Of a DNA stretch of 64,000 nucleotides, positions 1-64,000 are shown one piece after another. The position numbers and the translations under genes were made by a program. Positions within the stretch are counted from its first letter, which is position 1; the number at the start of each line of letters is the position of its first letter. Source of the DNA: Microbacterium sp. (GTDB taxonomy: Bacteria > Actinomycetota > Actinomycetes > Actinomycetales > Microbacteriaceae); NCBI RefSeq assembly GCF_017305435.1, contig NZ_JAFKIP010000003.1, positions 124,001 to 188,000 on the forward strand, written 5' to 3'. Below the pieces are notes generated by a model, which was not told the DNA's origin, did not search any database, and was given only the letters and a program-made list of their open reading frames with translations.

Positions 1-674
1 AGACCTTCACCTATCGTGACGGGATCTTCCTGCGCTGGCTCGGCAACACCCTGCTGTACGTCGTCGTCGGCGCGGGCGGCGCGACGATCCTCGCCACGAT
101 GGCGGGCTACGGCCTCGCCAAGTACAACTTCCGCGGCCGGAAGGCGGTCTTCGCCGTCGTGATCGGCGCCGTCGCGGTGCCGGGCACGGCGCTCGCGGTG
201 CCGACCTTCCTCATGTTCAGCCAGCTCGGGCTCACGAACACCCCCTGGGCGATCATCATCCCCTCCCTCATCAGCCCGTTCGGCCTCTACCTCATGTGGG
301 TCTTCGCCGCCGACGCGGTGCCCACCGAGCTGCTGGAAGCCGCGCGGATGGATGGGGCGGGTGAGTTCCGGACCTTCTTCACCATCTCGATGAAGCTCCT
401 GACCCCCGGCATCGTCACCGTGGTCCTCTTCACCGTCGTCGCGACCTGGAACAACTACTTCCTGCCGCTCATCATGCTGAGCGATCCGGCCTGGTACCCG
501 CTCACCGTCGGCCTCAACCAGTGGAACGCCCAGGCCACGGGCGCCGCCGCCCAGCCCATCTACAACCTGGTGATCACGGGGTCGCTCCTGTCGATCATCC
601 CCATCGTCGTCGCGTTCCTGCTGCTGCAGAGGTTCTGGCAGTCGGGACTCAGCGCCGGAAGCGTCAAGCAGTGA
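1..674 (+). CDS. Carbohydrate ABC transporter permease, MalG type (5' end outside window)
   Basis: Membrane-spanning subunit of a binding-protein-dependent sugar importer. The gene is cut by the left edge: the frame is open from base 3, and the ATG at 99 is internal because the codons before it already read like the family (a WLGNTLLYVVV-type first segment). Several hydrophobic helices follow. The cytoplasmic loop that docks the ATPase, the EAA motif, is visible as EAARMDGAG near base 336. The second permease subunit presumably lies just upstream. The solute-binding protein starts 87 bp downstream on the same strand, and the next gene is a beta-galactosidase, so a galactoside or similar oligosaccharide is the likely cargo (inference). 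Confidence 0.92.
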   Translation, partial: TFTYRDGIFLRWLGNTLLYVVVGAGGATILATMAGYGLAKYNFRGRKAVFAVVIGAVAVPGTALAVPTFLMFSQLGLTNTPWAIIIPSLISPFGLYLMWVFAADAVPTELLEAARMDGAGEFRTFFTISMKLLTPGIVTVVLFTVVATWNNYFLPLIMLSDPAWYPLTVGLNQWNAQATGAAAQPIYNLVITGSLLSIIPIVVAFLLLQRFWQSGLSAGSVKQ

Positions 675-760
675 TGAGGGGCACTGCCTGACCCCGCACT
701 CCCCCTCACCGCCGGTGCGTCCTGCCCCGGAATCCACAACAACGAAGTGAAGGAACACCC

Positions 761-2107
761 ATGTCACACCTGCGCACTGGCTCGGTGCTGCGCCGCGTCG
801 CGATCGTCGCGACCGCCGCCGCCCTCGTCGGCGGATCGCTCGCCGCGTGCTCGTCGGGCGGCTCCACGTCCGGCTCCGGCTCGGCCGACGACCTCGCGGC
901 AGCCCTGGAGAAGGGCGGCGAGATCACGTACTGGTCGTGGACCCCGTCCGCCGAGGACCAGGCCGCCGCCTTCGAGAAGCAGTACCCGAACGTGAAGGTG
1001 AACGTCGTCAACGCCGGCACCAACACCGAGGAGTACACCAAGCTGCAGAACGCGATCAAGGCCGGTTCGGGCGCCCCCGACGTCGTGCAGATCGAGTACT
1101 ACGCCTTCCCGCAGTTCGCCCTCACCGACGGCCTGCTCGACCTCTCCTCGTACGGCTTCGGCGACCTGGAGGGCGACTACACGGCATCCACGTGGAACTC
1201 CGTCGACTTCGACGGCAAGATCTACGGCCTGCCGCAGGACTCGGGCCCCATGGCGATGTTCTACAACAAGAGCGTGTTCGACCAGTACGGGCTCACCGTG
1301 CCGACCACGTGGGACGAGTACATCGCGACGGCGAAGCAGCTGACCGCGGCCGACCCGACGAAGAAGATCACGAACGACACCGGCGACCCCGGCTTCGCGA
1401 CCTCGATGATCTGGCAGGCCGGCGGACAGCCGTTCCAGGTCGACGGCACGAACGTCACGATCGACCTCGCCGACGAGGGCTCGCAGAAGTGGGCGAACAC
1501 GTGGAACCAGCTCGTCTCGGGCGGTCTCCTCTCGGACGCCTCCAGCTGGAGCGACGAGTGGTTCAAGGGCCTCGGCGACGGCTCGATCGCGACCCTGATC
1601 ATCGGCGCCTGGATGCCGGGGAACCTCGAGGCCTCCGTGCCCGACGCCGCCGGTGACTGGCGCGTCGCCCCGATGCCGACCTACGACGGCACCGCGGTGT
1701 CGGCCGAGAACGGCGGCGGCGGCCAGGCCGTGACCAAGCAGAGCCAGAACCCGGCCCTCGCGGCCGCGTTCCTGAAGTGGCTCAACAACGACCAGGCGAG
1801 CATCGACATCTTCTCCGCGTCGGGCGGCTTCCCGTCCACGACCGCCGACCTCACGTCGGACGCGTTCCTGAACGCCAAGTCGGAGTACTTCGGCGGCCAG
1901 CAGATCAACCAGGTGCTCGTGCAGGCGTCCCAGGACGTCCGCAAGGGCTGGCAGTACCTCCCCTTCCAGGTCTACGCGAACAGCATCTTCGGCGACACCG
2001 TGGGCCAGGCCTACGCGTCGAAGGGTGACCTGAACGACGGCCTGGCGGCCTGGCAGAAGCAGCTCGTGAGCTACGGCAACGAGCAGGGCTTCAGCGTCAA
2101 CAAGTAA
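761..2107 (+). CDS. Sugar ABC transporter substrate-binding lipoprotein
   Basis: Extracytoplasmic sugar-binding protein of 448 aa (family 1 solute-binding fold) that delivers substrate to the permease encoded just upstream. The N-terminus is a lipoprotein signal: basic residues, a hydrophobic stretch and a lipobox LAAC with Cys30 as the lipidated residue, followed by a Ser/Gly-rich linker. The mature part has a typical opening (EITYWSWTPS) and many aromatic residues that could stack on sugar rings. A GAAGGAA ribosome site precedes the ATG. A strong hairpin follows the stop codon, so most transcription of the transport genes probably ends here, before the beta-galactosidase. Confidence 0.95.
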   Translation: MSHLRTGSVLRRVAIVATAAALVGGSLAACSSGGSTSGSGSADDLAAALEKGGEITYWSWTPSAEDQAAAFEKQYPNVKVNVVNAGTNTEEYTKLQNAIKAGSGAPDVVQIEYYAFPQFALTDGLLDLSSYGFGDLEGDYTASTWNSVDFDGKIYGLPQDSGPMAMFYNKSVFDQYGLTVPTTWDEYIATAKQLTAADPTKKITNDTGDPGFATSMIWQAGGQPFQVDGTNVTIDLADEGSQKWANTWNQLVSGGLLSDASSWSDEWFKGLGDGSIATLIIGAWMPGNLEASVPDAAGDWRVAPMPTYDGTAVSAENGGGGQAVTKQSQNPALAAAFLKWLNNDQASIDIFSASGGFPSTTADLTSDAFLNAKSEYFGGQQINQVLVQASQDVRKGWQYLPFQVYANSIFGDTVGQAYASKGDLNDGLAAWQKQLVSYGNEQGFSVNK

Positions 2108-2114
2108 TCGCACG

Positions 2115-2149
2115 CGAGGGGCGGGTCGCATCATCCGGCCCGCCCCTCG
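2115..2149 (+). terminator. Intrinsic terminator-like hairpin after the binding-protein gene
   Basis: A perfect 11-bp stem (2115-2125 pairing with 2139-2149) closes a 13-nt loop eight bases after the stop codon at 2107. There is no run of T after the stem, which is common for actinobacterial terminators. It could also act as a partial terminator or an mRNA-stabilising structure that keeps the binding-protein message more abundant than the downstream genes. Confidence 0.7.
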
Positions 2150-2204
2150 TCGCGTTCCACGATCGAGACGCCCGCCGAACGAACAGAACCGAACGAAAGA
2201 CATC

Positions 2205-3968
2205 GTGACCACCTTCACCATCGGCGCCTCCGACTTCCTCCTCGACGGCGCCCCGCACCGGGTCATCGCCGGCGCGCTGCACTACTTCCGCATCCACCCC
2301 GACCACTGGGCCGATCGCATCCGCAAGGCGCGCCTCATGGGGCTCAACACGATCGAGACGTACGTCGCGTGGAACGCGCACGAGCCCGTCCGCGGCGAGT
2401 GGGATGCCACGGGTGCGAACGACCTCGGACGCTTCCTCGACCTCGTCGCCGCGGAGGGCATGCACGCGATCGTGCGCCCCGGCCCGTACATCTGCGCCGA
2501 GTGGCACAACGGCGGCCTGCCGGTGTGGCTCACGAGCACCCCCGGGATCGGCCTGCGCCGCAGCGAGCCGCAGTACCTCGCGGCGGTCACGGAGTTCCTG
2601 CGCCGCGTCTACGAGATCGTCGTGCCGCGCCAGATCGATCGCGGCGGCAATGTCGTGCTCGTCCAGATCGAGAACGAGTACGGGGCGTACGGGTCGGATG
2701 CCGAGTACCTGCGCGAGCTCGTGCGGGTGACGCGCGACGCCGGCATCACGGTGCCCCTCACGACGGTCGACCAGCCCGAACCCGGCATGCTCCGGGACGG
2801 GAGCCTTCCCGAACTTCATCGCACGGGCTCGTTCGGGTCGCGCGCGACCGAGCGTCTCGCCACCCTCCGCGAGCACCAGAGCACGGGACCGCTCATGTGC
2901 TCCGAGTTCTGGGACGGCTGGTTCGACTGGTGGGGCGGCGTGCACCACACGACCGACGCCGCGGCATCCGCCGCCGAACTCGACGCGCTCCTCGCCGCCG
3001 GCGCGTCGGTCAACATCTACATGCTGCACGGAGGCACCAACTTCGGCACGACGAACGGCGCGAACGACAAGGGCCGCTACGCGCCGATCGTGACGTCGTA
3101 CGACTATGACGCGCCGCTCGACGAGTCCGGGTTCGCGACGGAGAAGTTCCACGCGTTCCGCGAGGTCATCGCGAAGTACGCGCCCGTGCCGGCCGAGTCC
3201 GTCCCCGTCCGGCCGACGGCTCCCGCGTTCGACGTACCGCTGACGGCGACGGGCGACTGGCTCCCCACGCCCGCCGCGGATGCCGGGGCCGCTGCCGTGC
3301 CGCCGACCTTCGAGGACCTGGGTCAGCTCGGCCCTCTCGTGCGCTACGACGTCACCCTGCCGGAGGAGCTCTTCGGCACCGCCGACGCGGCGCCGCTCGT
3401 CTTCGCGGAGGTGCGCGACCTGGCCTGGGTCGCCGTCGACGGCGTGACCGTCGGGCGCCTCTCGCGCGCGCTGCACGAGCGCGCCCTCACGATCCCGCGC
3501 GGCGTGCGCCTCACGGTCGTCGTGGAGGACCAGGGCCGCGTCAACTACGACCACCGCCTGGGCGAGGAGAAGGGTCTGATCGGTCCCGTGACGCTCGCCG
3601 GCCGGCAGCTCGAGGGCTGGTCGGCGACGCTCGTCGACGTCGAGCGGATCGCGGCGGACCTCGCGGCGCCGCGAGCGGCCGCCGGCTCGGGCGCGGCCGC
3701 CGGCCGGACCGCTCTGCGCGGCGCGTTCGCCCTCGACGCGGCATCCGACCTCTTCCTCGACACCGCGGCATGGGGCAAGGGCTACGTGTTCGTCAACGGG
3801 TTCTTCCTCGGGCGCTACTGGGCGGCCGGACCGCAGCGCACGCTCTACGTGCCCGGCCCCGTCACGCGCGCCGGCGCGAACGAGATCGTCGTGCTGGAAC
3901 TGGACCAGGTCGTCGCATCGGTCGCCGCCTTCGTCGCCGCCCCCGACCTCGGGCACCGCGAGGAGTGA
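2205..3968 (+). CDS. Beta-galactosidase, glycoside hydrolase family 35
   Basis: A 587-aa retaining beta-galactosidase that releases terminal galactose from galactosides. The N-terminal TIM barrel shows the GH35 hallmarks: ETYVAWNAHEP near residue 51, RPGPYICAEW near 91, the acid/base Glu158 in QIENEYG and the nucleophile Glu234 in SEFWDGWFDWW. The C-terminal third is a beta-rich region (VFVNGFFLGRYWAAGPQRT near residue 525) typical of the jelly-roll domains in this family. There is no signal peptide, so it should act in the cytosol on imported oligosaccharide. The start is GTG at 2205. galE follows 27 bp later, matching a lactose-like pathway into the Leloir route. Confidence 0.93.
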   Translation: MTTFTIGASDFLLDGAPHRVIAGALHYFRIHPDHWADRIRKARLMGLNTIETYVAWNAHEPVRGEWDATGANDLGRFLDLVAAEGMHAIVRPGPYICAEWHNGGLPVWLTSTPGIGLRRSEPQYLAAVTEFLRRVYEIVVPRQIDRGGNVVLVQIENEYGAYGSDAEYLRELVRVTRDAGITVPLTTVDQPEPGMLRDGSLPELHRTGSFGSRATERLATLREHQSTGPLMCSEFWDGWFDWWGGVHHTTDAAASAAELDALLAAGASVNIYMLHGGTNFGTTNGANDKGRYAPIVTSYDYDAPLDESGFATEKFHAFREVIAKYAPVPAESVPVRPTAPAFDVPLTATGDWLPTPAADAGAAAVPPTFEDLGQLGPLVRYDVTLPEELFGTADAAPLVFAEVRDLAWVAVDGVTVGRLSRALHERALTIPRGVRLTVVVEDQGRVNYDHRLGEEKGLIGPVTLAGRQLEGWSATLVDVERIAADLAAPRAAAGSGAAAGRTALRGAFALDAASDLFLDTAAWGKGYVFVNGFFLGRYWAAGPQRTLYVPGPVTRAGANEIVVLELDQVVASVAAFVAAPDLGHREE

Positions 3969-3995
3969 CCGCCCGCATCGGGCAGGATGGATGAC

Positions 3996-4976
3996 ATGAC
4001 GACGTGGCTTGTGACCGGCGGAGCCGGCTATATCGGAGCGCACGTGGTGCGCGCACTGCAGGCGGCGGGCATCGCACCCGTCGTCGTGGACGACCTCTCC
4101 AGCGGGCACGCGGGGTTCGTCCCCGGCGGTGTGCCGTTCGTGCGCGGCACGATCCTCGACGGCGAACTGCTCGCCGCGACGCTCCGCGAGCACGACGTCA
4201 CGGGCGTCATCCACGTCGCGGGCTTCAAGTACGCGGGCGTCTCGGTGCAGCGCCCTCTGCACACGTACGCGCAGAACGTCGAGGGCACGCGGGTGGTCCT
4301 GCAGGCGATGGCGGATGCCGGTGTCCACAACATCGTGTTCTCCTCCTCCGCGGCGGTCTACGGCACCCCCGACGTGCCGCTCGTGACCGAGGATCTACCC
4401 AAGCGCCCGGCGTCGCCCTACGGCGAGTCGAAGCTCATCGGCGAGTGGCTGCTGCGCGACCAGGCCACGGCCACGGCATCCTCCGACGCGCCCCTCCGGC
4501 ACACGTCGCTGCGGTACTTCAACGTCGTGGGCTCCGCCGACCCGACCGTGTACGACACGAGCCCGCACAATCTCTTCCCGATCGTGTTCGAGAAGCTCCT
4601 CGCGGGCGAGACGCCGCAGATCAACGGCGACGACTACGACACCGCCGACGGCACGAACGTGCGCGACTACGTTCACGTCGGGGACATCGCGGCCGCCCAT
4701 GTCGTCGCCGCGCAGCGCCTCGAGTCGGGTGCGCCCGTCGAGCCGGCCTACAACCTCGGCTCGCAGAACGGGCTCAGCGTGAAGGAGATCATGGATGCCA
4801 TGGCCCGGGTCACCGGCATCCCGTTCACGCCCGTCATCGGCCCGCGTCGAGCCGGGGACCCCGACCGCATCGTCGCGACCGGCGAGCTCGCCGCGCGCGA
4901 CCTCGAGTGGCAGAACCGCTACACGGTGGACGAGATGGTCCGCACGGGCTGGGAGGCCCGCCGCGCCGCGAACTGA
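3996..4976 (+). CDS. galE: UDP-glucose 4-epimerase
   Basis: Interconverts UDP-galactose and UDP-glucose with tightly bound NAD, the step that recycles UDP-glucose for GalT. It is an extended SDR of 326 aa with the NAD-binding TGGAGYIG at residues 7-14, SSSAAVYG around 117-124, the catalytic Tyr142/Lys146 in YGESK, and a GTNVRDYVHV block. I chose the ATG at 3996 rather than the in-frame ATG at 3987 because an AGGA box (3984-3987) sits eight bases before it and because homologs begin immediately with the Rossmann strand. It converges on the LacI gene. Confidence 0.95.
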   Translation: MTTWLVTGGAGYIGAHVVRALQAAGIAPVVVDDLSSGHAGFVPGGVPFVRGTILDGELLAATLREHDVTGVIHVAGFKYAGVSVQRPLHTYAQNVEGTRVVLQAMADAGVHNIVFSSSAAVYGTPDVPLVTEDLPKRPASPYGESKLIGEWLLRDQATATASSDAPLRHTSLRYFNVVGSADPTVYDTSPHNLFPIVFEKLLAGETPQINGDDYDTADGTNVRDYVHVGDIAAAHVVAAQRLESGAPVEPAYNLGSQNGLSVKEIMDAMARVTGIPFTPVIGPRRAGDPDRIVATGELAARDLEWQNRYTVDEMVRTGWEARRAAN

Positions 4977-5005
4977 GTCCGCCCCAGCTCAAAGTTTGCG
5001 CTGGC

Positions 5006-5090
5006 CACGAACTCCGCAGAATGACACGAACTCCGCAGCCGGACACGCGATCGGTTGCGGAGTTCGTCACATCTTGCGTAGTTCCTACGC
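5006..5090. repeat. Short direct and inverted repeats between convergent galE and lacI genes
   Basis: The 14-mer CACGAACTCCGCAG occurs twice, at 5006-5019 and 5025-5038 (19-bp period), and its core returns inverted at 5056-5067 as TGCGGAGTTCGT. Either direct copy can pair with the inverted one over 12 bp. A separate perfect hairpin, GCGTAG-TTC-CTACGC at 5076-5090, overlaps the stop codon of the minus-strand gene. The arrangement could terminate both converging transcripts or be a copy of a dispersed extragenic repeat. Confidence 0.7.
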
Positions 5091-6101
5091 GGATGCCCGG
5101 ATGACGAGTTCCGGCCTGAGCAGGACGGGCGCGACGGGGTCGCCCTCGATGCGCGCGACGAGCGACGCGATCGCCGCACGGCCGAGACCGTCGAAGTCCT
5201 GCCGGAGCGTCGTGAGCGGCGGACGGTAGTCGGCGGCATCCGCAATGTCGTCGAACCCGACGACGGCGACGTCTTCGGGCACGCGCCGTCCGCGGTCGGC
5301 CAGGGCGCGGAGCGCGCCGAGCGCCATCTGATCGTTCGCGCAGAAGAGCGCCGGGACGCCGTCGCCGAGCGCAGATGCGGCCGCGAAGCCGGATGCCGCG
5401 GTCCAGTCGCCGCGCACCAGCTCCGGCGCGGCGAGCCCGGCCGCCTCGAGCTCTTGCCGCCACCCGCGTTCGCGCTCCGCGGCCGCGAACGACCCCGACG
5501 GCCCCGCGAGGTGATGGACCGTGCCGCGCCCGAGAGCGAGCAGCCGGCGGGTTGCGGCCCGGGCACCGGCGGCATGGTCGGTCTGCACCGTGACGAACCG
5601 CGGCGCTCCGGCGGCCCGATCGTCGGCCGGCGCGTCGACGACGACGAGGGCGAGCCCCTCCGGAACGTCGAGCCCGCGCGCGAGCGCCGTCGCCTCGTTG
5701 AGGATCACGGCGCCGTCGACGCCCTGGTCGCGCAGGCGCGCGAAGCCCTCGGCGACGGCCTCGCGGCCCGCCGCCGTGACGACGGTGAGCGCGAACCCGC
5801 GTGCCGCCGCGGCGTCGGCGAGCGCCTGCAGCATGCGGGAATTGCCGACGGAGGCGAGCGTCGACACGATCAGCCCGATCGTGTCGGTGCGGCCGGTGCG
5901 GAGCGCCCGGGCCGCGCGATGCATGCGGTAGCCGAGGTCTTCCATCGCCGCCTCGACGCGGGCGCGCGTGGCGGGGTCGACCCGCGGCGAGTCGTTCACG
6001 ACGCGGGAGACCGTCTGCGACGACACCCCCGCGACGGCGGCGACATCCGCCATGGAGGCTCGTCTCGGCGCCCGCGTGGCGCCCGGTTGCTCTGCCGCCA
6101 T
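5085..6101 (-). CDS. LacI-family transcriptional regulator of the galactose genes
   Basis: A 338-aa repressor with an N-terminal LacI HTH (MADVAAVAGVSSQTVSRVV, residues 17-35) and a C-terminal periplasmic-binding-protein-like effector domain ending in the usual SLVARI...LRPELVIRASA form. Transcribed divergently from galT-galK across a 63-bp gap that contains two matching operator-like sequences, so it very likely controls galT-galK and perhaps itself in response to galactose or a galactoside (inference). The start ATG at 6101 is set by an AAGGAG box seven bases upstream. Confidence 0.92.
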   Translation of the reverse strand: MAAEQPGATRAPRRASMADVAAVAGVSSQTVSRVVNDSPRVDPATRARVEAAMEDLGYRMHRAARALRTGRTDTIGLIVSTLASVGNSRMLQALADAAAARGFALTVVTAAGREAVAEGFARLRDQGVDGAVILNEATALARGLDVPEGLALVVVDAPADDRAAGAPRFVTVQTDHAAGARAATRRLLALGRGTVHHLAGPSGSFAAAERERGWRQELEAAGLAAPELVRGDWTAASGFAAASALGDGVPALFCANDQMALGALRALADRGRRVPEDVAVVGFDDIADAADYRPPLTTLRQDFDGLGRAAIASLVARIEGDPVAPVLLRPELVIRASA

Positions 6102-6125
6102 GACGAAACTCCTTCGAATCGGGTT

Positions 6126-6172
6126 GTGTTGACGATAACACGTTCGCTGAGGTACCGTGTGATCGTGAACAT
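6126..6172. promoter_or_regulatory. galTK promoter with two LacI-type operators
   Basis: Operator 1 (6126-6141) is GTGTT-N6-AACAC. Operator 2 (6157-6172), read on the other strand, matches operator 1 at 13 of 16 positions. Their centres are 31 bp apart, about three helical turns. A plausible promoter reads TTGACG (6129-6134), 18-bp spacer, TACCGT (6153-6158), which puts +1 at about 6165, the galT start codon. Operator 1 therefore covers the -35 and operator 2 the -10/+1, a layout suited to repression by the adjacent LacI protein. Confidence 0.75.
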
Positions 6173-7424
6173 AACGGAGTTTCGCACGCAGGATCTGCCC
6201 GCCTTCCCCCTCGGCGGGGGCGTCGTCAAGCGGCCCACCCGCCTCGCCGATGGGCGCGAGCTGATCTACTTCGACGACCCGGGTACGACCCCCGGCGCCG
6301 CGCGCGCGGTCGATGCCCGCACGCTCGACCCCCGCCCGGAGACGGCCACCATGCGCCAGGACATCCTCACCGGCGACTGGATCTCGGTCGCCGCGGCCCG
6401 TCAGAATCGCGCCTTCCTCCCGCCCGCCGAGCTCGACCCGCTCGCCCCGCAGACACCGACCAACCCGTCCGAGATCCCGTCGTCCTACGATGTCGCGGTC
6501 TTCGAGAACCGCTCGCCGTCGTTCGGCCCCGCGTTGGCGGAGGTCACGGGCATCGCCGAAGCCACGGGAGACGCCCCCGTCGCCGCCGACCCGCCGCGCG
6601 GGCTCGACGACCTCGCCCACCTCGGGCTCGGCCGCACCCGCACGAGCGTCGGCCGATGCGAGGTCGTCTGCTTCTCCCCCGAGCACACGGGCTCGTTCGG
6701 CACCCAGACGGTCACCCGCGCGCGCACCGTCATCGAGGCGTGGGCCGACCGCACCGCCGCTCTGTCGCAGCTGCCCGGCATCCAGCAGGTCTTCCCGTTC
6801 GAGAACCGCGGCGAGGCGATCGGGGTCACCCTGCACCACCCGCACGGGCAGATCTACTCCTACCCGTATGTGACACCGCGGACGCTCCGCCTGCTCGACT
6901 CGATCGACCGCACCGCGCCGGACCTCTTCGAGCGCATCCTCGAGTTCGAGCAGAACGGCCCGCGCGTCGTCCTGCGCGGCGAGCACTTCACCGCGTTCGT
7001 GCCGTTCGCGGCGCGGTGGCCCATCGAGCTGCACGTCCTGCCGCACCGCCACGTCCCCGATCTCGCCGCGCTGACGGATGCCGAGCGCGACGAACTCGCC
7101 CCCTTCTACCTGCGGCTGCTGCGCGGCATCGACGCGCTCTACGACACACTCCCCAAGCACACTCCACCCGCCGCTGACGCGTCGGGCGGAGCCTCCGTGC
7201 TCGGGGCCCCAACCCCCTACATCGCCGCGTGGCACCAGGCCCCCGTGCACGTCGGCCGCGACACGGTCCGCCTCAACCTGCAGCTGACGAGCCCGCGACG
7301 CGCGGCCGACAAGCTCAAGTACCTCGCCGGCTCCGAGGCGGCGATGGGCGCCTGGATCGGCGATGTCCCCCCCGAGACCGCCGCCACCCGGCTTCGCGAA
7401 GCCGTCGAAGGAGTGACGCTGTGA
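6165..7424 (+). CDS. galT: Galactose-1-phosphate uridylyltransferase
   Basis: Transfers UMP from UDP-glucose to galactose-1-phosphate, giving UDP-galactose and glucose-1-phosphate. Of the 419 aa, the key signature is HHPHGQ around residues 224-229, where the second His of HPH (His227) carries the uridylyl group. ENRSPSFG near 120 and the ELHVLPHRHVPDL segment near 290 are also typical. The start is uncertain: GTG at 6165 is preferred because the predicted transcription start coincides with it (a leaderless message), but GTG at 6159 is possible. The stop overlaps the galK start by four bases. Confidence 0.93.
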   Translation: MNITEFRTQDLPAFPLGGGVVKRPTRLADGRELIYFDDPGTTPGAARAVDARTLDPRPETATMRQDILTGDWISVAAARQNRAFLPPAELDPLAPQTPTNPSEIPSSYDVAVFENRSPSFGPALAEVTGIAEATGDAPVAADPPRGLDDLAHLGLGRTRTSVGRCEVVCFSPEHTGSFGTQTVTRARTVIEAWADRTAALSQLPGIQQVFPFENRGEAIGVTLHHPHGQIYSYPYVTPRTLRLLDSIDRTAPDLFERILEFEQNGPRVVLRGEHFTAFVPFAARWPIELHVLPHRHVPDLAALTDAERDELAPFYLRLLRGIDALYDTLPKHTPPAADASGGASVLGAPTPYIAAWHQAPVHVGRDTVRLNLQLTSPRRAADKLKYLAGSEAAMGAWIGDVPPETAATRLREAVEGVTL

Positions 7425-8581
7425 GCACGCCCACGTCCGCAACCTGGTCTGCCCGAGCCGAAGGCACCTGGTCAGCGCCCGGCCGCGTCAACCTCATCGG
7501 CGAGCACACGGACTACAACGACGGCTTCGTCTTCCCGTTCGCGATCGAGTACCGCACGAGCGTCGACCTCGCGGTGCGCGCCGACGGCCGCATCCGCGTC
7601 TCGTCGTCGTTCGACCCGGACCCGGTCGAGGTCGCCCTCGCCGACCTCGACGACCTCTTCCCCGGCCGCCGCGACGAGGTCGTCGAATGGGCGCGCTATC
7701 CACTCGGCGTCGCGTGGGCGCTCCTTCGGGCGACGAGGCGGAGTGCGGCATCCGTGCCGGGCGTCGACCTCGTCTTCCGCTCCGACGTGCCCGTCGGCGC
7801 GGGGCTCTCGTCGTCCGCGGCGATCGAGGGCGCGACGGCGGTCGCCCTGAACGACGTCTGGGGCCTCGGCCAGGACCGCGTCGCGCTCGCGAAGGTCGGA
7901 CGCCGGGCCGAGAACGAGGCGGTCGGCGCCCCCACCGGGATCATGGACCAGATGGCATCCCTCCTCGGCCGCACCGACGCCGGCACGTTCCTCGACTGCC
8001 GGACGCTGGATGCCGAGGTCACGGACCTCGGGTTCGCCCCCGCGGGCCTGGAACTCCTCGTCATCGACACCCGCGTGACCCACGCGCACTCGACCGGCGG
8101 CTACGGCGAGCGCCGCGCCGCGTGCGAGCGGGGCGCGGCGATCATGGGCGTTCCGGCGCTGCGCGACCTCGGCGTCGCCGACCTGCCGCGTGCGCAGGAG
8201 CTGATGGACGACGTCACCTTCCGCCGCGTGCGTCACGTGGTGACGGAGGATCAGCGCGTGCTCGACACCGTCGCGACGCTCCGCGCCGACGGCCCCCGCG
8301 CGATCGGGGGACTGCTGGATGCCTCGCACGCCTCGATGCGCGACGACTTCGAGATCTCGGTGCCCGAGCTCGACACGGCGGTCGAGGCGGCACGCGCCGC
8401 CGGCGCGATCGGCGCGCGGATGACCGGCGGCGGCTTCGGCGGCGCCGCGATCGCCCTCGTCGACGCGGGCCTCGTCGCCGACGTGACCGCGGCGGTCGAG
8501 GCGGCGTTCGCCGAGGCCGGATTCGGCGCACCGCACATCTTCACCGTGCGTCCGTCGGAGGGGGCTCGCCGCGACGCGTGA
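7421..8581 (+). CDS. galK: Galactokinase
   Basis: Phosphorylates galactose at C1 with ATP, the entry step of the Leloir pathway. This 386-aa GHMP kinase shows the galactokinase signature GRVNLIGEHTDY (residues 21-32), the ATP loop PVGAGLSSSAAIE near 122, and the C-terminal MTGGGFGGAAIAL motif near 340. The GTG start at 7421 overlaps the galT stop (GTGA) and has a GAAGGAG box, so the two genes are translationally coupled. Length is normal for the family. Confidence 0.96.
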   Translation: MSTPTSATWSARAEGTWSAPGRVNLIGEHTDYNDGFVFPFAIEYRTSVDLAVRADGRIRVSSSFDPDPVEVALADLDDLFPGRRDEVVEWARYPLGVAWALLRATRRSAASVPGVDLVFRSDVPVGAGLSSSAAIEGATAVALNDVWGLGQDRVALAKVGRRAENEAVGAPTGIMDQMASLLGRTDAGTFLDCRTLDAEVTDLGFAPAGLELLVIDTRVTHAHSTGGYGERRAACERGAAIMGVPALRDLGVADLPRAQELMDDVTFRRVRHVVTEDQRVLDTVATLRADGPRAIGGLLDASHASMRDDFEISVPELDTAVEAARAAGAIGARMTGGGFGGAAIALVDAGLVADVTAAVEAAFAEAGFGAPHIFTVRPSEGARRDA

Positions 8582-8591
8582 GCGAGGGTAG

Positions 8592-9452
<861 letters not shown>

Positions 9453-9465
9453 CCGCGCGACGAGA

Positions 9466-11736
9466 TCAGGCCTGCGGGGCGCCCCCGGCGTTGGCCATCG
9501 CGATGAGGCCGTCGATCATCTCGGGGGATGCCGCGTCGCCGGCCATCATCGAGATGCGGCCGAACGGGAACGACGCCATCATCGCGGTCGGATCGACGCC
9601 CTCGGGCATGATGTCGGCGACGCCCTCCATGCCCTGCATCATCTGGGCGATCGCGGCCTGGATGATCGGGCCGGCGATCGGGTGCGCCAGGACCTCGCCC
9701 ATCGACGATTCGCGGCTGAGCGGCAGCACGACCTGGTCGCCGTCGATCGCGACCGTCACCGTCGACCGGACGTCACGGCTCGACGCCGCGACCTCGACCG
9801 TGTACTCGCCGCCCTCGACGACCCAGCGGTCGACGCGCGTGTCCCAGTAGGCGAGGTCGTCGCGACGCACCGTCAGGGAGACCGAACGGGTCTCCCCGGG
9901 CTCGAGCGCGACGGACGCGAAAGCCTTGAGTTCCCGCGGCGCGCGCTGCACCGCCGAGGCGACCGGCGCGACGTACGCCTGCACGACCTCGCGACCGGCG
10001 ACCGCCCCCGTGTTCGTCACCGGCACCGTCACGACGACATCGCCGTCGGCGCCGACGGATGCCGAGGCATCCCCGTACGCGAAGGTCGTGTAGGACAGCC
10101 CGTGTCCGAAGGGGAAGGCGACATCGAGGCCGCGCGCGTCGTACCAGCGGTACCCGACGAACAGTCCCTCGCCGTAGCGGACGTGCCCGAACTCTCCCGG
10201 GAAGTCGAGGTACGCCGGGGTGTCCGACAGCCGCAGCGGGATCGTCTCGGTGAGCTTGCCCGACGGGTTGACATCACCGAACAGGACGTCGGCGGTCGCA
10301 GAGCCGCCGGCCTGACCGAGCAGCCAGGCCTCCACGATCGCGGGCACGCGGCCGGCGAACGGCAGCGCGACGACGCCGCCGTTCGACAGCACGACGACGA
10401 TGTTCGGGGTGACCTCGAGCAGCGCGTCGAGCAGCGCCAGCTGCTCCGCGGGCAGGTCGATGTCGGTGCGGTCGTACCCCTCCGACTCGATGCGTGCGGG
10501 GAGCCCGAGGAAGAGCACGACGGTGTCGACGCCGGATGCCGCGGCGACGGCCTCTTCGCGGAGGGCCGTCTGCTCGGCATCCGTCGCTCCCGGCGCGACC
10601 GAGAAGCCGGCCGCGTACGCGACGTCACCGCCCGCCGCCGCCCGGATCGCGGTGAGCGCGTCGTCGAGGCGCGTGGGGTTGATCATCGACGAACCGGCGC
10701 CCTGGTAGCGCGGCTTCTCGGCGAACGCGCCGACGACGGCGAGCTTCGCGTCACGGCGCAGCGGGAGCAGGCCCTCCTGGTTCTGCAGCAGCACGGCTGA
10801 GCGACCCGCCGCCTCGCGGGCGAGCGCGTGATGCGCGTCGACGTCGAGCGGACCGGAGACGCGCCCGGCGCCGGCCTGCGCCTTCTCGACGAGGTCGATC
10901 ACGCGCTGCGCGGCGACATCCAGCGCCGCCTCGTCGAGCGATCCGTCGTGCACCGCGGCGACGAGCTGGCGGTCGGTGACGCCGTTCGACGACGGCATCT
11001 CGAGGTCGAGGCCCGCCGGCAGCCCCTTCACGCGGTCGTTGACAGCGCCCCAGTCGCTCACGACGACCCCGTCGTACCCCCAGTCATCGCGCAGCACCTG
11101 GGTCAGCAGCCACGGGTCCTCCGACGCGTAGACGCCGTTGATCTTGTTGTAGGCGCACATGACGGTCCACGGCTGGGCATCCTTCACGACCCGCTCGAAG
11201 CCGCGCAGGTAGATCTCGCGCAGCGGGCGGGGGTCGACGTCGGACGAGATCCGCATGCGGTCCTCCTCCTGGTTGTTCGCCGCGAAATGCTTGAGCGACG
11301 TGCCCACGCCCTGCGACTGGATGCCGCGGACGATGGCCGTTCCCAGCACGCCCGAGACGATCGGGTCCTCGGAGAAGTACTCGAAGTTGCGGCCGCACAG
11401 CGGCGAGCGCTTGATGTTGATGCCCGGGCCGAGCAGCACCGCGACGTTCTCGATCGAGGTCTCCGCGCCGAGCGCGCGGCCGACACGCTCGATCAGATCG
11501 ACATCCCACGACGAACCGAGACCCACAGCCGGCGGGAAACAGGTCGCGGGGACCGAGTCGCCCATCCCGAGGTGGTCGCCGCCCTCGCGCTGCTTGCGCA
11601 GGCCGTGCGGGCCGTCGGTGAGCATGATCGCCGGCAGCCCCACCCGATCGATCGGCTTGGTGTACCAGAAGCTCGCGCCGCTGGTGAGCGACGCCTTCTC
11701 CTCGAGGGTGAGGTCGGATGCCGAGATGTCGGCCAT
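9466..11736 (-). CDS. Beta-glucosidase, glycoside hydrolase family 3
   Basis: A 756-aa GH3 enzyme that removes non-reducing beta-linked glucose, possibly other sugars. The N-terminal barrel carries KHFAANNQE (149-157) and the nucleophile Asp228 in VVSDWGAV. The second alpha/beta sandwich (around 320-500) and a fibronectin-III-like domain (around 560-680) follow. The last 70 residues are a Met- and Pro-rich tail (AQMMQGMEGVADIMPEG) that extends past the usual fold. No signal peptide, so it acts on imported glycosides. It is 25 bp downstream of the MFS gene and likely in the same operon under TetR control. Confidence 0.94.
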   Translation of the reverse strand: MADISASDLTLEEKASLTSGASFWYTKPIDRVGLPAIMLTDGPHGLRKQREGGDHLGMGDSVPATCFPPAVGLGSSWDVDLIERVGRALGAETSIENVAVLLGPGINIKRSPLCGRNFEYFSEDPIVSGVLGTAIVRGIQSQGVGTSLKHFAANNQEEDRMRISSDVDPRPLREIYLRGFERVVKDAQPWTVMCAYNKINGVYASEDPWLLTQVLRDDWGYDGVVVSDWGAVNDRVKGLPAGLDLEMPSSNGVTDRQLVAAVHDGSLDEAALDVAAQRVIDLVEKAQAGAGRVSGPLDVDAHHALAREAAGRSAVLLQNQEGLLPLRRDAKLAVVGAFAEKPRYQGAGSSMINPTRLDDALTAIRAAAGGDVAYAAGFSVAPGATDAEQTALREEAVAAASGVDTVVLFLGLPARIESEGYDRTDIDLPAEQLALLDALLEVTPNIVVVLSNGGVVALPFAGRVPAIVEAWLLGQAGGSATADVLFGDVNPSGKLTETIPLRLSDTPAYLDFPGEFGHVRYGEGLFVGYRWYDARGLDVAFPFGHGLSYTTFAYGDASASVGADGDVVVTVPVTNTGAVAGREVVQAYVAPVASAVQRAPRELKAFASVALEPGETRSVSLTVRRDDLAYWDTRVDRWVVEGGEYTVEVAASSRDVRSTVTVAIDGDQVVLPLSRESSMGEVLAHPIAGPIIQAAIAQMMQGMEGVADIMPEGVDPTAMMASFPFGRISMMAGDAASPEMIDGLIAMANAGGAPQA

Positions 11737-11761
11737 GGGCGGTTCCTTTCGTGGAGGCGTG

Positions 11762-13063
11762 TCAGCGGACGGACTTGATCGGCCAGATGGCGAGGGCGCC
11801 GAGGATACCGAGGACGATCGCGACGGGGAAGAGCCCCGCGTATCCGACGGCGAGCACGATCGCGCCGGCGACGGCGGGGGCGAGGGTCTGCGGCAGCGTC
11901 GCGGCGATGTTGACGACGCCGAGATCCTTCGCGAAGGACTTCGCCGACGGCAGCACTTCGCTGATGAGGGCGGTGTCGACGGCCTGGAACATGCCGAACC
12001 CGAAGCCGGCGATGAAGGTCATGATCATCCACGCCGTGATGTCCTGCCACATCCACGGCAGGAGGAACGCGAGACTCACGAACGCGGCGGAGCCGAAGAC
12101 GAAGGGCTTGCGGCGGCCGACCCGGTCGGAGAGCGGCCCGGAGACCGCCGTCGAGATGATGATGCCGACGAGGCTCAGGAGCCCCAGCATCGGGATCACG
12201 GTCTCGGGGTGGTCGACGTGGAAGTAGTACTGCAGCAGGTAGAGCTGGTAGCCCGTGACGGCGAAGTAGCCGGTGTACAGGAGAAGGCGCCCCGTGAACG
12301 CCCAGAAGAAGTCGGGGTTCGCGACCGGGTTCACCCAGAACGTGCGCAGGAACTCGCCGAGGCTGAACGGCTCGGGCGTGATGCGCGTGCTCGATCGGTC
12401 GGGGTTGGCCACGACGAAGAGGGTGAGGATCACGACCGACAGCACCGCGAAGGTGATGTAGCCGGCGGTGATGCTGTTGAAGAACAGCGACCCGACGATC
12501 TGGCCGCCGATCGCGCCGACCATGAGGCCGATCCCGGTGATCGCGGCGAACGTGCCGCGGCGTGCCTGCGGGACGCGATCGGGCATGATCGCCGACAGCG
12601 GGCCCTGGGCGAAGTTGTAGCAGATCTGCACGAGCGTCCAGGCGATGATGAAGCCGACGAGGGTCGACGCGAACGCGAGCCCGATGAGCGAGAGCGCGCC
12701 GGCGAGAGCGCCGAGGACGATCCACGGGGCGCGGCGCCCGAAGCGCGACCGCGTGCGGTCGGAGATCTGGCCCGCGATGGGCTGGGCGACCATCGCGGCG
12801 AACGCGCCGATCGTCGAGATGATGGCGAGGTTCGCGACGTTCGCCTGATTCGCCTCGCCGAACGCGAGCGTCACCTGGTGGGGCAGCAGGATGCCGGGGA
12901 CCGCACCCCACACCATGAAGACCGCGACGTTCGCGGGGAAGATCCACCACAGCAGTCGCCGCAGACCCTTCACGGGAGCGGGCGGATCGTCTTGCCCGGA
13001 AGCCTGTGCGATGAACGTGTTCTCGGTCATCGGTGCGGACGGCACGGTGGGCGAATCTGACAT
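11762..13063 (-). CDS. MFS glycoside/sugar transporter
   Basis: A 433-aa, 12-helix major facilitator transporter, probably a proton or cation symporter for the glycoside split by the downstream GH3 enzyme. After a 35-residue cytosolic tail it shows the loop 2-3 motif GQISDRTRSRFGRRAPWI near residue 100 and its echo GPLSDRVGRRKPFVFG near 295, both typical of GPH-like sugar symporters. The ATG at 13063 is chosen over longer in-frame extensions because it follows a predicted promoter. It is divergent from the TetR gene. Confidence 0.88.
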   Translation of the reverse strand: MSDSPTVPSAPMTENTFIAQASGQDDPPAPVKGLRRLLWWIFPANVAVFMVWGAVPGILLPHQVTLAFGEANQANVANLAIISTIGAFAAMVAQPIAGQISDRTRSRFGRRAPWIVLGALAGALSLIGLAFASTLVGFIIAWTLVQICYNFAQGPLSAIMPDRVPQARRGTFAAITGIGLMVGAIGGQIVGSLFFNSITAGYITFAVLSVVILTLFVVANPDRSSTRITPEPFSLGEFLRTFWVNPVANPDFFWAFTGRLLLYTGYFAVTGYQLYLLQYYFHVDHPETVIPMLGLLSLVGIIISTAVSGPLSDRVGRRKPFVFGSAAFVSLAFLLPWMWQDITAWMIMTFIAGFGFGMFQAVDTALISEVLPSAKSFAKDLGVVNIAATLPQTLAPAVAGAIVLAVGYAGLFPVAIVLGILGALAIWPIKSVR

Positions 13064-13080
13064 CGTCGTCAAGTCCTCTC

Positions 13081-13099
13081 GGCGCTCACCCTGAGCGCC
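13081..13099 (-). promoter_or_regulatory. Perfect inverted repeat in the 5' leader of the MFS gene
   Basis: GGCGCTCA and TGAGCGCC form a perfect 8-bp dyad around a 3-nt centre. It lies between the predicted -10 element (13109-13114) and the start codon at 13063, so it would fold at the 5' end of the MFS-beta-glucosidase mRNA or serve as a second protein site near +1. Nothing in the sequence decides between these. Confidence 0.55.
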
Positions 13100-13105
13100 A
13101 CCGCG

Positions 13106-13155
13106 AAAACCATATGACACTAGGTTTTGAAAATCAACCGTTCTTCGCTTAACTC
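13106..13155. promoter_or_regulatory. Divergent promoters and TetR operator-like dyad
   Basis: AAAACC (13106-13111) and GGTTTT (13123-13128) form an inverted repeat with an 11-bp centre. On the minus strand TTGATT (13132-13137), 17 bp, then TATGGT (13109-13114) forms a promoter for the MFS gene, with the dyad over its -10 and spacer. On the plus strand TTGAAA (13127-13132), 17 bp, TAACTC (13150-13155) would start tetR transcription at about its ATG (13161), giving a leaderless message. Confidence 0.68.
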
Positions 13156-13160
13156 TTCCC

Positions 13161-13781
13161 ATGAGCGAGAAACGACGCGGCTCGTACGCGAAAGGAATCG
13201 CCAAGCGCGAGGAGATCCTCGAGCGCGCCCTGGACGTCATCGCGAGCGAGGGCTACGCGGGGGCCTCGGTGCGTGCGATCGCCGACGCCGTCGGCTTGAG
13301 CCAGGCGGGGCTGCTGCACTACTTCGATTCGAAGGAGGAGCTCTTCACCGAGATCCTGCGGAAGCGCGATGAGGTGGATGCCGCGCTCTTCGGCGGCGTC
13401 GATGCGACCAGCGCGACCGCCGAGGAGCTGCACGAGGGCTACGTCGCGGTCGTGCGCCACAACACCGACGTCCCCGGGCTCGTCCACCTCTTCTCACGAC
13501 TCGCGGTGGATGCCGCGGACCCCGCCCACCCCGCGCACGACTACTTCCTCGCGCGCGGCGCCGGACTGCGAGTCCTCTACGTCGACGCGCTCGAGCGCGC
13601 CCAGCGGGAGGGCGCGCTCACCTCCGACGTCGACGCCGAGACGCTCGCCCGCATCCTGCAGGCCGTCGCGGACGGCATGCAGCTGCAGTGGATGCTCGAC
13701 CCCGACGTCGATATGGCGGCGACGATCGACGCCGTCTTCACGCTTCTGACGGCTCAGCGCAGCGGCGCGACCGACGCGTAG
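13161..13781 (+). CDS. TetR-family transcriptional regulator
   Basis: A 206-aa repressor with a TetR HTH at residues 15-62 (SVRAIADAVGLSQAGLLHYF, then the helix DSKEELF) and a helical effector domain. It is divergent from the MFS-beta-glucosidase operon with a dyad between them, so it very likely represses those genes and itself; the inducer is probably a glycoside or aglycone (inference). Its 3' end overlaps the 3' end of the convergent carboxylesterase by 28 bp. Confidence 0.92.
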   Translation: MSEKRRGSYAKGIAKREEILERALDVIASEGYAGASVRAIADAVGLSQAGLLHYFDSKEELFTEILRKRDEVDAALFGGVDATSATAEELHEGYVAVVRHNTDVPGLVHLFSRLAVDAADPAHPAHDYFLARGAGLRVLYVDALERAQREGALTSDVDAETLARILQAVADGMQLQWMLDPDVDMAATIDAVFTLLTAQRSGATDA

Positions 13782-15214
13782 GCATCCCCCTGGTCGCGCA
13801 CGGGGACGTCGTAGACCCGCGCCGTCTCGTCCGGGACCCAGCGCGGCCACGGCACCGCACCGGACACCACGAAGCGGACCGCGTCCGAGTGCATGCGCTC
13901 GGCGAGCTCCTGCGGCGGCTGCGGGCCCGCGAGCGCCTCGATGGCAGGGCCGTCGAGGCAGTCGAAGAAGAACGGCACGTCGAGGCAGTGCTCGGCGAAG
14001 CCGAACGCGCCGGACGGCCACGAGAACCGGTACGCCCACGACGGCGCGTCACCACGCGCATCGGCGATGATCGGCAGCCGCGCCCGGAACATGCGGTCGG
14101 TGAGATACCTGCCCGCGACGCGGGCCGTGCTGAGCTTCGCGACATCCGCGTTCGCCGCGAGATAGTCGCGGCGAACGGTGCCGGTCAGCCCGAGCCTGCC
14201 GAGCACGACCCGGCGCGGAATCCAGCGCATCAGCTTCTCCTGACCGATCAGCGCCATCGTGAACTCGTCATCGGTCGTCCCCATGACGAGCGGCTTGTCC
14301 GCGCCGACGCCGGCACGCAGCGAGTCGACCGTCGACATCGTGAGCAGGTCACCGTCCACGGTGGGGCCGAGCCCCAGCCCGGTGGTCATCATCTCGGACA
14401 TCGCGGCCGGCGTCATCGCCGTCGCGGCGCGCTGCACCTCGAGCAGACGCTCTTCCGACAGGGTCGCGAAACCGGCGCGGTCGCAGGCGACGCCCGCAGC
14501 GGTCGCGAGCTTCTCGGCGAGCGCGATCGCCCGCTCACGCGACACGTCGGCGAGGGCGCCCGACAGCGACCACACTCCGTGGAAGAGGTGCTGCGCGCTC
14601 GGCATCCCGAGCAGCGTCAGCACGGCGCCGCCGCCGGCCGACTGCCCCGCGATGGTCACACGGCCCGGGTCGCCGCCGAACGCGGCGATGTTCTGCTGCA
14701 CCCACTCGAGGCCGGCGATCCAGTCGCGGACGCCGCGGTTCGAGGGCGCGCCGTCGATCCAGCCGAAGCCGTCGAACCCCAGCCGGTACGAGAGCGACAC
14801 GGTCACGACGCCGTCGCGATTGAACGCTCGGCCGTCGTACCAGGGGCTCGCGGGCGAACCGGCGAAGAAGCCGCCACCGTGGATCCAGACGAGGACGGGC
14901 AGACCCGTCGCGGTCGGATCGGGGGTGAAGACGTTGACGTTGAGCGTCGCGTCGCCGGGCACACTCGGTTCGGGGATGAGCGTCACCCCGGGGTCGCCGC
15001 GCTGAGCCGTCGCACCGAACGCGAGCGCGTCGCGCACGCCCTCCCACGCGGGCACCGGCTCCGGCGCCGCGAACCGCAGCTCGCCGACGGGCGCCTGCGC
15101 GAACGGGATGCCGAGGAACGCGGCCGATCGCGCGTTCGAGTCGGGGATCTCGCGCCATCGGCCGCGCACGCGGCCCGAGACGGTGTCGACGTCGACGAAC
15201 TCTTCGGGACCCAT
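13754..15214 (-). CDS. Type B carboxylesterase
   Basis: A 486-aa serine esterase of the cholinesterase/para-nitrobenzyl-esterase group. Visible: FLGIPFAQAPVG near residue 33, the oxyanion hole HGGGFFAGS (112-120), the nucleophile Ser192 in GQSAGGG (Gln replaces the usual Glu in GESAG), and a C-terminal FAEHCLDVPFFF carrying the presumed catalytic His. Start at 15214 because a GAGGAGGAG box lies directly upstream; an earlier in-frame ATG at 15238 lacks one. No signal peptide. Substrate unknown. Confidence 0.9.
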   Translation of the reverse strand: MGPEEFVDVDTVSGRVRGRWREIPDSNARSAAFLGIPFAQAPVGELRFAAPEPVPAWEGVRDALAFGATAQRGDPGVTLIPEPSVPGDATLNVNVFTPDPTATGLPVLVWIHGGGFFAGSPASPWYDGRAFNRDGVVTVSLSYRLGFDGFGWIDGAPSNRGVRDWIAGLEWVQQNIAAFGGDPGRVTIAGQSAGGGAVLTLLGMPSAQHLFHGVWSLSGALADVSRERAIALAEKLATAAGVACDRAGFATLSEERLLEVQRAATAMTPAAMSEMMTTGLGLGPTVDGDLLTMSTVDSLRAGVGADKPLVMGTTDDEFTMALIGQEKLMRWIPRRVVLGRLGLTGTVRRDYLAANADVAKLSTARVAGRYLTDRMFRARLPIIADARGDAPSWAYRFSWPSGAFGFAEHCLDVPFFFDCLDGPAIEALAGPQPPQELAERMHSDAVRFVVSGAVPWPRWVPDETARVYDVPVRDQGDAYASVAPLR

Positions 15215-15268
15215 CGCGCTCCTCCTCGAGCCTTCCACCTCAATACCGTGTGACGTTCGGGAATCAGA

Positions 15269-16111
15269 CTAGCCCTGCGGGTCGCCCGATCTCATCACGG
15301 CATCCGGAATCCGCCGGCGGATGACGGCGATCGCCTCGGGATTGTCGTCGACCAGCACGGCATCGCGTCCGAGGGCCGCCGCCACCGCCCCGGTCGTCCC
15401 GCTGCCCGCGAAGAGGTCGAGCACCCGGTCTCCGGGGCGGCTGGATGCCTGCACGATGCGCCGCAGGACCCCCTCGGGCTTCTGCGTGGGATAACCCGTC
15501 CGCTCCGCGCCGCCCGTCGGCACGATCGTGTGCCACCAGACGTCGGTGGGGAGTTTGCCGCGCTCGGCCTTCTCGGCCGACACGAGCCCGGGAGCCATGT
15601 AGGGCTCCCGGTCCACGGCGTCGGAGTCGAACCAATAGCGGTCCGGATCCTTGACGTACACGAGGATCGTGTCGTGCTTGGTCGGCCAGCGCCGCTTCGA
15701 CTTGGCGCCGTAGTCGTACGCCCAGATGAGCTCGTTGAGGAAGCACTCGCGTCCGAAGAGCGCGTCGAGCAGGACCTTGGCGTAGTGCGCCTCGCGGTAG
15801 TCGAGGTGCAGGTACAGGGTTCCGTCGTCCGTCAGCAGCCGCCGCGCCTCGCGCAGGCGCGGCGCGAGGAAGGCCTCGTAGTCGTCGAAGCGGTCGTCGT
15901 AGACGCGCACGCCGCCCCGCAGACGCGCGTACCCGGTGCCGCGGAAGCCCGTCTGCGTCCCGCGCTCCCCCGTGCGCGGCGCGGCGCTGTCGGTGCGCGT
16001 CCGTGACCGACCGGTGTTGAAGGGCGGATCGAGGTAGACGAGCGTGAAGCTCGCGTCCGGCAGCGACCGGGCGACCTCGAGATTGTCGCCGTGGATGATC
16101 TCGACGGTCAC
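15269..16111 (-). CDS. Site-specific DNA methyltransferase, beta class, orphan
   Basis: A 280-aa amino-methyltransferase (N6-adenine or N4-cytosine) acting on DNA with S-adenosylmethionine. The catalytic motif IV is DPPF (residues 28-31) and precedes the AdoMet-binding motif FAGSG (234-238), the order that defines the beta class. TQKPE at 209-213, just before FAGSG, is also typical. The GTG start overlaps the lipoate ligase stop (GTGA). No restriction endonuclease or specificity subunit is nearby, so it is either a solitary epigenetic methylase or a remnant of a restriction system. The recognition sequence cannot be told from the protein. Confidence 0.9.
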   Translation of the reverse strand: MTVEIIHGDNLEVARSLPDASFTLVYLDPPFNTGRSRTRTDSAAPRTGERGTQTGFRGTGYARLRGGVRVYDDRFDDYEAFLAPRLREARRLLTDDGTLYLHLDYREAHYAKVLLDALFGRECFLNELIWAYDYGAKSKRRWPTKHDTILVYVKDPDRYWFDSDAVDREPYMAPGLVSAEKAERGKLPTDVWWHTIVPTGGAERTGYPTQKPEGVLRRIVQASSRPGDRVLDLFAGSGTTGAVAAALGRDAVLVDDNPEAIAVIRRRIPDAVMRSGDPQG

Positions 16112-17157
16112 GGAACGCGGTGCAGCCAGGCATCCGTCGCGAACTTGGACGCCACGAGCGCCTCGGCCTCGGCATATTCCTCTTCGGTGATATGACCGGG
16201 CTGCGCGCCGTAGAGGTTCGCGAACGTGTCCTTGAGGCGCTCGATGATGGCCTCGCGCGGCAGGCCGGTCTGCGACCGCAGCGGATCGACCCGCTTCGCC
16301 GCGGACGTCGTGCCCTTGTCGCTCAGCTTCTCGCGCCCGATCCGGAGGACTTCGGTCATGACCTGACCGTCCATGTCGTACGACATCGTCGCGTGGTGCA
16401 ACACGCCGCCCCCGGCGAGCCGCTTCTGGGCGGCGCCGCCGATCTTGCCCTTCGACGAGGCGATGTCGTTGAGCGGCTGATACGTGGCATCCACACCGAG
16501 GGAACGCAGCGCCTGCAGCACCCAGTCGTCGAGGAACGCGTAGGAGTCGGCGAACGTGAGACCCGCGACGAGGGATGCCGGCACGTACAGGGAGTACGTC
16601 ACGATCGACCCTGCGCCCATCATCATCGCGCCGCCGCCGGAGATGCGCCGCACGACGTCGTAGCCGTGGCGGGCGGCCCCCTCGGGGTCGACCTCGTTGC
16701 GGTAGGACTGGAACGAGCCGATCACGACCGCCGATTCGTTCCACTCCCAGATCCGCAGTGTGGGATTGCGCAGCCCCGCGCCGACGCGACCTGTGAGCAC
16801 CTCGTCGAGGGCGAGGTTCATGCGTGGCGACACCGCCTTCTCGTGGACGATCTCCCACGTGAAGTCCTTCCACCCCGGCGCGGTGACGAGCGCGCGGCGG
16901 ACGGCGGTGCCGACCGCCTCGGGCGTGAAGCCGAGGAGCTGGGCACCCTCGGGCAGTGCGGCGCGGACGGCGGCGGCGATGCCCGCGGCATCCGTCTCCA
17001 CCGGCAGGCCCGTGACCGCGGCGTCGATGTCCTGCAGGGCGTCGTCGGGTTCGAGGAAGAAGTCTCCGGCAAGGTGGAAGTCGGCGATGCGGCCGTCCGT
17101 CACCTCGAGATCGACGACGACGAGCTTCCCGCCCGGAACCTTGTACTCCCCGTGCAT
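16108..17157 (-). CDS. Lipoate-protein ligase with N-terminal accessory domain
   Basis: A 349-aa enzyme that should attach lipoate to the lipoyl domains of 2-oxoacid dehydrogenases or GcvH. The catalytic biotin/lipoate ligase domain (about 100-349) has RRISGGG (170-176), the adenylation Lys238 in KIGGAAQKR, and LHHATMSYD (253-261). The first 85 residues (YKVPGGKLVVVDL, GDFFLEP) match the small accessory domain that sits at the C-terminus of E. coli LplA, so domain order is swapped. The segment after RRISGGG reads AMMMGAG rather than the common AVYHDxG, so an octanoyl-transferase-like variant is possible. Confidence 0.87.
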   Translation of the reverse strand: MHGEYKVPGGKLVVVDLEVTDGRIADFHLAGDFFLEPDDALQDIDAAVTGLPVETDAAGIAAAVRAALPEGAQLLGFTPEAVGTAVRRALVTAPGWKDFTWEIVHEKAVSPRMNLALDEVLTGRVGAGLRNPTLRIWEWNESAVVIGSFQSYRNEVDPEGAARHGYDVVRRISGGGAMMMGAGSIVTYSLYVPASLVAGLTFADSYAFLDDWVLQALRSLGVDATYQPLNDIASSKGKIGGAAQKRLAGGGVLHHATMSYDMDGQVMTEVLRIGREKLSDKGTTSAAKRVDPLRSQTGLPREAIIERLKDTFANLYGAQPGHITEEEYAEAEALVASKFATDAWLHRVP

Positions 17158-17166
17158 GATTCCAGC

Positions 17167-18882
17167 CTACGAGGTCGGTGCCCCCGGCGGGATGCGCGCC
17201 GCGATCGCCGCGCGTGAGGTGACGTCGAGACGGTCGAGGATCGCCGAGACGTGCTTCTCGACCGTGCGCTCGCTGAGGCCCAGGAGATCGGCGATCTGGG
17301 CATTGCGCCGGCCCGCCGCGACCAGGCGAGCGACCTCGAGCTGACGCGGGCTGAGGTCGGCGACGTCTCCCGCGACCGGCGCTCCGGCCAAGCGGGCGGC
17401 GAGCTCCACCCGGGACCGGACACCGAGCACGGCCAGCACCTCGGCGACGTGCGATTTCACCGTTCCGAGTGAGAGGAAACGCAGCCGGGCGATCGTGGGG
17501 TTGCTGTGGCCCTCCGCGAGGAGGGCGGCGATCTCACGCTCGCGAGAGCTGAGCACGCTGAGGTCGCCGACGAGGCCGGTGTGGGCGGCCGCGAGCCGGC
17601 GCCACTCCCGCGCGGCCAGCGCGCGGACGGACTCGACGCCGAGCCGGTCGGCCTCCGAGGCGATCTCCCGGAGCGCCGCCGCGGCCCGGACCGGGTCGGG
17701 GTCGAGGCTCGCGTGCAGCTGACGGCCGCGCAGGGCTTCGATGTGCGAGCCGAGCGCCTCGTCGAGCTCCACCGACGCGATGGCGTGCGCGCGTGCCTCG
17801 TCCAACCGGCCCCTCATCGCGGCGATCGCCCCCTGCGACCGGGCCACGGCGGATGCCGCGACGAGGTAGCCGCTGAGCTCGGTGGCGCGATCGAGCAGCT
17901 CCTCGGCACGCGCGAGGTCGCCGCGCTGGGCCGCCGCGAGGATGATGATCTCGTACGCGAAGGCCCGGTCCCACAGCTTGCAGCGCGACAGATCCGTGCC
18001 GCCCACGGCGGCGAGGAGCGCCGCGGACGCCTGCAGCTGGCCGAGTGTCCGCATCCCCCACCCGATATAGAGGCACGAACCCACGCTCAGATAGTTGACG
18101 TCACCGCGCGCCCGGAGGAGAACCTCCGCGGATGCCCGTTCGAAGCTCCGCCGGTCGCCGATCTGCGCATTGCCGTAGGCGGCGATCGCGTCCAGCACGA
18201 CGAGGGCACGAGCGGGCACGCCTTCCCCGTGGCGCATGAACCCGTCGCGGATGTCGCGGGCCTGGCCGGACGTGCCGCGGAACGCGTGCAGTCGCGCCCG
18301 GAGGAGCTGCAGTGTCAGCGCGGCGCCGTCGATGCGGCCGTCGTCCTCGCCGGGCGCGGTCACCTGGCCCGGAGCCAGCCCCGACTCCTCGATCAGCTGT
18401 TCGGCGACATCGAAAGCGGCGACGCTGAGCGCCGCCTCGGCGAGGAGGTAGCGCGTGAGCAGGTCGTCGCGACGACGACGCGACGACCCGGAGCCCGCGT
18501 CGGATGCCGTCGATACGCGCAGGGCCGCGAGGGAGATCCCCCGCTCTTCCGCATGCGCCGTGCCGACCATCGCGTCGGTCATGAGCACCGCGGCGCCACC
18601 CATCCGGACGACAGCGGAGCTGCCACCAGACGACGCGTCAGCAGCGGCGGCCGCGTGATCGGCTGCCGCGCGGAACCGGCAGGCGATGACGGCAGCCATC
18701 GCCGCCGCGACGCCCAGGCGGGCTCTGCGCTCGGCGCCGCCCGGATCGTCGGTGTCGAGCTGCGCGATGGCGGACTCGAGCCGCGCCAGATGCGCTGCCG
18801 CGTCGCCCGAGAACACCGCGACGAGCGTCTCATCGAGAAGGGCGCACGCGTCGTCGCCGCCCTCCGTGACCGTCGGCCTCAC
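17167..18882 (-). CDS. LuxR-type regulator with two tandem C-terminal HTH domains
   Basis: A 571-aa protein. The first 430 residues are an Ala-rich all-helical region suggestive of TPR-like repeats, without an evident ATPase P-loop. The C-terminus contains two LuxR/GerE helix-turn-helix units back to back: about 440-500 (LSSREREIAALLAEGHSN, TVKSHVAEVLAVLGV) and about 509-565 (LSPRQLEVARLVAAGRRN, TVEKHVSAILDRLDV). Both keep the typical E and the TVxxHV recognition helix. GTG start with GGAG five bases upstream, ten bases after the hydrolase stop, and nine bases before lplA, so it sits in a minus-strand operon. Targets unknown. Confidence 0.88.
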   Translation of the reverse strand: MRPTVTEGGDDACALLDETLVAVFSGDAAAHLARLESAIAQLDTDDPGGAERRARLGVAAAMAAVIACRFRAAADHAAAAADASSGGSSAVVRMGGAAVLMTDAMVGTAHAEERGISLAALRVSTASDAGSGSSRRRRDDLLTRYLLAEAALSVAAFDVAEQLIEESGLAPGQVTAPGEDDGRIDGAALTLQLLRARLHAFRGTSGQARDIRDGFMRHGEGVPARALVVLDAIAAYGNAQIGDRRSFERASAEVLLRARGDVNYLSVGSCLYIGWGMRTLGQLQASAALLAAVGGTDLSRCKLWDRAFAYEIIILAAAQRGDLARAEELLDRATELSGYLVAASAVARSQGAIAAMRGRLDEARAHAIASVELDEALGSHIEALRGRQLHASLDPDPVRAAAALREIASEADRLGVESVRALAAREWRRLAAAHTGLVGDLSVLSSREREIAALLAEGHSNPTIARLRFLSLGTVKSHVAEVLAVLGVRSRVELAARLAGAPVAGDVADLSPRQLEVARLVAAGRRNAQIADLLGLSERTVEKHVSAILDRLDVTSRAAIAARIPPGAPTS

Positions 18883-18892
18883 GTGAGCTCCA

Positions 18893-19777
18893 TCACCCCC
18901 GCATCGGGAAGCGCGCGTCGAGCCATGCCAGCAGGTCGTCGGAGACCTGCTGCGAGATCGTCTCGTTGAAGATCTCGTGCCGCGCCCCCGGGTAGACGAG
19001 CGTCGTCACGTCGGTGAGCCCGGAGCGCGTGCGGTACGCATTGGCGAGCCGGTGGACGCTGCGCGGACCGCCGACCGTGTCATCGCGCCCCACCATCAAG
19101 AGCACCGGGACGTCGCGCGGGAGGTTCCTGGCGGGCCTGCCGAACAGTCGCAGCCCGTCGACCGGGCCGAACAGCTTGAGCACGGAGTCGGTCGTCGTCA
19201 GCGGATCGTCGAGGAAGGCACGACCGACGGAGAGATCGGACGAGAGCCATTCGGTGCCCATCGCGCCGGGCGCCTTCCACGGGGCGTTGAGGTCGCCCGC
19301 GTTGAGGGAACCGGGCCACCGGAAGGCCGAACCGCTCAGGACGACGGCATCGTAGGCATCCGCGTGCTCGTTCACGAGCATCTGCGCGAGGAAGGATCCC
19401 CACGAGTGTCCGATGAGAACGAGCGGAAGGTCGGGATTCTCGCTGTGGATGAGCTCCGTGAGCTGCCCGCACGCCTCCTTGGCGGCGCGCAGGCCCCCGG
19501 GGCCGAGCGTGCCGAGCTTCCGATGGTCGCCGCCGTGCTGGCCGAGGCCCGTGCGTCCGTGACCGCGGTGGTCGTCGGCGTACACGATGAACCCGGCGCC
19601 GGTCAGCCGTGAGATCAGCGCTCCATAGCGGCCGGCGTGCTCGCCGACTCCGTGCAGGAGCTGCACGACGCCCCGAGGTTCGGCCGCGGCCGCGTAGTGA
19701 TCGAAGACGATGCGGATGCCGTAACTATCGGTGAACGCGCGCTCGGTGCCGTTGCCGTCTGCGGAGGGGGTGGACAT
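18893..19777 (-). CDS. Alpha/beta-hydrolase, monoacylglycerol-lipase-like
   Basis: A 294-aa serine hydrolase. It contains LLHGVGEHAGRY (40-51), DDHRGHGRTG (68-77), the nucleophile Ser125 in GHSWGS, an Asp in VGRDDTVGGP and the catalytic His in PGARHEIFNE, all typical of the monoacylglycerol lipase/lysophospholipase group. No signal peptide. It is the first gene of the run hydrolase-luxR-lipoate ligase-methyltransferase on the minus strand. Its substrate is probably a lipid ester, by family only. Confidence 0.88.
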   Translation of the reverse strand: MSTPSADGNGTERAFTDSYGIRIVFDHYAAAAEPRGVVQLLHGVGEHAGRYGALISRLTGAGFIVYADDHRGHGRTGLGQHGGDHRKLGTLGPGGLRAAKEACGQLTELIHSENPDLPLVLIGHSWGSFLAQMLVNEHADAYDAVVLSGSAFRWPGSLNAGDLNAPWKAPGAMGTEWLSSDLSVGRAFLDDPLTTTDSVLKLFGPVDGLRLFGRPARNLPRDVPVLLMVGRDDTVGGPRSVHRLANAYRTRSGLTDVTTLVYPGARHEIFNETISQQVSDDLLAWLDARFPMRG

Positions 19778-19821
19778 GGCGTGAGTCTAGTGACGCAGAT
19801 ACCCTCTTACATCGGATGACT

Positions 19822-19840
19822 TCGCTAGCTAAACTAGCGA
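19822..19840. promoter_or_regulatory. Perfect operator-like palindrome at the efflux gene promoter
   Basis: TCGCTAG and CTAGCGA form perfect 7-bp arms around CTAAA. The dyad covers a possible -10, TAAACT (19830-19835), with TTACAT (19807-19812) 17 bp upstream. It ends three bases before the GTG at 19844, and no ribosome site is visible, so the message may be leaderless and controlled by a repressor bound here. No regulator gene is adjacent on this side. Confidence 0.68.
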
Positions 19841-19843
19841 TTT

Positions 19844-21475
19844 GTGAAGGATCTCTCGTCGCGCCGCTGGGTCGGCCTCGTCTTCATCAGCCTCGCGGTT
19901 GCGCTCATCATCGTGGACTCGACGATCGTCAACGTCGCCGTGCCCGCGATCGTGGACGACCTCAAGATCTCGTCGACGCAGGTGCAGTGGGTGCAGGAGG
20001 CGTACACGCTCGTCTTCGCGTCGATGCTGCTGCTCTTCGGGTCCCTCGCCGACCGATTCGGGCGTCGGCGCATGCTGCTGACCGGCGTCGTGCTGTTCGC
20101 GGGCGCATCCGTCGCGGCGGGTCTCGCGGCGTCGGGCGACCTCCTGATCGCAGCGCGACTCGTGCAGGGCGTGGGCGGCGCGATGATGCTGCCGAGCACG
20201 CTGTCGCTGCTGAACGCGACGTTCCGGGGTCGGGAGCGCGGCATCGCGTTCGCCGTGTGGGGCTCGACGATCGGGGGCATGGCGGCGGTCGGGCCGCTCC
20301 TCGGCGGGTGGCTGACGACGGACTTCTCGTGGCGGTGGGCGTTCGGGATCAATGTGCCCCTCGGCATCCTGATCTTCATCGGCGTGCTGCTGACGGTGTC
20401 GGAGTCGCGGGAGGGCGGTGCCGGTCGCATCGACGTCATCGGCGCCGTGCTGTCGGTGGCGCTGTTCGGTGCGCTCGTCTTCGGGCTGATCGAGGGACGC
20501 ACGCTCGGCTGGTGGGCGGTGAACGACCCGTTCACGCTCGGCGGCTGGACGTGGCCGTGGGATCTCTCACCGGTGCCCGTGGCTTTCGCGATCAGCGTCC
20601 TCGCGCTCATCGCGTTCCTGCTGTGGGCGCGGCACCGTTCGCGCGCCGGGCTGGCGACGCTGCTCGACCCGAAGCTCTTCTCCATCAGGACGTTCCGCAG
20701 CGGCAACCTCGCCGCGCTCGTCGTCGCGCTCGGCGAGTTCGGCATCATCCTGTCGCTGCCGATCTGGCTGCAGTTCGTGCTCGGCTTCGATGCGCTGCAG
20801 ACGGGGCTCGTGCTGATCGCGCTCGCGGTGGGGTCCTTCGTCGCGAGCGGGTTCGCCGGGGCATCCAGCGGCAAGGTGAGCCCCGTCCTGATCGTGCGGG
20901 TGGGGCTCGTGGCCGAGATCGTCGGCATCGCCTGGGTGGGCCTCGTCGTCGGACCGGATGCCGCGTGGGGGTGGCTGCTGCCCGCGCTGTTCGTCTACGG
21001 ATTCGGGGTGGGCCTCGCGACGGCGCAGCTGACCGGGGTGATCCTGCAGGACGTGCCCGTCGAGCTGTCGGGGCAGGGGTCGGGGACGCAGTCGACCGCG
21101 CGCCAGGTGGGGTCGGCGCTCGGCATCGCGATCCTCGGGACGGTGCTCTTCTCGTCCACGGCCGGCATCCTGTCGTCGTCGCTGGATGACCGCGGCCTCC
21201 CGGCGGCCGAGCGTGATCAGATCGTGTCGTCGGTCGTCGACAGCGCGGGCGCCGCGATCGCCGGGCTCGAACAGAACCCGCAGACCGCGGATGCGGCGGC
21301 CGACGCCAAAGCCGCCTTCTCGGACGGCACGCGGCTCGCGGCCTTCACCGCCGCCGGGTTCCTCGCGATCGGGCTGCTTGCGACGATCCCGCTGGGGCGC
21401 GCGTCGCGGCGGGAGCACCCCGGTGTGGAGTCATCGTCGTCGCGGAGCACAGGCCAGGTCGACTCCCACGATTGA
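19844..21475 (+). CDS. DHA2-family MFS drug efflux transporter
   Basis: A 543-aa, 14-helix EmrB/QacA-type proton antiporter. The first helix shows LALIIVDSTIVNVAVPAI-like sequence (VDSTIVNVAVPAI, residues 25-37), motif A FGSLADRFGRRRML (about 65-78), and the antiporter motif C region GPLLGGWL (about 151-158). Substrate is likely an antimicrobial or toxic organic compound, by family. The start is GTG at 19844 directly after a palindromic operator. It converges on the HNH gene with a three-base gap. Confidence 0.9.
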   Translation: MKDLSSRRWVGLVFISLAVALIIVDSTIVNVAVPAIVDDLKISSTQVQWVQEAYTLVFASMLLLFGSLADRFGRRRMLLTGVVLFAGASVAAGLAASGDLLIAARLVQGVGGAMMLPSTLSLLNATFRGRERGIAFAVWGSTIGGMAAVGPLLGGWLTTDFSWRWAFGINVPLGILIFIGVLLTVSESREGGAGRIDVIGAVLSVALFGALVFGLIEGRTLGWWAVNDPFTLGGWTWPWDLSPVPVAFAISVLALIAFLLWARHRSRAGLATLLDPKLFSIRTFRSGNLAALVVALGEFGIILSLPIWLQFVLGFDALQTGLVLIALAVGSFVASGFAGASSGKVSPVLIVRVGLVAEIVGIAWVGLVVGPDAAWGWLLPALFVYGFGVGLATAQLTGVILQDVPVELSGQGSGTQSTARQVGSALGIAILGTVLFSSTAGILSSSLDDRGLPAAERDQIVSSVVDSAGAAIAGLEQNPQTADAAADAKAAFSDGTRLAAFTAAGFLAIGLLATIPLGRASRREHPGVESSSSRSTGQVDSHD

Positions 21476-21478
21476 ACT

Positions 21479-22891
21479 TCAGAACGGTGGAACGTCGGCG
21501 GGGTCGCGAGCGGTGGTGAAGAGCGACGCCCCACGCGATGGGGCGGCTCGGGCGACGACGACGGGAGGAGCATCGTTGCGGTGAATTCTGCCGGTGGGCG
21601 AGACGAACTCGAGTGTTCCGCCCCCGCACTGGATGACTCGCCAGGGGGAGGCGTGTTTCAGCGTGTGGTGGCTCCTGCAGAGAACCTCGAGGTTGTCGGG
21701 GCGGGTGCGCCCACCGTCGGCGAAAGGAACGGTGTGGTCGATGTCCGCGCGATGCGCGGGGCGGCGGCATCCGGGCCATCGGCAATGCTGATCGCGGGCG
21801 GCGATCAAGCGGCGGAGGTGCGTGCCGGGGCGATAAACGTCGAGCCGCAGGGGTTCTGCGGTGACCGGATGGATCATGACACGGTGCCAGCAGGGTGCGG
21901 CGGCGGCGAGCGCGCGGGCGGTGCCCGGGTCGATGGGAGTCGTGCCGTCGAGGAGGGCGGGGTCGTCATCGAGTCCCGCGAGCGTGAGCAGCGGGATCGT
22001 GATCTGTACGGTCGCGCGGATTGCGCCGAGCCCGGCGTCGCCGACGGCTGCGGGCGCGCCAGCGAGCAGCAGGTCGCACATGAAGTCCGCGCGGCGCTGG
22101 TCGAGAGTGCGTTCGTCGGGGGCTTGATCGAGGTCGCTCACGCTCGCGTCCGCAGAGGTGTCGGTCGACGCCGAGTCGGATGCCTCGGCATCCACCTCGC
22201 CCTGCGCAATGCCCATCGTCGTGAGGCGTTCGTAGATGCCGCGGACGAGCGTCGTGGGGGCGTCCAGGAGGAGCCGGCTGAGGCCGTCGTCGAGGTCGAA
22301 CGTGCGTACGCGCCGACCATCGAACGCGCGGCGCCGGTTGTCTTCGACGATGTCGGGTTGAAGGCGTGCGGCGATCGCGCGGGCATAGTCACGCACCGCG
22401 GAGGCTGTCTCGTTCTGGGCGATGGGGAGGATCGCCTCCTCGTAGCGTTCCCGGTTCTCCGGACGCAGGGGCATCCCGGCATCGATGATCGCGGACGCGT
22501 GGCGTTCGTCGATCCGCCCCTCTCGGAGAGCGGCGAGGGTGGCGGGATAGGTGCCGACGAGCGCGGCCCCGTCGCCCAGCCAGTTCGACACCGTGCGCTC
22601 GCTGACGTGCAGCACTGTGGCGAGTTCGGCGAGCACTTCACGCAGCGGGATCGTGTCGCCCACCTCCCCGCCCGCGCCGGGGCGAGCGGCGCGCCGCTGA
22701 CCGACCCGCAACGCCACGAGATCGAGCGCCGCTGCGCACACCTCGGCACGTTCAGCCTGCAGCCGAGACATCTCCGCGCGGTTCCGCTCCGCGCGTGACA
22801 CCAGCGCGGACAGCTCCGTCCAGTGCGGATCGACGACGCCCGGCCTCCGCGCAGCGTCCATGGCCTCTTCGCGGGGCGAGAAAGCGACCAT
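21479..22891 (-). CDS. DUF222 / HNH endonuclease-domain protein
   Basis: A 470-aa member of the actinobacterial DUF222-HNH family, related to the 13E12 repeat proteins of mycobacteria. The N-terminal and middle part is the helical DUF222 region, including SERTVSNWLGDGAAL and RIDERHASAIIDAG. The HNH nuclease is near residue 385: CRWPGCRRP, ADIDHTVPFADGG, DNLEVLCRSHHTLKH, with Cys pairs for zinc and the catalytic His. Biological role is unsettled for the family. I set the start at 22891 on a CGGAGG box; longer in-frame extensions run into the AT-rich promoter. The promoter DNA is unusually AT-rich for this genome. Confidence 0.88.
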   Translation of the reverse strand: MVAFSPREEAMDAARRPGVVDPHWTELSALVSRAERNRAEMSRLQAERAEVCAAALDLVALRVGQRRAARPGAGGEVGDTIPLREVLAELATVLHVSERTVSNWLGDGAALVGTYPATLAALREGRIDERHASAIIDAGMPLRPENRERYEEAILPIAQNETASAVRDYARAIAARLQPDIVEDNRRRAFDGRRVRTFDLDDGLSRLLLDAPTTLVRGIYERLTTMGIAQGEVDAEASDSASTDTSADASVSDLDQAPDERTLDQRRADFMCDLLLAGAPAAVGDAGLGAIRATVQITIPLLTLAGLDDDPALLDGTTPIDPGTARALAAAAPCWHRVMIHPVTAEPLRLDVYRPGTHLRRLIAARDQHCRWPGCRRPAHRADIDHTVPFADGGRTRPDNLEVLCRSHHTLKHASPWRVIQCGGGTLEFVSPTGRIHRNDAPPVVVARAAPSRGASLFTTARDPADVPPF

Positions 22892-22977
22892 GGGGACCTC
22901 CGGACACGTCAGACGGACTGTGTCTGGAGGCATCTTCCAGAACCGAGGCGCCCCTCTCCAGGGCTCGATCGCCAATA

Positions 22978-23050
22978 GATCAATTGTATTACAGAAATGC
23001 AACAGGGGGCAAGAGAGAATACTCTCTTTGTTCGATAGTTTTGTGATCTC
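22978..23050 (-). promoter_or_regulatory. AT-rich promoter region of the DUF222-HNH gene
   Basis: This stretch is far richer in A and T than its surroundings. On the minus strand TTGCCC (23007-23012), 18 bp, TACAAT (22983-22988) gives a good promoter with a leader of about 85 nt. Partly overlapping the -35, AAGAGAG (23011-23017) and CTCTCTT (23022-23028) form a perfect 7-bp dyad that may be an operator. Confidence 0.55.
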
Positions 23051-23067
23051 GATACACCGCCGCTGCG

Positions 23068-23125
23068 CGTCGGCACTCGATCACCGATTCCACGACCCCA
23101 CGACCCGTCGGCACTCGATCACCGA
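23068..23125. repeat. 20-bp direct repeat between the HNH and MarR genes
   Basis: The sequence CGTCGGCACTCGATCACCGA occurs at 23068-23087 and identically at 23106-23125, a 38-bp period. Together with the AT-rich DNA beside it, it could mark an old insertion junction or a protein-binding array. The rest of the 22892-23184 interval holds the HNH promoter on the left and the marR operator on the right. Confidence 0.8.
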
Positions 23126-23148
23126 GTCGGCGGCCGCATCGGCGGTTT

Positions 23149-23178
23149 CCTTAGCAAGGCTAATGAGCTATGCTAAGG
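23149..23178. promoter_or_regulatory. marR promoter/operator with TTAGC half-sites
   Basis: CCTTAGC (23149-23155) and GCTAAGG (23172-23178) are perfect 7-bp inverted arms. A third half-site GCTAA lies at 23159-23163, so TTAGC-N3-GCTAA forms a tighter dyad on the left. A -10-like TATGCT (23169-23174) sits at the right arm. This is a natural autoregulatory site for the MarR protein and would control the cotranscribed MFS gene. Confidence 0.65.
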
Positions 23179-23184
23179 AAAAGA

Positions 23185-23625
23185 ATGAGCTCGCCGCACA
23201 CACCCGCAGATACCACCACCGAGGCATCCTCGCTGCGGATGGCGACCTTCCGCCTCGCGCGGCGGCTCCGCTCGCAGCGCGCGGTCGACACGATGAGTGA
23301 CGGGCAGTTCGCGGTGCTCGCGGCACTGAACGTCCACGGTGCACACACGCTCGGCGAGCTCGCCGACCGGGAGCGCGTGACGGCGCCGTCGATGAATCGC
23401 ACCGTCAACTGCCTCGAAGAGTCCGGCTACCTGACCCGCACCCCTGACGAGACCGACCGCCGGAAGGTCAACATCGCTCTCACGGACGAGGGCCGCGCCG
23501 TCGTCGCCGAGACGGTGCGCCGGCGCGACTCGTGGCTCGAGCAGGCCCTCGCCGAGCTCAGCCCGCAGCAGCGCGACCTGCTCCGGCAGGCAGCCGACCT
23601 CATGCGGGAGGTGGCGGCACGATGA
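23185..23625 (+). CDS. MarR-family transcriptional regulator
   Basis: A 146-aa winged-helix repressor. Visible are the HTH LADRERVTAPSMNRTVNCLE (about 57-76) and the wing DETDRRKVNIALTDEGRAV (about 86-104). Start ATG 23185 has AAGGA five bases upstream; an in-frame ATG at 23170 lies inside the operator and lacks one. The stop overlaps the start of the MFS transporter (ATGA), so the two are translated together. It probably senses the compound exported by that transporter. Confidence 0.92.
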   Translation: MSSPHTPADTTTEASSLRMATFRLARRLRSQRAVDTMSDGQFAVLAALNVHGAHTLGELADRERVTAPSMNRTVNCLEESGYLTRTPDETDRRKVNIALTDEGRAVVAETVRRRDSWLEQALAELSPQQRDLLRQAADLMREVAAR

Positions 23626-25016
23626 GCGGCGGGGGCTCGATGTTCCGCTCGCTGTCGCTCTTCAACTACCGCGTGTGGTTCATCGGCGCGCTCGTGTCCA
23701 ACATCGGCGGCTGGATGCAGTCGACGGCGCAGGACTGGGTCGTGCTGACGCAGCTGACCGACAACGACGCGACGGCGATGGGCGTGACGATGGCGCTGCA
23801 GTTCGGCCCACCGCTCGTACTCGTGCCGATCACGGGCTGGGTCGCCGACCGGTTCGACCGGCGCAAGCTGCTGATGGTCACTCAGTCGTCGCTCATGCTG
23901 CTCGGCATCGCCGTCGGCGTCCTTCTGCTCACGAACGTTATGACCCTCCCGCTGATGTGGATGTTCGCGCTCATGTTCGGCGTCGCGAACGCGTTCGACA
24001 GCCCCGCCCGCCAGGCCTTCGTCTCCGACCTCGTCGCACGGGAGAACGCGTCGAACGCCGTCGCGCTCAACGCGGCATCCTTCAACACGGCACGCCTCAT
24101 CGGCCCCGCCATCGGCGGTGTGATGATCGTCCTCGTCGGCGCGGGCTGGATGTTCCTCGTCAACGCACTGACGTTCTTCGCGATGCTGATCGCCCTCGCC
24201 GTCATCCGTGCCGGCGAGCTCGTGCCCCGCGTGAAGGCTCCCGGAGCCGCACGTCTCGCCGATGGCTTCCGCTACGTGCGGGGGCGCCCCGACCTCATGG
24301 TGACCTTCGCGATGGTGTTCCTCATCGGCGCGTTCGGCATGAACTTCCCGATCTTCGCGTCGACGATGGCGATCGAATTCGGCCGCAACGCCGACGGCTA
24401 CGGCCTGCTCAGCTCGGTGCTCGCGATCGGCTCGCTGGCCGGAGCCCTGCTCGCGGCGCGCCGAGACCGCGCCCGGATGCGCGTCGTCATGTATGCCGCC
24501 GGGGGCTTCGGCGTCGTCTCGCTGGTCTCGGCGACGATGCCGCTGTACGTTCTGTACGCCGCGATGCTCGTACTCGTCGGGTTCTGCACCGTCTCGATGA
24601 TGACGACCGCCAACGGGTACGTGCAGACAACGACCGATCCCGCGCTGCGCGGACGCGTGATGGCGCTGTACATGGCGATCCTGATGGGCTCGACGCCCAT
24701 CGGCGCACCCATCGCCGGATGGGTGGCCGACACGTTCGGCCCCCGCGTCGCGATCAGCGTCGGCGGCGTCGCGGGCCTCGTCGCCTTCGCGATCGGGTTC
24801 TGCTGGCTCCTGTACTCGGGCCGGCTGCACCGCAACGACTCACGTCGGTTCGTCCTCACTCTCGACGAGACGCGCCCGATCGCCGTCGTCGCCGCGGTCG
24901 CCCCGGAGGAGTTCAGCGACGAAGTCGCCGGGACGACGCCGATCCGCCTCCCCGAGATGGACGTCCCCGACATCGACGTGCCCGAGGTCGCGCCCGATCG
25001 CACACGGCGCGCGTGA
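23622..25016 (+). CDS. MFS exporter (EntS/TetV-like)
   Basis: A 464-aa, 12-helix MFS protein resembling siderophore/drug exporters of the EntS group: LFNYRVWFIGALVSNIGGWM at the first helix, ITGWVADRFDRRKLL in loop 2-3, and the helix 4-5 ANAFDSPARQAFVSDLV motif near residue 124 that is typical of this branch. A hydrophilic C-terminal tail of about 60 residues follows helix 12. It is coupled to the upstream marR gene by an ATGA overlap. Substrate unknown. Confidence 0.89.
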   Translation: MSGGGSMFRSLSLFNYRVWFIGALVSNIGGWMQSTAQDWVVLTQLTDNDATAMGVTMALQFGPPLVLVPITGWVADRFDRRKLLMVTQSSLMLLGIAVGVLLLTNVMTLPLMWMFALMFGVANAFDSPARQAFVSDLVARENASNAVALNAASFNTARLIGPAIGGVMIVLVGAGWMFLVNALTFFAMLIALAVIRAGELVPRVKAPGAARLADGFRYVRGRPDLMVTFAMVFLIGAFGMNFPIFASTMAIEFGRNADGYGLLSSVLAIGSLAGALLAARRDRARMRVVMYAAGGFGVVSLVSATMPLYVLYAAMLVLVGFCTVSMMTTANGYVQTTTDPALRGRVMALYMAILMGSTPIGAPIAGWVADTFGPRVAISVGGVAGLVAFAIGFCWLLYSGRLHRNDSRRFVLTLDETRPIAVVAAVAPEEFSDEVAGTTPIRLPEMDVPDIDVPEVAPDRTRRA

Positions 25017-25021
25017 GCGTT

Positions 25022-25035
25022 CTGTCCATATTCTG
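25022..25035. promoter_or_regulatory. Candidate AraC-regulator site upstream of the P450 operon
   Basis: CTGTCCATATTCTG lies 79 bp before the ferredoxin start. A near-identical element, CTGTCCATGTTTCTG, is found at 28717-28731 upstream of the aldo/keto reductase gene, and the AraC gene lies between the two operons. Sharing of a rare motif by just these two upstream regions suggests a common activator site. Confidence 0.5.
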
Positions 25036-25113
25036 ACCGCGGTTTGCATGGGAATCACGGCGAGGTCCGACTTGAATTGACCGCATTGTTCTACCGAGTA
25101 CAGAGGAGTACCG

Positions 25114-25308
25114 ATGAGCGTTGTGGTCCAGACGAGCGCCTGCGTCGGGGCAGGTCAGTGCGCGCTGGTCGCACCGGACGTGTTCGATCAGGACGATGAC
25201 GGGATCGTGCTGCTGCTCGAGGCCGAGCCGCAGGGCGCCGACCTGGATGCCGCGACGAAGGCCGCGCGCCTGTGCCCGGCGCGTGCGATCGCCCTGACCG
25301 CGCCGTGA
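25114..25308 (+). CDS. Ferredoxin, [3Fe-4S] P450-partner type
   Basis: A 64-aa electron carrier. It has Cys10 and Cys16 (CVGAGQC) and Cys54 (CPARAI); the position between the first two that would supply a fourth ligand is Ala/Gly, which predicts a [3Fe-4S] cluster as in other actinobacterial P450 ferredoxins. It passes electrons from the reductase encoded immediately downstream (GTGA overlap) to the cytochrome P450. GAGGAG precedes the ATG. Confidence 0.93.
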   Translation: MSVVVQTSACVGAGQCALVAPDVFDQDDDGIVLLLEAEPQGADLDAATKAARLCPARAIALTAP

Positions 25309-26480
25309 CCGGCCGCATCGTCGTCGTCGGCGCATCCATCGCCGGCCTCACGGTCGCCGAGACCCTGCGCCAGGAGGGCTTCGCCGGCGAGATCGTCCTC
25401 GTCGGCGACGAACCTCACCTGCCGTACACCCGCCCACCGCTGTCCAAGCAGATCCTGATGGGCGAGTGGGAACCGGCCGACGCCGCGATCCGCACCGCGG
25501 CCGAGCTCGACGGACTCGACATCCAGGTGCGCACGGGGTGCACCGCCATCGGCCTCGACGTGGCCGCCCGCACGGTGCACACCACCGACGGCGCGCTCGC
25601 CTACGACGAGGTCGTCATCGCAACGGGTACGGAGCCCCGCCGCCATCCGACGCTGCCCGGGGCGCTCATGCTCCGCACGATGGACGACGCCGTCGCACTG
25701 CGTCAGCGCCTGCGGAGCGCGCGTCGCGTCGCCGTCGTCGGCTCCGGCATCCTCGGGTCCGAGATCGCATCGGCCGCACGCAAGCACGACGCCGACACCC
25801 TCCTCATCGGACGCTCCGGCGCGCTCGGCTTCGGCGGCGTCGGCACCCTGCTCTCGAAAGAACTGATCCGGCTGCACGAGGAGCACGGCGTCGAACTGGC
25901 CCTGCACACCGAGATCGAGTCGATGGATGCCTCGGCATCCGGAACCTCGCACCTGCGTCTCGTGGGCGGCGGCGAGCGCGCGGCGGATCTCGTCGTCGCC
26001 ATGATCGGCGGCTCCCCGCGGGTCGCATGGCTGAGCGGTGCGGGCCTCGACCTCGCCGACGGCGTCGTGTGCGATGTCGTCGGTCGCGCGGTGCCGGGCG
26101 TCTGGGCCGTCGGAGACGTGGCGGCGTGGACCGATCCGGCGACCGGCGCACCGCGGCGCATCGAGCATCAGAGCTACGCGATCGAGCAGGCGCTCTCGGT
26201 GGCGCTGCGTCTCGCGCACGGCGCGGAGAGCCCGGCGCCCGTGCCGCTGTTCTGGTCCGAGATCCACGGAACGCGCATCCAGTCCTACGGCTGGTTCGAC
26301 ACCACCCGGCCACTCGCTGACATCACGGGCGATGACGACGCCCGCGGACGCCTCTACGGCAGTCACGACGACGACGGCGAACTGCGTGGGGTCGTCGGCT
26401 GGAACGCCACCCCGCGCGCGTTCCGCGCTGCGCGCGCCGCCATCCACATCCCCGCCGCGCCGATTACGGCCGCACTCTGA
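25305..26480 (+). CDS. NAD(P)H-dependent ferredoxin reductase
   Basis: A 391-aa FAD flavoprotein with two Rossmann folds: VVVGASIAGLTVAETL (residues 6-21) for FAD and VAVVGSGILGSEIA (about 144-157) for the pyridine nucleotide. The segments YTRPPLSKQIL (about 45-55), EVVIATGTEPRR and GVWAVGDVAAW are typical of putidaredoxin-reductase-like enzymes. The GTG start overlaps the ferredoxin stop, so the pair is translationally coupled. It reduces the adjacent ferredoxin for the P450. Confidence 0.93.
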   Translation: MTGRIVVVGASIAGLTVAETLRQEGFAGEIVLVGDEPHLPYTRPPLSKQILMGEWEPADAAIRTAAELDGLDIQVRTGCTAIGLDVAARTVHTTDGALAYDEVVIATGTEPRRHPTLPGALMLRTMDDAVALRQRLRSARRVAVVGSGILGSEIASAARKHDADTLLIGRSGALGFGGVGTLLSKELIRLHEEHGVELALHTEIESMDASASGTSHLRLVGGGERAADLVVAMIGGSPRVAWLSGAGLDLADGVVCDVVGRAVPGVWAVGDVAAWTDPATGAPRRIEHQSYAIEQALSVALRLAHGAESPAPVPLFWSEIHGTRIQSYGWFDTTRPLADITGDDDARGRLYGSHDDDGELRGVVGWNATPRAFRAARAAIHIPAAPITAAL

Positions 26481-26511
26481 CCTCAACACCCATCCCGAAG
26501 GAGGACGATCG

Positions 26512-27798
26512 ATGTCGATCCCCGCTGCCTGCCCATTCCACGCCCGCTCGCTCCCGGGCGACGGCACTCCACTGAAGCCCTCGCCCCAGCTCGCCGCCTG
26601 GCGGGAGGAGGGCGCCTTCTCGCCGCTCGACTTCCAGGATGGTCACGAGGGACTCGTCGCGACGCGCTACGACGCCGTCGTGAGCGTGCTGCAGGATCCG
26701 CGCTTCAGCATGCGCCCGAGTCGGATGCCGGTGGGTCCCGCCGTCGACGACGCGACCGCCCACGGTGACAGCGGGCACGCGCCGACGGCCGAGGCGGAGG
26801 CCGTCCCGCTGGAGCTGCCCGGTGAGCTCGACGAGGCGGGTCGCGCCTCCGACGAGCTCAACCTGCTGAATCTCGACGGCGCGGAGCACGCGAAGCTGCG
26901 CCGTGCCGTCATGCCCCGCTTCTCGGTGCGGCAGGCGCGGGGGCGTGAGCCGTGGATCCATGCGATGGTCGCCGCCGAGATCGAACGACTGCGCGAGAAG
27001 GGCCCCGAGGTCGATCTGTGGCGCGACTACGCCATGCACATCTCGGCGCGGACGCACTGCCACGTCATCGGCATCCCGGAGCACCACTTCGACACGTTCG
27101 TCGCGCTGTTCGTCGAGCCCTCCACGGCGCAGCAGAAGTACGACTTCATCCGCGGGCTGCTGGAGGAGCGCGCCGGCGACCCCGGCGAGGACGTCATCAC
27201 GGACCTGCTCGCCAACCCCGACCTCGACCGCATCGAGATCGAGGGGCTGCTGCGCCTGCTGATGGGCGCCGGCCGCGACTCGGTCGCGTATCTCATCGCG
27301 ACGGCATCCGTCGCCCTGCTCACGCACCCCGACCAGCTCGCGGCGCTGCGAGGGGAGCCGGAGAGGATCCGCCCCGCCGTGGAGGAGTTCATGCGCGCCG
27401 GCGCGATGTTCGTGACCCTCTTCGCACGCACGGCGACCGAGGACGTCGAGGTCGAGGGCACACTCATCCCCGCCGGGACCTCGGTGTCGGTCTCGCCCGT
27501 CGCCGCGAACCGCGACCCCGCGCACTGGGGCGACGACCCGGAGAGCTTCAACGCGTCGCGGGACGCGTTCGGGCACATCGGGTTCGGCTACGGCATCCAC
27601 GGCTGCATCGGCCAGCAGGTCGCGCGCGTCGAGATCCGCGAGGCGATCACCGCGCTGCTCGAGCACTTCCCCGACATCGCGCTCGTGGATGCCGAGCAGC
27701 TCCGCCCGCAGCCGTTCGCGCACCCCGTCGCGGTGTACGAAGCGGGGTCCGTGATCGTCCGTCTCGACGGCGCCGCCGCGATCGCCGCGCCGGCCTGA
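26512..27798 (+). CDS. Cytochrome P450
   Basis: A 428-aa soluble bacterial P450 monooxygenase. The heme loop FGYGIHGCIGQ gives the axial thiolate Cys365; the K-helix ExxR is EFMR (292-295). The I-helix reads GAGRDSV (252-258), with Ser where most P450s have the proton-delivery Thr. The usual DPPEHxxLR appears as LDGAEHAKLRR (121-131), and about 45 extra residues (68-115, acidic and Pro/Ala-rich) sit before it. GAAGGAGG precedes the ATG. With the ferredoxin and reductase it forms a complete class I system resembling eth-type ether-degradation gene sets; substrate unknown. Confidence 0.92.
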   Translation: MSIPAACPFHARSLPGDGTPLKPSPQLAAWREEGAFSPLDFQDGHEGLVATRYDAVVSVLQDPRFSMRPSRMPVGPAVDDATAHGDSGHAPTAEAEAVPLELPGELDEAGRASDELNLLNLDGAEHAKLRRAVMPRFSVRQARGREPWIHAMVAAEIERLREKGPEVDLWRDYAMHISARTHCHVIGIPEHHFDTFVALFVEPSTAQQKYDFIRGLLEERAGDPGEDVITDLLANPDLDRIEIEGLLRLLMGAGRDSVAYLIATASVALLTHPDQLAALRGEPERIRPAVEEFMRAGAMFVTLFARTATEDVEVEGTLIPAGTSVSVSPVAANRDPAHWGDDPESFNASRDAFGHIGFGYGIHGCIGQQVARVEIREAITALLEHFPDIALVDAEQLRPQPFAHPVAVYEAGSVIVRLDGAAAIAAPA

Positions 27799-27820
27799 CC
27801 CCGGAGCTAGCATCGACCTC

Positions 27821-28687
27821 GTGACCTCCCTTCGCCCCGACGACGACCCGGTCGTCGTCGGGGCGAACTGGTACCGGTTCGCCTCGGGCGAGCGGATCGT
27901 CAACGAACACGTCATGAGCGTCTCGTTCGTATGGATCGTGAGCGGCGGCGGCGAGATCCTCGCAGGCGGGCAGCGCTTCGCGGTCGACGCTCAGCACGTG
28001 GTGCGCCTCCCCTGGCACCACCGCGTCGAGTACCGCGCGCACACGCGGGGTCCGTTCCACATCGGCACCCTCCACGTCGTGCCGCGGCACGATCGCAACG
28101 CCCCCGTGGTGCCCCGCGTCGCGTTCCTGCCGGGGGATCCCCTGCTGGAGGATCCGGCGCGCCACGGCGATGCCGCCCAGTTCCGGCCCGGGCTGTCGTC
28201 GATGCGCAACGCAGCCGCGCGTCGCATCACCGAGTTCGGCACGATCGCGATCGAACGGCTCGGCGAAGGCCCCTATGACGAGGCGTACTTCCGCGCGCTC
28301 GGTCATCTCGTCCTCGCCGAAAACGCGGCCTGGTCGCGCACCCACACGCACCAGGCGCTCCTTCCCGGCTCGCTCGAGCTGATGATGACGTTCATCCGCC
28401 ACCACGTCGCCGAGCCGCTCACCGTCGCGCGCGTCGCCGAATCCGCACGGTGCAGCCCCGCGACGGCCCAGCGACTCTTCACCCGGCACACCGGCGAGTC
28501 CATGCAAGCGTGGATCCGGCAGCTGCGCCTGCGCGAGGCGGCGACCCTGCTGCGGACGACCGGATTGCGTGTGAGCGAGGTCGCCCAGCTCGTCGGCTAC
28601 GCGGATCCGCTGTACTTCTCTCGTGCGTTTCGCCGCGCGTTCGGCGTCGCGCCGAGCGAGTTCGCGCGCGCGACGCTGCGTCCCTGA
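27821..28687 (+). CDS. AraC-family transcriptional regulator
   Basis: A 288-aa regulator: cupin-like N-terminal effector domain (about 1-100, with LPWHHRVEYRAH) and two C-terminal HTH motifs (about 192-285; LTVARVAESARCSPATAQRL and RVSEVAQLVGYADPLYFSRA). It follows the P450 gene by 22 bp on the same strand and probably activates both the P450 operon and the aldo/keto reductase pair through a motif found upstream of each. GTG start at 27821. Confidence 0.92.
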   Translation: MTSLRPDDDPVVVGANWYRFASGERIVNEHVMSVSFVWIVSGGGEILAGGQRFAVDAQHVVRLPWHHRVEYRAHTRGPFHIGTLHVVPRHDRNAPVVPRVAFLPGDPLLEDPARHGDAAQFRPGLSSMRNAAARRITEFGTIAIERLGEGPYDEAYFRALGHLVLAENAAWSRTHTHQALLPGSLELMMTFIRHHVAEPLTVARVAESARCSPATAQRLFTRHTGESMQAWIRQLRLREAATLLRTTGLRVSEVAQLVGYADPLYFSRAFRRAFGVAPSEFARATLRP

Positions 28688-28716
28688 CCAGCGGTCCCGC
28701 GACGAGGGTGATCGTC

Positions 28717-28731
28717 CTGTCCATGTTTCTG
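28717..28731. promoter_or_regulatory. Second candidate AraC-regulator site
   Basis: CTGTCCATGTTTCTG, 98 bp before the aldo/keto reductase start. It matches the element at 25022-25035 except for one substitution and one inserted T. The remaining 28688-28829 interval shows no other clear signal apart from a GAAGGAG ribosome site at about 28812. Confidence 0.5.
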
Positions 28732-28829
28732 CGCTTCGGCATCCGGCGCCGCCACGCGTCCCCTCCATAGATTCGAGGGGACCCTGCGCACGAAGCTGCG
28801 CCCGCACGCGTGAAGGAGCGCACCAGCAC

Positions 28830-29810
28830 ATGACCGTTCATCGACGACCGTTCGGACGCACCGGGTGGAAGATCAGCGAAGTCGCCTTCGGCGCGTGGCA
28901 GCTCGGCGGGCAGTGGGGCGCCGTCGACGATGCGGCCTCCATCCGCACTCTCCACCGCGCGTTCGAGGAGGGCATCAACTTCGTCGACACCGCTGAGATG
29001 TACGGCTCGGGCCACAGCGAGGAGGTCGTCGGCCGGGCGCTCGCCCAGTGGCGCGGCGAGCGCATCCATGTGGCGACGAAGGTCCAGCCGCCGCAGTGGC
29101 CGCACCCGTCCGTCGATGACCCCGACATCGCCGCCGCGTACCGTCCCGAGTATCTGCGCGCGCAGGCGGAGCAGTCGCTGCGCCGCCTCGGCGTCGATCG
29201 GATCGACCTCTACCAACTGCACTGCTGGATGCCGGGCGGATTGCGCGACCTCGAGTGGCTGGAGACCCTCCGCGCCCTGCAGAGCGAAGGCCTGATCGAC
29301 CGGATCGGCGTCTCGCTGCGCGACTATCGCCCCGACGAGGGGGTCGCACTCGCGGCATCCGGCCTCGTGGACTCGATCCAGGTGATCTACAACATCTTCG
29401 AACAGCAGCCCGAGCGGGAGCTCTTCCCCGCGGCGCGTGCGTCGGAGACGGCGATCATCGCCCGCGTGGCCCTGGACTCGGGCGCGCTCAGCGGCGCGTG
29501 GACGGCCGATACCTACGACACGTGGGAAGACGGCTCGGTCCTCAAGACGATATTCCGCGGAGAGCGGTTCACCGAGACGCTCGCCCGCGTCGAGGAGATC
29601 GAACGCATCACCGCGCGCGACTACGACGGCCTCGACGAGGCGGCGGTGCGGTTCGTGCTCGACGACCCCGCCGTCTCCACGGCGATCGTCGGCATGACCT
29701 CCGAGCGTCGGATCGCCCGGAACCTGTCGTTCGCCGACGGCCGCGGTCTGGCCGACGGCCTGCACGAGCGTCTCGCCGGCTTCGAGTGGAGAAGGAACTT
29801 CTACGTATGA
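28830..29810 (+). CDS. Aldo/keto reductase
   Basis: A 326-aa NADP(H)-dependent oxidoreductase with the complete catalytic tetrad: Asp53 and Tyr58 (FVDTAEMYG), Lys84 (ATKV) and His131 (LHCW). The barrel resembles the YghZ/MocA-type branch. It probably reduces or oxidises a carbonyl formed in the P450 pathway, given the shared putative AraC site; this is inference. Its stop overlaps the creatininase-family start (ATGA). Confidence 0.92.
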   Translation: MTVHRRPFGRTGWKISEVAFGAWQLGGQWGAVDDAASIRTLHRAFEEGINFVDTAEMYGSGHSEEVVGRALAQWRGERIHVATKVQPPQWPHPSVDDPDIAAAYRPEYLRAQAEQSLRRLGVDRIDLYQLHCWMPGGLRDLEWLETLRALQSEGLIDRIGVSLRDYRPDEGVALAASGLVDSIQVIYNIFEQQPERELFPAARASETAIIARVALDSGALSGAWTADTYDTWEDGSVLKTIFRGERFTETLARVEEIERITARDYDGLDEAAVRFVLDDPAVSTAIVGMTSERRIARNLSFADGRGLADGLHERLAGFEWRRNFYV

Positions 29811-30532
29811 GCACACCGTCCCCCGCCGCGATCGAGCGGCTGAGCCCCGACGAGATCGAACGTCGCCTCGCGGTGGCATCCGTCGCCTATCTGCCGCTCG
29901 GCTCGCTCGAGTTCCATGGCCCGCACCTGCCGATCGGGCTCGACGCCTTGACGGCGCAGGGCCTCTGCCTCGCCGCCGCCGAGCAGCACGGCGGCGTCGT
30001 GCTGCCGCCGTACTATCAGGCCGTCGGCGGTGAGCACGCCCGCTACCCGTGGACGCTCATGAGCGACCGTCCGGACGCCATCGAAGCGCTCCTCGGCGAG
30101 GCCCTCGCCCGCCTCGACGAACTGGGCGTCCACCGTGCCATCCTGTTCAGCGGGCACTTCGCCGACGCGCAGCGCGAGCTCATCGAGCGCGTCGCCGACC
30201 GCTGGAACGCACGCGGGAGCGGGCTCCGCGCCGTCGCCCGGACGCTCGGGCAGGCCCCCGAGCCGCCCGTCCTCCCCGATCACGCCGGTCGGTTCGAATC
30301 CCTCGTGCTGCACGCCGTGGCGCCCGAGCTCGTCCATGTCGACCTGCTGCCGGATGCCGCCACCCACCCCGCACCCGCGAGCGAGGACCCGTACGGTCAC
30401 GGCCGTCATCACGGCGACCACCCCCTCCACGGGATCTTCGGCGCCGACCCCCGCGGGCTCGACATCGACGCCGCCGCTCCGCTGTTCGCGCACCTGACGG
30501 CCTGGGTCGCCACGCTCGCGCGTGCCGACTGA
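29807..30532 (+). CDS. Creatininase-family amidohydrolase
   Basis: A 241-aa metal-dependent hydrolase of the creatininase superfamily. The metal site is visible as Glu35, His37, His40 and Asp46 in SLEFHGPHLPIGLD and a later His in FSGHFAD; DHAGRFES near residue 160 is also conserved in the family. Members cleave cyclic amides or formamide-like intermediates, so true creatinine hydrolysis should not be assumed. It is coupled to the aldo/keto reductase and ends at a strong terminator. Confidence 0.88.
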   Translation: MSTPSPAAIERLSPDEIERRLAVASVAYLPLGSLEFHGPHLPIGLDALTAQGLCLAAAEQHGGVVLPPYYQAVGGEHARYPWTLMSDRPDAIEALLGEALARLDELGVHRAILFSGHFADAQRELIERVADRWNARGSGLRAVARTLGQAPEPPVLPDHAGRFESLVLHAVAPELVHVDLLPDAATHPAPASEDPYGHGRHHGDHPLHGIFGADPRGLDIDAAAPLFAHLTAWVATLARAD

Positions 30533-30550
30533 GCACCGTCACACACGCAC

Positions 30551-30586
30551 AGAAGCGCCCCGGTTCGAGCGAACCGGGGCGCTTCT
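30551..30586. terminator. Strong bidirectional terminator
   Basis: A perfect 17-bp dyad: 30551-30567 pairs with 30570-30586 around a 2-nt centre (an effective four-base or larger loop). It is flanked by A-rich sequence on the left and T residues on the right and lies between two convergent genes that stop at 30532 and 30599. It should end both the creatininase operon and the rhamnose importer operon. Confidence 0.92.
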
Positions 30587-30598
30587 TCCGATCTCGAC

Positions 30599-31648
30599 TC
30601 AGAAGTCGAAGTCGTCGATGTTGTCCTTGTCGAACACGTACGGGTCGCCGAGGAGCACCGTGGCGTCGGCGCCGACCGTGAACGAGCCCAGCTTGCCGGC
30701 CTCGAACGTGTCGCCCTCCTTGCCCGTGATCTCTCCCTTGATGAGCGCCGCCGAGGCATACGCCGCGAGGTAGCCGAGGTCTTCCGGGTTCCACAGCGCG
30801 AACGCGGTGACGGTGCCGTCCTTGACGTACTCGCGCATCTGGTTCGGGGTTCCGAGGCCGGTCAGCGCGACCTTGCCCTTGTAGTCCGACGTCGAGAGGT
30901 AGCGGGCTGCGGCCGAGATGCCGATCGTCGTGGGCGAGATGATGCCCTTCAGGTTCGGGTGCGACTGCAGCACGGCCGCGGTCTTGTCGAACGAGATCTG
31001 CTCGTCGTCGTCCCCATAGACGACGTCGACCAGCTGGATGTTCGGGTGGTCCGCGGCCAGGAGCGCCTTCATCTTGTCGATCCACGCGTTCTGGTTCGTC
31101 GCGTTGGCCGTCGAGGAGACGATCGCGATCTCGCCGGCGTCGCCGATCTGCTTCGCGATGAGGTCGACCTGGACCTTCGCGATGCCGTCGGAAGTCGCCT
31201 GGTTGACGAACAGGTCGCGGCATTCGGGGTTCGTGTCGGAGTCGAACGTGACGACCTTGACGCCCGCGGAGCGGGCCTCGTCGAGCGCGTCGCAGATGGC
31301 CTTCGGGTCATTCGCCGACACGACGAGGGCGCCGACGCCCTGCTGGGTCGCGGTGTTGATGTAGCTCACCTGGGCGTCGGGCGTGGACTCGGCGGGGCCG
31401 ACCTCGGCGAACGTGCCGGCGAGCTCCTCGACCGCGGCCTTGCCACCCTTGCTCGACGTGTCGAAGTACGGGTTGCCGAGGCTCTTGGGCAGGAAGGTGA
31501 TCGCGAGGTTGTCGCTGCCGCCCGAGCCGGCGTCGCCGGTCGAACCGCCGCCGCCGGTGGTGCCCGTGTCGGCACAACCCGAGAGGGCGAGCGCCGCGGC
31601 GACCGCGACGGCGGCCACAGCGGCCACACGCTTGCGTGCAAACGTCAT
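30599..31648 (-). CDS. rhaS: Rhamnose ABC transporter substrate-binding lipoprotein
   Basis: A 349-aa family-2 (ribose-type) sugar-binding protein. The signal peptide ends in a lipobox LSGC with Cys25, followed by a Gly/Ser/Thr linker. The mature start, LAITFLPKSLGNPYFDT, and the segment SANDPKAICDALDEARSAG match RhaS proteins. It is the last gene of the importer operon, 61 bp after the second permease. The assignment to rhamnose rests on family resemblance and on the rhamnose catabolic genes across the regulators. Confidence 0.9.
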   Translation of the reverse strand: MTFARKRVAAVAAVAVAAALALSGCADTGTTGGGGSTGDAGSGGSDNLAITFLPKSLGNPYFDTSSKGGKAAVEELAGTFAEVGPAESTPDAQVSYINTATQQGVGALVVSANDPKAICDALDEARSAGVKVVTFDSDTNPECRDLFVNQATSDGIAKVQVDLIAKQIGDAGEIAIVSSTANATNQNAWIDKMKALLAADHPNIQLVDVVYGDDDEQISFDKTAAVLQSHPNLKGIISPTTIGISAAARYLSTSDYKGKVALTGLGTPNQMREYVKDGTVTAFALWNPEDLGYLAAYASAALIKGEITGKEGDTFEAGKLGSFTVGADATVLLGDPYVFDKDNIDDFDF

Positions 31649-31709
31649 TGTTTCTTTCCTTTCGTGTGGACGACCGCGGCGGGTGCCGCCGGTCGGGAGC
31701 GCAGCTGCG

Positions 31710-32768
31710 TCATGATGCTGTGGTCGCTGCGACGGGGGTGAGACGGCGCGGACGCCGCCGGATCTTCTGGAGCCAGGCGAGGACGCTCGCGCCGACGACC
31801 GAGACGACGAGCAGGACGCCGGTGATGACGTTGATGACGTCGGAGGTCACGTTCGCGAGACGCAGAGCGCTGGAGAGTACTCCGATGAGGAGCACGGCGG
31901 CGACCACGCCGTAGAGCTGACCGCGACCGCCGAACACGGACACGCCGCCGAGGACCACCGCTGCGATCACCTGCAGCTCGAGGCCGGTCGCGTTATCCCC
32001 ACGGGCGCTGCCGAACCGGAGCGTGAAGTAGATGCCCGCGAAGGCGGAGACGAGCCCGGCGGCGGCGAACAGCAGGAACTTCGTGCGCTCGACGTGGATG
32101 CCGGAGAACCGCGCGGCATCCTTCGACAGGCCGATGGCGTAGATGCCGCGACCGAACGGTGTGAAGTGCAGAACGATGATGAAGATCACGAGCAGGATCA
32201 GGAACGGCACCATGATGTACGGGATCGTCGTGCCGCTGATCTTCGCCTTCGCGAGGGCCGTCCAGGCCGGCGGGAAGTCGGTGACGGCGGTCGTTCCGAG
32301 CACACCCACCGCGATGCCGCGGAAGAGTGCGAGCGTTCCGATCGTGACGGCGAGGGAGGGAAGACCGACGACCGTCACGAGGAAGCCGTTGAACGCTCCC
32401 CCGATGAGACCGACGGCGAGCGCGAGCACGGCAGCCACTTCGAACGGCAGTCCGGCCTGTACTCCGGCACCCGTGATGACGCTCGCGAGCCCCACCATGC
32501 TGCCGACGGACAGATCGATCTCGCCCGTGATCATGATGAGCGTCATCGGCAGGGCGATGAGAAGGATCGGAGCGACATCCAGAAGCAGGTAGTTCAGCGT
32601 GATCGGCTGACCGAACCCGCGCACCGCAACGATGGCGTAGATCGTCACGACCACCAGGAGCGCCACGATCGCGCTCTCGCGGGTGATCAGCACGCGCCGC
32701 CAGAGCGGCTTCTCGAAGTCGCGCGAGACCCGGTTGGTGGAGGTCGTCGCTGTCGTCGCGGCGGTCAT
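31710..32768 (-). CDS. rhaQ: Rhamnose ABC transporter permease
   Basis: A 352-aa permease of the ribose/rhamnose ABC class, with about ten helices, GEIDLSVGSMVGL near residue 83 and NGFLVTVVGLPSLAVTIGTL near 127, both typical. It starts with an ATGA overlap on the stop of the other permease. The C-terminus is a short basic tail. The two permeases form the membrane channel for the sugar delivered by RhaS. Confidence 0.9.
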   Translation of the reverse strand: MTAATTATTSTNRVSRDFEKPLWRRVLITRESAIVALLVVVTIYAIVAVRGFGQPITLNYLLLDVAPILLIALPMTLIMITGEIDLSVGSMVGLASVITGAGVQAGLPFEVAAVLALAVGLIGGAFNGFLVTVVGLPSLAVTIGTLALFRGIAVGVLGTTAVTDFPPAWTALAKAKISGTTIPYIMVPFLILLVIFIIVLHFTPFGRGIYAIGLSKDAARFSGIHVERTKFLLFAAAGLVSAFAGIYFTLRFGSARGDNATGLELQVIAAVVLGGVSVFGGRGQLYGVVAAVLLIGVLSSALRLANVTSDVINVITGVLLVVSVVGASVLAWLQKIRRRPRRLTPVAATTAS

Positions 32769-33796
32769 GACTGGTCCCTCGCTTCGATGAGGCGCCGTTT
32801 CTGCCGCACCGCGAGAGCACGGTCGAGCACGATGGCGCCGATGATGAGCACACCGACGACGGCGCGCTGCCAGAAATCGGGGATGCCGAGGATCGGCAGA
32901 GCGCGGTTGATCGTCATGAGGAGCATCGCGCCGATCGCGGCGCCCCAGACGGTGCCGACGCCACCGGTGATGGCGACGCCGCCGATGACGGCCGCGCCGA
33001 CGGCATCCAGCTCCCAGCCGGCACCGGCCTGCGAACTCACGGTGCCGTAGCGCGCGACGTAGAAGACGCCCGCGAGGCCGGCGAGGGCGCCGGAGAGGAT
33101 GAAGGCGCTGAGCACGCGGCGCGTGACCTTCAGGCCGTACAGTTCGGCGGCCGCCGGGTCGGAGCCGATCGCGTAGTACTCCCGCCCGCCGCGCGTGTTG
33201 CGCATGTACCAGGCGGCGGCGGCGAGGATGACGAACGCGACGATCGCGAGGATCGGGATCCACAGAATCTGTCCTGTGCCGACGGCCAGGAATTCCCTCG
33301 GGATGTCGGAGGCGTTGACACGCGTCGACCCCGCCCACATGACGTTGATGCCGCGGTAGGCATACAGCGTGCCGAGTGTGATCACCATCGCGGGGACGCG
33401 GGCGAACGCGACGAGCGCACCGTTGATGAGGCCGAGCAGCGCTCCGAACAGGACGGCGAGCACGACGACGACGGGGATCGGCAGGCTCGGGGCGTCGATG
33501 AACAGGCGCCCGGTGAGGTAAGCGGACAGACCCATCACCGAGCCGACCGAGAGGTCGACGTTGCGGGTGATGATGACGATCGCCTGGCCGATCGCGACGA
33601 GCACGAGGATCGACGGCGTCAGCAGCAGGTCGCGCCATCCGTCGGGCGAGAAGAGGAATGACGGGTTCTTCGCCGTCGCCGCGATCACCACGAGGAACAG
33701 CGCGATGAGGATGCCGACCTCACGCGCCTTGCCGAGCGTGCCGATGCGCTTCGTGAGGCCCGAGACGGGGATGCGGGTCGTGGATGTGAAAGTCAT
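32765..33796 (-). CDS. rhaP: Rhamnose ABC transporter permease
   Basis: A 343-aa partner permease. It carries RNVDLSVGSVMGLSAYLTG near residue 77 and ARVPAMVITLGTLYAYRGIN near 132, the signature segments of ribose-type permeases. Both ends overlap neighbours by four bases (ATGA), with the ATPase gene upstream and the second permease downstream, so the importer subunits are produced together. Confidence 0.9.
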   Translation of the reverse strand: MTFTSTTRIPVSGLTKRIGTLGKAREVGILIALFLVVIAATAKNPSFLFSPDGWRDLLLTPSILVLVAIGQAIVIITRNVDLSVGSVMGLSAYLTGRLFIDAPSLPIPVVVVLAVLFGALLGLINGALVAFARVPAMVITLGTLYAYRGINVMWAGSTRVNASDIPREFLAVGTGQILWIPILAIVAFVILAAAAWYMRNTRGGREYYAIGSDPAAAELYGLKVTRRVLSAFILSGALAGLAGVFYVARYGTVSSQAGAGWELDAVGAAVIGGVAITGGVGTVWGAAIGAMLLMTINRALPILGIPDFWQRAVVGVLIIGAIVLDRALAVRQKRRLIEARDQS

Positions 33797-35307
33797 GCGT
33801 GATGCTCCGATGCGTGCGTCGCGGCGAACATGACGTTCTCGCTGGTGGCGTCCGCGCGGTCGATCTCGGCGGTGATCCGGCCCTCGCGCATGACGAGGAC
33901 ACGGTCGGCCATACCGAGCACTTCGGGGAGCTCGGAGGAGATCATGAGGATGCCCATGCCTTGGCCGGCGAGCTCGGAGAGGAACCGGTGGACCTCCGAC
34001 TTCGTGCCGACGTCGATGCCGCGGGTGGGCTCATCGATGATGAGGACGTCGGGCTTCGTGGCGAGCCACTTCGCGAGGACGACCTTCTGCTGGTTGCCGC
34101 CGGAGAGCGTCGCGGCGACGGTGTCGAGCGCATGGGACTTGACCTCGAGCCGGCTCGCCCATTCACGGGCGGCGCGGTTCTCCATGCCGTTCGTGATGAG
34201 GCCGAAGTGGGCGAGCTGGCGGCGGATCGCCATCGTGATGTTCCGGGCGACTCCCGAGTCGGTGACGAGGCCCTGTTTGCGACGATCCTCGGGGACGAGT
34301 GCGAGCCCTGCGCGCATCGCCTCCGTCGGGCGGCCGCGGCGCACCGCCCGGCCCTTCATCGTGACGGTGCCCTCGCGGTAGTCGTCGACGCCGAAGACGG
34401 CGCGCGCGACCTCGCTGCGGCCGGCGCCGACGAGGCCGGCGAGCCCGACGATCTCGCCGGAGCGAACGGTGAAGCTGATGTCGTGGAACACCCCGGGGCT
34501 CGTGAGTCCCTCGACCTCGAGGAGGGGATCGCCGATCGTGGCATCCTGCTTCGGGAAGAGATCCGTGACATCGCGGCCGACCATCTGGCGCACGAGTTCG
34601 GCGGGCGTCGTGTCGGCGATCGGGGTCGTCGCGATGTACGAGCCGTCGCGCATGACGGTGACGGTGTCGCAGAGGGCGAAGACCTCGTCGAAGCGGTGTG
34701 AGATGAAGATGAGCCCGCGGCCCTCGTCGCGCAGGCTCCGCGCGATCGTGAACAGGCGCTCGACCTCGACGCCCGAGAGGGCCGCCGTCGGCTCGTCCAT
34801 GATGAGGACCTTGGCGTCCAGCGACACGGCCTTGGCGATCTCGATGACCTGCTGATCGGCGATCGAGAGTCCCTCGGCCGGGCGGTCGGGGTCGATCTGC
34901 ACGCCGAGCCGGGTGAACAGGCGCTCGACCTCGTGGCGCATCGCCTTGCGGTCGATGCGGCCGAACCGGCCGACCAGCTGGCGGCCCATGAAGATGTTCT
35001 CCGTCACCGACAGGTCGGGGAAGAGCGTCGGCTCCTGGTAGATCACCGCGATGCCGGCGGCCTTCGACTGGGCCGTGGAGGTGAAGTCGACCTCCTCGCC
35101 TTCCAGCCGGAAGTCGCCGCCGTCGCGTCGGTAGAGGCCCGCGACGATCTTCACGAGCGTCGACTTGCCGGCGCCGTTCTCGCCGATGAGCGCATGGATC
35201 GAGCCCGCCTGAAGCCGCAGGCTGCCGGAGCGGAGGGCGACGACGGCGCCGAACGACTTGACGACCTTCGAGAGCTCGAGGACGACGGGTGCGTCGGGTG
35301 TCGGCAC
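33793..35307 (-). CDS. rhaT: Rhamnose ABC transporter ATP-binding protein (duplicated ATPase)
   Basis: A 504-aa sugar-importer ATPase with two fused ABC domains. The first has Walker A GENGAGKST (42-50), a Walker B LIMDEPTAALS and the Q-loop YQEP. The second has the usual degenerate GLVGAGRSEVARA in place of Walker A but keeps LSGGNQQKV and LIIDEPTRGIDVG. The GTG start at 35307 follows a strong GAGGAGGAAA box. It is the first gene of rhaTPQS, transcribed from a promoter carrying LacI-type operators. This RhaT is the ABC subunit, not the E. coli symporter of the same name. Confidence 0.92.
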   Translation of the reverse strand: MPTPDAPVVLELSKVVKSFGAVVALRSGSLRLQAGSIHALIGENGAGKSTLVKIVAGLYRRDGGDFRLEGEEVDFTSTAQSKAAGIAVIYQEPTLFPDLSVTENIFMGRQLVGRFGRIDRKAMRHEVERLFTRLGVQIDPDRPAEGLSIADQQVIEIAKAVSLDAKVLIMDEPTAALSGVEVERLFTIARSLRDEGRGLIFISHRFDEVFALCDTVTVMRDGSYIATTPIADTTPAELVRQMVGRDVTDLFPKQDATIGDPLLEVEGLTSPGVFHDISFTVRSGEIVGLAGLVGAGRSEVARAVFGVDDYREGTVTMKGRAVRRGRPTEAMRAGLALVPEDRRKQGLVTDSGVARNITMAIRRQLAHFGLITNGMENRAAREWASRLEVKSHALDTVAATLSGGNQQKVVLAKWLATKPDVLIIDEPTRGIDVGTKSEVHRFLSELAGQGMGILMISSELPEVLGMADRVLVMREGRITAEIDRADATSENVMFAATHASEHHA

Positions 35308-35340
35308 GGTTTCCTCCTCGTTGAGGTTCTGAATGAAGAA

Positions 35341-35397
35341 TGAATCGATTCAGGTTCGATTCATGGATACTGTAGGCATCGCACAGCACGCGGTCAA
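35341..35397 (-). promoter_or_regulatory. rhaTPQS promoter with LacI-type operators
   Basis: On the minus strand TTGACC (35392-35397), 17 bp, TACAGT (35369-35374) makes a good promoter with +1 near 35362. Directly downstream is a perfect 12-bp palindrome TGAATCGATTCA (35341-35352), and a 9/12 match lies next to it (35352-35363). The shared TCGATTCA repeats with an 11-bp step. Bound repressor would block the start of transcription. The remainder of the 35308-35471 interval must also hold the promoter of the plus-strand lacI gene, which I could not pick out. Confidence 0.75.
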
Positions 35398-35471
35398 GTC
35401 ACGGATCGGAAACGGCGCGTCGCAGCAGGGATCGAGACCCAAGGGCGGGTCGGAGGAGAGGAGGGGCCCAC

Positions 35472-36482
35472 ATGGCGGTGAGCATCAAAGACGTCGCGGA
35501 TGCCGCGGGCGTCTCCGTCGGCACGGTGTCGAACGTGCTCAACCGGCCGGAGACGGTGTCCGCCGAGTCCGCCGACCGGGTGCTCAAAGCCATCGATCAC
35601 CTCGGCTACGTGCGCAACGATGCGGCACGCAAGCTCCGCGGGGGCGTCTCGACGACCGTGGGGTTCGTCGTGCTGAACGGCCAGAATCCGTTCTTCAACG
35701 ATGTCGTGCGCGGCGCGGAGGACGAGGCATCCCGGCACGGCATCGCGATCCTCTACGGCAACACCGACGAGGACACGACCCGCGAACGCATGTACCTCGA
35801 TCTCTTCGAAGAGCAGCAGGTGCGCGGCGTGCTCATCTCGCCCTACGGCGACATCCTGCCGCGGCTCGAGCGGCTGCGCTCCCGCGGCATCCGAGCCGTG
35901 CTCGTCGACCGGTTCGGTGGCGCGAGCCGATTCTCCTCGGTCTCGGTCGACTCGGTCGCCGGTGGCCGGATGGCGATCGAGCATCTCATCGAGACGGGGC
36001 GGCGGCGCATCGCGTTCGTCGGCGGACCGATGGAGATGCGCCAGGTCACCGATCGCATCGCCGGTGCGCGCGTCGCGATCGACAACGCGCTGGAGCGCGT
36101 CGAACTGGAAGTGCTCTCGACCGCTGCGATGACGGTCGAGGAGGGCGTCGCGGTCGGCCGGCGGGTGCTCGCGCGACCGCGCCGCGAGTGGCCCGACGCC
36201 ATGTTCGCCGCGAACGACCTGGTCGCGCTGGGGCTGCTGCAATCGCTCGTCGTCGACGGGCGCATGCTCGTGCCGCACGAGATCGCGCTGATCGGCTTCG
36301 ACGACATCTCCTTCGCCGCGGCCGCAGCCGTGCCGATCTCCTCCATCCGTCAGCCGAGCGGCATGATCGGACGGACGGCGCTGCGGATCCTCCTCGAGGA
36401 GTGCGACGACGGCGAGCTCATCCCGCGCCAGACGGTGTTCCAGCCCGAGCCCGTCGTCCGGCGCTCGACGGCGACGGGCTGA
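35472..36482 (+). CDS. LacI-family regulator A of the rhamnose regulon
   Basis: A 336-aa LacI repressor: HTH at residues 4-24 (IKDVADAAGVSVGTVSNVLN), hinge near DAARKLRGG, then the sugar-binding effector domain. It is divergent from rhaTPQS. Its DNA-recognition helix is identical to that of the convergent paralog ending 21 bp away, and the effector domains are also clearly alike. It probably represses the importer and perhaps the catabolic operon, released by rhamnose or an intermediate (inference). A GAGGAGAGGAGGGG ribosome site precedes the ATG. Confidence 0.91.
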   Translation: MAVSIKDVADAAGVSVGTVSNVLNRPETVSAESADRVLKAIDHLGYVRNDAARKLRGGVSTTVGFVVLNGQNPFFNDVVRGAEDEASRHGIAILYGNTDEDTTRERMYLDLFEEQQVRGVLISPYGDILPRLERLRSRGIRAVLVDRFGGASRFSSVSVDSVAGGRMAIEHLIETGRRRIAFVGGPMEMRQVTDRIAGARVAIDNALERVELEVLSTAAMTVEEGVAVGRRVLARPRREWPDAMFAANDLVALGLLQSLVVDGRMLVPHEIALIGFDDISFAAAAAVPISSIRQPSGMIGRTALRILLEECDDGELIPRQTVFQPEPVVRRSTATG

Positions 36483-36503
36483 CACCCCGGACCAGCGCGG
36501 CGG

Positions 36504-37526
36504 TCAGCCGCCGCTCGAAGCCCGCACCACCAGTTCCGGGCGGAAGCGCACCTGGCGGGGCGAGCGCGGCGAGGCGGGCGCCGCCGCGGCATCCGCCATC
36601 GTCTCGAGCAGCAGCTCGACGGCGGACGCGCCGATCTCGCGCGCGGGCTGCCGGATCGACGACAGCGGCACGACCGTCGACTGCGCGAAGTCGATGTCGT
36701 CGTAGCCGATGAGGGCGAGGTCCTCCGGAACGCGGATCTCCCCCAGAATGGATGCCCCCTGCAGGACCCCGACCGCCAGCAGATCGTTCGCGCAGAAGAC
36801 GGCGTCCGGGCGATCCTCGGCGCGGCGCCGGGCGATGTCCTCGCCGGCGCGACGCCCGTGCAGGACGGTGAGCGCGCCCTGCTCGATCACCTCGAGCGTG
36901 GCATCCGGCACGGCCTCGAGCGCACGACGCGCTCCGGCGAGGCGATCGGCGACCTGACGGATGCCGCGGGGCCCGCCCACGAACGCAAGTCGGCGCCGCC
37001 CCTGCGCCAGCAGGTGCTGCGCGGCGAGGTGACCGCCCTCGACGTCGTCGACGGCGACGGACGCGACCTCGCCGCCCGCGAACGCGGCATCGACGAGGAC
37101 GACGGGCACTCCGGCGTCGGTCAGGCGACGTACGGCGGCGGGATCGAGCCCGCTCGGCGTGACGAGGACGCCGTTCACCCGCTGTTCGCGGAAGAGGTCG
37201 AGGTACGCGGCTTCGCGCTCGGGCGACTGGTCGCTGTTGCCCAGGAGCACCGACAGACCGTCGGCGGCCGCCCTCTCCTCGGCCCCGCGGGCCACCTCCG
37301 CGAAGAACGGGTTCGCCGAATCGAGCACGACGAGACCGATCGACCGGCTCCGCCCCGCGCGCAGCTGGCGGGCCGCGTCGTTGCGGACGAAGCCCAGTCG
37401 GTCGATCGCCGCCTGCACGCGCGCCACGGTGTCGGGCGCCACCTTGTCCGGCCGGTTGAGGACGTTGGACACCGTCCCGACGGAGACGGATGCCGCGGCG
37501 GCCACATCCTTCACGCTGACGGCCAT
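36504..37526 (-). CDS. LacI-family regulator B of the rhamnose regulon
   Basis: A 340-aa paralog of regulator A. The HTH (VKDVAAAASVSVGTVSNVLN, residues 5-24) shares SVGTVSNVLNRP with A. The effector domain has the same order of blocks (DSANPFFAEV, FREQRVNGVLV, RRRLAFVGGP, FCANDLLAVGVLQ, LIGYDDIDFAQS). It is divergent from rhaM-rhaI-rhaE-rhaB across an interval containing three operator-like sites. Start at 37526 follows GAGGAGG; the longer frame to 37568 lacks a ribosome site. Confidence 0.91.
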   Translation of the reverse strand: MAVSVKDVAAAASVSVGTVSNVLNRPDKVAPDTVARVQAAIDRLGFVRNDAARQLRAGRSRSIGLVVLDSANPFFAEVARGAEERAAADGLSVLLGNSDQSPEREAAYLDLFREQRVNGVLVTPSGLDPAAVRRLTDAGVPVVLVDAAFAGGEVASVAVDDVEGGHLAAQHLLAQGRRRLAFVGGPRGIRQVADRLAGARRALEAVPDATLEVIEQGALTVLHGRRAGEDIARRRAEDRPDAVFCANDLLAVGVLQGASILGEIRVPEDLALIGYDDIDFAQSTVVPLSSIRQPAREIGASAVELLLETMADAAAAPASPRSPRQVRFRPELVVRASSGG

Positions 37527-37551
37527 CGGGGCACCTCCTCGTCGCGCTTGA

Positions 37552-37625
37552 CGGATCGTTTCGTCCACACTATCGTTTGAAACGATTCATAACGGGTCGT
37601 CGAGATCCGCGTCTGGATCGTTTCA
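37552..37625. promoter_or_regulatory. Three LacI-type operators upstream of rhaM and lacI B
   Basis: Matches to the palindrome TGAATCGATTCA occur at 37578-37589 (TGAAACGATTCA, one mismatch), 37614-37625 (inverted TGAAACGATCCA, two mismatches) and more weakly at 37552-37563 (inverted CGAAACGATCCG). They span the divergent interval and would let one repressor control both the catabolic operon and regulator B. The same core is found at the rhaTPQS promoter. Confidence 0.75.
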
Positions 37626-37659
37626 CACACAGACATCGCGACACTCACGAAGGAGTGAC

Positions 37660-38022
37660 ATGACCCGCGTCGCCTTCCGCCTGACGGTGCGCCCCGACAT
37701 GATCGACGCGTACATCGCGCGGCACAGCCCCGTCTGGCCCGAGATGCTCGCCGAGATCGCCGCATCCGGCCGCCGCAACTACTCGATCTTCCTCGACCGC
37801 GAGAACGCCACCCTGTTCGGCTCGTACGAGACCGACGACGACGAGGCGTCCCGCGCGTACCTCGCGTCCTCCGACGTGGCCACCCGTTGGGAGGCATCCA
37901 TGGCCGAGTTCTTCACCGACCTGCCTCCCGCGAACGAGGGAGGCCGAGCCGATCAGGCCGCCACCGCCCTCGTCGAAGTCTTCAACCTGCACGACCAGCT
38001 CACAGAAAGCACCCCCTCATGA
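37660..38022 (+). CDS. rhaM: L-rhamnose mutarotase
   Basis: A 120-aa enzyme that interconverts alpha and beta anomers of L-rhamnose so that the isomerase receives its preferred form. The sequence begins with RVAFRLTVRPDMIDAYIARH, includes the conserved HSPVWPEML and RNYSIFLDRENATLFGSYE segments, and keeps the family His and Tyr residues. A GAAGGAG box precedes the ATG; the stop overlaps the isomerase start (ATGA). It is the first gene of the catabolic operon, downstream of LacI-type operators. Confidence 0.93.
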   Translation: MTRVAFRLTVRPDMIDAYIARHSPVWPEMLAEIAASGRRNYSIFLDRENATLFGSYETDDDEASRAYLASSDVATRWEASMAEFFTDLPPANEGGRADQAATALVEVFNLHDQLTESTPS

Positions 38023-39191
38023 GCACTCGCACTCTGACTGCCGAGCACCTCTCCGCCCTCGAAGCCCAGGCGATCGAGCTCCCCAGCTGGGCGTTCGGCA
38101 ACTCGGGCACTCGCTTCCGCGTGTTCCCGACGCCGGGCACACCGCGCGACCCGTTCGAGAAGATCGCGGATGCCGCGCAGGTCCACGCCTTCACCCGGCT
38201 CGCGCCCGCCGTCGCCCTGCACATCCCGTGGGACAAGGTCGATGGCTACGCGGCGCTCCGCCGTCACGCCGAGGATCTCGGCGTGACGCTCGGCACGGTC
38301 AACTCGAACACGTTCCAGGACGAGGACTACAAGTTCGGCGCGCTCACCCACCAGAACGAGTGCATCCGTCAGAAGGCGATCGATCACCACCTCGAGTGCA
38401 TCGACATCATGGATGCCACGGGCTCGCGCGACCTCAAGATCTGGCTCGCCGAGGGCTCCAATTACCCCGGCCAGAACGACATGCGCGCGCGTCAGGACCG
38501 CCTGCAGGACTCGCTGCAGCAGATCTACGCACGCCTGGGCGATGACCAGCGCCTCGTGCTGGAGTACAAGTTCTTCGAGCCGGCTTTCTATCACACCGAC
38601 GTCCCGGACTGGGGGACGAGCTACGTGCAGGTCGCCGCCCTCGGCGACAAGGCGATGGTGTGCCTCGACACGGGGCACCACGCCCCCGGCACCAACATCG
38701 AGTTCATCGTGATGCAGCTGCTGCGCCTCGGCAAGCTCGGCTCGTTCGACTTCAACAGTCGCTTCTATGCCGACGACGACCTGATCGTCGGCGCCGCCGA
38801 CCCGTTCCAGCTGTTCCGCATCCTCGCCGAGGTGATCCGCGGCGGCGGCCTGAACAACCCCGACGTCGCCTTCATGCTCGACCAGTGCCACAACATCGAG
38901 GACAAGATCCCGGGCCAGATCCGCTCCGTGCTCAACGTCCAGGAGATGACCGCGCGCGCCCTCCTCATCGACCGCGACGCCCTCGCCGCAGCGCAGCAGG
39001 AGAACGACGTGCTCGCCGCGAACGCGATCCTGATGGATGCCTTCCAGACCGACGTGCGCCCCCAGCTCGCCGCGTGGCGGGCCTCGCGGGGCCTGGCCGA
39101 AGACCCGATGGCGGCATACCTGGCATCCGGCTACCAGCAGAGGATCGCCGAGGAGCGCGTCGGTGGCGTGCAGGCGGGATGGGGTGCCTGA
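38019..39191 (+). CDS. rhaI: L-rhamnose isomerase, Pseudomonas-stutzeri type
   Basis: Converts L-rhamnose to L-rhamnulose. The 390-aa barrel resembles the broad-specificity RhaI proteins rather than E. coli RhaA: ALHIPWDKVDGY near residue 66, TVNSNTFQDEDYKFGAL near 90, WLAEGSNYPGQ near 145, EYKFFEPAFYHTD near 181 with metal ligands, and CLDTGHHAPGTNIE near 215. Coupled to rhaM upstream and two bases from rhaE downstream. Confidence 0.93.
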   Translation: MSTRTLTAEHLSALEAQAIELPSWAFGNSGTRFRVFPTPGTPRDPFEKIADAAQVHAFTRLAPAVALHIPWDKVDGYAALRRHAEDLGVTLGTVNSNTFQDEDYKFGALTHQNECIRQKAIDHHLECIDIMDATGSRDLKIWLAEGSNYPGQNDMRARQDRLQDSLQQIYARLGDDQRLVLEYKFFEPAFYHTDVPDWGTSYVQVAALGDKAMVCLDTGHHAPGTNIEFIVMQLLRLGKLGSFDFNSRFYADDDLIVGAADPFQLFRILAEVIRGGGLNNPDVAFMLDQCHNIEDKIPGQIRSVLNVQEMTARALLIDRDALAAAQQENDVLAANAILMDAFQTDVRPQLAAWRASRGLAEDPMAAYLASGYQQRIAEERVGGVQAGWGA

Positions 39192-39192
39192 G

Positions 39193-41241
39193 ATGACGAA
39201 TCCCACCGTGAATCCCACCGCCGCCGCGCTGATCGCGCGCAGCAACCGCCTGGGCGCCGACCCGAAGAACACGAACTACGCCGGCGGCAACACGTCGGCC
39301 AAGGGCACCGAGATCGACCCCGTCACGGGTGAGCCCGTCGAGCTGCTGTGGGTCAAGGGCTCGGGCGGCGACCTCGGCACGCTGAAGCCCGAAGGCCTCG
39401 CCGTGCTGCGGCTCGACCGGATGCGCGCCCTCGTGAACGTCTACCCGGGTATCGATCGCGAAGACGAGATGGTCGCCGCCTTCGACTACTGCCTGCACGG
39501 CAAGGGCGGGGCGGCCCCGTCGATCGACACCGCGATGCACGGCCTCGTGGATGCCGCGCACGTCGATCACCTGCACCCCGATTCGGGAATCGCGATCGCG
39601 ACCGCCGCCGACGGGCCGGAGCTCACGCGGAAGATCTTCGGCGACAAGGTCGTCTGGGTGCCGTGGCGTCGTCCGGGCTTCCAGCTGGGCCTCGACATCG
39701 CGGAGATCAAGGCGCAGAACCCCGTCGCGATCGGCTGCATCCTCGGCGGCCACGGCATCACCGCGTGGGGCGACACGAGCGAGGATGCCGAGGCGAACAG
39801 TCTCTGGATCATCGACACCGCCGCCGCGTACATCGCCGAGCACGGCGCGGCCGACCCGTTCGGCGGTGTCCGTCCCGAGTACGAAGCGCTGCCCGCGGCG
39901 GAGCGGCGTGCCCGCGCCGCGGCGCTCGCGCCGACGATCCGCGGCATGGCCTCGACCGACAAGCCGATGGTGGGGCACTACACCGACTCCGACATCGTGC
40001 TCGACTTCCTGGCATCCGAGCGCGCGCCGGAGCTCGCCGCCCTCGGGACGAGCTGCCCCGACCACTTCCTGCGCACGAAGGTCAAGCCGCTCATCCTCGA
40101 CCTGCCGGCATCCGCCCCGCTCGATGAGCAGATCACGCGCCTGCAGAAGCTGCACGCCGAGTATCGCGCGGACTACCAGGCGTACTACGACGCGCACGCG
40201 GATGCCTCGTCCCCCGCGATCCGCGGCGCCGACCCGCTCATCGTGCTGGTTCCGGGCGTCGGCATGTTCAGCTATGGCGCGAACAAGCAGACCGCCCGGG
40301 TCGCGGGCGAGTTCTACGTCAACGCGATCAATGTCATGCGCGGCGCCGAGTCGCTCTCGACCTACACCCCGATCAGCGACGCGGAGAAGTTCCGCATCGA
40401 GTACTGGGCGCTCGAGGAGGCGAAGCTGCAGCGGATGCCGAGGCCCAAGACCCACCAGGGTCGCATCGCGTTCGTCACCGGCGCGGCATCGGGCATCGGC
40501 AAGGCGATCGCGACCCGCCTCGCCGCCGAGGGTGCGTGCGTCGTGGTCGCCGACCTCGACCTCGAGAAGGCGCAGGCCGCCGCGGCTGAGCTCGGGAACA
40601 GCGATGTCGCGATCGGCGTCGCGGCGAACGTCGCGGATCAGGGCGCCGTACAGGCCGCGATCGACGCCGCCGTCCTCGCGTTCGGTGGCGTCGACCTCAT
40701 CGTCAACAACGCGGGCCTCTCGCTGTCGAAGCCCCTGCTCGAGACCACCGAGAAGGACTGGGACCTGCAGCACGACGTCATGGCGAAGGGCTCGTTCCTC
40801 GTGTCGAAGGCCGCGGCATCCGTGCTCATCGCGCAGCGGCTCGGCGGCGACATCATCTACATCTCGTCGAAGAACTCGGTGTTCGCCGGGCCCAACAACA
40901 TCGCCTATTCGGCGACGAAGGCCGATCAGGCGCACCAGGTGCGGCTCCTCGCGGTCGAACTCGGCGAGTACGGCGTGCGCGTCAACGGGATCAACCCCGA
41001 TGGCGTCGTGCGCGGCTCGGGCATCTTCGCGTCGGGCTGGGGCGCGAACCGCGCCGCGACCTACGGCGTCGCGGAGGAGGACCTCGGCCAGTTCTACGCG
41101 AACCGCACGATCCTCAAGCGCGAGGTCGTGCCCGAGAACGTGGCCGATGCCGTGTACGTCCTCACCGGCCCCGAGCTCACGCGCACGACGGGCCTGCACA
41201 TCCCCGTCGACTCGGGCGTCGCGGCGGCGTTCCTGCGATGA
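39193..41241 (+). CDS. rhaE: Bifunctional rhamnulose-1-phosphate aldolase / short-chain dehydrogenase
   Basis: A 682-aa two-domain enzyme. Residues 1 to about 420 are a class II aldolase/adducin domain (GGNTSAKG, WVKGSGGDLGTL, HVDHLHPDSG with zinc-binding His residues, GGHGITAWG) that should split rhamnulose-1-phosphate into dihydroxyacetone phosphate and L-lactaldehyde. Residues about 425-682 are an SDR (TGAASGIGKAIA, NNAG, catalytic YSATK near 571) that should oxidise lactaldehyde to lactate. The fusion is known in actinobacterial and other rha operons. It overlaps the kinase by ATGA. Confidence 0.93.
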   Translation: MTNPTVNPTAAALIARSNRLGADPKNTNYAGGNTSAKGTEIDPVTGEPVELLWVKGSGGDLGTLKPEGLAVLRLDRMRALVNVYPGIDREDEMVAAFDYCLHGKGGAAPSIDTAMHGLVDAAHVDHLHPDSGIAIATAADGPELTRKIFGDKVVWVPWRRPGFQLGLDIAEIKAQNPVAIGCILGGHGITAWGDTSEDAEANSLWIIDTAAAYIAEHGAADPFGGVRPEYEALPAAERRARAAALAPTIRGMASTDKPMVGHYTDSDIVLDFLASERAPELAALGTSCPDHFLRTKVKPLILDLPASAPLDEQITRLQKLHAEYRADYQAYYDAHADASSPAIRGADPLIVLVPGVGMFSYGANKQTARVAGEFYVNAINVMRGAESLSTYTPISDAEKFRIEYWALEEAKLQRMPRPKTHQGRIAFVTGAASGIGKAIATRLAAEGACVVVADLDLEKAQAAAAELGNSDVAIGVAANVADQGAVQAAIDAAVLAFGGVDLIVNNAGLSLSKPLLETTEKDWDLQHDVMAKGSFLVSKAAASVLIAQRLGGDIIYISSKNSVFAGPNNIAYSATKADQAHQVRLLAVELGEYGVRVNGINPDGVVRGSGIFASGWGANRAATYGVAEEDLGQFYANRTILKREVVPENVADAVYVLTGPELTRTTGLHIPVDSGVAAAFLR

Positions 41242-42650
41242 CGGCGGGTGCGGTCGCGGCGGTCGACTTGGGCGCGACGAGCGGGCGGGTCATCGTCGGG
41301 CATGTCGGGCCGGATCGGGTCGAGACGACGACGGTCGCGCGCTTCGCGAACGACCCGGTGCGCGCCGGCGACGGCCTGCACTGGGACATCCTGGGGCTCT
41401 ACGGCGCGACCCTGCGCGGGCTGCGCGAGGCGTTCCGGCAGGCGCCGGACCTCGCCGGCATCGGGGTCGACTCATGGGCGGTCGACTACGGCCTCTTCCG
41501 GGGCGGGCGCCTCCTCGGCGAGCCGTTCCACTACCGCGACGAGCGCACGGCGCGCGGCGTCGCGGCGGTGCACGAGCGGATGCCGCACGCCGAGCTGTTC
41601 GAGCGGAACGGACTGCAGTTCCTGCCGTTCAACACCCTGTACCAGCTCGCCGGCGAACCGGCCGATGTCCTCGGCTTCGCCGACAGGGCACTTCTCGTCC
41701 CCGATCTCATCGGGTACTGGCTCACCGGCGCCGCCCGCGCCGAGGTCACGAACGCGTCGACCACGGGGCTCCTGCGCTGGCTGGATCACACGTGGGACGA
41801 CGCGCTCATCGCGCGCCTCGGCATCCCGCGCGGCCTGTTCGCGCCCCTGATCACGCCCGGCGAACGTCTCGCCCCGCTGCGCGCCGACGTTGCCGCCGCG
41901 CTCGGCGGCCAGGCCGATGTCATCGCGGTCGGCTCGCACGACACCGCGTCGGCGGTCGTCGCGGTGCCCATGCAGCCGGAGGCCGCGGCCTACATCTCGT
42001 GCGGTACGTGGGGTCTCGTCGGGGTCGAGGTCGAGCGGCCCGTCCTCACCCCGGCCGCCCTCGCCGCGAACTTCACGAACGAGGGCGGGGTCGACCGCCG
42101 GGTTCGGCTGCTGCACAACGTCATGGGGCTGTGGATCCTCAGCGAGACGGTGCGCGGCTGGGAGCAGGGCGGCCACGCGCAGGACCTGCCGACGCTGCTG
42201 GATGCCGCGGCGGAGGTCCCGGCATCCACCGTCCCCGTCTTCGATGTCGACGACCCGCGGTTCCTGCCCCCGGGCGACATGCCCGCCCGCATCGACGCGT
42301 GGTGCGCCGAGCACGGCGTCGCCGCACCCGCGACGCGCGCGGGCTACACGCGCGCGATCGTGGAATCGCTCGCCCAGGCGTTCGCCGACGCCGTGGCGAC
42401 GGCCGCGCGTCTCGGAGGAGTCGACGTGCGCGCGATCCACATCGTCGGCGGCGGCGCGCTCAACACCCTCCTCTGCCAGCGCACGGCCGACCGGTCGGGG
42501 CTGCCCGTCCTCGCGGGGCCGGTCGAGGCGACGGCGCTCGGGAACGTCCTCGTGCAGGCGCGCGCGGCGGGTCTCGTCACCGGGTCCCTCGAGGCACTGC
42601 GCGATCTCGTCGGTCGCACGCACGCACCGACGCGCTTCGATCCGCGCTGA
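41238..42650 (+). CDS. rhaB: Rhamnulokinase
   Basis: A 470-aa FGGY-family kinase phosphorylating L-rhamnulose at C1. Visible: the phosphate loop AVDLGATSGRVIVG (residues 8-21), GIGVDSWAVDYGLF near 74 with the catalytic Asp, VGSHDTASAVVAVP near 233, and IHIVGGGALNTLLCQRTADR near 400. Fourth gene of the rhaM-rhaI-rhaE-rhaB operon. No obvious terminator hairpin follows in the 112-bp gap to the next gene. Confidence 0.93.
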   Translation: MTAGAVAAVDLGATSGRVIVGHVGPDRVETTTVARFANDPVRAGDGLHWDILGLYGATLRGLREAFRQAPDLAGIGVDSWAVDYGLFRGGRLLGEPFHYRDERTARGVAAVHERMPHAELFERNGLQFLPFNTLYQLAGEPADVLGFADRALLVPDLIGYWLTGAARAEVTNASTTGLLRWLDHTWDDALIARLGIPRGLFAPLITPGERLAPLRADVAAALGGQADVIAVGSHDTASAVVAVPMQPEAAAYISCGTWGLVGVEVERPVLTPAALAANFTNEGGVDRRVRLLHNVMGLWILSETVRGWEQGGHAQDLPTLLDAAAEVPASTVPVFDVDDPRFLPPGDMPARIDAWCAEHGVAAPATRAGYTRAIVESLAQAFADAVATAARLGGVDVRAIHIVGGGALNTLLCQRTADRSGLPVLAGPVEATALGNVLVQARAAGLVTGSLEALRDLVGRTHAPTRFDPR

Positions 42651-42762
42651 CGCCGGCGCGGAAACCTCCTGAGGGGGCCCCGTCCACGAGCAGGCATAAT
42701 GGGCACAGTGCCATCCGGCACGCTGCCGACCAGGCTCACGACGCGGGACGAATCGAGGGTGG

Positions 42763-43122
42763 ATGCCGTACCGGAACAAGGCCACCGTGCAGAGCTGGGT
42801 GGATGACTACCTGTCATCGCACCCGAGCGAGTCGATCGTCGTCACCGTCCTGGAGAAGGACTTCACGCCGGGCCCCGAATCGGGCATGGTCGTCGTCTCG
42901 CTGCGCAACGCATCGACCGTCACGTACATCCAGGCGGTCGTCGACGACCGCGGGCCGCACTGGGTCGTCACCTTCGAGCCCCGCTCGGACGCCTTCGATC
43001 TGGATGCCGCGAGCGTCGCCCGACTGTCGGCGGACCTCGCCGAGCTGGCCGGCATCTGCGCATACCTGCAGGAGCGTACGGAACAGGCGATGGTCGCGGG
43101 CGCCGCCTCCGCGTCGCTCTGA
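42763..43122 (+). CDS. Conserved hypothetical protein
   Basis: A 119-aa acidic protein I cannot assign. It has a mixed alpha/beta pattern: an N-terminal helix (NKATVQSWVDDYLSSH), alternating strands (IVVTVLEKDF, GMVVVSLRN, TYIQAVVDD, HWVVTFEPR) and a C-terminal helix pair (ASVARLSADLAELAGICAYL). No signal peptide or membrane segment. Codon use is like its neighbours, including GATGCC, so it looks native and translated. It converges on the next two small genes, leaving a 14-bp gap. Confidence 0.7.
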   Translation: MPYRNKATVQSWVDDYLSSHPSESIVVTVLEKDFTPGPESGMVVVSLRNASTVTYIQAVVDDRGPHWVVTFEPRSDAFDLDAASVARLSADLAELAGICAYLQERTEQAMVAGAASASL

Positions 43123-43136
43123 CGCGGAGCCTGGCG

Positions 43137-43475
43137 TCAGACCACCGGCAACGTCAGCACAGCGGTGGCGAAGGTGCCGATCGCGATGACCCCGGTGACT
43201 GCGGCGGCGAGGTGGAAGCCCGCTTCGGCGCGGGGAGACAACGCTGTCGGCGATCCCGACGGTGCCGTCTCGACCGCGCGCTGGGCATCAGCCAAGGTCG
43301 TGTAGCGACCCACCGGCGTGGACCGTCCGTCGAAACCGACGAAGTGGCCGTCGCCCGTGCGTTCGGTGTACCCGACATATTCTCCCGCGCGCGATGCGAC
43401 ATGGAAGCCCGACTCGACGCGGACCCACGTCACCCGTGCGCCGCCGATCGTGCGCGGCGGCAGGACGCTCGTCAT
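43137..43475 (-). CDS. Hypothetical protein with a C-terminal membrane helix
   Basis: A 112-aa protein of unknown function. The first 80 residues are soluble and beta-rich (GGARVTWVRVESGFHVASRA, GEYVGYTERTGDGHFVGF), and the end is a single hydrophobic segment (AAVTGVIAIGTFATAVLTLP) predicted to anchor it in the membrane with the N-terminus inside. Its start overlaps the stop of the gene upstream (ATGA), so the two are coupled. A tail-anchored partner of the upstream DUF7882-like protein is one possible reading. Confidence 0.65.
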   Translation of the reverse strand: MTSVLPPRTIGGARVTWVRVESGFHVASRAGEYVGYTERTGDGHFVGFDGRSTPVGRYTTLADAQRAVETAPSGSPTALSPRAEAGFHLAAAVTGVIAIGTFATAVLTLPVV

Positions 43476-43798
43476 GCCACGACCGCCAGCTCGGGACGTT
43501 CGGCGCGCGCTGCGGCATCCAGGTCGATCACGATGCCCATCGTGGATGCCGCCGCCTGCGCGAGCTCGTTGACGTGGGCGGGGTCGAGCCGGATCGGCTC
43601 GGCATCGTCGAAGTCGAAGCGGAGCGGGATCGCGCAGTGGACCCAGACCGTGGACCGGCCGTGTCGGGCGGACGAGAAGGAGACGGCGAAACCCTCGGAG
43701 CGGCGCAGCTTGGCGGTCGCCACCATCTTGAGGTGGGCGAGCTCACGATCGTCCACGGCGATCGCCTCGGTGCTGTTTCCGTAGTACAGACGGCCCAT
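43472..43798 (-). CDS. DUF7882-like small protein
   Basis: A 108-aa protein resembling a Microbacteriaceae family that begins MG(R/T)LYYGNS and continues with an LAHL...KLRR-type helix, a GRSTVWVHCAIPLRF strand pair and an NELAQAAASTMG helix. I recall relatives being mislabelled as ATP-dependent DNA ligase; nothing here resembles a ligase and the length rules it out. Such proteins are often found in several copies per genome. It has its own promoter just upstream and is divergent from a marR gene. Confidence 0.78.
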   Translation of the reverse strand: MGRLYYGNSTEAIAVDDRELAHLKMVATAKLRRSEGFAVSFSSARHGRSTVWVHCAIPLRFDFDDAEPIRLDPAHVNELAQAAASTMGIVIDLDAAARAERPELAVVA

Positions 43799-43825
43799 GC
43801 TGACTCCTCTCGTCGGTTGCGAAGA

Positions 43826-43855
43826 AGGTTATTCCGAAGATAAGTAGTTAGTCAA
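43826..43855 (-). promoter_or_regulatory. Promoter of the DUF7882-like gene
   Basis: Minus-strand TTGACT (43850-43855), 18 bp, TAACCT (43826-43831). The interval 43799-43923 is AT-rich for this genome. On the plus strand TATATT (43890-43895) could be a -10 for the marR gene, but no convincing -35 stands 16-18 bp before it. Confidence 0.55.
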
Positions 43856-43923
43856 GCGAGATACATGAGGAGCTACCTCGATTCTGAGATATATTGGCGG
43901 AACCGAGACGTGGGGGTGAGGTC

Positions 43924-44403
43924 ATGGGGGCATCCGAGAGCACGGAGGACGTGCGGACCGCCTTGGCGCGCGTTCGCGCCGCGGAGGCGGAGATGCATCA
44001 GCGCATTCGCGCGACGACCTCCCTGGGCGAGAACGAACTGAGGATCCTGCAGCTCCTCCTCACCCGCCGCCGGGACGGGTTCGACGTGAAGCCGAGCGAG
44101 ATCTCGCGTCACCTCGGCATCAGCTCGGCCTCGACGACCGCGCTGATCGATCGCCTCGAGCGTCAGGGCAGTGTCGAGCGGCGGACCCACCCGACGGACC
44201 GCCGCAGCATCCTGATCGCGCCCACCGACCGTGCCGTCGACGAAGTCGCCGACGTCGTGGACGCCTTCGCCGACCGCGTCGGCCGCGCGATCGACGCGCT
44301 GAGCGTGGCGGAGCGCGCTGTCGTCATCGGCTTCCTCGACGCCGTGACAGAGGCCGCGGACGACATCGCCCCAGCCCGTCGCCGGGAACGCAGCTTCGCC
44401 TGA
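43924..44403 (+). CDS. MarR-family regulator, paralog 1
   Basis: A 159-aa winged-helix protein with LGENELRILQLLLTRR, the HTH VKPSEISRHLGISSASTTAL and recognition/wing RLERQGSVERRTHPTDRRSI. It closely resembles the convergent gene ending 45 bp away, including the ISSASTTALIDRLER recognition helix. I take ATG 43924; an in-frame TTG at 43894 overlaps the putative -10. It is divergent from the DUF7882-like gene and may regulate that pair. Confidence 0.87.
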   Translation: MGASESTEDVRTALARVRAAEAEMHQRIRATTSLGENELRILQLLLTRRRDGFDVKPSEISRHLGISSASTTALIDRLERQGSVERRTHPTDRRSILIAPTDRAVDEVADVVDAFADRVGRAIDALSVAERAVVIGFLDAVTEAADDIAPARRRERSFA

Positions 44404-44448
44404 GCCGGGTCGAGCTCGGTTCCGTGCGAACGCTCCCGGTCGCCCCGA

Positions 44449-44940
44449 TCACGCGTCGATCGTGTCGACGGCCTCGCGCATGTCGTCGAGGAACCCGATG
44501 ACGGTCGCGCGGTCCTCGACGCTCATCCCGCGCACGACCGCCATCATGCGTTCGTGCATCGCGCCGAGGGTGTGACGAACCTCGGCATCCGACTTCTCGC
44601 TCGACGAGATGAGCACGCTCCGACGGTCATCCGGGTTCGGCGTCCGCGCGATGTGACCGCTGCGCTCGAGGCGATCGAGGAGCGCCGTCGTGGATGCCGA
44701 GGTGATGCCCAGGTACCGACTGAGCGTGACCGGCGTCACACGGTCGCCCTGCTGCTGGGCACGGGTCAGGAAGCGCAGCACGAGGAGCTCGTTCTCCCCC
44801 ATGTCCATCGACTGCTGCGTGCGCCGGCGCATCGCGACCTCGGCAGCCCGGTAGGAGCGCATCGCCTCCATGACGGAGGTCGAACGCGCATCGTCGTCGG
44901 CGTACCAGTAGGACCCCGGGCGATCCTCAGTCGTGCTCAT
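44449..44940 (-). CDS. MarR-family regulator, paralog 2, divergent from bioY
   Basis: A 163-aa paralog of the preceding gene: MGENELLVLRFLTRAQ, VTPVTLSRYLGITSASTTAL, RLERSGHIARTPNPDDRRSV, and the same C-terminal EDRATVIGFLDDM block. It has a 20-residue N-terminal addition (YWYADDDA). It is divergent from bioY, and the 145-bp gap holds a striking dyad, so it is the best candidate to regulate the biotin transporter and the carboxylase operon. Start ATG 44940 follows an in-frame, arginine-rich extension that I judge untranslated. Confidence 0.88.
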   Translation of the reverse strand: MSTTEDRPGSYWYADDDARSTSVMEAMRSYRAAEVAMRRRTQQSMDMGENELLVLRFLTRAQQQGDRVTPVTLSRYLGITSASTTALLDRLERSGHIARTPNPDDRRSVLISSSEKSDAEVRHTLGAMHERMMAVVRGMSVEDRATVIGFLDDMREAVDTIDA

Positions 44941-45022
44941 TCGGACATTCTCGCGCGCGGGCGCCGTGCGTGCACGTCGTGCACCGCGGCGCGCCCTGCC
45001 ACTCAGCGCGGACCTGGACAAT

Positions 45023-45070
45023 CCGATTACCGATCAGTAATCTGAATTCCAGTTACTGATCGATAATCGG
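45023..45070. promoter_or_regulatory. Large operator dyad in front of bioY
   Basis: Two 18-bp arms, 45023-45040 and 45053-45070, are inverted copies with a single mismatch, around a 12-bp centre. Each arm itself contains a near-palindrome of the form TTACYGATCRRTAA, so two regulator dimers could bind 25 bp apart. It lies 15 bp before the bioY ATG and 82 bp before the marR start, placed to control both. Confidence 0.8.
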
Positions 45071-45085
45071 GCGAAGGAGCCCCAC

Positions 45086-45718
45086 ATGGCCACCGCATCC
45101 GTCCCTGCGGCGCCGACGCGTTCCCTCGCGTCGACGCTCATCTCCGACCGGCCGCGACGATGGGCACGGGAGATCATCGCCGTCACGGCGGGAATCACCC
45201 TCATCGCCCTGCTCGCCAAGGTCAGCGTGCCGATGGTGCCGGTGCCCATCACGGGGCAGACGCTCGGCGTCCTCTTGGTCGGCGCCGCCTTCGGCGCCCG
45301 TCGGGGAGCAGCGACTCTCACGGCGTACGGCCTGGTCGGGCTCCTCGGCATCCCCGTCTTCGCCGGGCCGACGGCGGGACCGCTGAGCGTGCTGTCGCCG
45401 TCGTTTGGATATGTGATCGGATTCATCCCCGCGGCCTGGCTGGCCGGGCTCCTCGCCGACCGCGGATGGGATCGCAGCGTGCCGAAGGCAGCAGCCGCCG
45501 CGACCGCCGCGACCGTGGTTCCCTTCGTCATCGGCGTCCCGTACCTGGGCGTGATCCTCGCGGCGAGCGGGAACCCCCCGACCCTCGCCGAGGCGCTCGC
45601 GTGGGGCGTGTGGCCCTTCCTCCTCGGCGGAGCGATCAAGGCTGCCCTCGCGGCGCTCGCACTCCCGGCCGCATGGCGACTCCACCGCCGCCTCCGCGCG
45701 AACGGGCGAGGGCTCTGA
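45086..45718 (+). CDS. bioY: Biotin transporter BioY
   Basis: A 210-aa membrane protein, the biotin-binding S component of an energy-coupling-factor transporter. About six helices; the conserved segments [14 protein letters not shown] (near residue 53) and [20 protein letters not shown] (near 95) are visible. No ATPase or T-component genes are nearby, so it would use shared ECF modules or act alone. GAAGGAG precedes the ATG. The stop and the carboxylase start share a base (TGATG), directly tying biotin uptake to a biotin enzyme. Confidence 0.93.
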
Positions 45719-47298
45719 TGGCCGTCACCGCACAGACGACCGTGACCACGGCGTACAGAAACCTCATCGACGATCTGCGTGAACGGACCGATCGGATTGC
45801 CCGCGGCGGCCCCGAGGCCTCCCGCGCCCGGCACGTCGCTCGCGGCAAGCTGCTGGCCCGCGACCGCATCGACACTCTGCTCGATCGGGGCTCGCCCTTC
45901 CTCGAGCTCGCGCCGCTCGCCGCGTGCGACCTCGGCGACGACTGGCCCGCCGCCGGCGTCGTCGCTGGGATCGGCCTGGTCGCCGGCCGCCACGTCATGA
46001 TCGTCGCCAACGACGCCACGGTCAAGGGCGGCACCTACCACCCGCTCACGGTGAAGAAGCACCTGCGCGCGCAGGAGGTCGCCGCCGAGAACCGGCTGCC
46101 CTGCATCTCCCTCGTCGACTCGGGCGGCGCGTTCCTGCCGATGCAGGACGAGGTCTTCCCCGATCGCGACCACTTCGGCCGCATCTTCTACAACCAGGCG
46201 CGGATGTCCCGCGACGGCATCGCTCAGATCGCCGCCGTCATGGGTTCGTCGACAGCCGGCGGCGCCTATGTGCCCGCGATGAGCGACGAGACCGTCATCG
46301 TCCGGAACCAGGGCACGATCTTCCTCGGCGGGCCGCCGCTCGTGAAGGCGGCGACCGGCGAGATCGTGAGCGCCGAGGAGCTCGGCGGCGGCGTGACCCA
46401 CTCGCGAGTCTCAGGCGTCACGGATCATCTCGCCGAGAACGATCACCACGCGCTCGAGATCGTCCGGGAGATCGTCGCCACGCTCCCCCGATCGGCGCCG
46501 CTGCCGTACGACCTCGAGCTCCCCGCCGACCCGCCGCTGCATGACCCCGAGACGCTCACCGACGTCGTCCCGGTCGAGCTGACGACTCCCTACGACGCCC
46601 GCGAGATCATCATCCGACTCGTCGACGGCAGCCGATTCACGGAGTTCAAACGCGAATACGGCGACACCCTCGTCACGGGTTTCGCGCACATCCACGGGCA
46701 CCCCGTCGGCATCGTCGCCAACAACGGCGTCCTGTTCGCGGAGTCCGCGATGAAGGGGGCGCACTTCATCGAGCTGTGCGATCAGCGCGGCATTCCGCTG
46801 CTGTTCCTGCAGAACATCACGGGCTTCATGGTCGGGCGCGAGTACGAGCACGGCGGCATCGCCAAGCACGGCGCCAAGATGGTCAACGCCGTCGCGTGCG
46901 CCCGCGTGCCGAAGCTGACGGTCGTCGTGGGCGGCTCGTTCGGCGCCGGCACGTACTCGATGTGCGGGCGGGCGTACTCGCCGCGTTTCCTCTGGCTCTG
47001 GCCGGGCGCGCGGGTGTCGGTGATGGGTGGGCCGCAGGCGGCATCCGTCCTCTCCACGGTGCGGGCGGAACAGCTGGATGCCGCCGGCACACCCTGGACG
47101 GACGAAGAGCGGGCCGCGTTCGAGCAGCCGATCCGGGAGCAGTACGAACGCCAGGGCAGCCCCTACTATTCGACCTCGCGCCTGTGGGACGACGGCGTGA
47201 TCGAACCGGCGCAGACCCGCGACATCCTCGGCCTCGCCCTCGACGTCGTCTCCCGCGCCCCGATGGCCGATGCCGGCTACGGCGTCTTCCGGATGTGA
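45718..47298 (+). CDS. Acyl-CoA carboxylase beta subunit, methylcrotonyl-CoA carboxylase-like
   Basis: A 526-aa carboxyltransferase that moves CO2 from carboxybiotin to an acyl-CoA. Its two crotonase-like halves carry [20 protein letters not shown] near residue 138 and [20 protein letters not shown] near 362; the first is characteristic of the 3-methylcrotonyl-CoA carboxylase branch (AccD1 in mycobacteria), implying leucine/isovalerate breakdown. The biotin-bearing alpha subunit follows at once. The assignment as MCC is by motif; geranyl-CoA or another acyl-CoA is not excluded. Confidence 0.92.
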
Positions 47299-47303
47299 TC
47301 GCA

Positions 47304-49333
<2,030 letters not shown>

Positions 49334-49337
<4 letters not shown>

Positions 49338-49837
49338 GTGGCGGCATGGCTCCCGCGCGGATCACCCAGCGCGGGCTCTACTTCGAGGAATTCATCGAGG
49401 GCGCGGTCTACGTGCACGCCCCCGGACGCACCGTCACCGAGGCCGACAACGTGCTTTTCACGACGCTCACGATGAACACGCAGTCGCTGCACCTGGATGC
49501 CGCCTGGTCGGCGGAGACGGAGTTCGGCGAGCGCCTCGTCAATTCGATGTTCACGCTGTCGACGATGGTCGGGCTCTCGGTCGCGCAGCTCACGCAGGGC
49601 ACGATCGTCGCGAACCTCGGGTTCGATCAGGTGCGGTTCCCCGCGCCCGTGCGGGTGGGCGACACGCTCTACGCCGAGACCCTCATCGCCGGCAAGCGTC
49701 CGTCGTCGTCGCGGCCCGGTCAGGGCATCGTCGAGTTCGCGCATACGATGCGCAACCAGCGCGGCGAGGTCGTCGCCGAGGCCACGCGCAAAACCCTCAT
49801 GCTGTGCGTTCCCGGGGCGACGGAGGATGCCCCGTGA
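49334..49837 (+). CDS. MaoC-family acyl-CoA dehydratase
   Basis: A 167-aa hot-dog-fold hydratase. It has RGLYFEEFIEGAVYVHAPGR at the start, the conserved DNVLFTTLTMNTQSLHLD segment (near residue 37), and GFDQVRFPAPVRVGDTLYAE (near 96), typical of the MaoC/mesaconyl-CoA hydratase-like proteins found beside CitE genes. It should add water to an enoyl-CoA. Overlaps with both neighbours (ATGA, GTGA) show one tight operon. Confidence 0.9.
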
Positions 49838-50655
49838 TCGCCGGACCCGCACTGCTGTTCTGCCCCGGGGACCGGCCCGAGCGCTACGCGAAAGCGGCGG
49901 CCGCGGCCGACACGGTCATCATCGATCTCGAGGACGCCGTCGCCCCCGCCGACAAGGCCCGGGCGCGCGAGGCTCTCGTCGCGGCGGCATCCGCGGCATC
50001 CCTCGACCCGGCCACAACGATCGTGCGCGTCAATCCCGCCACGACCGAGGAGTTCGCGCGAGACCTGCAGGCCGTGCGGCAGACGGCGTTCACGACCCTC
50101 ATGCTCGCCAAGGCCGAGAGCGCGGTGCAGGTCGACGCGCTCGCCTCGAGCGATGACGCCTTCCGTGTGATCGCCCTGTGCGAGACCGCCCTGGGCGTCA
50201 CGCGTTCCGCAGAGATCGCCGCGCACCCCGCCGTCATCGGCATGATGTGGGGTGCGGAGGATCTCATCGCGAGCATGACGGGTCGCACGAGCCGCTTCCC
50301 CGACGGGAGCTACCGCGACGTCGCCCGACACGCGCGCGCGACGGTGCTGCTGCATGCCCGCGCGTTCGGGAAGGTCGCGATCGACGCCGTACACATCGAC
50401 ATCGCCGATACGGACGGGCTTCGCGCCGAGGCCGAGGATGCCGCCGCCTCCGGCTTCCAGGCGACCGCCTGCATCCACCCGACGCAGGTCGAGGTCATCC
50501 GCGCCGCCTACGCGCCCACGGAGGAAGAACGCGCCTGGGCCGCGCGCGTGCTCGACGAGGCGACCCGGCAGCCGGGGGTCTTCCGCTTCGAGGGGCGCAT
50601 GATCGACGAACCGATCCTGCGACAGGCATGCGAACTCGTGCGGGGTCGCCGCTGA
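49834..50655 (+). CDS. CitE-like HpcH/HpaI lyase
   Basis: A 273-aa TIM-barrel lyase of the CitE group acting on beta-hydroxyacyl-CoA esters. Visible are RPERYAKAAAAADTVIIDLE near residue 14, VRVNPATTEE near 66, the metal-binding Glu in ALCETALGV and Asp in MWGAEDLIASM. In mycobacteria the same order, carboxylase-MaoC-CitE, belongs to leucine/itaconate catabolism, which suggests cleavage of a hydroxymethylglutaryl- or citramalyl-type CoA here (inference). No isovaleryl-CoA dehydrogenase gene is in the window. Confidence 0.88.
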   Translation: MIAGPALLFCPGDRPERYAKAAAAADTVIIDLEDAVAPADKARAREALVAAASAASLDPATTIVRVNPATTEEFARDLQAVRQTAFTTLMLAKAESAVQVDALASSDDAFRVIALCETALGVTRSAEIAAHPAVIGMMWGAEDLIASMTGRTSRFPDGSYRDVARHARATVLLHARAFGKVAIDAVHIDIADTDGLRAEAEDAAASGFQATACIHPTQVEVIRAAYAPTEEERAWAARVLDEATRQPGVFRFEGRMIDEPILRQACELVRGRR

Positions 50656-50674
50656 CGACGCCGGGGCGCGGGTC

Positions 50675-51382
50675 TCAGCCGAACGCGCGGGAACGAGCTC
50701 GGAGCGCGGCGAGCGCGTGCGCGCTCAGACCGTGCGCACGCAGGTATTCCGCCGCACCGCCCTCCGCCCTCAGCAACGCGAGGATGTACTCCATCACCTC
50801 GGCCGGGCTCTCGACGTTCAACCGCCATGCCTCCGCGATCTCACGTTCGCCGAGGTCCCGAGACGCGAGCATCTGTTCGACGTACTCGCGCCGGTGTGGG
50901 TAGACCTGATCGCCCGACAGCGCGTAGTCGGCGATGATGTCGGCCTCCGTCGCTCCGGCCGCCGACAGCACGAGAGCGACGATCAGGCCCGTGCGGTCCT
51001 TCCCGATCGTGCAGTGCACGGCGACGGGCCCCTCGGCGGATGCCACGGCATCCACGATCTCGGCGAGCACTTCGCCCCGCGTCTCGATGACCTGCTGCAT
51101 GAGCTGCTCGAGGTTGCCGTCGATGGGGACGGTGTTTCCGGGGAAGCGGTAGACGGGCAGGGCGGCGACCTCGATCTCGTGGGCGCCGGCAGCGCCTTCG
51201 CCCGGTTCGCGAAGGTCGATGACACGCACGACCCCGAACGCGCGCAGCACCTCGGCCCCGGCGGGCGTCAGCTCGTGCAGCGCAGACGACCGCACGAGCC
51301 AGGGCTGTGCGGAACTCGCTGCGAAGAATGCGCGCGCGTTGAACGCCCCCTCGAGATCGAGATGCCGTGCGATCGTGCTCAC
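50675..51382 (-). CDS. Tyrosine/serine-type protein phosphatase
   Basis: A 235-aa phosphatase of the bacterial dual-specificity/PtpB-like group. The P-loop is HCTIGKDRTG, with nucleophile Cys124 and Arg130, and the early FGVVRVIDLREPGEG segment is typical. Relatives can act on phosphotyrosine, phosphoserine or phosphoinositides, so the substrate is open. The GTG start overlaps the stop of the HAD gene (GTGA). Confidence 0.9.
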   Translation of the reverse strand: MSTIARHLDLEGAFNARAFFAASSAQPWLVRSSALHELTPAGAEVLRAFGVVRVIDLREPGEGAAGAHEIEVAALPVYRFPGNTVPIDGNLEQLMQQVIETRGEVLAEIVDAVASAEGPVAVHCTIGKDRTGLIVALVLSAAGATEADIIADYALSGDQVYPHRREYVEQMLASRDLGEREIAEAWRLNVESPAEVMEYILALLRAEGGAAEYLRAHGLSAHALAALRARSRAFG

Positions 51383-52368
51383 GGCGCACTCGTGATCGCG
51401 CGCATCGCTGCCGCGAGCTCGATGGTCGCGCCGGACCCGCGCTCGGCGGGAGGGACGGCGTGCGGGAGCGCCATCGGGGCGCATCCGCAGTTCGGCGCTG
51501 CGGCAGCGCCCGGGCGCAGAGCGGCGAGGCCCGCCGCCCCGAGGCGCCGCGCGCGACGGATGTCCGCCGGCGTCGCGATCTGCGGGGAAACGGCTGCACC
51601 CACCCCCCCGGTTGGCGCCACCGCGGCAGAGTCCGGGGCGGCGGGCACGATGACCTCGCACGCGATGGCCGTGCCCGCGGGCGCGAGATACGCGATGAGC
51701 TCCTGCGGCCACACCGCGACGAACTCCGCACCCGCCGCCCGCAGCCGGTCGGCCGAGTGCATTCCCCAACTGACCCCCACCACCCGCACTCCCGCGGCGA
51801 GCGCCGCCTCGGCATCGCCGACCGTATCGGTCACGAGCACCGTGTCGGAGGCTGCCGCCTCGGCGTCCGCAGACCCCTCGTCGAAGGACGGCGAGCACCG
51901 ACGACCGACGCCCTGCGCGGCGTCGGCGAGGAACCGCCTCAGCCCCGCGCTCTTGTCGGGCTCGACATCGCCGCCGAACACGTGCGCGAAGCAGAACTGC
52001 AGGCCGTTCTCGTCGAGCACCCGCCGGATGACACTCGTCGCGTTCGACGACAGCACCGCGAGGGTGGCGCGCGGCGCGAGCGCGTGGACCACGTCGGCGA
52101 TCCCCGGGACGAGCGTCGGGCGGTAGTCGGACTCGAGCTTCTCGAAGAAGCGGTCGATGACGGCATCCGCCAGTCTCTCGTCCTCGCAGAAAGCGCGGAT
52201 CGACGCGAAGAAGTTGCCCTCGAAGTGCGAGAAAAAGTCCTCGGCGGTGTCGATGCCCAGTCCGAACTCCTCCTGGACACCCTGAAAGACCTCCCACGAC
52301 GCGACCCGCGTCTGGACGAGGGTGCCGTCGAGATCGAAGACGATCCTGGTGGCGGGCTGCGCGGGCAT
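51379..52368 (-). CDS. HAD-superfamily hydrolase with low-complexity C-terminal tail
   Basis: A 329-aa protein. Residues 1 to about 225 are a HAD phosphatase resembling phosphoglycolate phosphatases: FDLDGTLV with Asp12 and Asp14, LSSNATS (motif II), the Lys in EPDKSAG, and VTDTVGDAEAALAAG (motif IV). The final ~95 residues are Ala/Pro/Gly-rich, with an odd NCGCAPM cluster, and do not look like a folded domain. Middle gene of a three-gene minus-strand operon. Substrate unknown. Confidence 0.85.
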   Translation of the reverse strand: MPAQPATRIVFDLDGTLVQTRVASWEVFQGVQEEFGLGIDTAEDFFSHFEGNFFASIRAFCEDERLADAVIDRFFEKLESDYRPTLVPGIADVVHALAPRATLAVLSSNATSVIRRVLDENGLQFCFAHVFGGDVEPDKSAGLRRFLADAAQGVGRRCSPSFDEGSADAEAAASDTVLVTDTVGDAEAALAAGVRVVGVSWGMHSADRLRAAGAEFVAVWPQELIAYLAPAGTAIACEVIVPAAPDSAAVAPTGGVGAAVSPQIATPADIRRARRLGAAGLAALRPGAAAAPNCGCAPMALPHAVPPAERGSGATIELAAAMRAITSAP

Positions 52369-52385
52369 GCTCGTGTCGATCCGGT

Positions 52386-53429
52386 TCAGTGTGCGCCGTC
52401 GACGGCGGCCGACGCCGCCGCAGCCGCCCGGGCGGAGTACAGGTCAGTGAGGAACTGCGGGCCGACGAACTCCTGGATCTCGCCCCACCCGCGGGCATCC
52501 GCGTCGTCGCGCCGCCGCCACTCGGCGAGCACGTTGTAGCCGACGGTGCCCGGTCCGGCCTGCCACGGGAAGCTCGTGCGTCCGAAGCCCGTGAGGTGGT
52601 GGGTCTTGCCGCGCACGTCCTCGACCTCGATCTCGAGCGCCTTGGCGTAGAAGCCCTGGCGGATGACGCGATTGCGGCCCGCTCGGATGCCGTAGACCTC
52701 GCCGTGGTCGAGGACGTAGCCGTGCGTGACGGCGCCCTCGGTGGGGGTGTCGGGGCCGGCGGAATGGTCGAGGTCGAAGATGCCGTGGATCGCGAAGTCC
52801 TTCGAGAAGTGCGCGTGCAGCCACGTCATGTTGTGGCCCTGGTGCTCGTCGCGCAGACCCCAGGAGTGGTCCATCGTCGAGACGCAGTCGATCGCGTGCT
52901 TCTGGCCGCGCAAGGTCAGCTCGCCCTCGAAGCGGCCGGTCTGGTCGAAGTGCCCCTTGTAGGCGGCGCCCCACGCGAAGGAGGTGTCGGCCTGCTGCGC
53001 CGCGGTGATGGGGTCCTGCGCGGGGTCGGAGATGTCGTAGGCGGGCATGAGGGCCGTGTAGCGGAAGTGCAGATCGACGTTGCGGCCGTTCGAGTACGCG
53101 ACGTCCCAGACGCGGTTCGGCTCGATCGTCTTCACGCTGAGCCCGTTGGCGAGCGTGTAGTCGCGGAGGTTCCGCGGCTCGGGGATCGCGAGGTGGTGCT
53201 GCGCGTCCCAGAAGTCGCCCTGCCACGGCTGGTCGACGAAACGCGAGTTGATGTGGACCGTCGAAATCACGACACCCGCGTTCGGGCGGAACAGGGCGTA
53301 CACCCCGATGTTGATGGGCGCCGCGTCGGGCGTCGCTCCCGGCACGTAGCAGCCGAAGAAGTTGGTTTCCGCCCACGTCTGGCCGTCGCTGGTCGGCTCA
53401 TGGAAATCGGCGTCGGCATCGGTGATCAC
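52386..53429 (-). CDS. CrtC/AttH-like (lipocalin-fold) protein of unknown function
   Basis: A 347-aa soluble beta-rich protein. Trp- and His-rich stretches (DQPWQGDFWDAQHHLAIPEP, DCVSTMDHSWGLRDEHQGHN, MTWLHAHFSKDFAIHGIFDL) resemble the tandem lipocalin-like domains of carotenoid hydratase CrtC, AttH and DUF7064/7065 proteins, many of which sit beside catabolic genes for lipids or terpenoids. Confidence in the family is moderate and no reaction is assigned. GTG start at 53429 with a GAGGAGG box. It is divergent from the BMC operon and shares its control region. Confidence 0.72.
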   Translation of the reverse strand: MITDADADFHEPTSDGQTWAETNFFGCYVPGATPDAAPINIGVYALFRPNAGVVISTVHINSRFVDQPWQGDFWDAQHHLAIPEPRNLRDYTLANGLSVKTIEPNRVWDVAYSNGRNVDLHFRYTALMPAYDISDPAQDPITAAQQADTSFAWGAAYKGHFDQTGRFEGELTLRGQKHAIDCVSTMDHSWGLRDEHQGHNMTWLHAHFSKDFAIHGIFDLDHSAGPDTPTEGAVTHGYVLDHGEVYGIRAGRNRVIRQGFYAKALEIEVEDVRGKTHHLTGFGRTSFPWQAGPGTVGYNVLAEWRRRDDADARGWGEIQEFVGPQFLTDLYSARAAAAASAAVDGAH

Positions 53430-53531
53430 GCGGGTCCTCCTCGTCGAGTGCGCGGTGCATGCGCGGGGGCATCTGCGGTGACGCCCGGTGCCAGCATCCC
53501 GCGCCACGACGCTGCGAGCAAACGCGACAGG

Positions 53532-53571
53532 GGGATAACGACCTCGGGATGTGCTATCCGAACGGGATAAC
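53532..53571. promoter_or_regulatory. Repeated GGGATAAC element between the CrtC-like gene and the BMC operon
   Basis: GGGATAAC occurs at 53532-53539 and 53564-53571, 32 bp apart (three helical turns). Between them an inverted half, TATCC (53555-53559), pairs with the right copy as TATCC-N5-GGATA. The element lies 108 bp before the first shell gene in a 249-bp divergent interval that otherwise shows no clear promoter. It is a good candidate binding site for the PucR-type regulator encoded at the end of the operon. Confidence 0.58.
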
Positions 53572-53678
53572 CGACGATGAGCCGGCGCGGACCTAGCGTG
53601 AAGGCGTCCCGATGACGGGACCGTCCACCACGACGAAGGCGTCGGATGAGTCCGACACGCACGCGAAGGAGCGAGCAC

Positions 53679-53963
53679 ATGAGGCTCGGAAAGGTCACCG
53701 GTCAGGTCGTATCGACCGCCAAGGACCCCTCGCTCGCGGGGCTGACGCTCCTCATCATCGAGCCGATGCTCCCCGGCGACCCGAACCGGGAGCCGTTCGT
53801 CGCCGCCGACCTCGTCGGCGCAGGGCGAGGCGAGGTCGTCCTGTGCGTCAGCGGCAGCGCCGCGCGCGAAGCGCAGGCCACCTCGGGCACGGTCGTCGAC
53901 TGCGCGGTCGTCGCCATCGCCGACTCGGTGATCGACGCCGGAGATGTCGTCTACAGCAAGTAG
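53679..53963 (+). CDS. Bacterial microcompartment vertex protein, EutN/CcmL type (BMC-P)
   Basis: A 94-aa pentamer-forming protein that caps the vertices of a polyhedral microcompartment shell. Family marks are [20 protein letters not shown] at the start, [30 protein letters not shown] and the C-terminal [18 protein letters not shown]. Length is typical. A GAAGGAG box lies upstream. It is the first gene of the shell operon and is followed 40 bp later by the hexameric shell protein. Confidence 0.95.
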
Positions 53964-54003
53964 ACGATCCACCAGAAGAAACGCAAGAGAACGGAACAGA
54001 CAA

Positions 54004-54315
54004 ATGGCTGCAACCGAAACGACCCCGCAGCGCATCGGCGCGCTGGGTCTCATCGAGACCAAGGGACTCGTCGGCGCGATCGAGGCGGCGGATGCCATGG
54101 TCAAGGCTGCGAACGTCCACGTCGTCGGCACGCGCGAGATCGGCGGAGGCCTCGTCACGGTCCTCGTCCGCGGGGACGTCGGCGCCGTCAAGGCCGCCAC
54201 CGACGCCGGGGCCGTCGCCGCCGGCAAGGCGGGCGAGGTCGTCTCCGTCCACGTCATCCCCCGTCCGCACGACGAGACCGAGGACATCCTCTCGATCATC
54301 GTCCGCGGCAAGTGA
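54004..54315 (+). CDS. Bacterial microcompartment hexameric shell protein, PduA/EutM type (BMC-H)
   Basis: A 103-aa BMC-domain protein forming the facet hexamers of the shell. It has [20 protein letters not shown] (residues 14-33), the pore-loop region EIGGGLVT near 46 and [15 protein letters not shown], a very standard sequence. The central pore would pass small substrates. The first ten residues ([10 protein letters not shown]) are a short polar extension. The ribosome site is weak. It sits between the vertex protein and the aldehyde dehydrogenase. Confidence 0.97.
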
Positions 54316-54386
54316 GCGCCGCCCGGCGCGCACTCACGTAGGGATGAACCGGGCACACGCGTGCCTACGAAAGACGGAGAGATGAG

Positions 54387-55763
54387 ATGACGATCACGCT
54401 GGATGCCGATCTTCAGGCCCTCGCGGAGGTGCGCCGCAAAGCGGATGCCGGGGCGCAGGCCGCGAAGGCGCTCGAGGATGCCGATCAGGGCTTCCTCGAC
54501 GAGCTCGTGCGAGCGATGTCGAAGGCGGGCTACGCCGCCTCCGAGCAGCTCGCACGGCTCGCGGCGGACGAGACGGGCTACGGCGTCTACGAAGACAAGG
54601 TGGTGAAGAACCGCTTCAACACCGGATTCGTCGCCGACTGGATGCTCGAGCGGCGGGCCGTCGGCGTCCTGTGGGTCGATGAGGAGCGCAAGGTCACCGC
54701 GATCGGCTCGCCGATGGGCCTCATCGCGGGGATCATCCCCGTGACGAACCCGACGGCGACCGTGCTGTTCAAGTCGCTCGCGGCCGTCAAGGCCGGCAAC
54801 GCGATCGTCCACGCGCCGCATCCGCGCGCCACGAAGTGCTCGAACCTGGCCGCGGAGATCATGGCGGAGGCGGCGATCAAGGCTGGGGCACCGGAAGGCA
54901 TCATCGGATGCCTCACGACGCCCACCCTCGAGGCGACGGCTGCACTCATGCGGCATCGGGCCGTGCGGCTCGTGCTCGCCACGGGCGGCCCAGGCATGGT
55001 CGCCGCGGCCTACTCGAGCGGCAAGCCGACGATCGCCGTCGGCGCGGGCAATGTGCCGGCATACGTCGACGCATCAACGCCCGATGTGCACGAGTCGGCG
55101 ACGATGATCATCGCGTCGAAGTCGTTCGACAACGGCACGGCGTGCGTCGCGGAGCAGTCGGTCGTCGCGCACGACGCGATCGCCGACGAGCTGTTCCGCG
55201 CGATGGAGGCCGAAGGCGCGTTCTGGCTCGACGCCCACGCGCAGAAGCAGCTGACGCGCACGATCTTCGACGAACGCGGCGGTCTGCGCCCGGATGCCGT
55301 CGGCCAGTCGGCGAACCGTCTCGCCGAGCTGTCCGGGTTCAGTGCTCCCGCGGGCACGAAGGTGCTGGCCGCCCGGCTCGACCGCGTACACAAGGACGAG
55401 TTCCTCAGCCGCGAGATCCTCGGCCCCGTCCTCTCGGTGTACAGCGAACCCGACGCGCAGGCGGGCTGGCGGCGCACGCGCGAGATCCTCGCTCTCGGCG
55501 GCGAAGGGCACTCCGTCGCGGTGCACGCGACCGATCCCGACGTCCTCGCGAACTTCGCGGCTCTGCCCGCGGGGCGCATCATCGTCAACAGCCCGGCACT
55601 GTTCGGCGGCATGGGGTACTCATGCGAGATGGACCCCTCGTTCCAGCTCGGCACGGGCACGTGGTCGGGCTCCATCTGCTCCGATAACGTCACCCCTCTG
55701 CACCTCGTCAATGTCAAGCGCGTCGCCCACGAAGTGCGCCCCTGGCGTTCGGTGTTCGCGTGA
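54387..55763 (+). CDS. CoA-acylating aldehyde dehydrogenase, EutE/PduP type
   Basis: A 458-aa core metabolosome enzyme that oxidises an aldehyde to an acyl-CoA with NAD and CoA. The catalytic Cys253 is in FDNGTACVAEQ, the NAD region in GIIPVTNPTATVLFKS (115-130), and GGMGYSCEMDPSFQLGTGTW lies near the end, as in EutE/PduP. There is no separate N-terminal encapsulation peptide, but residues 5-30 (LDADLQALAEVRRKADAGAQ) could form an amphipathic helix. Chain length of the substrate is not evident. Stop overlaps the next start (GTGA). Confidence 0.95.
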   Translation: MTITLDADLQALAEVRRKADAGAQAAKALEDADQGFLDELVRAMSKAGYAASEQLARLAADETGYGVYEDKVVKNRFNTGFVADWMLERRAVGVLWVDEERKVTAIGSPMGLIAGIIPVTNPTATVLFKSLAAVKAGNAIVHAPHPRATKCSNLAAEIMAEAAIKAGAPEGIIGCLTTPTLEATAALMRHRAVRLVLATGGPGMVAAAYSSGKPTIAVGAGNVPAYVDASTPDVHESATMIIASKSFDNGTACVAEQSVVAHDAIADELFRAMEAEGAFWLDAHAQKQLTRTIFDERGGLRPDAVGQSANRLAELSGFSAPAGTKVLAARLDRVHKDEFLSREILGPVLSVYSEPDAQAGWRRTREILALGGEGHSVAVHATDPDVLANFAALPAGRIIVNSPALFGGMGYSCEMDPSFQLGTGTWSGSICSDNVTPLHLVNVKRVAHEVRPWRSVFA

Positions 55764-56620
55764 TCGGCGCCGTCGTGGCCGACCGACCCGCCTCCACGCA
55801 GAGCGACGAGGGTGACGCGAGCGCCCGCGCCGACGCGCTCCTGAACCGCGCGGCGGCCGCATTCCGGCACGCGATCGCGGGGGCGCAGCCCGCCGCCGTC
55901 GGCATCGACCTCGGTACGGCGACGTGCGTCATCGTCGTCGTCGACGCTGACGGCGGCCCCGCGTGGGTCGACGCCCGGCCGACCGCAGCGGTGCGCGACG
56001 GCGTCGTCGTCGACTTCTTCGGCGCGCGCGACGCCACCGCATCGCTCAAGGCGGATGCCGAAGCGGCGCTCGGCATAGAGATCACCCGCGCGGGCGTCGC
56101 CTATCCGCCGGGCGTCCCCACGTCGGAGGCGGCGGCCTGCCGCTTCGTGCTCGAGTCCGCTGGGATCGACGAGGTGGTCCTTCTCGACGAGGTCTCCGCG
56201 GCGCAGGCCGCACTCGGCCTCACCGACGGCGTGCTGGTGGACGTCGGCGGCGGATCGACGGGTGTCGGCATCTTCCGGGGTGGCGAGCTCGTTCGCGTCG
56301 ACGACCGCCCGGGCGGCGGGACGCACCTCGACTTGATCCTCGCGGGCGGCCTCGGCGTCGACGTCGCCGAGGCGGAGCGCCGCAAGCGCACCGATTCGGC
56401 GTCCTACCGGGGCATCCTCAAGCCCGGGATCCAGCGCATCGCGGCATCCATCGCCGCCATGAGCCCGGATGCCGGAGACCTTCCCGTGCATCTCGCGGGC
56501 GGCGCCGTCATGGTCGACGGCGCCCGCGAGATCATCGCGGGAGAGCTCGGCCGCGAGGTGCACACCTACCCCCACTCCCTGTTCATCACCCCCGTCGGAA
56601 TCGCGAGGACCCTGCTATGA
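55760..56620 (+). CDS. EutJ-like actin/Hsp70-fold protein
   Basis: A 286-aa ATPase-fold protein resembling EutJ of ethanolamine operons. It shows AVGIDLGTATCVIVVVDADG near residue 45 (phosphate 1), LVDVGGGSTGVGIF near 161 (phosphate 2) and HLAGGAVMVDGA near 246 (adenosine). EutJ is proposed to be a chaperone for BMC enzymes or shell; that role is not firmly shown. An N-terminal segment of about 25 residues (ASTQSDEGDASARAD) is extra and probably flexible. Overlaps at both ends place it inside the shell operon. Confidence 0.88.
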   Translation: MIGAVVADRPASTQSDEGDASARADALLNRAAAAFRHAIAGAQPAAVGIDLGTATCVIVVVDADGGPAWVDARPTAAVRDGVVVDFFGARDATASLKADAEAALGIEITRAGVAYPPGVPTSEAAACRFVLESAGIDEVVLLDEVSAAQAALGLTDGVLVDVGGGSTGVGIFRGGELVRVDDRPGGGTHLDLILAGGLGVDVAEAERRKRTDSASYRGILKPGIQRIAASIAAMSPDAGDLPVHLAGGAVMVDGAREIIAGELGREVHTYPHSLFITPVGIARTLL

Positions 56621-57243
56621 GTTCGCTTCGCACGTATGCATTCATCGACCGGATGCAGCCGCAGTGCGCGGCGCATGTCGCCGCCACGAGCCCCGGCGAT
56701 GTGCCGATCGCGGGAATGGCCGAGCTGTTCATCGAGATGGCCCCCGGCAACGAGGTCTTCCGCGCCGCGGACATCGCTCTGAAGGCCGCGGGCGTGCGGC
56801 CCGCCCTGCAGATCGTCGAGCGCGAGTACGGCCTGCTGGAGATCCATTCCGAGCAGCAGGCCGAGGTGCTCGCCTCGGGCCAGGCGATCCTCGACACGCT
56901 GGGCCTCACCGAGAGCGATCGCATCAAGCCGCAGGTCTCGTCGACGCAGTTCATCACGAACGTGCACCCCTACCAGGCGCAGCTGCTCAACAAGTGGCGC
57001 AAGGGATCGCTCCTCATGCCCGGCGACAGCCTGTTCATCCTCGAGTGCGCCCCCGCGGCTTACGTGGCGTTGGCCGCGAACGAAGCCGAGAAGGCCGCGA
57101 ACATCAAGGTCATCGAGATCCGCGCCGTGGGTCGCTTCGGCCGGATGTTCCTCTCCGGCACCGAATCGGACGTCCGCACGGCCATGGAGGCGGCGGTCGC
57201 CGCCCTGGCCGACATCACGGGAGTCGAGGAGGGCCGGCGATGA
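56617..57243 (+). CDS. Tandem-BMC-domain shell protein (BMC-T)
   Basis: A 208-aa protein with two BMC domains, forming pseudohexameric trimers in the shell facets. First domain about 1-100 (MAELFIEMAPGNEVFRAADI, ALKAAGVRPALQIVEREYGL), second about 105-205 (SSTQFITNVHPYQAQLLNKW, SLFILECAPAAYVALAANEA, VIEIRAVGRFGRMFLSG). Such trimers can carry larger gated pores or iron-sulfur clusters; no cysteine is placed for a cluster at the pore. Coupled to EutJ upstream and the dehydrogenase downstream by ATGA overlaps. Confidence 0.92.
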   Translation: MSSLRTYAFIDRMQPQCAAHVAATSPGDVPIAGMAELFIEMAPGNEVFRAADIALKAAGVRPALQIVEREYGLLEIHSEQQAEVLASGQAILDTLGLTESDRIKPQVSSTQFITNVHPYQAQLLNKWRKGSLLMPGDSLFILECAPAAYVALAANEAEKAANIKVIEIRAVGRFGRMFLSGTESDVRTAMEAAVAALADITGVEEGRR

Positions 57244-58541
57244 GCATCCTCGGCGCCGACGCGGTCGATGCAGCCGCCCCATTCGGTCGGCTCGTCGTCA
57301 ACGCCGGCGACCGCGTCACGCCGCTCGCGCGCGATCGCGCGGCGGAGCTCGGTGTCGAGATCGTCGAAGCCGCGCCCTCGTCGCCGCGCGTACCCGGCGC
57401 CCCCTCCGCCGTACCCGCCGCGCCGAGCGCACCGCGGGGTTCCCTGCCACGCGTCGACCTCTCCGCGCGCGGCGCACTCCCCTCCCCGCCCGTGCCCGCG
57501 CTTTTCCGGCGCGGCGCACCATACCCGGGACTTCGCGGCCGCTCCACCCCGGCAGCACCGAGCGCTGGATCGCGGACACCCCCGGCAGCCGGTGGCGGAA
57601 GGGTCGCCCGCGTCACGGTCGTCGGCGCGGGCAACGTCGGAACGCACGCCGCTATGCGCCTGGCCGAAACCGACCTCGTCAACGAGGTCGTGCTGGTCGA
57701 CGTCGTCGAGGGTCTCGCCCGCGGCGTCGCGCTCGACCTCACCCATGCGGCAGGGCTGCTCGGCTTCGCGTCGCGCATCCGCGGAGAGTCATCGATCGCG
57801 GCCGCCGGCCGCTCCGACTACACGATCATCACGGCGGGTCGCCCCCGGCAGCCCGGCATGAGCCGCACCGACCTCACGGCGACCAACGCCGAGATCGTCG
57901 GAACCCTCGCCGAGGCGGTGGGCCGCATCTCACCCGACGGCGTCATCGTCGTCGTGACGAACCCGCTCGACGAGATGACCGAACTGGCCTGGCGCCGTTC
58001 CGGCCTCCCTGAGACGCACGTGATCGGCATGGCCGGGCTCCTCGACTCGGCCCGGTTCCAGGCTCTCGCAGCTCTCGCCTCGGACGGACGCGCCGACGCG
58101 GTCAGCGGGATCGCGCTCGGCAGCCACGGCGACGAGATGGTCTTTCCCTCCAGCCAGGCCCGCATCGGCTCCGACACGGCGTCGGCTCGGCTGGGCGACC
58201 GCTTCGCCGCGACGGTCGACCGCGCCCGCAACTCGGGCGCGGAGGTCGTCGGCCTCCTCGGCAAGGGCAGCGCCTTCATCACCCCGGGTCTCGCCGCGGC
58301 CCGCATGGTGGAGAGCATGATCCGGGGCGACGGCGCGTTGCTCTCGGCGACCGTGCGCCCCCACGGCGAGTACGGCATCGACGGGGTGTACGTGGGCCTC
58401 CCCGTGCGACTGGCTCGCGCTGGCCTCGCCGAGATCGTGACTCTTCCGCTGGAAGCCGCGGAGACCGTGGCGCTACGCGAAGCGGCCGCGAAGATCCGGG
58501 TACGCGTGAGCGAACTCCCCGCCGCCGTGATGGGCGGGTGA
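57240..58541 (+). CDS. Malate-dehydrogenase-like enzyme with BMC-type N-terminal extension
   Basis: A 433-aa NAD-dependent 2-hydroxyacid dehydrogenase. From about residue 123 it is an LDH/MDH: VVGAGNVG (127-134), catalytic His296 in GSHGDEM, Asp269/Arg272 in LDSARF, and Arg203 in RQPGMSR, where lactate dehydrogenases have Gln, so malate/oxaloacetate is the likely pair. Residues 1-45 are a small unit (GRLVVNAGDRVTPLARDRAA) whose TPxAR(D/E) core resembles EutQ and EutT N-termini. A Pro/Ala-rich linker (46-122) joins them. In the shell it could reoxidise NADH made by the aldehyde dehydrogenase (inference). Confidence 0.9.
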   Translation: MSILGADAVDAAAPFGRLVVNAGDRVTPLARDRAAELGVEIVEAAPSSPRVPGAPSAVPAAPSAPRGSLPRVDLSARGALPSPPVPALFRRGAPYPGLRGRSTPAAPSAGSRTPPAAGGGRVARVTVVGAGNVGTHAAMRLAETDLVNEVVLVDVVEGLARGVALDLTHAAGLLGFASRIRGESSIAAAGRSDYTIITAGRPRQPGMSRTDLTATNAEIVGTLAEAVGRISPDGVIVVVTNPLDEMTELAWRRSGLPETHVIGMAGLLDSARFQALAALASDGRADAVSGIALGSHGDEMVFPSSQARIGSDTASARLGDRFAATVDRARNSGAEVVGLLGKGSAFITPGLAAARMVESMIRGDGALLSATVRPHGEYGIDGVYVGLPVRLARAGLAEIVTLPLEAAETVALREAAAKIRVRVSELPAAVMGG

Positions 58542-58542
58542 C

Positions 58543-59577
58543 ATGCGCGCCGTCATCGCTCTCGGCGACGGGACCGTCGACGTCGTCGAGGCCGCCAAGC
58601 CCACACTCGGGCGCGACACCGACGCGATCGTCCGCGTCACCACTGCCGCGATCTGCGGCACCGACCTGGGGCTTCTCCGCGAGCCCGGGCGGCTGCCGCG
58701 CGGAACCATCCTCGGCCACGAGTTCGTCGGCGAGGTCCAGTCGGTCGGATCTGCGGTCCGCGGCATCCGCCCCGGCATGCGCGTCGTCGCCTGCGACTAC
58801 ACTGCGTGTGGCCTGTGCTGGTGGTGCCGTGAGGGCGCCCACTGGCACTGTCCGGAGCGCCGCTTCTTCGGCACGGGCGAGGCCTTCGGGCAGACGCTGC
58901 CCGGGGGGCAGGCCGAATACGTACGCGTACCGTTCGCCGACACCGTCCTCGCGGAGATTCCCGATGGCGTGAGTGACCGCGACGCCGTCTTCCTCGGCGA
59001 CCTCGTTCCCACCGGCTGGGCCGCGCTCGAGCGCGCGGGACTCCGCCACGGGGAGACCGTCGTCATCACGGGCGGCGGCCCCGTCGGGCAGGTGGCGAGC
59101 CTCGTGGCGCAGGCGACCGGAGCCGGTCCCGTCATCATCAGCGAACCCGACGCCGGGCGGCGCGACGTTGCCGCCGCGCTCGGGGCGACCGCGGTCTCCC
59201 CCGGCGAGGCGGTCGGGGTGGTTCACGAGATCACCTCGGGTCGCGGGGCCGATGTCGTCATCGACGGCGTGGGCGGCGCGCACGGGCTGGATGCCGCGCT
59301 GAGCCTCGTCCGCTCCCGCGGCCGGATCTGCTCGGTGGGCGTCCCCCACACCGACCGGTGGGACGCACCCGTGCGCGAGGCCTTCGTGCGCGAGGTGACG
59401 CTGTCGTTCGCGGTCGGCGACGCCATCCGCGATCGGGACAGGTTCACGCCGCTCGTCACCGCGGGGCTGCTGACCCCGAGCGCCGTCATCAGCGGCTCCG
59501 CGCCGCTGGCGGGAGCGCGCGACCTGTACGCACGGGCCGCGGCGATGACCGAACTCAAGGCCGTCATCGAGTTGTAG
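58543..59577 (+). CDS. Zinc-dependent alcohol dehydrogenase
   Basis: A 344-aa medium-chain dehydrogenase. Catalytic zinc ligands are Cys38 (ICGTD) and His59 (GHEF); the structural zinc is held by Cys89, 92, 95 and 103. The NAD site is VVITGGGPVGQVASL near residue 172. It resembles broad alcohol/threonine-type dehydrogenases. It begins one base after the previous stop and precedes the regulator by 22 bp, so it belongs to the BMC operon. It may supply aldehyde from an alcohol or remove excess aldehyde. Confidence 0.93.
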   Translation: MRAVIALGDGTVDVVEAAKPTLGRDTDAIVRVTTAAICGTDLGLLREPGRLPRGTILGHEFVGEVQSVGSAVRGIRPGMRVVACDYTACGLCWWCREGAHWHCPERRFFGTGEAFGQTLPGGQAEYVRVPFADTVLAEIPDGVSDRDAVFLGDLVPTGWAALERAGLRHGETVVITGGGPVGQVASLVAQATGAGPVIISEPDAGRRDVAAALGATAVSPGEAVGVVHEITSGRGADVVIDGVGGAHGLDAALSLVRSRGRICSVGVPHTDRWDAPVREAFVREVTLSFAVGDAIRDRDRFTPLVTAGLLTPSAVISGSAPLAGARDLYARAAAMTELKAVIEL

Positions 59578-59599
59578 CCTGGGCGAGAGGAGGTCGAGG

Positions 59600-61735
59600 A
59601 TGACCGACACCGCGACGAACGCGCCCGGCGTCGACCGCGCTCGCGTCGTGCTGCGCACGGTGACGACGCAGCCGGCGAACGTGCACGAAGCGGCCCTCAT
59701 CGCGGCATCCGCTCTCACGGACGCCTACGGCGGCGGGTGGTCGATCGCGCTGTGCGACGGGCGACGCTGGACCGATCTCGTCGGGCGCGGAGCCGCACTT
59801 TCCGAACTCGCTGAAGGCGTGCGGGTGGTGCGGGTCCCGGGCCCCGAAGCGGCCCGGGAGGACACGTCCGAGACGGTCCGAGCGATCGAGTCGTGGATTC
59901 GGCTCATCGCCGAGCGCGATCGATATCGTGTCGACCTCGATGCGACCACCGCTGAGGCCGAGTCGCAGTCCGACGTCGCGCACGAGATCCTCGAGGTGCG
60001 CGACCTCGAGCAGGTGCTGCTGTCGATCGTGAACCGCACCCTGGTGCTCCTCGACTCGGATATCTGCGGCGTCCTGCTGCGAGACGGCGATGTCATCAAG
60101 ATGACCGCGTGCGTCGGTCACCGGATGGTCGAGACGGCGCACCTACGCATGCAACGCGGTCAAGGGCTCGCCGGACTCGTCTTCGAGCAGCGTCGACACG
60201 GCGTCGTCGACAGCTATGCCGACGACCGAACGATCAGCGCCGACTTCATTCCGCTCGCCGGTCAGGAAGACACGCGCTCCGCCCTCGCCGTCCCGCTCCT
60301 CGCCCACGACGACGTCATCGGCGTGCTCGAGGTGTGGCGTCGACGCGACAGCGTCTTCACCGAGACGGACGTGCGGCGGATGATCGCGCTCGGCTCGCTC
60401 GCGACGATCGCGATCGAGAATGCCCGCCTGTACGACCTGCAGAAGGTGACGCTTGCGCGACTGAGCGCCGCACACGAGGCGATGGAGCACCAAGTGGCGC
60501 TGCTCGACCGCACGTCACGCCTGCAGAACGCGCTCGTGCGTGTCGTGCTCGATCGCACCGGCGCCTTCGACCAGATCATGCGTACCGTCGCGGACGAATT
60601 CTCGTGCGGCGCCGCCTACGTACGTCGCAACGGCACTCTCGAAGCGAGCGCCGGCGACCTCGGCGACGACGACATCACCCGTGTCGTGCCTGCGGTGCAG
60701 GGCTCGCGCACGGGCCGAGCCGCGTCCCGGCATTCGGTCGGCGGAGACCGCACCGCGTGGACGCACCCCGTCGTCTCGGGCGACCAGGAGATCGGCTGGG
60801 TCGTGCTCGTCGGCGGGACGGAATCGGACGAAGCGATGGCCGCGGCGGCGGCCCAGGTCGCCATGGCGTGCGCACTCGCGCGTCTCGAGCAGCGCGCGGC
60901 GAGCCAGGCCCGCAACGCGGCCTACGAGCAGATCGTCTGGGATCTCGTCGAAGGTCCGCCCGAGCACCGCTCCGCGGCGCTGAGCCGCGCCTCGGAGCTC
61001 GGCATCGCCCTGCACGGCGCGCACCGCGTCGTGCAGGGCGGATTCGACAACCTCGGGGAGCTCGCCCGCGAGAAGGGCTGGCACAACGCCGCGCATGAGG
61101 ACGCGCGACGCGCTGTCCTGCGGGCCGTCCGCGCCGGCGACACCGCGCGTCGGATGCGACTGCTCAGCATGCGCGGCGATTGGATCGTCGCGATCGTCGG
61201 CACCGAGACGGCCGCGGATGCGCGAGAAACGGTCGGCGCGCTCCGCGAGGCGGCGGCTACCGCGCTTCCGGGATTGCGGATGACGTGGGGGGCGAGCTCG
61301 GCATACACGGACCTCATGATGCTGCCGACGGCCTACCGCGAGGCGGTGACCGCGCTCGACGGCGCGCGACGCATGCGACCGGGCCAGTTCTCGCTCTACG
61401 ACGAGCTGGGCATCGTGCGCCTGCTCCTCGGCAGCGGCGGGGACAATCCCGACCTGCAGACGTTCGTCGACGATGTCACCGGACCGCTGCGCGAGTACGA
61501 TCGCAAGCACGACGGCTCGCTCGTACAGACCCTGCGGGCCTTCTTCGACAACGACTGCTCCCAGCGCCGGGCCGCGGACGCTCTCTTCATCCACCCGAAG
61601 ACGCTCAGTTATCGACTGGCGCAGATCAGCGAACTGAGCGCCCTCGATCTCACCAGGCACGACGACCGCATGCGCGCCGACCTCGCGCTGCGTATGCTGC
61701 AGCTGAGCGAGCAACCCGGCGCCGCGAGCCTCTGA
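59600..61735 (+). CDS. GAF-PucR family transcriptional regulator
   Basis: A 711-aa regulator. A first helical/GAF-like part (about 1-110) is followed by a clear GAF domain (about 125-285; SIVNRTLVLLDSDICGVLL, GQGLAGLVFEQRR, ALAVPLLAHDDVIGVLEVWR), a coiled-coil linker, a degenerate second GAF (about 310-430), a CdaR-like GGDEF-related region (about 445-620), and the PucR C-terminal HTH (LRAFFDNDCSQRRAADALFI, LSYRLAQISELS). It probably activates the BMC operon when its substrate is bound. AGAGGAGG precedes the ATG. Confidence 0.9.
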   Translation: MTDTATNAPGVDRARVVLRTVTTQPANVHEAALIAASALTDAYGGGWSIALCDGRRWTDLVGRGAALSELAEGVRVVRVPGPEAAREDTSETVRAIESWIRLIAERDRYRVDLDATTAEAESQSDVAHEILEVRDLEQVLLSIVNRTLVLLDSDICGVLLRDGDVIKMTACVGHRMVETAHLRMQRGQGLAGLVFEQRRHGVVDSYADDRTISADFIPLAGQEDTRSALAVPLLAHDDVIGVLEVWRRRDSVFTETDVRRMIALGSLATIAIENARLYDLQKVTLARLSAAHEAMEHQVALLDRTSRLQNALVRVVLDRTGAFDQIMRTVADEFSCGAAYVRRNGTLEASAGDLGDDDITRVVPAVQGSRTGRAASRHSVGGDRTAWTHPVVSGDQEIGWVVLVGGTESDEAMAAAAAQVAMACALARLEQRAASQARNAAYEQIVWDLVEGPPEHRSAALSRASELGIALHGAHRVVQGGFDNLGELAREKGWHNAAHEDARRAVLRAVRAGDTARRMRLLSMRGDWIVAIVGTETAADARETVGALREAAATALPGLRMTWGASSAYTDLMMLPTAYREAVTALDGARRMRPGQFSLYDELGIVRLLLGSGGDNPDLQTFVDDVTGPLREYDRKHDGSLVQTLRAFFDNDCSQRRAADALFIHPKTLSYRLAQISELSALDLTRHDDRMRADLALRMLQLSEQPGAASL

Positions 61736-61766
61736 GCAGCCCCGCTCGCCGGTGCTCAGACGCCCA

Positions 61767-64000
61767 TCAGCGGTCGAGTCCCGTGCCGGCCGCGCGCCCG
61801 TCTGCGACGGCCGCCTTCGCCAGCGCCAGCAACGCCGGGCCCGCCTCGTCGACGTCGACCGCGATCCGCGTGACGCCCGATTTCCGCAGGCGCGCGAGCA
61901 TCGATTCCGAGACAGGCCCGCTGACACGCCAGCCGATGCGATGACCGGGGCCTTCCGCGGCCGCGTCCGCCACCGACTGCAGCAGCGGTTCGACGCTGGG
62001 GTCGATCTCGTGCCGCGGATCGGAGCTGAGCAGCCCCGACGCCACGTAGCGTTCGAGGGGCTGCGCGGTCAGCAGGACGCGCGGCGGCAGCCCGAGCATC
62101 GCGGCCTGCAGGAGACGTAACTCCACCCAGATCGGGTCCAGACGCTCTGAGAGGGATGCCGCGGCGAGGGCGCCACGCGGGCTCGCGATGTACGCACCGG
62201 GCACGACGGCGGGCGCGAACGGCTCGGCGAGTGCGACGATCGCGTCGGCTTCACCGGCATCCGACACGTTCCGCACCGACAGGTGGACGCGTGGTCCTCC
62301 CTCGCCCTCTATGTGTCCGCGAGCCGCGGCGAGACCGCGCAGCTGCGAGGTGAGCAGCGCGGGAACCCCGACCGGCAGCGCCAGCTCCGGGCGCACATCG
62401 GTGAGCGCCACGGACTGCAGCAGCTCGCTCGTCTCGTCGACGAGGAAGTCGATGGCGCGCACGCCGAACTCCAGGTCGCCGGCGGCGGCGAACAGCGGCG
62501 CGAACGCCGTCTCGATCACCGCCGACAGCCGCGCAAGCCCCGCCTCACCCGGTTCGGGCGCGCCGATCTCGCGCAGGATGTCGGTGAGCTCGGGGCTCGT
62601 CGCGAGCGCATCCGCCGCCGCGACGACCACGCCGACGGCGCCGAGGTGGCGGGCGCGGGCGATCTCCTCCGCGGTTGCGGCGCGCGCGAGGAGGTCGACG
62701 CCTGCGATCGCGCGGCAGTACGCCATCACGGCGTCGAGGTCGGCGTTGCCCGTGAGCGCATCGACGACGGGGATCCGCCCGGCGTAGACCTCGCCGGTGC
62801 CGCCGTCGACAGAGACCCAGTCTCCTTCGCGGAGGGAACGGTCCCCGACGCGCAGCACGTCTCCGTCGATCGACAGCGGGGCGCAACCGACGACGCACGT
62901 CTTGCCGAGGGCGCGCGCGACGACCGCCGCGTGCGATGTCGCGCCCCCGGTCGCGGTCACGACGCCAGCGGCGGCGATCATGCCGTGCAGATCTGTCGGG
63001 CTCGTCACCTCGCGGACCAGGATGACCGACTCGCCGGAACGCGCAAGCTCGCCCGCACGGTCAGGATCCAGGGCGACGATGCCGCTGACGTTCCCGGGGG
63101 ATGCGCCGATGCCCTCGGCCAGCAGGTCACCCGACGCGCGAGCCGCACCGACGGCCTTCTCGTCGAAGGCGGGGCGCACGACGCCGCGGATGTGGTCGAG
63201 GGTGACGGTCTCGAGGATCGATGCCGCCGTATCCCCGTTGTCGCGCAGGAAGTCCGCGGCGATGCGGACAGCCGCGGGCGCCGTGCGCTTTGCCGAACGC
63301 ACCTGAAGGAAGTACAGGACTCCCGACTCCACGGTGAACTCGATGTCGAGGACATCTCTATGCGCGTCTTCGAGCGCGGCGACGGTGCTGCGGAGCTCGT
63401 CGAACAGCTCCGGCTGATGCGCGGCGAGGGAGGCGACCGGTTCAGGGGTGCGGATGCCGGCGACGACGTCTTCACCCTGACTCGCCGCGAGGTATTCGCC
63501 GTAGAGGCCGGGCTCGCCCGTAACCGGGTTCCGAGAGAACACCACACCCGATCCGGAATTCTCGTCGCGGTTGCCGAAGACCATCGTCTGGACGACGACG
63601 GCCGTCCCCATCGCGTGGTCGATGCCGTGGAGCTCGCGATACGTGATCGCACGCCGTGTGTTCCACGACCGGAACACTGCGGCGATCGCGCCGAGGAGTT
63701 GCTCGTGCGGGTCATCGGGAACGGTGTCCTCGCCCGCCGCCTCCAGCTCATCCTGCAGGCGGCGCCAGACGGCGTCGTAGACGGCGCCGGCTTCGGCATC
63801 CTCGCCGAGCTCGTCAAGGACGGCATCCACGGGAGATGCAGGCGGCTCCATCGCATCGAGCACGATCTCGGCGTACATCGCATGGAATCGCGCGAGGATG
63901 TCGGCCATGAACCGCGCGCTGCCCGAGCGGCGCGCGACAGCGATCGCGGCGTTCCGGTCGAGGCCGAGGTTCAGGACCGTGTCCATCATCCCCGGCATGG
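61767..64000 (-). CDS. Pyruvate,phosphate-dikinase-like protein with degenerate C-terminal domain (5' end outside window)
   Basis: The gene enters from the right edge; the visible 744 residues start at the MPGMMDTVLNLGL block, which lies about 100 residues into PPDK. The ATP-grasp part (VVVQTMVFGN, GSGVVFSRNP, GVLYFLQVRSAKRT) and phosphohistidine domain (TATGGATSHAAVVARALG with the catalytic His) are intact. The pyruvate/PEP domain is not: RTEHMF is AAADALA-like, the metal-binding IEVPR is YIASPR, FGTNDLTQ is absent, and the acid Cys of CGEHGGDP is missing (GWRVSGP). It can probably still phosphorylate its His but not use PEP/pyruvate normally. Convergent with the PucR gene. Confidence 0.85.
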   Translation of the reverse strand, partial: MPGMMDTVLNLGLDRNAAIAVARRSGSARFMADILARFHAMYAEIVLDAMEPPASPVDAVLDELGEDAEAGAVYDAVWRRLQDELEAAGEDTVPDDPHEQLLGAIAAVFRSWNTRRAITYRELHGIDHAMGTAVVVQTMVFGNRDENSGSGVVFSRNPVTGEPGLYGEYLAASQGEDVVAGIRTPEPVASLAAHQPELFDELRSTVAALEDAHRDVLDIEFTVESGVLYFLQVRSAKRTAPAAVRIAADFLRDNGDTAASILETVTLDHIRGVVRPAFDEKAVGAARASGDLLAEGIGASPGNVSGIVALDPDRAGELARSGESVILVREVTSPTDLHGMIAAAGVVTATGGATSHAAVVARALGKTCVVGCAPLSIDGDVLRVGDRSLREGDWVSVDGGTGEVYAGRIPVVDALTGNADLDAVMAYCRAIAGVDLLARAATAEEIARARHLGAVGVVVAAADALATSPELTDILREIGAPEPGEAGLARLSAVIETAFAPLFAAAGDLEFGVRAIDFLVDETSELLQSVALTDVRPELALPVGVPALLTSQLRGLAAARGHIEGEGGPRVHLSVRNVSDAGEADAIVALAEPFAPAVVPGAYIASPRGALAAASLSERLDPIWVELRLLQAAMLGLPPRVLLTAQPLERYVASGLLSSDPRHEIDPSVEPLLQSVADAAAEGPGHRIGWRVSGPVSESMLARLRKSGVTRIAVDVDEAGPALLALAKAAVADGRAAGTGLDR

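Follow-up and report, generated by a model that had tools for sequence, protein, structure and literature searches.

The microcompartment locus of Microbacterium sp. (assembly GCF_017305435.1, contig NZ_JAFKIP010000003.1) matches, by gene content as the literature describes it, the MIC1 type of metabolosome, and its signature step is quite possibly an ATP-driven one encoded in a module of genes flanking the shell genes. The window analysed here is a stretch of 64,000 nucleotides of that contig. The catalogue of Axen 2014 lists MIC1 as a metabolosome type and gives neither a function nor a signature enzyme for it (PMC4207490); the locus offers a candidate. Among the matches listed in a search of the microcompartment literature, with preprints and most subscription journals outside its scope, no paper assigned MIC1 a function. 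The catalogue entry comprises an aldehyde dehydrogenase (AldDH), lactate/malate dehydrogenase pfams, a Zn-dehydrogenase, a hydrolase, a phosphatase and an MreB-like protein, with no PTAC (PMC4207490), and MIC1 is elsewhere described with a single CcmP homologue (PMC5853799). The locus holds shell proteins together with an AldDH, an LDH/MDH-pfam enzyme, a Zn-dehydrogenase and a single CcmP-like protein, and no phosphotransacylase. A HAD phosphatase and a PF13350 match are also present, and the EutJ-like protein matches MreB_Mbl above the cut-off. A preliminary description of this DNA could name no BMC class for the locus, yet its gene content fits the catalogued, uncharacterised MIC1.

Open reading frames and Pfam/NCBIfam profiles confirm seven contiguous genes from BMC-P to the alcohol dehydrogenase (ADH), with the identities and order given in that description (Table 1). 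Three adjacent pairs within the run overlap by 4 nt. The same order on a single strand is kept in 30 of 36 related loci, which rules against a chance run of genes. The six exceptions are L064 and L074, both incomplete, L056, L061 and L065, each with a single gene overlooked by tblastn, and Gordonia L050, in which EutJ has moved. The interval first proposed, 53679-59577, does contain the seven genes but stops short of the true locus, which exceeds it on both sides and extends beyond the end of the window: the genes for the HAD phosphatase, DUF7064 protein, regulator, PPDK-like dikinase, hyp206, hyp478 and swivel domain all recur with shell genes. A stretch from about 49.3 to 67.8 kb, holding the locus, is absent from two relatives that are colinear on either flank, revealing an empty site. 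PF00936 occurs at two places in the genome, and there is one BMC-T. Cys253 of the AldDH is invariant among four aligned sequences, and the LDH/MDH-fold enzyme carries a PR-x-PGMSR loop motif. A TyrP-like gene appears in 7 of the 36 related loci and SurE in 3. Further shared neighbours amounted to one family, in three Pseudonocardia loci, and a scan of viral contigs returned nothing informative.

Table 1. Genes of the locus and its surroundings, in window coordinates.
Feature	Position	Strand	Evidence
MCC-type beta and alpha subunits, MaoC, CitE	45718..50655	+	resident operon beside compartment genes
TyrP, tyrosine-phosphatase-family protein	50675..51382	-	PF13350, 130 bits
HAD-family phosphatase	51379..52368	-	phosphoglycolate-phosphatase-like, below curated cut-offs
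DUF7064 protein, candidate phosphate lyase/mutase	52386..53429	-	GTG start (our reading); AttH / 25-phosphosteroid-lyase fold (predicted)
BMC-P, shell vertex protein	53679..53963	+	ATG 53679; PF03319 EutN_CcmL, 94 bits
BMC-H, shell hexamer protein	54004..54315	+	ATG 54004; PF00936 BMC domain, 97 bits
CoA-acylating-type AldDH	54387..55763	+	nearest acylating types AdhE aldehyde half (483 bits) and acetylating ACDH (467 bits), neither reaching its curated cut-off
EutJ-like protein, MreB/Hsp70-fold	55760..56620	+	NF011660, 260 bits, above cut-off
BMC-T, CcmP-like shell protein	56617..57243	+	nearest CcmP NF053796, 253 bits, below cut-off of 340
LDH/MDH-fold dehydrogenase	57240..58541	+	PF00056/PF02866; N-terminal extension of ~120 residues
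Zn-dependent (MDR) alcohol dehydrogenase	58543..59577	+	PF08240/PF00107
GAF + PucR/CdaR-type regulator	59600..61735	+	Pfam; found in 32/36 loci
PPDK-like dikinase	61767..64000, gene to 64382 (L047)	-	ATP-grasp and His domains; window end cuts gene
hyp206	64325-65095, beyond window, same contig	-	weakly MarR-like, below cut-off
hyp478, orphan protein	65049-66488, beyond window, same contig	-	
Free swivel domain	66533-66946, beyond window, same contig	-	PF00391

The flanking module consists of the PPDK-like dikinase, the free phospho-histidine swivel, hyp478, the DUF7064 protein and the HAD phosphatase, and it recurs beside shell genes in Actinobacteria, Bradyrhizobium and Methylibium. The HAD and DUF7064 genes lie divergently next to the first shell gene in every locus holding both (34/34), and a PPDK-like gene falls within the available stretch in 30 of 36 loci, on one side in 26 and on the other in 4. 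The N-terminal and His half of this protein (first 536 residues) scores 410 bits against PPDK. Profile searches gave its C-terminal ~334 aa no recognised PEP/pyruvate or PEP-utiliser C domain match, and comparison of that part with PDB sequences produced one chance-level row only. The phospho-histidine of the swivel is invariant (12/12), and single-chain fusions of the swivel, hyp478 and the end of hyp206 occur in R. opacus pROB02, G053 and G085. Two features of small-molecule dikinases are thus present, an ATP-grasp component and a swivel with the phospho-His motif; the split dikinases HpeHI, CreHI and PpsAB are described as phosphorylating small molecules (PMC12167813). A third feature, an acceptor domain with a rifampin-phosphotransferase-like fold, would fall to hyp478, for which a search of PDB sequences gave no match and a fold search with a poor AlphaFold2 model (pLDDT 49) returned nothing. 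The Methylibium shell locus has a truncated hyp478, and a 31% paralogue with a swivel lies elsewhere on the plasmid. Four class genomes in which no shell gene was matched (G053, G065, G194 and G229) also have hyp478 relatives.

Profile searches of the whole genome found no PduL family member, while the positive control matched, and the only PTA lies on another contig; the earlier observation that the locus has no PduL or EutD therefore holds. EutB had no match in the genome, its control matching in E. coli, so a defective EUT locus is rejected. The large subunit of B12 diol dehydratase also had no match in the genome, in a search whose control itself matched nowhere. The preliminary description was right that 53679-59577 contains no signature enzyme of classical type, but the flanking module now provides the best candidate for one. 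Alternatively, the dikinase could be a normal or anaplerotic PPDK, with DUF7064 and HAD serving detoxification and the true signature enzyme encoded elsewhere in the genome. The PPDK score of the first 536 residues agrees with this, and a diol dehydratase search whose control matched nowhere leaves room for it, whereas the C-terminal part, the co-travel of hyp478 and the swivel with the PPDK-like gene, and the absence of EutB make it very improbable.

The HAD phosphatase, whose Rhodococcus orthologue has a HAD_2 Pfam match, ends in a C-terminal extension of 105 residues, a linker and tail resembling an encapsulation peptide. Such a linker and cargo-targeting-peptide-like tail characterise all 34 shell-linked sequences measured and are absent in the one shell-less comparator, from Paraburkholderia, whose plasmid, the part of that genome covered, has no BMC domain. 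An ad hoc tail motif matched 26 of 34 HAD sequences, the window's own tail not being among them. The tail bears on an ETU-like scheme in which ADH and AldDH would convert a simple primary alcohol to acyl-CoA and the module would be separate and co-regulated. That scheme suits the presence of ADH in 34/36 and of an acylating-type AldDH in 36/36 loci, as well as the lack of PduL. Oxidation by ADH alone nevertheless leaves unexplained why the module sits beside shell genes across phyla, and it sits poorly with a cargo-like tail that the shell-linked HAD sequences have and the single shell-less one lacks, so we regard it as quite improbable.

The DUF7064 protein is predicted to fold like the 25-phosphosteroid lyase group (PDB 9fzn, 9g2i and 9g4c), at 12-14% identity in the alignments; AttH, a hydratase and pericyclases share that fold, with Z values that almost tie. 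A DUF7064 profile searched against PDB chains (hmmsearch, E up to 10) found no match. The protein is accordingly not filed as a member of the 25-phosphosteroid lyases: the modelled fold fits, while sequence homology is absent. A viral structure library contained one Catovirus protein with the same fold. DUF7064 homologues occur in 15 plasmid records, and four contexts outside the module were opened; in all four, a phosphotransferase or PEP/pyruvate-binding gene adjoins or lies one gene away, one of the four having been chosen because its listing showed this. DUF7064 also occurs with a PPDK-like gene in L141 and L172. Pairing with an alcohol-type kinase, a criterion of our own rather than a published definition, is thus found.

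Kinase and lyase chemistry of this kind could also constitute an ATP-dependent diol dehydratase. Here the dikinase would phosphorylate a hydroxyl of a vicinal diol such as 2-methyl-1,2-propanediol, DUF7064 would eliminate the phosphate, and the resulting enol would become the aldehyde. Such a route would take over from the B12 or glycyl-radical dehydratase in PDU-type compartments and leave ADH only to recycle NAD+. The chemistry is that described for the 25-hydroxysteroid pair (PMC8449060, PMC7411048), and Methylibium PM1 has a second, partly broken copy of the module beside mutase and ligase genes, taken as a 2-hydroxyisobutyrate operon. This scheme, however, offers no evident role for a luminal HAD. 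In addition, genes for ADH, AldDH and an acyl-CoA ligase come next after the Paraburkholderia module that lacks shell genes, and a similar trio flanks the Rhodococcus locus (46%, 54% over a cut gene, and 50%). This arrangement makes the module product look like an alcohol and suggests, at the level of gene content, an alcohol rather than an aldehyde. The diol scheme is therefore unlikely.

For the preferred reading, a module-encoded ATP-driven step, we infer the reactions, localisation and substrate from gene content, recurrence, the empty site, domains, the predicted DUF7064 fold and the HAD tail. The PPDK-like protein, the swivel and hyp478 as acceptor subunit, with hyp206, would phosphorylate an alcohol that is not directly oxidisable, most likely a tertiary one. 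DUF7064 would then ionise or eliminate the phosphate and shift it to a primary allylic position. The phosphate ester would pass the CcmP-like gated pore into the lumen, where the HAD phosphatase, targeted by its tail, would free the primary alcohol. ADH would oxidise this alcohol to the aldehyde and AldDH would form the acyl-CoA, which would go straight to catabolism, so no PduL would be needed; the MDH-like enzyme would reoxidise NADH with oxaloacetate.

2-Methyl-3-buten-2-ol is a tertiary plant volatile, and prenal is toxic. The likeliest substrate route would lead from this alcohol through prenol and prenal to 3-methylcrotonyl-CoA and then to methylcrotonyl-CoA carboxylase. Methylibium PM1 carries the shell locus, and its degradation of 2-methyl-3-buten-2-ol is described as one that 'may proceed' through prenol, with an uncharacterised enzyme responsible (PMC4791888). 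MIC1 as a whole might then be a hemiterpene organelle, a narrower and doubtful proposal: the dikinase and an AttH-fold phosphomutase/lyase would convert 2-methyl-3-buten-2-ol to dimethylallyl phosphate, which would pass the gated pore to the luminal HAD and continue through prenal to 3-methylcrotonyl-CoA.

The neighbouring MCC-type operon is a possible downstream pathway. Its accD scores 824 bits with AccD1, 740 to 604 with MCC-labelled chains and at most 265 with most PCC-labelled chains, which disfavours a propionyl-CoA carboxylase, although the PCC beta-labelled chain 9tps, at 726 bits, falls between MCC-labelled chains. Of 18 genomes or records, 3 have MCC-type genes no more than 10 kb from AldDH. 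In Nocardia, BMC-H2, HAD, DUF7064 and then MCC-type genes follow on one strand with 10-77 nt between aligned parts, and on Rhodococcus pRB98 MCC-type genes adjoin BMC-H2. In the AldDH tree Rhodococcus groups with Nocardia as its sister, so the MCC-type linkages represent at most two events. Within the genus the operon seen in the window is widespread, also in genomes without the compartment. One of these, G138, has the identical accD-accA-MaoC-CitE order, and the lack of an acyl-CoA dehydrogenase in that run was therefore dropped as a sign of 3-methylcrotonyl-CoA entry.

If the proposal is true, a dikinase working outside the shell prepares the cargo, which enters this organelle in activated form as a phosphate ester, and ATP-dependent activation of alcohols can supply compartments in place of B12 or radical chemistry. 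It would also reveal which enzyme is the missing 2-methyl-3-buten-2-ol/prenol isomerase in fuel-ether degraders, make it testable with named genes in cultured strains, and give the orphan family hyp478 an acceptor-subunit role.

Comparison with known systems places the locus among metabolosomes while setting its module apart. MIC1 shares the AldDH, LDH/MDH-fold enzyme, Zn-dehydrogenase, hydrolase, phosphatase, MreB-like protein, one CcmP-like protein and lack of PTAC, but its catalogue description (PMC4207490) mentions neither a dikinase nor a swivel nor an AttH-fold protein. PDU, EUT and ETU metabolosomes have in common with it an acylating-type AldDH, an alcohol dehydrogenase, a BMC-H/T/P shell and a EutJ-like protein; unlike them, it has neither EutB nor PduL, and the acyl-CoA is assumed to be used directly. 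Linalool isomerases, as described, turn a tertiary into a primary allylic alcohol, as proposed here, yet act as a membrane-anchored single enzyme, with no compartment mentioned in that account (PMC4791888). The Sterolibacterium 25-hydroxysteroid kinase and 25-phosphosteroid lyase likewise combine a kinase with an AttH-fold lyase and activate a tertiary alcohol, but use a 40 kDa phosphotransferase instead of a dikinase and yield an alkene, and the accounts place no lyase gene near the kinase gene (PMC8449060, PMC7411048). In HpeHI, CreHI and PpsAB, the ATP-grasp protein is similarly apart from the swivel and acceptor-binding part, with a phospho-His relay (PMC12167813). Their swivel and acceptor part are together, whereas here they are two separate genes, and their described acceptors are phenols (PMC12167813). 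By its description, HpeH (71 kDa) has its catalytic His at residue 581, while the fused relatives found here have the swivel first. Unlike its counterparts in these systems as described, the ATP-grasp protein of this locus carries a His domain itself and continues into a long C-terminal part.

The seven microcompartment genes of the Microbacterium locus (BMC-P, BMC-H, AldDH, EutJ, BMC-T, an MDH-like enzyme and ADH) are all present, in the place and order that the preliminary description gave, and its claim that PduL is missing also stands, as a genome search with a positive control returned none. EutB was likewise absent from the genome in a search whose control was positive, and the diol dehydratase search gave no genome match, its control also remaining without any match. 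The genome holds a single PTA, on a different contig from the locus. The nearest known relatives of the locus AldDH are acylating enzymes. PF00936 occurs at only two places in the genome, the BMC-H and BMC-T of the locus, and this search found no second BMC-H.

Coordinates of features in the window and of the junctions with related genomes (window numbering)
Feature	Start	End	Remark
BioY-type biotin transporter-like ORF	45086	45718	read by eye
Junction in G330	49325	67089	joined across 87 nt
Junction in G303	49802	67767	joined
Island, as read by us	~50.7 kb	~67.1 kb	
BMC-P	53679		
BMC-H	54004		

Genome scanning shows that this layout recurs. Among the best 80 of at least 466 confirmed relatives, 33 belong to the locus type (L048-L079, L103), 8 to a sister type (L080-L087) and 39 to neither. 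Adding L042, L043 and L044 to the 33 gave a set of 36 loci, several of them incomplete at their ends. AldDH, EutJ and BMC-T each occur in 36/36, BMC-H in 35, HAD phosphatase, DUF7064 and ADH each in 34, BMC-P and MDH each in 33, and the regulator in 32. The PPDK-like dikinase and hyp478 are each found in 30 (hyp478 as a mere fragment in L043 and L076), hyp206 in 28, a second BMC-H in 27 and swivel in 25. Order and strand of the seven-gene run are kept in 30/36, and in all 34 of 34 loci possessing both, HAD and DUF7064 adjoin the first shell gene and diverge from it. Of the 30 PPDK-like blocks, 26 are on the HAD side and 4 beyond the regulator; the block of the window genome is of the latter kind and extends past the window end.

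The sister loci come from marine Rhodobacteraceae, Granulosicoccaceae and their kin, with genes named by eye except the MDH of L081, assigned by Pfam. All eight carry AldDH, BMC-T, a RidA-like gene and an MDH whose N-terminus is extended in the same manner as in the main locus type; most or several add BMC-H and glutamine-synthetase-like, FAD oxidoreductase-like and ABC transporter genes. This looks like an amine-using compartment.

The flanking module also occurs away from shell genes. In the shell-less module of Paraburkholderia PGU19, the regulator, DUF7064, HAD, swivel, hyp478, hyp206 and PPDK-like genes are followed by ADH, AldDH and an acyl-CoA ligase, and a similar trio adjoins the Rhodococcus locus (46%, 54% across 206 residues of an incomplete gene, and 50%). 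Genome G085 has a module copy with a tyrosine phosphatase and no HAD on a contig free of BMC matches, its shell genes lying elsewhere. This suggests that the module's product is an alcohol, oxidised by either the compartment or the soluble trio.

Further variants were observed. G085 contains three separate hyp478/swivel modules (L044, L046, L172): a complete set of shell genes adjoins one, a single BMC-H accompanies another, and the third has none. On Methylibium plasmid RPME01, whose shell locus has a truncated hyp478, a second, partly broken copy (L138, 480-487 kb) comprises DUF7064, a HAD fragment, a hyp478-like gene (31%), swivel, a winged-helix-like gene and a regulator; we take mutase and ligase genes in its vicinity for the 2-hydroxyisobutyrate operon. 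One cluster on plasmid pA of Rhodococcus pyridinivorans P23 (L139) combines three hyp478-like genes and swivels with PPDK-like and biotin-dependent carboxylase genes. P450, alcohol dehydrogenase, tyrosine phosphatase and phosphotransferase genes accompany a DUF7064 homologue on a Sphingopyxis macrogoltabida plasmid (L170) and a swivel-hyp478 fusion on R. opacus B4 pROB02 (L137), possibly marking further alcohol-phosphate pathways.

Both flanks align colinearly with the window genome in two genomes of the same genus, G330 and G303, which lack the middle, a measured gap of ~17.8-18.0 kb. CitE is also missing from both and MaoC from G330, so the gap may reflect two or more events. In G138, another relative, accD-accA-MaoC-CitE is present. 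We read the arrangement as an island adjoining a resident operon.

Across the genus, 55/295 genomes match AldDH at E <= 1e-60; matches other than the locus itself show 32-45% identity, many within ~900-residue AdhE-like frames. The AldDH tree places the window sequence with Cryobacterium and Subtercola of the Microbacteriaceae (support 100/98). Among plasmids, Rhodococcus oxybenzonivorans pRB98 carries an AldDH match at 73.5% and Methylibium petroleiphilum PM1 RPME01 one at 58%, both with the same neighbourhood as in the window. Pseudonocardia endophytica (G588) has two AldDH of the locus type on one contig, each 70% to the query.

The Arg102/Gln102 rule separates malate/oxaloacetate from lactate/pyruvate preference. 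A strict PR-x-PG(M/L)(S/T)R loop pattern is found in 24/34 MDH-like sequences; under this rule, the enzyme would favour malate/oxaloacetate over lactate/pyruvate, and oxaloacetate could act as the redox sink of the compartment.

Against AccD1 the window accD reaches 824 bits; MCC-labelled chains give 740-604 and PCC-labelled chains mostly <=265, except 9tps (PCC beta label) at 726; from these scores we read it as a probable methylcrotonyl-CoA carboxylase. The nearest solved structures to CitE are citrate-lyase-beta-like proteins, presumably from Mycobacterium. The BioY-type ORF lies directly upstream of this biotin-dependent carboxylase operon. In Nocardia jiangxiensis, DUF7064, HAD, the second BMC-H, accD and accA are co-directional, with 10, 64, 77 and 22 nt between aligned parts, and the ORF after accA was read by eye as a CoA transferase; on pRB98 an MCC-type set adjoins the second BMC-H. 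MCC-type genes lie <=10 kb away in 3/18 genomes or records (contig breaks judged by eye), and none occurs on the Methylibium and Paraburkholderia plasmids. Since 48/59 genomes of the genus have an MCC-type gene (the window copy is 91% to that of G330), closeness to the locus may be chance. According to PMC4791888, 2-methyl-3-buten-2-ol breakdown in Methylibium PM1 "may proceed" through prenol, the enzymes being uncharacterised. Together with the carboxylase context, this makes a hemiterpene our first-guess substrate, with modest confidence.

The locus had been described as fitting no nameable class. Its type was in fact already known, although the literature searched gave no function for it. 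We propose, as a new suggestion, the flanking module as its signature module, whose reaction, localisation and substrate we infer. MIC1 has one CcmP homologue according to PMC5853799, and the MIC1 features taken from PMC4207490 and PMC5853799 all occur here; by gene content, the locus is of the MIC1 type.
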